Origin: a virus
Reading direction: 5' to 3' (one strand)
Length of the DNA stretch: 21,930 bases
IMG/VR virus record: IMGVR_UViG_3300046804_002662
Location: 1 to 21,930 of that record
The notes beneath the pieces are model-generated. The model saw only the letters and a program-made list of their open reading frames with translations. It was not told the origin of the DNA and did no database searches. The position numbers and the translations under genes were made by a program. Below, piece after piece: positions 1-21,930 of this stretch. The first letter of the stretch is position 1; each line of letters starts with the position of its first letter.

Positions 1-72
1 ACGGACGAGGGCCTCTTAGCTCCCTATGCAGTTGGCGAGATTAACTTACAGGTTCGCTATCAGATCATGTAA
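1..72 (+). CDS. C-terminal end of an upstream tail gene (partial)
   Basis: An open frame from the first base ends at TAA 70-72 and encodes 23 residues ending LLAPYAVGEINLQVRYQIM. The alternating hydrophobic pattern before the stop looks like a terminal beta-strand. Position immediately upstream of the major tail tube gene is where siphoviruses usually place the tail terminator or tail completion (head-tail joining) protein, so that is the inferred role. Too little sequence is present to identify a family. The start and most of the gene lie outside the window. Confidence 0.6.
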   Translation, partial: TDEGLLAPYAVGEINLQVRYQIM

Positions 73-130
73 GCAAACCGTGTTCACAAGGTCTAATACA
101 GATAAACGTCTAGTAGTGACTGCTGGAACA

Positions 131-143
131 CCTCTTGAGAGGA
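131..143 (+). promoter_or_regulatory. Shine-Dalgarno of the tail tube gene inside a small hairpin
   Basis: The ribosome binding site GAGAGGA (137-143) sits 7 bases before ATG 151. Its GAGG is self-complementary with CCTC at 131-134, with TTGA as the loop, so the site can fold into a 4-bp hairpin. The 78 bases between the upstream stop and this start (73-150) contain no gene and no clear promoter. A weak longer-range pairing, GTGTTC 80-85 with GAACAC 126-131, is also possible. Confidence 0.45.
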
Positions 144-150
144 TAAAAAC

Positions 151-1704
151 ATGAGTTTTAATTTAATTCGTAATAGTAGAGTTTTCTTTACTACTGCTGT
201 AGGTTCGACTAGTGGACAAGTAAATCTTACTGGTACTGCAATTGCTAGTGGAATTCACGCAGCTAGTGCAATGACTAGCTCAAATACTTGGGAATTGCAA
301 GTACTAGATGGGTTCGGCTTTAGTCAAAATACTACTAGTGAAACTGTAACACTTAACGAAAGTGGTGCAACACCTGTTCGTGGTCAGCGTACATTTAACA
401 CGCAGCTAGATCCTGTTGATTTTAACATGACTACTTATATGCGTCCATATAAGTCTAGTACTACTACAAAAGCTGAAGAAAGCGTATTATGGAACGCACT
501 ATTTAGTGCAGGTACTATTGGCGGTGCTACTGGTGCATGGAAAGACGGCACCTATGATAACCCTGCTGAAGTAACGCTAGATAATAGTGATAAACACCAA
601 TTACAAAAATTTGGTTTAATCATTGTTATGGATAGTACAGCATTTGTTATTGATGATTGCGTATTAAACACAGCTACAGTTGATTTTGGTATTGATGCTA
701 TTGCTAGTGTTCAATGGGCTGGACAAGCTAAAAGTATTAGACAAGTAACAGCTCCAACATTTAGTGGAACTGACATGACAGGTACAATAGTTGGAGCATT
801 TACAGCTAAAGTAACTACAGCTCCATTTATTGCTAATAAGCTAAGTGTTTGCTCAGTAGAAGCACAAATTAGCCCAGGCAGTGTTGGCAGTGTTACAGTA
901 ACAGCCGGTAGTGGTTATACAAGCGCTCCTACGGTAGCCTTTGCAGAACCGTTTACTGCTACAGCGTTTAGCAGTGGTGGTACTGTAGCACTAAATAGTT
1001 ATATTTCTAGTGCTGGCAATTATTATAAAGTAATTGATGTTACCGGTACAGCACCATATACTCTAGGTGCTTCTGCTCCTACTCATTTAAGTGGTGTTGA
1101 AACTAGTAATGAAGCTGAACTAGAGTGGGTAGGTAGAATTGCTACAGGTACTGCAACTATAAGTGGCGGTGGGGTTGCTGGCGTTGCTATTACTGATAGT
1201 GGTGCAGGCTATACATCAGCACCAGCTATTACTTTAAGTGGCGGTGGTGGCAGTGGTGGAGCAGCTACAGCTACATTAAGCAGTAGCTATAGCGTACCAC
1301 TCACCGGTGGTAATTTAACAATTAGTAACAATATTAGTTATTTAACACCAGCTATTCTTGGTACAGTTAATCAACCAGCAACATACTTTACTGGTACACG
1401 TGCAGTAAGCGGTAGTTTAACAGCTTATTTACGTACTGGTACAGGTACTGGTAGCTTAATGAGTGCCTTGTTAGCTAGCAAAGATACTGATGTGGCTCCA
1501 GCTTATAATATCAATATTAAAGTCGGTGGAACTACTGGTACTTATGTAGAGTTTGATATTCCTGCTGGCGTATTACAAATTCCTACAATTGCTACAGAGC
1601 AAGTTGTTTCAACAACGATTAACTTTACTGCAGCTGGTAGTACTGCTGGCAGTTTTGATATTGCTAAAGCCAACGAACTAAATATTAAATATTACGCGTC
1701 CTAA
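151..1704 (+). CDS. Major tail tube protein with inserted decoration domain
   Basis: This 517-aa protein should polymerise into the tail tube. Residues 1-235 and about 386-517 both read as tube-type beta domains: GATPVRGQRTFNTQLDP (about 72-88) and TYFTGTRAVSGSLTAYLRTG (about 411-430) look like equivalent strands, which suggests a duplicated tube domain. Between them lies a Gly/Ser/Thr-rich insert (about 240-385). The insert has two GYTSAP motifs (255-260 and 353-358) flanking a segment with GNYYKV (289-294) and a later APTHLSG, of a type I recall in many phage structural proteins. The insert probably lies on the outer tube surface. The start is ATG 151 with Shine-Dalgarno GAGAGGA; the gene ends in tandem TAA stops. 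Identity rests on gene order (before G/GT chaperones and tape measure) plus the sequence pattern. An Ig-decorated tube of the T5 pb6 kind is the closest analogy. Confidence 0.82.
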   Translation: MSFNLIRNSRVFFTTAVGSTSGQVNLTGTAIASGIHAASAMTSSNTWELQVLDGFGFSQNTTSETVTLNESGATPVRGQRTFNTQLDPVDFNMTTYMRPYKSSTTTKAEESVLWNALFSAGTIGGATGAWKDGTYDNPAEVTLDNSDKHQLQKFGLIIVMDSTAFVIDDCVLNTATVDFGIDAIASVQWAGQAKSIRQVTAPTFSGTDMTGTIVGAFTAKVTTAPFIANKLSVCSVEAQISPGSVGSVTVTAGSGYTSAPTVAFAEPFTATAFSSGGTVALNSYISSAGNYYKVIDVTGTAPYTLGASAPTHLSGVETSNEAELEWVGRIATGTATISGGGVAGVAITDSGAGYTSAPAITLSGGGGSGGAATATLSSSYSVPLTGGNLTISNNISYLTPAILGTVNQPATYFTGTRAVSGSLTAYLRTGTGTGSLMSALLASKDTDVAPAYNINIKVGGTTGTYVEFDIPAGVLQIPTIATEQVVSTTINFTAAGSTAGSFDIAKANELNIKYYAS

Positions 1705-1719
1705 TAAGTTTTATCAACC

Positions 1720-1750
1720 GGGGCTAGACAACCTAGCCCCACTAATTTTA
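1720..1750 (+). terminator. Strong hairpin after the tail tube gene (possible partial terminator)
   Basis: GGGGCTAG (1720-1727) and CTAGCCCC (1733-1740) form a perfect 8-bp GC-rich stem with loop ACAAC. It is followed by ACTAATTTTATAT rather than a clean run of T, so termination may be only partial. Its place between the tube gene and the chaperones would lower chaperone expression relative to the tube protein, which is needed in far more copies. It could instead act as a 3' stabiliser of the tube mRNA. Confidence 0.6.
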
Positions 1751-1757
1751 TATACAC

Positions 1758-2177
1758 ATGGCAGACCTTAGTTTAAAAACCCTATTAGTACCCTCAAAAA
1801 GCGTTGAGGTAGAATACCCTGGCATGCCAGGTTTTAAAATTGACTTAGCTTTTTTAAGTCGTGAAACACTTGTTAATATTCGCAAAAAAGCAACAAAAAC
1901 TAGTTTTAAAAATCGTCAGCCTCAAGAAGAATTAAATGACGAACTATTTTTACAGCTATATGTAGAAAATGCCGTAAAAGGTTGGACTGGTTTAAAAATA
2001 CGTTATTTAGAGCAACTAGCGCCAGTAAATGTTAGTAGCTTAGATCCAGAAGACGAATTAAACTATAGTGCTGAAAACGCACTTTATTTAATGAAGAATT
2101 CCAGTGATTTTGATAGTTTTATTAGTGAGCAGGTTAGTGACCTGGGAAACTTTTCCAAGAGCAGCTCCAAGCAGTAG
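1758..2177 (+). CDS. Tail assembly chaperone, short form (lambda G-like)
   Basis: This 139-aa protein has a beta-rich N-terminus (about 1-35), followed by an acidic, mostly helical region. Position between tail tube and tape measure, plus the frameshift site near its 3' end, marks it as the G-type chaperone that helps coat the tape measure before tube polymerisation and is absent from the finished tail. The start is ATG 1758; an in-frame TAA at 1743 and no other start codon in between fix it. No Shine-Dalgarno is visible; only the AU-rich stretch after the hairpin precedes it. The normal frame ends at TAG 2175-2177, after SKSSSKQ. Assignment is by context and architecture; sequence similarity alone would be weak. 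Confidence 0.8.
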   Translation: MADLSLKTLLVPSKSVEVEYPGMPGFKIDLAFLSRETLVNIRKKATKTSFKNRQPQEELNDELFLQLYVENAVKGWTGLKIRYLEQLAPVNVSSLDPEDELNYSAENALYLMKNSSDFDSFISEQVSDLGNFSKSSSKQ

Positions 2178-2536
2178 AGTTGCAAGTAATTAATTACTTT
2201 CAAAATCAACAAGTAGGCATGACAAAAAACCAGTATTTAGATATGTGCGAAATGCTGGGTAGTGAACCTATAGAAAATGAAATGCCAGTAGAATTTGAAG
2301 ACTTTCCACTCGAAGTACAACAAGCTTTTAGCGTTTATAGAATGTTAAAGGATGAATGGGAAGGTTTTAATGGATTATATTTAGGTAAAAGCTTCATTGG
2401 TTTAACAGAAGTTTTACAATATATGGAAATAGATCATAGTGATAGAAAGCTAATAGTACAATTAATAAAAGTAATAGATACTATTAGAGGTGATCAATTG
2501 GCAAAAATACGAGAACAAAAGCCCGCTAGTAATTAA
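1758..2536 (+). CDS. Tail assembly chaperone GT fusion made by -1 frameshift
   Basis: This product is read as join(1758..2150, 2150..2536). After decoding GGA AAC at 2145-2150, a slip of one base back continues as CTT TTC CAA GAG directly into the downstream frame, giving a 259-aa protein (131 codons of G plus 128 residues). The extension begins LFQEQLQAVELQVINYF, a likely helix, and continues as an acidic helical domain ending at TAA 2534-2536. In lambda the T part of gpGT recruits tube subunits while G binds the tape measure, and the G:GT ratio is set by frameshifting. The same logic is inferred here. The stop codon lies within the loop of the terminator hairpin. Confidence 0.78.
2144..2183 (+). 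promoter_or_regulatory. Programmed -1 ribosomal frameshift signal (G GGA AAC plus stem-loop)
   Basis: The heptamer G GGA AAC (2144-2150) fits X XXY YYZ and is in the correct phase: the zero-frame codons are CTG GGA AAC. Ten bases later, GCAGCTC (2161-2167) can pair with GAGTTGC (2177-2183), a 7-bp stem with one G-T wobble and a 9-base loop that contains most of the zero-frame TAG. The lambda G/T site is GGGAAAG, which differs only in the last base. The -1 frame is open from here to 2536. Confidence 0.85.
2180..2536 (+). CDS. T-like chaperone extension frame (not an independent gene)
   Basis: This open frame can be opened at TTG 2180 to give 118 residues, but it has no credible ribosome binding site and its first codons are inside the frameshift stem-loop. 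The first internal ATG is 2219, also without a good Shine-Dalgarno. It stays open upstream through the slippery site, which is what a T domain made only as a fusion requires. The content is acidic and helical (for example EFEDFPLEVQQAF), fitting a chaperone arm. I regard it as part of the GT protein. Independent translation cannot be excluded from sequence. Confidence 0.6.
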   Translation: MQVINYFQNQQVGMTKNQYLDMCEMLGSEPIENEMPVEFEDFPLEVQQAFSVYRMLKDEWEGFNGLYLGKSFIGLTEVLQYMEIDHSDRKLIVQLIKVIDTIRGDQLAKIREQKPASN

Positions 2537-2552
2537 CACAGCGGGCTTTTTT
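2521..2552 (+). terminator. Rho-independent terminator after the chaperone genes
   Basis: GCCCGCT (2521-2527) pairs perfectly with AGCGGGC (2540-2546), with a 12-base loop and a T6 tract (2547-2552). The GT stop codon lies in the loop. The stem is fully complementary and GC-rich in an AT-rich genome. It ends the tube/chaperone transcript just before a new promoter. Confidence 0.93.
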
Positions 2553-2572
2553 ATTACTCAAAATTTTTGTAT

Positions 2573-2601
2573 TTGACATTTTGTGACCCTTGTGGTATAC
2601 T
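2573..2601 (+). promoter_or_regulatory. Strong sigma-70 promoter for the tape measure and tail tip genes
   Basis: The -35 TTGACA (2573-2578) matches consensus, the spacer is exactly 17 bases, and the -10 is TATACT (2596-2601) preceded by TGG (2593-2595), an extended -10. The predicted start is near A2608-2609, giving a leader of about 49 bases before ATG 2657. It lies 20 bases after the terminator T-tract. A short direct repeat TTGTG (2581-2585 and 2590-2594) lies in the spacer; I have no evidence that it is an operator. Confidence 0.88.
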
Positions 2602-2613
2602 TGGTGTAATCTC

Positions 2614-2629
2614 GCATAAAATATTATGC
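2614..2629 (+). other. Hairpin in the tape measure mRNA leader
   Basis: GCATAA (2614-2619) pairs with TTATGC (2624-2629) around loop AATA, close to the predicted 5' end of the transcript. It is AT-rich and not followed by a T-tract, so it is unlikely to be a terminator. It may protect the 5' end of the mRNA. Its 3' arm contains the ATG of a tiny open frame (2626-2655). Confidence 0.4.
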
Positions 2630-2656
2630 AACTAGAAAAATTCACCTGGAGCTGAT

Positions 2657-5600
2657 ATGGCAGGTAATAGAATAGATATGGATCTTAGCGTACAGGATCG
2701 AAGCAATACAATTAAAGACCGTACAAATGATGCTAAGAAATTAAATGAGCAACTAGAACGCGCACAAAATTTAATGCGCAGTACAGGTACTCAAACTGGT
2801 AATCAAGCAATGCGTAGGGCTGGTTATGCTGGCCAAGTAGAAGATTATAATATTGCTCATGGTGTTGCCGGTGCTGGTGGAGCAAGCGCCAGAGATTTTG
2901 CTGATCAATCTCGCGGATTGGGCCCACTTGTACGATTATATGCAAACTGGGCAGCTAACGTTTTTGCTGTAAGTGCCGCGTTTAATGCCTTGCGTGAAGC
3001 CATGTCTACAGACATGTTATTACGTGGACTAGATCAATTAGGTGCACAAAGCGGCGTAGCTTTAGGCGGATTAGCAAAACAATTTGCTGCTGTAACAGAT
3101 GGAGCAGTTAGTTTAAGATTAGCTTCTGAAATGACTGCCAAGGCTATGAGTAGTGGTATGAGTCCTGAGCAATTTATTGAATTAGGTAAAGTTGCTAAAG
3201 GAGCCAGTCAAGCTCTTGGTATTAACATGGATGATGCAGTTAGCAGACTAACTCGCGGTATAGTTAAATTAGAACCAGAATTATTAGACGAACTTGGTAT
3301 ATTTACAAAACTAGATAAAGCAGTTACTGATTATGCTCGTCAAATTGGCAAAAGTGAAAATCAATTAAGCGATTTTGAGCGTCGTCAGGCATTTGCTAAC
3401 GCAGTATTAAAAGAAGGTAAGGATAAGTTTGGAGCAATTGCACAAGAAGGAAATCCTTACGATCAGTTGTTAGCAAGTTTAAAAAATGTAGCACAAGATC
3501 TACTAAGTATTGTAAATACAGTTATAGGTCCAATAGCGCGATTCTTAGCTAATAATACAGAATTACTGGGTGTAGCTATAGCAGGTGCAGTAATTAAGAT
3601 TACAAACCAAGCTATTCCAGCATTAGTTAATTGGCAGATTGAAATGAAAAATGCTGCTAAAGTAGCTGCTCAACGTGCTAATGAAATTAGTGAGGTATTT
3701 GCTAAATCTGATTGGGATAGGGCAGTTGCTAAAACAGTAGTACCAGAAATCCGCAAACAACTAAATGCGGCAGAAAAGGAACTTAGAGCAGAGCAGCTAA
3801 GGCTGCTAGATATGGGCAAGAGTGACGTTAAAAATAGACAGTGGTTTAAAGAACTAACGACTCAAGAAGAACTAAGTGGTCGCGCACAGTTAAATGTTAA
3901 TAAGCAAATTACTAAAGAAGTTGACAAACAGACTGATTCACAAAAAGCTTTTAATGCACAACTAAGTTCTGTAGTAGAAAAACAAAAAATTGTAGCAAAA
4001 TTACGTCAAGATGAAGCTAGAGAACTAGCAAAATTACAGGAATCAGGACAATTTGAAACTACTGGGTTACGTGATATTGCTCAAACAGCAAAAAACGTAA
4101 AAGCAGCTAAATTAGATTTATTAAGTAATGTATATGATTTAGTTTACAGTAAAGGATTTACTGGTGGTCTTGGAGAATTTTATAAGGAAGTAGACGCTAG
4201 AAAAGATTTTGATAGATTAGATCGTTTAGCTACAAAATTAAAAGGAACATTTTTAGGTATTGCTGCACAAATTGGATTAGCTTTTCAAGCTGCTAGCAAA
4301 TACTTAATTTATGTAGAAATAGCTGTTGCCGCATTTTATGCTTTAGATGCCGTATTTAGTACAAATAAAAAACAAGTTAAAGCATTAGACGATGCAATTA
4401 GTAGCATGGAAGAAACTACTAAAACTGCTAGTATGACTGCAGAAAAATTTATTGGTATCTTAAATGCAGAAAGTATAGTAGCAGTATCAAATAACTTTAA
4501 CGGGATGACTAGTAGTGTTAAAGCTACTGCTAAAGCATTCGGTGAATTTGAGAAATACAGCAGTACATTTAATAAAATAAAAGAATTTTATTCTGGTAGT
4601 CCACTTAACGCAGGTACTATGGGTGGTGCAGTAGGTGCAGCCATTGGATCAGCATTTGGTGGTATAGGTGCTGTACCTGGATCAGTAGTAGGTTTAGGAG
4701 TTGGTACACTATTAGGAGGAATTGTTGGCGCAGTTACTGAAAAAGAGCAAAATAAAGTAGCTGAAGAAATATCAGATTTATTAACACAGGCTATACAAAG
4801 CGCTCCGGAAGGTGATATTAGAAATTCCCTTGAAGAAAAGCTTGGTGCGGCTCTTGGAACAACTACACTAAATAAAAAGAGTATTAAAGATATAGTACAA
4901 AGCAGTGATGACTTAACCTCACTATTAAAAAATATTGGAAAAGTACTTGAGCAAACCGATAAAATTTTAGAGCAATCTAAGATTTTAACAAAAAATATTG
5001 AAGAGACTACAAAAAAGCAGGTACAAAGTTATCAAACTTTGGCAAATAGTGTAAGCGATCAAAGCCCTTTAACTACATTTTTAATGGATACATTAAAGCG
5101 CACTCAGGCATTAACAGCTGGTTTTGGCGACGTTCGTGCCGCAGTAGCAGCATTAGATAGTTTAGCACAAACAGGCCCAACATTTGCTGCTATGACTACA
5201 GAGCAAGCTAATAATTTAAATCAAATTATTGCACAGTATAAAGTATTGCGCGAAGAAGAATCAGATTTAAGAAAATCTATTAAAGATAGAAATGAAGAAT
5301 TTGAAAAAACCAATAAGAAAACGGTTGATCAGCTAAAGAAAGATCTAGACAAATTAGGTATAGAAGAAGGATCCTCAGTATATCAAGCCACTTTAAGCAA
5401 AAGCGAAAAACAAGCGCTAGCAGCACAAAAAGCGGATAAAACTAGGATAGAAGAAATTCAAAAACTTATTCTAGGTTTAAGTGAATCAACTGCTAATATT
5501 GCTCAAGATACTGCTGCAAAAACATTAGACATAATGTTAAAAGGCTATGAATTACAAATTAGAAAAATGGGCATCGAAGCTTCAAAAACTATGACCGCTT

Positions 5601-7930
5601 TAGCTGGAGCATCTGTTCGTGGTATAGATATAGATACTAAGTTAAATATTGAAGCAATTAAAGTAGAACAAGAATTAACTAACATTAACAGAGAATTAGT
5701 AATAGCTATGGAATTTGGCAGAATTGCTACTGAGAAGTTGACAGACGCATATATGCTAACATACTATAAAGAAGCTGAGGCAAAGGCTAGAGGCAGAAAT
5801 GATGCAGAAGAAGCAACTAGATTATCTAATTTAATAACAGGTATTGAACGTAAGCAAAAAACATATGGTCCATCTGGTACTGCTGTTGATCCTACTACTG
5901 GCCAAGTTGTAGAAGGCCAAGATATGCAACAACGTATGCGTGATGCTATGAAAAAAGGCGGTCCTAGAGCTGTTGCAGATTTAATTAAGGAAACAGGTGC
6001 TACTGCTTATCAAACTATGCTTCCTGTATTTTTAAATGCTAGTGTTGTTCAAACTCAAGCTAATTTAAGAATAGCTGCTGAAAAACTTAAGGGAGAAGTA
6101 CAAAAAGAAGCTTATAAAGTTGCTGATGAATTAAAAGTTGGTGAATCTGAGTATAGAAAATTAACAGCAGCAATGGGAGCATTTTCAACTGGATTAAGTA
6201 GTGGCTACTCTCAACTGTTGAAAAATATCAGTGAGGATGCACGAGATAGACTAGATATACAAAAAATAACTGGTCAAATAAGAGTACAGCAAGCTATTAT
6301 AGATAGTCCAGAAGCAACAAAAGATGCCAAAGATAAAGCCAAAGCAGCAATTGACCAATTAAAGGTAGAAGAAGATAGACTTACTGCAGAACAAAAATTA
6401 GTAAGAACTTATAGAGATAAAAGTACTGCTATACAAATTAATATAGACAAAACACGAGCTTTAAGTGATGCCGCACAGGCCGCTATAGAAGCTCAAATGA
6501 AGAACATGGATCAGTCAACTGCTGCAGGTATGCAGGAAGCAGAAGAAAAGAGACAAGAAAGCTTTAGAAAGAGAATGGCAGCAAATTCTCAAATTTATCA
6601 ATATCAAACTCAAATTATTAGAGATACAGTTAGTGAGCTAGAATCAGAGTTAAAAGGGCTATCAGATGAAGGAGCTATAAGTGCCTTCATGGGTGGAGAA
6701 AAAGGAAAACAATTAGGTCAACTAAAAACTGTTTTAGAAGGTCAAGATTTTATACAAAATATTATTCAAGGCATGGAGAAGGCTAGAGAAGCAGCCGAAA
6801 AACTATCTGCACAGATTAGAATTACAGCACTAAGACAAGACGAGCTAATAGAAAAATCTCGCGGACAACGTGAAATAGAAATGCAACGAGCTGATTTAAA
6901 CAGACAGTTTTTTGCAGATGAACTAAACAGGACAAAAAGTAGAATTGGTACAATGGCTAGTTTAGGATTATTAACTGACCAAGAGATAGCTGATGCCGAA
7001 AGAAACGATCAAAGAGCAAGAATACGATTAGAATTGGAAGGCAGATTAGCCAGTTTTGCTGAGCAAAAAATACGTGCTGAAGAAGAGTACCAAAAAGTAC
7101 TAGCTATGGAACGCACCAGATTAGGCTTAGCAAATGACCAGATGCCAGATTCAGAACTCGCAAGACTAGCTTTAGCTCGTAAAACTCGGACGCAAACAAT
7201 GGCTGATGATGCTTCAGCAGCTGCTAGAACAGCTGGTAAAGCTAATGAGGACTTCTTAACAGAACAAGCAAACCTATCTGAAAGCCAAAAGAAATATGCG
7301 GCTGTATTTAAAAATTCTTTTGATAGTATGGCTAATGCAATAGTTGAATTTAGTAAAACCGGCAAGTTTTCATTTAAAGACTTTGTAAATAGTATGCTAC
7401 AAGATATACTAAGATTAGAAGCGCAAATGTTAACACAAAGTATTTATAAAAGCTTTATGGGTTCATTCCTATCTAATAGTGCCGGCGATGGCAGCGCTTT
7501 AGTTAGTTTGGCTAAATCAATATTTGGTTTTGCTAATGGTGGATATGCTAACTTAGGTATGCCTATTAAAAAGTATGCTATGGGCGGTATAATAGATCGT
7601 CCTACGTTATTTACTTATGCAAATGGTACGAACAAAGCTGACATGGCACTTGTTGGTGAAGGAAAATACTCAGAAGCTGTGGTGCCGCTACCAGACGGTA
7701 AAACAATACCAGTTACTATGAATGGTAGAAGCGGAGAAGTTTATGTAACAGTAAACAACAACACAAATCAACAAGCTAAAGTTAGTGAAAGTAAAGATAG
7801 CCGTGGCAATCGCCGTATTGAAGTTACTGTTGGTGATATGGTTGCTGGAGAAATTTCTCGTACTGGTAGCACGCTACAACAAACTTTTAGCAATACTTAT
7901 GGTATTGGTCAAATGGTTGGAAGGAGATAA
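2657..7930 (+). CDS. Tail tape measure protein
   Basis: This 1757-aa protein sets tail length and probably helps DNA cross the cell envelope. A charged N-terminal helix (about 1-45) is followed by a conserved-looking helical tape-measure core (about 130-300, including SRLTRGIVKLEPELLDELG). Hydrophobic segments lie at about 92-113, 283-323 and 530-567, and a Gly-zipper stretch at about 653-694 could insert in membrane. Long coiled-coil regions fill the middle. The C-terminus resembles the lambda tape-measure C-terminal domain (KTGKFSFKDFVNSMLQ near 1565). The tape-measure hallmark VGEGKYSEAVVPLPDG is near 1664-1680. Start: ATG 2657 with GGAG (2648-2651). It is the first gene after the promoter at 2573. 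At about 0.15 nm per residue the tail would be roughly 260 nm, less if the C-terminus is cleaved as in lambda gpH. Expected partners are the G/GT chaperones. Confidence 0.93.
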   Translation: MAGNRIDMDLSVQDRSNTIKDRTNDAKKLNEQLERAQNLMRSTGTQTGNQAMRRAGYAGQVEDYNIAHGVAGAGGASARDFADQSRGLGPLVRLYANWAANVFAVSAAFNALREAMSTDMLLRGLDQLGAQSGVALGGLAKQFAAVTDGAVSLRLASEMTAKAMSSGMSPEQFIELGKVAKGASQALGINMDDAVSRLTRGIVKLEPELLDELGIFTKLDKAVTDYARQIGKSENQLSDFERRQAFANAVLKEGKDKFGAIAQEGNPYDQLLASLKNVAQDLLSIVNTVIGPIARFLANNTELLGVAIAGAVIKITNQAIPALVNWQIEMKNAAKVAAQRANEISEVFAKSDWDRAVAKTVVPEIRKQLNAAEKELRAEQLRLLDMGKSDVKNRQWFKELTTQEELSGRAQLNVNKQITKEVDKQTDSQKAFNAQLSSVVEKQKIVAKLRQDEARELAKLQESGQFETTGLRDIAQTAKNVKAAKLDLLSNVYDLVYSKGFTGGLGEFYKEVDARKDFDRLDRLATKLKGTFLGIAAQIGLAFQAASKYLIYVEIAVAAFYALDAVFSTNKKQVKALDDAISSMEETTKTASMTAEKFIGILNAESIVAVSNNFNGMTSSVKATAKAFGEFEKYSSTFNKIKEFYSGSPLNAGTMGGAVGAAIGSAFGGIGAVPGSVVGLGVGTLLGGIVGAVTEKEQNKVAEEISDLLTQAIQSAPEGDIRNSLEEKLGAALGTTTLNKKSIKDIVQSSDDLTSLLKNIGKVLEQTDKILEQSKILTKNIEETTKKQVQSYQTLANSVSDQSPLTTFLMDTLKRTQALTAGFGDVRAAVAALDSLAQTGPTFAAMTTEQANNLNQIIAQYKVLREEESDLRKSIKDRNEEFEKTNKKTVDQLKKDLDKLGIEEGSSVYQATLSKSEKQALAAQKADKTRIEEIQKLILGLSESTANIAQDTAAKTLDIMLKGYELQIRKMGIEASKTMTALAGASVRGIDIDTKLNIEAIKVEQELTNINRELVIAMEFGRIATEKLTDAYMLTYYKEAEAKARGRNDAEEATRLSNLITGIERKQKTYGPSGTAVDPTTGQVVEGQDMQQRMRDAMKKGGPRAVADLIKETGATAYQTMLPVFLNASVVQTQANLRIAAEKLKGEVQKEAYKVADELKVGESEYRKLTAAMGAFSTGLSSGYSQLLKNISEDARDRLDIQKITGQIRVQQAIIDSPEATKDAKDKAKAAIDQLKVEEDRLTAEQKLVRTYRDKSTAIQINIDKTRALSDAAQAAIEAQMKNMDQSTAAGMQEAEEKRQESFRKRMAANSQIYQYQTQIIRDTVSELESELKGLSDEGAISAFMGGEKGKQLGQLKTVLEGQDFIQNIIQGMEKAREAAEKLSAQIRITALRQDELIEKSRGQREIEMQRADLNRQFFADELNRTKSRIGTMASLGLLTDQEIADAERNDQRARIRLELEGRLASFAEQKIRAEEEYQKVLAMERTRLGLANDQMPDSELARLALARKTRTQTMADDASAAARTAGKANEDFLTEQANLSESQKKYAAVFKNSFDSMANAIVEFSKTGKFSFKDFVNSMLQDILRLEAQMLTQSIYKSFMGSFLSNSAGDGSALVSLAKSIFGFANGGYANLGMPIKKYAMGGIIDRPTLFTYANGTNKADMALVGEGKYSEAVVPLPDGKTIPVTMNGRSGEVYVTVNNNTNQQAKVSESKDSRGNRRIEVTVGDMVAGEISRTGSTLQQTFSNTYGIGQMVGRR

Positions 7931-7932
7931 TT

Positions 7933-8295
7933 ATGGCTATACCTACATGGCCAGCAACGCTGCCACAAAGTCCACAAAAAGACTTTACCGAAAATGTAGG
8001 TATTAATATAATTCGTTCTAGTATGGACAGTGGTCCCGCAAAGCAAAGATTACGTAGTCGTAGACCTACGACTATGACTCTTAGTTTTATAATGACCACT
8101 GCTCAAACACAAACACTAGAGTCATTTATTAATACTGATTTATTAGGTGTAAAAAGATTTAACTTCAAGCATCCTAGATTAGGTACAACTGTTGAATGTA
8201 GACTAGTCCCACAAGGAGAAGGACAATTTTTTTCACTACAATATCGTGCACCTGATTATTGGCAAACTAACTTACAATTTGAAATATTACCATGA
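7933..8295 (+). CDS. Minor tail protein, lambda M-like
   Basis: This 120-aa protein begins MAIPTWPATLPQSPQ and contains a basic stretch around SGPAKQRLRSRRP, followed by beta-rich sequence and a C-terminal PDYWQTNLQFEILP. This pattern, together with position directly after the tape measure and before an L-like protein, matches the gpM-type minor tail protein of the tail tip. The start is ATG 7933 with a full Shine-Dalgarno AAGGAGA (7921-7927), which lies within the last codons of the tape measure gene; only two bases separate the genes. It overlaps the next gene by four bases (ATGA at 8292-8295). It should bind the distal tape measure end and the L/J hub; that role is inferred from lambda. 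Confidence 0.82.
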   Translation: MAIPTWPATLPQSPQKDFTENVGINIIRSSMDSGPAKQRLRSRRPTTMTLSFIMTTAQTQTLESFINTDLLGVKRFNFKHPRLGTTVECRLVPQGEGQFFSLQYRAPDYWQTNLQFEILP

Positions 8296-8876
8296 GTAGA
8301 ATAAACAGTTTATCTGCTGCCGCTATTAAGGCTATGTTTTCTTCTGAAACAGAAGAACAATTAATAACACTTATTACTATAGATGACCCAGTTGATGGTA
8401 CACATCCTATTAGATTAGCTGATACTTTTACTAGCAGATTAACTGGTTCTACTATTGGTTGGACTACACACGAATTAGAAACTAAAGAAGGATATACTAC
8501 TGATAGCGAAGTAATTTATGGCGTTAGTAGAACAGTTGGTGGACAATTACAAGAATTTATATTTTTACCGCTACAAATTGGCCTACCACCAGAGCAAGAA
8601 ACTGGTGTAGGCAGCTTATCGTTGACACTTAATTATGTTACTCCTCAAGCAATAACATTAATAAGAAAATATTTAACACAACCTGTAAAAGTTACAATTG
8701 AAATGGTGTTAGGTAGCTCACCTACTGTTGTAGAGGCTAGTTTTAGCAATTTCTATATAACTAGTGCAACATATAATGCACAGTCTATAAATTTACAACT
8801 AGATATGATCAGTTTTAGCAGAGAGCCGTTTCCTAGTTTTAATTTTACACCTAGTTATTTTCCGGGGTTATTCTAA
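8292..8876 (+). CDS. Minor tail protein, DUF1833 type (lambda L-like position)
   Basis: This 194-aa, beta-rich protein has DUF1833-like features: an N-terminal helix and ITLITIDDP strand, a central SLSLTLNYVTPQ-type segment, and a C-terminus ending SYFPGLF. It takes the place of lambda gpL between M and K, so it is probably a ring protein of the tail tip joining tube and hub. Lambda gpL holds an iron-sulfur cluster through C-terminal cysteines; this protein has no cysteine at all, so it cannot carry one. The start ATG overlaps the previous TGA (ATGA). No separate Shine-Dalgarno is visible, which suggests translational coupling. Its stop overlaps the next start by one base (TAATG). Confidence 0.82.
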   Translation: MSRINSLSAAAIKAMFSSETEEQLITLITIDDPVDGTHPIRLADTFTSRLTGSTIGWTTHELETKEGYTTDSEVIYGVSRTVGGQLQEFIFLPLQIGLPPEQETGVGSLSLTLNYVTPQAITLIRKYLTQPVKVTIEMVLGSSPTVVEASFSNFYITSATYNAQSINLQLDMISFSREPFPSFNFTPSYFPGLF

Positions 8877-11800
8877 TGAATTATGATCGCTATATAGGAT
8901 TACCATACAAAGAAAATGGTAGAGATGAACTAGGTGTAGATTGCTGGGGATTAGCCAGATTATTTTACAAACAAGAATTAGGTATCGAACTACCTAGTTA
9001 TACAGAATTATATAGTGGCAGCTATGACCATAGAGTTGTAGCTGCCATTAACTATTATAAAGATACCTGGACTAGTGTGGAAACACCACAACCAGGTGAT
9101 TTATGCCTATTTAATATATTAGGTGAGCCAAGTCATGTAGGCATTTATATAGATAATGATAAATTTTTACATAGTCGCGATGGTAAAGATAGTGTAATAG
9201 AAAGTATAAACAATGCCAAGTGGTTTAATAGACTACAAGGTTTTTACCGTTATACTGAAAAATTTCAGTTACCAGTAGTTGGTATGCCACATCCATTGCA
9301 GTGGAATACTGTAGTGGAAACTGCTATGGAAGGTGCAAACGCACAAGCATTTGCCCAATACTTATCAGCAAAGTATGGTTTAAGTGCTGGTCAAGAAAAA
9401 CGTTTAATACTAATGGTGGATGGTGTACCTCTACCACAAGACTGTTGGGCAGAAACTTATTTTACAAAGGATAGTGTAGTTAATTACCGTGTTGTAGCGC
9501 AAGGAAGAAATGGGTTACGAACTTTGGCAATGATTGCTATAACAATAATAGCTTATCAATACGGAGGACCACTAGCGCTTGAATTATTTGGTGAGACTGC
9601 TGTTGCTACCTTAGAAGGTTTTGATATAGCCTATACAACGGTCTCAGCCGGCGCAAAGATAGCTACTACTCTAGCTATACAATTTGCAGGCATGGCACTA
9701 GTAAATGCAGCCTTCCCAGTTAGACCACCAAAAGATCCTGGACAAGCAATACCAACAAATATGTTTGCTGGTACTCAGAACCAAGCCAGCCCGTTTGGAG
9801 CAATTCCAGTTGTATTAGGCCGTCAACGAGTAACAGGATTACTTGGGGCGTCACCATTTTTAGAAACACTAGAAACTACCAGCTTATTAAGACTAATAGT
9901 TATTTGGGGTTTTGGACCATTATATGTAGATCGCAGCACACTTAGTGTAGGCAGCACACCTATTAGTAAATTGATTGCTCAGGGTAGTACTACAGAAGTT
10001 TATTACACACTAGAAGGCAATAGCGGTGAAACTGCTAGCGAAACAAACGTATTTAATAGTTATTATCCTACTGATGTACAACAAAAACCTTCTAGTCCTG
10101 TTGAATTAACTAATACAACAGGTAGTCCTCAATGGACTTGGTTTACATTTAATCAACCAGCAGACGAAATTAAAATAGCTTTTAATTTTCCAGATGGTTT
10201 ACGCAAGATTAACACTAAAAGTGGTGATACTGCCTCCACTAGCGTTAAATTAGCTATAGCTATAGGTAAAGAAAATGTACTTGGCAATGCAACTTCACTG
10301 TCTACCGGCACAGATCCAAATACTGCTAATTTAATAAAAATATTTAGTCTAGCTGCTAATACAAGCATTAATCTAGGAAGTATCCCAACAGGTTATTACA
10401 GAAAAAATATCGTAGCACTAGCACCTAGTGGTACAGTTTATGCATTTAGTGGTAGTATTAGTGATAACAATGGTAGTAATCCTAGTTCTACAATTTCAGA
10501 AGATTTATATTATACTAGCTATACTAGCTTATTAATTAAAACAACATTACCAACTGGTGAAGATGGGTATTTATGGGAGCCCAAAGTACCTAATAATTAT
10601 TTGAAATTGGCTAGCTATGTACAAAGCAGTAGTGGTATTATATCCTATCAAGACTTACGCAGTGCCTATGGCTATACTTTTACAGGGTTAGCAGTCAATA
10701 GCTATACTGGTAATACTGTAACTATAACTAGCGGATCAGTAAGCTCTAGTATAAGTACTACAGAAACTGAACGATTAATATTTTTAACTGGTACAAGCGG
10801 ATTAACTGCAGATAGCACTTTTAGTGGCGTTGTTAATGTAACTAGTAGTGCTTGGAAAAATACTTTTTTAAAGCAAAATGCAGTATGGAAAACTACTAAC
10901 GGTACAGCTCCGGTAATAGATAAGAATGTGACACTAACACAAACCGTTAATTTTCCTTATACCGGATATTATACTATAGATTTGGCTGCTGACAATTGGG
11001 CAGCACTAGGTATTACGGGTGTTGATTCAATAAGTGCACAAGCTACCTGGGATACTAATGTAAATGAATTTTCCACACCAGTTAATAGTGTTAGACAAGA
11101 GCTATATATTACTGCAGGTAGCAAAACTATAACATTAGAATGTACAAATCGTGAAACTGGTAATAATAGTGTAACAGATTCAAACTGTGGCGTTGCATTA
11201 CGAATCAGTTTTATTTGGGATGGTATAAATAATGTTAATCCTAATAGTATTATTAGGACGATAACTATTGATGAAAATAAAAAAGACGGCTTTAATTTTA
11301 TATATCCAGTAGAAGGCCCACTAGAAAGAACAACCTATACTATTGGTGTAAAACGTTTAACTACAAGTATAGCTGAAGATGGTGATTGGACAAACGTTTG
11401 GCGAGCCTACTTATACACTGCAACAGCGTATGATCATAATACTACGCCAATGGTACCACTACCACAACGTACGTGGACTAACAGTGGCACAACACAAACT
11501 GATCACAGAAACTTAGCTAGAACTGCAGTAGTTGTACAAAGCACAAGTAAAGTTAATGGTACTATCGAAGGCGTAAATGCTCTTGTAACTACTATTGCAT
11601 TAGATTATGATAGTAGTATAGATACATCTACAACAGTTACAGCCGGAAGTTTTGTATTAGGTAGAGAATATAAAATAACTACTGTAGGTGGTACAAATTT
11701 TACCACTATTGGAGCAACAGCTAATACTATAGGATCTAAATTTATTGCTACAAATACAGGTACTGGTAATGGCACAGGTACGGCTTTACCTACTGGATGG

Positions 11801-13609
11801 AGAGAGCAACCTACAAATAATCCAGCAAGCTTATTTAGATATGTACTCCAACATACAGCTAATGCTTTTCCTGTAGCAGACGTTGATATTAACCTAACCG
11901 CACTTCAAGAGTGGCATACTTTTTGTAATACTACGGATTCGGTAACTGGTAGACCAAAATTATATTACAATAATGTAATAAATAGCACGCAAAACCTAAT
12001 GGAGTTACTAAAGGATATTTGTGCTGCTGGTATGGCTAGTCCAACATTTGTTAACGGTCAGTGGAGTGTAGTTGTAGATAAGATCAGACCGTATACCGTA
12101 CAACACTTTACACCACATAATAGCTGGGGTTTTGAAAGCACTAAAGCACTTGTACGAATACCACACGCATTTAGAATAGCATTTCCTAATGAAGCTAAAG
12201 CATATCAAGCAGATGAAGTAATTGTTTATGATTGGGGCTATGGTACTACAGCAAGTGGTAGTATAAAACGCGCAGAGCAATTTGAAACTATACAATTTCC
12301 AGGTGTAACAGATGTTGATCAGGTAAAGTTTTTTGCTAAGTGGCATTTTGCACAACTTCATAAGCGACCAGAAATTTATACACTAAACGCTGATTTTGAA
12401 TACTTAGTGTGTAGTCGTGGAGACAAAGTAAAAGTTACTCATGACTTACCTATGTGGGGAACAGGCAGTGCAAGAATTAAATCTATAAGCGGTACTGATA
12501 TTATACTAACAGAAGCAATATTATTTGATAGTACAAAAACATATCAGATGCTAATTAGACGCAATCCTACTACTGGTGGAAGCTTACAGGTACCTAGTAC
12601 AACGGTAACAGTTCAACCACTGAGTGGTGGAACTGTAGCAACAACCAGTAATTATTACGATACAGTTAGATGCACAGGATCATTATCTGGCGTAGAGGTA
12701 GATAACTTAGTAATGCTAGGTGAAACTAATAAAATTAGTCAGGATCTAGTAATTTTGACCATAGAACCAATGGATAATACTAGTGCTAGAATGACACTAT
12801 GTGATTATGCAGAAGATATTTATACTACTAATATTGATAGTTTAAATACAACTTTTAATAGTAATATAACCTTTAGTAATATTGATATAGTAAAAAATAC
12901 TATATCCGAAACACCTGATATTGTCAGCGTCAATGCCGGCAACATTATCAGTGAACAAATTTCTACTGGTAATTTTACAAATACACTTATAATTACATTT
13001 GCAAGTCCTCCTAGTAAAGTAAATAATGCTACTAGAATACAAATAGATTTAATAGAATCTAATGCATTGTTCGACCCTAATCTGCCAACAAACGCTTATT
13101 ACGTAGAAAAGGACGCTAGTAGTATAACTATTACTGGACTTAAAACTAATGGTTTGTACAAAATCAGAGCTAGATATACTAATGCTACAACTAGCATATT
13201 TGGGCCTTGGACTACAGAAGGTTTAATACAAGTAACTGGAAAAACTACAAATTCGTTTACACCAAATGATGTTATGATAACACTACAAGGAACAAATATT
13301 ATTGTTAAGCCTATTCTAAGCACTGGAAACAGTGAGCCTAGTGATCATAAAACCTATGAGTTTAGACTATACAGAAGTACTGGTACTGGAGATTTTTGGA
13401 CTACTACTTGGGATAGCACTAATATGCTAAAAGCTCAAAGCAGGACCCAAGCTGTATTTAACTTGCTAGATTTACCAAGTACTAGTGGTAATAGACGTAT
13501 TAGTCAAACTGGAATAAATTATAGAGTAGCTTGCAGAGCCCTTAATAACACAGATAGTTATAGCTCAACTAGTGTTTTAGGTAGTATATTAATTAAGACG
13601 ATTCAGTAA
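8876..13609 (+). CDS. K-I-J fusion: NlpC/P60 peptidase, gpI-like region and tail hub (tip attachment) protein
   Basis: This 1577-aa polypeptide joins three proteins that lambda makes separately. Residues 1-125 are an NlpC/P60 cysteine peptidase with Cys23 (VDCWGLA), His87 (PSHVGIY) and His99 (KFLHS) as the likely catalytic triad; it would cut peptidoglycan during entry. Residues about 131-283 resemble gpI: a small domain followed by hydrophobic segments (about 216-240 and 259-280). From about 284 the J-type hub begins (SPFGAIPVVLGRQRVTG). It continues to about 1330 and includes the phage-tail_3-like region PASLFRYVLQHTANAF through QWSVVVDK. A 48-residue module (923-970) is inserted in the hub. 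Two fibronectin-III-like domains (from about 1345) end the protein. Start: ATG in a TAATG overlap. J normally continues into a central fibre, which here is the next gene. Confidence 0.87.
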   Translation: MNYDRYIGLPYKENGRDELGVDCWGLARLFYKQELGIELPSYTELYSGSYDHRVVAAINYYKDTWTSVETPQPGDLCLFNILGEPSHVGIYIDNDKFLHSRDGKDSVIESINNAKWFNRLQGFYRYTEKFQLPVVGMPHPLQWNTVVETAMEGANAQAFAQYLSAKYGLSAGQEKRLILMVDGVPLPQDCWAETYFTKDSVVNYRVVAQGRNGLRTLAMIAITIIAYQYGGPLALELFGETAVATLEGFDIAYTTVSAGAKIATTLAIQFAGMALVNAAFPVRPPKDPGQAIPTNMFAGTQNQASPFGAIPVVLGRQRVTGLLGASPFLETLETTSLLRLIVIWGFGPLYVDRSTLSVGSTPISKLIAQGSTTEVYYTLEGNSGETASETNVFNSYYPTDVQQKPSSPVELTNTTGSPQWTWFTFNQPADEIKIAFNFPDGLRKINTKSGDTASTSVKLAIAIGKENVLGNATSLSTGTDPNTANLIKIFSLAANTSINLGSIPTGYYRKNIVALAPSGTVYAFSGSISDNNGSNPSSTISEDLYYTSYTSLLIKTTLPTGEDGYLWEPKVPNNYLKLASYVQSSSGIISYQDLRSAYGYTFTGLAVNSYTGNTVTITSGSVSSSISTTETERLIFLTGTSGLTADSTFSGVVNVTSSAWKNTFLKQNAVWKTTNGTAPVIDKNVTLTQTVNFPYTGYYTIDLAADNWAALGITGVDSISAQATWDTNVNEFSTPVNSVRQELYITAGSKTITLECTNRETGNNSVTDSNCGVALRISFIWDGINNVNPNSIIRTITIDENKKDGFNFIYPVEGPLERTTYTIGVKRLTTSIAEDGDWTNVWRAYLYTATAYDHNTTPMVPLPQRTWTNSGTTQTDHRNLARTAVVVQSTSKVNGTIEGVNALVTTIALDYDSSIDTSTTVTAGSFVLGREYKITTVGGTNFTTIGATANTIGSKFIATNTGTGNGTGTALPTGWREQPTNNPASLFRYVLQHTANAFPVADVDINLTALQEWHTFCNTTDSVTGRPKLYYNNVINSTQNLMELLKDICAAGMASPTFVNGQWSVVVDKIRPYTVQHFTPHNSWGFESTKALVRIPHAFRIAFPNEAKAYQADEVIVYDWGYGTTASGSIKRAEQFETIQFPGVTDVDQVKFFAKWHFAQLHKRPEIYTLNADFEYLVCSRGDKVKVTHDLPMWGTGSARIKSISGTDIILTEAILFDSTKTYQMLIRRNPTTGGSLQVPSTTVTVQPLSGGTVATTSNYYDTVRCTGSLSGVEVDNLVMLGETNKISQDLVILTIEPMDNTSARMTLCDYAEDIYTTNIDSLNTTFNSNITFSNIDIVKNTISETPDIVSVNAGNIISEQISTGNFTNTLIITFASPPSKVNNATRIQIDLIESNALFDPNLPTNAYYVEKDASSITITGLKTNGLYKIRARYTNATTSIFGPWTTEGLIQVTGKTTNSFTPNDVMITLQGTNIIVKPILSTGNSEPSDHKTYEFRLYRSTGTGDFWTTTWDSTNMLKAQSRTQAVFNLLDLPSTSGNRRISQTGINYRVACRALNNTDSYSSTSVLGSILIKTIQ
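11642..11785 (+). other. Small phage module inserted in the J hub (encodes residues 923-970)
   Basis: The encoded segment starts AGSFVLGREYKITTVGG, continues TNFTTIGATANTIGSKF and ends in a Gly/Thr-rich tail. I recall this kind of short module, with the pattern GSFV-Y-I-VG-T-FT-IGA, as recurring in otherwise unrelated phage structural proteins. Here it interrupts hub sequence between TIALDYDSSID and GWREQPTNNPA. The DNA shows no flanking repeats that I can see. Confidence 0.6.
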
Positions 13610-13618
13610 GGAAGGTAT

Positions 13619-16600
13619 ATGTCACTAACAGTAAATAGCGGCCCAAAAGCCTTATACCTTTATTTTACACAGCCTTTTAACGCTGTTGACATTGATGACG
13701 ACTCCACTACCGGCACATTGCAGGTAGTGGATAATTCTATTCGTGATGATTTGCAGGGTTTAAAGGTATGGATAAGTGAAACTAGTGGCTTTACTCCAGC
13801 AGCAGGCAATTTAGTATTTGATGCTGGTTTTCAAAGCATAGTACCACTAACTGATCTTAAAAATAATACTACATATTATATTAAATATGCTTTTGTTAGT
13901 AAAATAGATCCAGATGTATACACTACGTCAGCACAAACTATTGCCGCAACATTAGATACTGCACTACCTATTAGTGGATTTTTAAATCGCGATCCTATTC
14001 AAATACCTACAGATAGTGATGGTAATAATGCTGTATTTACTAATGCTACAGGAACCTTTGTTGTTTACAATTTGAGCACAAATGTTACTGGAACAGCCGC
14101 TGTAACATATAGCGTTGTTAGCGGTAGTTCAGTAGGTGGAGTATCTGCTACTATAGCTAGTACAGGTGTATATACAGTTACAGCTATTACTGATTTAGTA
14201 GGTACTATTACCCTACGTGCAGTTTATACAAATCCGCAAAATAATAGTGAAACGTATTCTATAGACTTAGTATTAAATGTTAGTAAACAGCGTCCAGGTA
14301 GTACTGCACCTATTGTATTATTAACTAGTACAGGACAAGCATTTGTAAAAGCAAAAAATAATGGTACAATTAGTCCTAGTACTATTACTTTTGATGCTAC
14401 AATAGCTAATATAGCTGGTGCAACTTATACATGGTATGCAGATGGTGTATTAATTAATGGTGCAACTAGTTCAACATATACACTAAGTAGTTTTAGTAAT
14501 ACAAGCACAAAGCTAATAAAGGTAAGAGTACAAAGCACTATAGTCGCTACCATTGATGTATTTGATCAAATGAGCGTATACTATCTTGAAGAAGGTAGTG
14601 ATGCATTGAATGTTGCACTTGTAAATGAGAATCAAACTGTTACATTAAATGCAGCCGGTACTGTACTTAGTGGGCTACCTGTTTCTAGTCAGATGGTAGT
14701 AGCCAGAGGTAGTACTATATTAACTAGCGGAGTTACTTATAGTTTGGTTAGTAGTACTAATTTAACTAACCCAACAATAAATAGTTCTACTGGTATAATT
14801 TCAATACCAACAATTACTAATCTTGCTCTTGATATTGCTAGTGCAACCTTTAAAGCTACTGTTGGTACTGCCGAGCTAACTAAAACTCTTAGTATCAGTA
14901 TTGTACAAGATGGTAGAGCCGCAGTTATTAATATAGGCACTGTTACTACTAGTAATCCTGGCTCAGCTGCTACTGTTACAAATAATGTAACAGATGGCGG
15001 AGCTACAAATACTATAGACATAAGTATACCTAGAGGTAATACAGGTGCTCCTGCAAAAGGTATAGATATACTTGGAGCTACTGCAGCTAGTTTTAAACGT
15101 AGCTCAGTAGGAGTATACACTCCAGCTAATTCTGGAACCTTAACAGCTAGTCCTCAAAATTTAGTTAGTCCTACATATAATTGGACAGTTAGTGGAGGAA
15201 GTTTTAGTAGTAGCAGCGCAGTTACTAGTAGTAGTGCTACTAGTGTAACAGTATATCCTACGGATACAAGTAGCGTTACCGTAACACTGCAAGCCACAGC
15301 TGAAAGTATAGTCTACAATAAAACATTATACTATAGCATAGTAGCTGATGGTGTAGGTACTAATGGGAAAAGAACTGCTACTGGTGTTATTTATAAAACT
15401 GCTTATACAACTGATGATACAGTTCCAGCCACTCCTACAGCTACCAGCTTTACTTTTAGTACAGCAGTATTTACTGGAGGAACTATTGGAGATGGTACTT
15501 GGAGTAAGGCTGCACCAACATTTGTGGCTAATAATACCTACAGATATTGGGTAGCATCATTTACAGCCTTAGAAGGTGATACTGATACAACTACTGGAAC
15601 TGGTGGTAGTCTTACTTTTGGCACACCTACAAAAGCAGTTGGATTTAGTGGACTAGTTACGTTTAGTAGTGGTACGCAAGTAACGGATGGTACTAATACT
15701 ATTGCTGGGTTCAATAATCAAACACAGATTGATGGCGGGCAGATAACCACAGGAAGCATTTTAGCAGCAAGAATAGATACCAGAAATTTAACTATTAAAG
15801 ATACTAATGGTAATATACTATTTGGATCGGGTACAGCACTTGACTGGAGTAATATAAGTAGTAGTTACCCTAGTGCAATAGATAATAGTAGCGTTACAGC
15901 TACTAGTCTAGGAGCAGTTAAAACTGATTTAAGCAATGCTCCAGCAGGAATATTAAATAGTAATATTACCGCTACTAGTCTAGGTGCAGTCAAAGTTGAT
16001 CTAAGCAATGCTCCAGCAGGAATATTAAATAGCAATATTACTGCCGTTACTATAGGTGCAGTTAAAACTGATTTAACTAATGCTCCAGCAGGAATACTAA
16101 ATAGTAATTTATATATTAGTAAAACAGGTGCAGTTTATTCACTACAAGGTGGTGGTACAAGCACCTCTATTGATGCAGTAGGGTTAGCGGCAGTAAAAAC
16201 TGATCTAACTAATGCCCCATCAGACATATTAAATAGTAATGTGACAGCAACTAGTATTGGTGCAGTTAAAACTGATTTAAGTAATGCACCTGTGGGAATA
16301 CTTAATGGACAAATTAGTATAACAGAGACTAATGGCGTAGTAACATTAAGCAATGCTGGTACTGGATCTTTTACTACTATTACTTCGAATAATAAAATTA
16401 GTTCTACTAATGTAGCTACTTTTATGCAAGAAGCAGCAATAGGAGAAGCATATATTGGAAGTATTAGCGCCGGAAAAATAACTACAGGAACATTAGACGC
16501 AGCTAGAATTGGAGCAGGTAGTATAGATGCCGGAAAATTAGTTATTGGTAGTACTGGCAGCGGAAGTTATATGAGATTGTTTAATAATAAAATAGAAGTA

Positions 16601-16642
16601 TATGACGGTAATGTTTTACGCGTTAAAATAGGATTATTATAA
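13619..16642 (+). CDS. Central tail fibre protein (J C-terminal-like, separate gene)
   Basis: This 1007-aa Ser/Thr-rich beta protein reads as the part of J that forms the central straight fibre. An FN3-like domain (about 1-110) is followed by several Ig-like beta domains. A collagen-like remnant (about 441-480) includes DISIPRGNTGAPAKG. A fibre-shaft region follows, with QIDGGQITTGSILAARID (about 703-720), five 24-residue repeats (756-895), and a second ISAGKITTGTLDAARIG (about 949-965). The end, NNKIEVYDGNVLRVKIGLL, is like many J C-termini. Start: ATG 13619 with GGAAGG (13610-13615), nine bases after the K-I-J stop. It should trimerise and attach to the hub; the T5 pb3/pb4 arrangement is the nearest analogy. 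Its stop overlaps the next ATG (TAATG). Confidence 0.8.
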   Translation: MSLTVNSGPKALYLYFTQPFNAVDIDDDSTTGTLQVVDNSIRDDLQGLKVWISETSGFTPAAGNLVFDAGFQSIVPLTDLKNNTTYYIKYAFVSKIDPDVYTTSAQTIAATLDTALPISGFLNRDPIQIPTDSDGNNAVFTNATGTFVVYNLSTNVTGTAAVTYSVVSGSSVGGVSATIASTGVYTVTAITDLVGTITLRAVYTNPQNNSETYSIDLVLNVSKQRPGSTAPIVLLTSTGQAFVKAKNNGTISPSTITFDATIANIAGATYTWYADGVLINGATSSTYTLSSFSNTSTKLIKVRVQSTIVATIDVFDQMSVYYLEEGSDALNVALVNENQTVTLNAAGTVLSGLPVSSQMVVARGSTILTSGVTYSLVSSTNLTNPTINSSTGIISIPTITNLALDIASATFKATVGTAELTKTLSISIVQDGRAAVINIGTVTTSNPGSAATVTNNVTDGGATNTIDISIPRGNTGAPAKGIDILGATAASFKRSSVGVYTPANSGTLTASPQNLVSPTYNWTVSGGSFSSSSAVTSSSATSVTVYPTDTSSVTVTLQATAESIVYNKTLYYSIVADGVGTNGKRTATGVIYKTAYTTDDTVPATPTATSFTFSTAVFTGGTIGDGTWSKAAPTFVANNTYRYWVASFTALEGDTDTTTGTGGSLTFGTPTKAVGFSGLVTFSSGTQVTDGTNTIAGFNNQTQIDGGQITTGSILAARIDTRNLTIKDTNGNILFGSGTALDWSNISSSYPSAIDNSSVTATSLGAVKTDLSNAPAGILNSNITATSLGAVKVDLSNAPAGILNSNITAVTIGAVKTDLTNAPAGILNSNLYISKTGAVYSLQGGGTSTSIDAVGLAAVKTDLTNAPSDILNSNVTATSIGAVKTDLSNAPVGILNGQISITETNGVVTLSNAGTGSFTTITSNNKISSTNVATFMQEAAIGEAYIGSISAGKITTGTLDAARIGAGSIDAGKLVIGSTGSGSYMRLFNNKIEVYDGNVLRVKIGLL
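15884..16303 (+). repeat. Five 72-base in-frame repeats in the central fibre gene
   Basis: Units at 15884-15955, 15956-16027, 16028-16099, 16160-16231 and 16232-16303 each encode 24 residues of the form NSNITAT-SLGAVKTDLSNAPAGIL. Units 1 to 3 are consecutive. A 60-base spacer encoding 20 different residues separates unit 3 from unit 4, whose first ten residues have diverged. Units are similar but not identical in DNA, with many silent changes. The fixed 24-residue period suggests a repeating turn of the fibre shaft. Confidence 0.85.
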
Positions 16643-16977
16643 TGGCTACAACATATGGCCTACAATTATTTGATACTGCAGGATTACTAGAACTGGATTC
16701 TAGTTCTAGTATAAATGCTGGAGTATTTGTTAGAAGTATAACAATACCTTCAACTGGTAACAGTACAATACTTTTTAATGGACAGGCACAAGGATCTTTT
16801 GGTACTCTGCCTAATCTAGTTAACAGAACAATATTTTGGATAACGTTATTAAATGGAGACCAGGATATTAGACTATATACTAGTCCAGAATCATATCCTG
16901 GCATACAATATTCTCAGTTAAGTAGTTCAGATTTAGGAACAAGGAGAACAAGTACTATACTTGTTTTTGTAAGATAA
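16642..16977 (+). CDS. Small tail protein with YGLQ N-terminal motif
   Basis: This 111-aa protein is predicted to be all beta, without cysteines, signal peptide or membrane segment. It begins MATTYGLQLFDTAGLLELD, and the next gene begins with the related MAYGLQSFNNANEYLLDSD, so the two proteins share an N-terminal motif. The motif appears again inside the next protein (TYGMQMFNAAGLCTFDTG). I recall such N-termini in small proteins beside tail fibres of various phages, but no function can be assigned. It starts in a TAATG overlap with the central fibre gene and ends in a TAATG overlap with the giant gene. Plausible roles are a tip decoration protein or an adaptor that attaches the next protein to the tail. 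The assignment to the tail is by context. Confidence 0.72.
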   Translation: MATTYGLQLFDTAGLLELDSSSSINAGVFVRSITIPSTGNSTILFNGQAQGSFGTLPNLVNRTIFWITLLNGDQDIRLYTSPESYPGIQYSQLSSSDLGTRRTSTILVFVR

Positions 16978-19900
16978 TGGCATACGGATTACAAAGTTTT
17001 AATAACGCTAACGAATATTTATTAGATAGCGACTACCCTAAACCGTGGTTTCATGCAAAAGCTACCCTATATGGGCCTACAACAACAGGCCCATATACTG
17101 TTAAGTTTAGAGAAGGTGACGGTAGTGGTGGCTCTACACAATTAGAGTTTAGAGCTTATACACTAAACTATACAGCACCTAACCACGGCGTTAATCAAAA
17201 AACCGGATTTGCATTAATAACCATGCCAAATACTCAAATTTGGTATGCATGTGATAATTATTGGCAATCTGGAATTAATGGTGCTTTTACAGTCTATGCA
17301 CTAGTTCCTAGTACATATAATAATCCAGATGGTAGTTATAAAGAAGGCAGTAGTGACATACCAGAAGTATATCTATTTTGTCACGAACATATTAATTTAA
17401 CTAGTAGCAGTGGTACCTATGGTATGCAGATGTTTAATGCTGCAGGCCTATGCACGTTTGATACAGGTCAAAAAATATTTAGACCTGTTGAAGGACAACT
17501 ACTATACCACCCATATCCTAGTTTACGTGCAAGTATAGCTACAGCTAATCCTATTATTGATACAGTATTTCCATATGTGCCTGGTGGTACACCTACTAGT
17601 TTTACTTTTGGTTATACTTTTTCAAAACCAATATTTTATTTACCTAAACTATACTCTACTATTAGTGCACCAGCAGTTGGTGGCAGAGCTAATCAGTATC
17701 AGGTGCAAGTAGGAGATCCTTATTTTATTTTTGAGGCAATGTCATTTTATAGACGTACTAGTGCTACACAAGTTGCTATAAAGCCTTATCTTAGAAATAT
17801 TATATTTGAACAGGAATCCATAGGAACATTTCAATATTCTGTAGATGGTGCTGGCCAAGGATTTATTATTATTTCTGATGGTGATAGATACCCTGTTACC
17901 AGTGGTGGGACTTTTCCCTCTGCTACCTATAATATTACCGCTACTCCTAGCTCGCCCAGTGAAGGCACACCATTTACTATAACTATAAGTACTACTAATG
18001 TTCCAGCTGGTACAACATTTAATTATATGATGACAGGTAGTACACTACTATCTATAGATCTTAATGTACCACTAACAGGCACAATTACTATTGGTTCAAA
18101 TGGACAAGCTACAATTACTCCTATAACAGCACTAATAGATGAATTTGATGATACAGAGCAAGTTGATTTTGTTCTTAAAGATAGCGTAACAGACGAAATA
18201 GTTAAAATATTTACTTTTACAATTACAAATACTCCTGCCCCAGCTGCTAGCTATGTATTGTCAAAAACTCCAGCTACTGGAGCTATTAGTGAAGGTAGCA
18301 GTTTTACTATTAGAGTGGATACTACATATGTTGCCGTAGGTACTCAGCTAGCTTATACTGTTAGCGGATTGGATAGTTTAGATGGTAGTAATGTAGCTAC
18401 TAGTGGAACATTTCCTGCCATACAGGGCACATTTCAGAGTGGTTATACAGAGAAAACGTTTTATACTACAGCAGATAATAGAACAGACGGCCAAAAAACT
18501 TTTACACTTACACTAACCGCAACTGGTCAAACAATACAAATAGTTATTAATGACACTAGCCAGTTTCCTACACAGGGAACTATGGTTAACCTAACAACCA
18601 CTACTCCTAGCAGAGACGAGGGACAAACAGCTACTATTAGAGGCGATTGGGATTTCAATCAGTACACTTACGATAATAGGACCTTTAAATTACAAATAGC
18701 TAGCGGTAGTACAGCTAATAGTAGTGATGCAACAATTAGTCCAAGTGGATTTGTAACTCTTACTACCGTTTATAGTGGTGGAGAAGTAGTATCTATTTTT
18801 AGAAATTGGTCAGTTAGCATAGCTAATGACTTAACTACTGAAACAGGTAGCCCAGAAACATTATTGCTTGAATTAGTAGACGCTAGTGGCAGTGTTTATG
18901 ATACACAAAGTATTACAATAAATGATACTAGTCAAACTCCTGCACCTACAGTATCACTATATAGTGCAAGCCCTAGTGTTGATAGTGGAACTGGTTTAAT
19001 ATACTTAAATGAAACTACCACTAAAACTTTAAGCTTAACAGTTACATTAGATTTTACAGTAGCCAATGTACCAGTTTACTGGAAAACAAATGGTAGCGCA
19101 AACTTTACTAGTGCAGATGTAGATACTAGTTTAAGTGGAACTATTTACACTGTTGTAGGACAAGTACAAAGAACACTACCAGATATTACAATTAAAACCG
19201 ATTATACAACTGAAATTACAGCAGAAAGTTTTACTATAGGATTTTATAGTGATAGTAGTTACACTACACTATTATATCAAAGCCCAACAGTAAGTGTTAA
19301 TGACACTAGTCAAACACCAACATTAAATATATCCAATGTTTCAATAACGCCTAATCCAGTAGATGAGGGAAATAGTACTAGTATTGTATTTACTATACAA
19401 GATAGCGTAGTTCAAAATATTTATTTTAAAATAGTAGGTGGAGCTGGTTTTAGTGCAGGAGACGTATCTAGCTATACACCTGCAACCAATACTTTTCAAA
19501 GTGCTACCGGGGCTGGAGCACAACGTACAATTACAGTAACACTAAATGCCGATGCTACAACAGAGGGCACAGAGCAATTTTATATTTATTTCTTTACTGC
19601 AGGTACTTGGAATAGTGGCAGCCCTGTAGACTCTAATCGTTGGGGGCTAATAGGACCAATAAATGTTAACGATACTAGTACAACCCCTATAGTTAGAACA
19701 TTTACCCGCAGCGTTAGCGAAGTAAATGAGGGTGGTAGTTTTAGTATAACATTTACAACTAACCAGGCTGGTAGCTTTAATTATAGTATTCTTGGAGTAA
19801 GTAGTGCAGATATAGGTGGTGCTAGCTTAACTGGTACAGTTAGTAATGGCACAGTATTAAACTATACAACTAGTTCTGATAGTACAACTGAAGGCGACGA

Positions 19901-21930
19901 AACTTTTACTATTAGATTAGATGACTATACCAACGTAAATACTAGTGTAATAATTAGAGATACTAGTTTAACACCAGCACCTAGTGCAGCATCAATATCA
20001 CTAAATACTCTTGGACAAAGTTTAAGTGGTGGTTATATAAGCAGTGGAGTCTATTGGGTAACATGGACCCTAAGCAGTCAAACTACTATAATCTTTAGTA
20101 CTGAACATGAGCTACCTATAGGTGCAACTGGTGTAGATACTAGTATAGCTGTGTATAATAGCAGTGGAATATTGCAGCACACATCTGGAGCAGGTGATGA
20201 CGATGGTATAGATAATCGCGGCGTTAATTATAGTAGTAGATTATCGCTAACACTAGCAGCTGGAACTTACTATGGTGCTATAGGAGTTTACTCTGGATCC
20301 TATACTTTTAGTAATTATTGGACAGTTTCAGGGCTTTCTGCAACAACCCTAAACAATAATATTAGTAATATACGTGTTAGTTTATGGACTGGTACCCCTC
20401 AGCCACAATTGCAAGGTGTTAGTGCGCCTAGTAGCGTTAATGAAGGTGATACCGCCACATTTAGTTTTACACTATTAGATACCACAGACAGAACACTATA
20501 CTGGAGAATTGTTGGTACTAATACTAGTGCCGGTGATTTTACCAGCAGTACTAGTGGCAGTTGGGCTAACCAATGGCCTAGAAGTTCACAAAATCTTAGT
20601 GTTAGTATAGCAGCAGACTCTACAACTGAGTCTACTGCAGAAAGCTTTAAGTGGCAACTATCAACTACTAGTAATTTTAGCGATATATTTTACGATACAG
20701 CCAGTTCAGCAACTAGTACCACTATAAATGATACCAGTCAAACACCAGTGCCTTCCTGGAGTTTTGGTACACCACCCACAGAAATACATGAAGGTGTTAC
20801 ATATGGTATAGCCTTTTTTGCAAGTAATTGGTCTGGAAATACAGCATACTTTTACTTAGTTGGTCCTAGTAGTGGCACAAATGCTAGCGGTGAAGTTAGC
20901 TTACTAACTAGCAGTACGTATGTTAATTCTAACTATATAGACGTGCAAGTAAGCTTTACAGCAACGCAAGACTATAACACAGAAGCTGACGAATTTTTTA
21001 GAATAGAAGCTAGAAACAGTGCAGGAACAGTTTTAGCTACTAGTAGTAATATTAAAATTATTGCTAAAGGTGCTCCTAATTATTACTTTGGAGCTATTCC
21101 AAATCCAATGAATGAGGGCACTACTTATAGTGTAACATTTACAGCTGAAAATATTAGAAACACTACCTTTACATTTCAAACAATAGCTCCTACAAGCGGA
21201 ACAAATGCTAGTGCTGAGGTAAGTATTAGCCCCTCAAGTTGGACTTCATCTAGTAGCAGTGATAGTAGTAGCGTTACGCTTAGCATTACCCCAACAGCAG
21301 ATGGTGTAATGGAATTAGATGAATATTTTAGATTTGGTGCCTATATTGGTGCGTCACTTGCCACAGGCACAGGAAATATTAGAATACCAGGAGATGGAGC
21401 AGCACCTAGTGGAACATTTAGTGTTAGCCCCAGTACCCATACTGGTGTAGCAAATATTTATGGTGATTGGTCTATTAGCGGTAATCCTACCCCGTCTGTA
21501 AGAATTGACAGCGATCAAGGCTATCAGGCAACTAGCTTAGGTACACAAGGAAGCAGTTTATTAGAAACTAACGTAGCTCAAACTACTACTTATACACTTA
21601 CAGCAACTAATGCATTTGGTACACTTACTATTAATAGTACTTCAACAGTGCCAGGTGTTAGTGCTACCCTAAGTGCAAGTCCTAGTACAATTACTGCTGG
21701 TCAATCTAGTACACTAAGCTATACAACTACAAATGCTACATATGCAAACATTAATAATGGTGTAGGCGGCATTACTATAGGAAGTGGCAGTGTTGTTGTA
21801 TATCCTACTTCAACTACAACTTATACCCTTAGTGCCTTTAATGCTCAAAATAGTGGCAGCGCTCAAGCAACGGTTACAGTAAATCCTGCTAGTGGTACCT
21901 ACTTAAGTCAATACTGTAGTGGTTATACAC
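16977..21930 (+). CDS. Giant Calx-beta-like repeat tail protein (partial, runs off the window)
   Basis: This frame opens at ATG 16977 (TAATG overlap) and has no stop through 21930, giving at least 1651 residues. Residues 1-175 hold two YG-(L/M)-Q motifs; about 175-315 form an unrecognised beta domain. From about 325, domains of roughly 97-125 residues repeat. They begin with an EG motif (for example SEVNEGGSFSITF), carry a TTEGDETFTIRLDD-type acidic segment and end in a DTSQTP linker (525, 649, 775, 898, 994, 1251). These are Calx-beta-like and may bind calcium. A different domain at about 1020-1130 (TSIAVYNSSG, GAGDDDGIDN, LAAGTYYGAI) resembles PPC domains. Ig-like domains follow, the last with STITAGQSSTLSYTTTNAT, and the window ends in GTYLSQYCSGYT. 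Most likely a host-recognition or adhesion fibre at the tail tip. No enzymatic motif is visible. Confidence 0.82.
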   Translation, partial: MAYGLQSFNNANEYLLDSDYPKPWFHAKATLYGPTTTGPYTVKFREGDGSGGSTQLEFRAYTLNYTAPNHGVNQKTGFALITMPNTQIWYACDNYWQSGINGAFTVYALVPSTYNNPDGSYKEGSSDIPEVYLFCHEHINLTSSSGTYGMQMFNAAGLCTFDTGQKIFRPVEGQLLYHPYPSLRASIATANPIIDTVFPYVPGGTPTSFTFGYTFSKPIFYLPKLYSTISAPAVGGRANQYQVQVGDPYFIFEAMSFYRRTSATQVAIKPYLRNIIFEQESIGTFQYSVDGAGQGFIIISDGDRYPVTSGGTFPSATYNITATPSSPSEGTPFTITISTTNVPAGTTFNYMMTGSTLLSIDLNVPLTGTITIGSNGQATITPITALIDEFDDTEQVDFVLKDSVTDEIVKIFTFTITNTPAPAASYVLSKTPATGAISEGSSFTIRVDTTYVAVGTQLAYTVSGLDSLDGSNVATSGTFPAIQGTFQSGYTEKTFYTTADNRTDGQKTFTLTLTATGQTIQIVINDTSQFPTQGTMVNLTTTTPSRDEGQTATIRGDWDFNQYTYDNRTFKLQIASGSTANSSDATISPSGFVTLTTVYSGGEVVSIFRNWSVSIANDLTTETGSPETLLLELVDASGSVYDTQSITINDTSQTPAPTVSLYSASPSVDSGTGLIYLNETTTKTLSLTVTLDFTVANVPVYWKTNGSANFTSADVDTSLSGTIYTVVGQVQRTLPDITIKTDYTTEITAESFTIGFYSDSSYTTLLYQSPTVSVNDTSQTPTLNISNVSITPNPVDEGNSTSIVFTIQDSVVQNIYFKIVGGAGFSAGDVSSYTPATNTFQSATGAGAQRTITVTLNADATTEGTEQFYIYFFTAGTWNSGSPVDSNRWGLIGPINVNDTSTTPIVRTFTRSVSEVNEGGSFSITFTTNQAGSFNYSILGVSSADIGGASLTGTVSNGTVLNYTTSSDSTTEGDETFTIRLDDYTNVNTSVIIRDTSLTPAPSAASISLNTLGQSLSGGYISSGVYWVTWTLSSQTTIIFSTEHELPIGATGVDTSIAVYNSSGILQHTSGAGDDDGIDNRGVNYSSRLSLTLAAGTYYGAIGVYSGSYTFSNYWTVSGLSATTLNNNISNIRVSLWTGTPQPQLQGVSAPSSVNEGDTATFSFTLLDTTDRTLYWRIVGTNTSAGDFTSSTSGSWANQWPRSSQNLSVSIAADSTTESTAESFKWQLSTTSNFSDIFYDTASSATSTTINDTSQTPVPSWSFGTPPTEIHEGVTYGIAFFASNWSGNTAYFYLVGPSSGTNASGEVSLLTSSTYVNSNYIDVQVSFTATQDYNTEADEFFRIEARNSAGTVLATSSNIKIIAKGAPNYYFGAIPNPMNEGTTYSVTFTAENIRNTTFTFQTIAPTSGTNASAEVSISPSSWTSSSSSDSSSVTLSITPTADGVMELDEYFRFGAYIGASLATGTGNIRIPGDGAAPSGTFSVSPSTHTGVANIYGDWSISGNPTPSVRIDSDQGYQATSLGTQGSSLLETNVAQTTTYTLTATNAFGTLTINSTSTVPGVSATLSASPSTITAGQSSTLSYTTTNATYANINNGVGGITIGSGSVVVYPTSTTTYTLSAFNAQNSGSAQATVTVNPASGTYLSQYCSGYT
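18549..20746 (+). repeat. Six dispersed 20-base linker repeats between the Calx-beta-like domains
   Basis: Copies at 18549, 18921, 19299, 19668, 19956 and 20727 encode (I/V)NDTSQTP or close variants, all in the same frame. The best matches are AATGATACTAGTCAAACTCC (18921) and AATGACACTAGTCAAACACC (19299). Start-to-start spacings are 372, 378, 369, 288 and 771 bases, so domains of about 96-126 residues alternate with these linkers. The 771-base interval holds an extra, different domain. The regions between linkers are much more diverged. Confidence 0.8.

Follow-up and report, generated by a model that had tools for sequence, protein, structure and literature searches.

A single reading frame joins NlpC/P60, gpI-like and J hub parts of a lambda-type tail tip in a clade of mostly uncultured phages

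The window analysed here, a stretch of 21,930 bases taken from a virus record, is, judged from its sequence, a siphophage tail module, in which one gene encodes counterparts of three lambda tail-tip proteins, K, I and J, in a single polypeptide (Table 1). The open frame at 8876-13609 on the plus strand starts with the ATG at 8876, which overlaps the stop codon of the preceding gene (TAATG), and ends with the stop at 13607-13609, giving a chain of 1577 aa in the order NlpC, beta-grasp, two hydrophobic helices, plug and J hub. The original prediction of K-, I- and J-like parts fused in one polypeptide was thus borne out, and the fusion is selectively maintained. In our reading, which we consider probable, this is a lambda-type tip in which a K-type NlpC domain lacking JAB was added in frame to a hub whose I and J parts already formed one chain, yielding a tip-borne opener of the cell wall. 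Downstream of the gene lie further ORFs that are fibre-like in appearance.

Table 1 Features of the tail module and of the fused protein (positions in the window)
Feature	Position	Strand	Basis or remark
Major tail protein	151-1704		
Tail assembly chaperone genes	1758-2177 and 2180-2536		
Tape measure protein, 1757 aa	2657..7930	+	Pfam PF09718, PHROG_3779
Tail protein, lambda M position	7933..8295	+	PHROG_384 'virion structural protein'; likeness to lambda M by position only
Minor tail protein, lambda L position, directly upstream of the fused gene	8292..8876	+	PHROG_396
Fused NlpC/P60 - gpI-like - J hub protein	8876..13609	+	1577 aa, one open frame
NlpC/P60 (C40) peptidase domain without JAB, residues 1-126	8876..9253	+	Pfam, model, fold matches
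Catalytic Cys23 codon	8942..8944	+	Invariant in 51/51
Catalytic His87 codon	9134..9136	+	Invariant in 51/51
Third triad residue, His99 codon	9170..9172	+	Invariant in 51/51
K-I junction, residues about 127-140	9254..9295	+	No conserved internal start; dN/dS
Predicted ubiquitin-like beta-grasp domain, residues 131-206	9266..9493	+	Model; ubiquitin/SUMO-type matches; PHROG_31 columns in common with lambda gpI
Predicted hydrophobic helix H1, residues 211-238	9506..9589	+	Model; contains 19-mer 217-235
Predicted hydrophobic helix H2, residues 258-279	9647..9712	+	Model; overlaps 19-mer 262-280
gpI C-terminal / plug segment, residues 283-340	9722..9895	+	Aligns with lambda gpI 'NVLPVLYGEMRVGS'
J hub region with large inserts, residues 341-1330	9896..12865	+	Model of 131-1330; T1 fibre profile match
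Most conserved J part, residues 974-1514	11795..13417	+	PHROG_31 'central tail fiber J', E 1.7e-53

The N-terminal part was recognized by PF00877 over residues 8-123 (E 4.5e-18, 65.6 bits against a Pfam cut-off of 23), and residues 1-126 were modelled with a pLDDT mostly >90 in a prediction of residues 1-445. The triad of Cys23, His87 and His99 is located where the original prediction had placed it and is invariant in 51/51 aligned fused proteins. By sequence, the nearest solved relative of the domain is E. coli Spr/MepS (1.7e-8), and the fold was matched by LytE (Z 15.6, rmsd 1.7 over 109 residues), MepS (Z 15.4, rmsd 2.2 over 111 residues) and the diffocin NlpC domain (Z 13.1), suggesting a cutter of peptidoglycan peptides. 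It is encoded between the L and I positions, as is lambda gpK/TAPK. The JAB domain (PF14464), for which lambda was positive, is absent from the window record, where NlpC starts at the N-terminus, and from 17/18 tested records including the window, some of which may be fragments.

Structure prediction, proposed earlier as a check, returned in the model of residues 1-445 not only the NlpC domain but also a beta-grasp domain and the two helices at the residues given in Table 1. The ubiquitin/SUMO-type structural matches of the beta-grasp domain are middling (Z about 7), and a ThiS profile matched the profile of the window protein weakly (E 0.13). The most hydrophobic 19-mer of the whole protein is 262-280, 217-235 is also among the top two, and in lambda gpI the top two 19-mers by hydrophobicity sit in the corresponding part. 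In the plug segment, which has a low pLDDT in the 445-aa model, 'ASPFGAIPVVLGRQRV' of the window aligns with 'QGNVLPVLYGEMRV' of lambda gpI. The window I region (131-293, 1.1e-11) and lambda gpI (132-276, 3.5e-8) match overlapping columns of PHROG_31, and the I-region profile matched lambda gpI directly (hhalign E 2.6e-6, probability 88.7). At the Pfam cut-off, PF06805 (Lambda_tail_I) did not match the window or the relatives L012 and L016, while the split relative L013 passes it (26.6 bits vs 23.8). A sequence search of the PDB with the I-region profile found no gpI chain, and a longer profile (A5) gave for a gpI-type chain only the T1 tail assembly protein at E 0.24. Taken from PHROG_31, hhalign and the model, the predicted gpI homology of residues 131-340 holds. 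The identity of this region and its two hydrophobic helices therefore agree with the original prediction, but its end at residue 283 does not, since the plug segment runs from 283 to 340 and J begins at about residue 341.

The assignment of the remainder to a J hub was upheld by PHROG_31 as well as by fold matches to tail hubs. The best structural match of the model of residues 131-1330 was the Sf11 hub gp14 (9occ; Z 22.5, rmsd 3.6 over 481), followed by lambda J in the open state (8xcg; Z 22.2, rmsd 11.4 over 535) and the virion chains of RcGTA (6tba; Z 21.3) and R4C (Z 21.0). Profile matches were obtained to the T1 fibre (2.9e-23) and Ur-lambda J (2.2e-8), and PF13550 scored 21 bits against its cut-off of 23. 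Both models are of monomers, with a pTM of 0.39 for residues 1-445 and a pLDDT of 75 and a pTM of 0.56 for residues 131-1330, and hence are no guide to the placement of the domains; by analogy with its homologues, the hub is presumed to be a trimer.

A sequencing or assembly error could have merged separate genes, and relatives with separate K, I and J genes had been named as its likely sign; we regard this explanation as practically excluded. In a search of viral contigs via the I region, NlpC and I shared one frame in 80/80 of the best loci kept out of 198 confirmed ones, and an independent search via the NlpC domain, the contigs of which are partly common with the first set, again returned the fusion in 80/80 of the best loci out of at least 580. 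With a further search using split-type I-J sequences (best 80 of 214) and 50 loci from bacterial genomes, 247 sequences were classified: 112 fused, 130 with NlpC in a frame of its own, 4 without an NlpC match and 1 without an I match, a count that includes duplicates of the same contig, leaves out the NlpC-anchored loci and describes ranked samples, not frequencies. Lambda is one of the four sequences without an NlpC match, the profile having missed lambda K. Relatives with a separate K therefore exist (130/247), but only among the more distant ones, which is no indication of an error. Even there, I and the core of J share one frame in 129/130 cases (the exception being L226), so the I-J fusion is ordinary and the joining of K to I-J is the added step. 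Furthermore, J is in a different frame from NlpC in 120/130 split relatives, and joining most of them would take more than a lost stop codon. The fusion is also present in the genome of an isolated phage, the Curvibacter phage P26059A, which grows on Curvibacter sp. IMCC26059. On the strength of the two sets of best loci and the frame mismatch in split relatives, we reject an error for the clade.

The search for other fused K-I-J proteins, another check proposed at the outset, thus found them, including in a cultured phage and in Phycisphaerales MAG contigs. The phylogeny was calculated as a quick LG+G4 tree of 164 representatives (56 fused, 108 split) after the removal of near-duplicates, with 2/242 sequences dropped as too short and three (L014, L015, L017) flagged for long branches. 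It contains one fused clade of 51 (SH-aLRT 99), a second fused group of four (L138, L167, L187 and L222; SH-aLRT 99), in which L187 and L222 are the Phycisphaerales MAG contigs, and the fused sequence L179 standing alone. On this tree the fused and split states need three changes. A single origin was rejected with L179 included (p 0.0027) and was not rejected without it (p 0.55). We do not claim repeated independent origins, as the rejection hangs on this singleton, which could represent a fusion event of its own or an error. There is one large fused clade, consisting mostly of uncultured phages, and perhaps the second group of four. The stop codon lies inside the contig in 37/55 fused representatives other than the window. 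Close prophage relatives were sought in bacterial genome contigs, where 13 stretches matched the pattern and none was confirmed.

Comparison of the window with the relative L002 gave dN/dS values of 0.074 for NlpC, 0.079 for the junction (residues 118-145), 0.079 for the beta-grasp domain, 0.212 for the hydrophobic segment, 0.075 for the plug and 0.069-0.085 for J, all approximate at a dS of 0.9 to 1.4. These values point to purifying selection over NlpC, the junction, the beta-grasp domain and the plug. Internal re-initiation that would give a separate I-J protein was considered and rejected: Met137 is not conserved, and a Shine-Dalgarno-like internal start within codons 112-174 occurs in 1/56 fused representatives and is absent in 55/56, compared with 34/56 that have one at or before the domain start; the window's own start has none, which makes this a weak test. 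Breaks of J further downstream occur within the main fused clade at three positions in the tree (L072, L057 and L088; L051; L053 and L078), with the J similarity going on in the next ORF; the breaks lie near residue 467 (L072, L057 and L088), 644 (L051), 650 (L078) and 878 (L053). NlpC and I stay joined in all these members, which in this limited set suggests that the conserved unit is K-I more than I-J.

How such a chain might act can be outlined from lambda. Lambda gpI, as a trimer, closes the channel beneath the tape measure with its C-terminal part (PMC10721106, PMC11101478); upon opening, the two gpI helices are predicted to insert into the outer membrane, and the N-terminal part is unresolved in the structure (PMC11101478). 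The original prediction had held that neither K nor I is clearly retained in lambda virions; this stands for gpK, which was not detected in virions, but not for gpI, which mass spectrometry and cryo-EM identify as the virion plug (PMC10721106, PMC11101478). In the closed virion of the fused type, the plug part would shut the channel below the tape measure. Receptor binding would open the hub, whereupon the two helices would move to the outer membrane and insert, and NlpC, which precedes helix 1 by only about 85 residues, would be presented to the periplasm, where it would cut peptide cross-links and make a hole for the tape measure and the DNA. Each of the three hub chains would bear a peptidase of its own, placed just before the hairpin that enters the membrane; a hub trimer implies three peptidases per tip, at 1:1:1 with plug and hub. 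We infer that the peptidase would be tethered, retained in the virion, delivered in this stoichiometry and active on peptidoglycan. The permanent place at the tail tip and the changed way of opening peptidoglycan in the original prediction are likewise inferences. A tip-borne peptidase is supported by the single frame with an intact triad, the fusion in all best loci of both searches, the purifying selection, the near lack of internal starts, the K-I link kept where J breaks, the absence of JAB and the proximity of NlpC to the murein endopeptidase MepS, and also by the lambda gpI plug with its two predicted transmembrane helices (PMC11101478) and the solved hub-NlpC fusion in diffocin (PMC11329794). 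Counting against three per tip, the lumen density of RcGTA fits one peptidase monomer, not three (PMC7296036), and the channel lumen may lack room for three NlpC and three beta-grasp domains.

The fusion could also be cut during assembly, with removal of NlpC and possibly of the beta-grasp domain, for instance at the Gly-rich VVAQGRNG after the latter, so that the virion would hold plug and J only. Iyer et al. (PMC1779556) indeed proposed that TAPI is processed at the C-terminal Gly that ends its ubiquitin-like domain, and mass spectrometry did not detect gpK in lambda virions (PMC10721106). We nevertheless consider such cleavage unlikely: JAB, the proposed processing enzyme, is missing in the records mentioned above, possible fragments among them, and purifying selection together with the unbroken K-I link would be unexpected for a link that is discarded, although compatible with it.

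It is quite unlikely, in our view, that NlpC serves the assembly of the tail tip and not wall opening, with the fusion fixing only in which order and stoichiometry the parts assemble. In lambda, K and I belong to the classical assembly genes, and yet the triad is intact in all 51 aligned proteins and the nearest solved structures are those of murein endopeptidases. When the RcGTA peptidase is deleted, the heads are empty and tails are missing, which makes an assembly role real in RcGTA, but the same enzyme is stated to degrade peptidoglycan (PMC7296036). The failure to find gpK in lambda virions makes it possible that its function is limited to assembly (PMC10721106).

Returning to the tip-borne peptidase, a bolder extension can be put forward only tentatively. 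The opening plug might pull three NlpC domains through the outer membrane together with the hairpin, so that entry and wall cutting would be one mechanical act; hairpin and tape measure might form an exchangeable cassette for crossing the envelope, independent of the receptor-binding part; and, by extension, the wall-opening step of lambda might be carried out by K beside the gpI N-terminus. With K covalently part of plug and hub, the question of wall opening raised by lambda becomes answerable, and the triple fusion is useful here since one member is in culture: should the P26059A virion contain the N-terminal part, a K-type peptidase would be a virion component of the tip, in known stoichiometry.

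Fusions of I with either J or K have been known from the literature since 2006, and the triple fusion had already been deposited, as a 'tail component' of P26059A. Among the papers listed in literature searches, judged by titles and abstract openings and with few subscription journals covered, none describes it. The P26059A protein (ASJ79179.1, in KY981271) has the same NlpC - I - J order in one 1644-aa frame at about 36% identity to that of the window and belongs to the same supported clade, with a similar gene order by annotation; it is annotated only as tail component, and the main text of the P26059A paper contains neither 'NlpC' nor 'tail component', nor 'mass spectrometry' or 'proteom'. 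A0A6J7WL04 from an uncultured Caudovirales phage ('Tip attachment protein J'; Foldseek, 46% identity over 422 columns against the model of 1-445) most likely covers NlpC and I and is probably another deposited triple fusion. PHROG_28576 (399 aa), which lambda K matches over 13-204 and lambda I over 187-393, looks like a K-I fusion and, unlike the window protein, is too short for J. Iyer et al. described TAPI-TAPJ fusions in some prophages, while other prophages join I with K or with JAB, the NlpC domains of such operons being mostly without JAB (PMC1779556); as described there, those fusions are pairwise, whereas all three parts form one chain here.

Among the better-studied systems, lambda has the corresponding parts in the same gene order, including two hydrophobic helices and the plug in gpI, but in three genes, with JAB in K and with gpK not found in virions (PMC10721106), compared with one gene and no JAB in the window; its peptidoglycan-opening enzyme is described as unidentified (PMC11101478). 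RcGTA and R4C encode a tail peptidase (g14) beside a J-like hub (megatron), the N-terminus of which is thought to form a membrane pore; their peptidase is the product of a separate gene and has been proposed to lie in the lumen close to the tape measure, probably as one monomer in RcGTA, and to be released into the periplasm (PMC7296036, PMC10276861). In the Sf11 hub gp14 (PDB 9occ), residues 1-80 are unmodelled and a weak I-like profile match lies near the N-terminus; its NlpC-like ORF is separate from the hub, in contrast to the window, and unannotated, for which reason Sf11 virion mass spectrometry was set aside as evidence on NlpC. The diffocin hub-hydrolase CD1368 and the Tal proteins of phages with Gram-positive targets carry the hydrolase on the hub chain, as the window protein does, but C-terminal of the hub (PMC11329794, PMC7291167), whereas here NlpC is N-terminal.

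Between 7600 and 13600, the window and the contig IMGVR_UViG_3300006641_000462 (compared here as L001/L019) share 96-100% identity, except for the hydrophobic segment of the gpI-like part (window 9400-9800), where amino acid identity drops to 0.55-0.57 and dS reaches 0.77, compared with 0.03-0.22 in the remaining measured regions. The two have diverged in the tape-measure body as well, with identities of 0.48-0.65 in the bins 3601 to 7400. Across 53 non-independent pairs of related sequences, hairpin identity was correlated with tape-measure identity when NlpC, beta-grasp and plug were controlled for (partial r 0.41, naive p 0.002), with the pairs L048-L051, L070-L092 and L057-L059 as clear exceptions. 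The gpI hairpin and the tape-measure body may constitute an envelope-crossing module that is exchanged jointly.

The model of the hub insert gave weak matches to carbohydrate-binding modules, e.g., CBM36 and CBM35, with Z of about 7. In the related sequence L072, a single protein of about 468 aa comprises NlpC, I and the beginning of the hub, with the remainder of J encoded by the next gene; the hub is also divided into two polypeptides in L057, L059, L088 and L093. Only one of the 130 sequences with NlpC in a separate frame, a Roseibium sp. contig (L226), has an I frame that ends at 335 aa without the J core; this may be a pseudogene, a J that has been split, or an I gene of its own. At the distal end of the window, strings resembling NDTSQTP recur in the very long ORF.

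Coordinates of features in the window and in related sequences
Feature	Sequence	Position	Strand	Remark
GGGAAAC heptamer	window	2144-2150		-1 frameshift register, close to end of 1758-2177 ORF
Hub insert	window	about 10760-11220 (residues about 630-780)		predicted beta-sandwich (model)
Very long ORF	window	16977-21930		extends past record end
Two-part J arrangement	L072	5994-7400 and 7410-13181
NlpC/P60-like open frame, unannotated	Shigella phage Sf11 (L248)	about 12937-13476	minus	E 2.9e-14
NlpC-like ORF, unannotated	Stenotrophomonas phage SOVA965 (L014)	4875-5207

The NlpC/P60-like frame of Sf11 lies upstream of gp14, the hub gene, at a site to which the deposited annotation assigns a short plus-strand gene, and is therefore beyond the reach of a mass-spectrometry search against that annotation. 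Read from its listed start, the SOVA965 ORF lacks the usual domain start; it may be degenerate, or its true start may lie elsewhere.

A -1 slip at the heptamer upstream of the tape measure would continue in the reading frame of the 2180-2536 ORF. The same heptamer is present in L019 and three other related sequences (L023, L024 and L026); no copy was found within the first 3500 bases of either L012 or L037. With such a slip, the two window ORFs resemble the lambda chaperone pair G / G-T.
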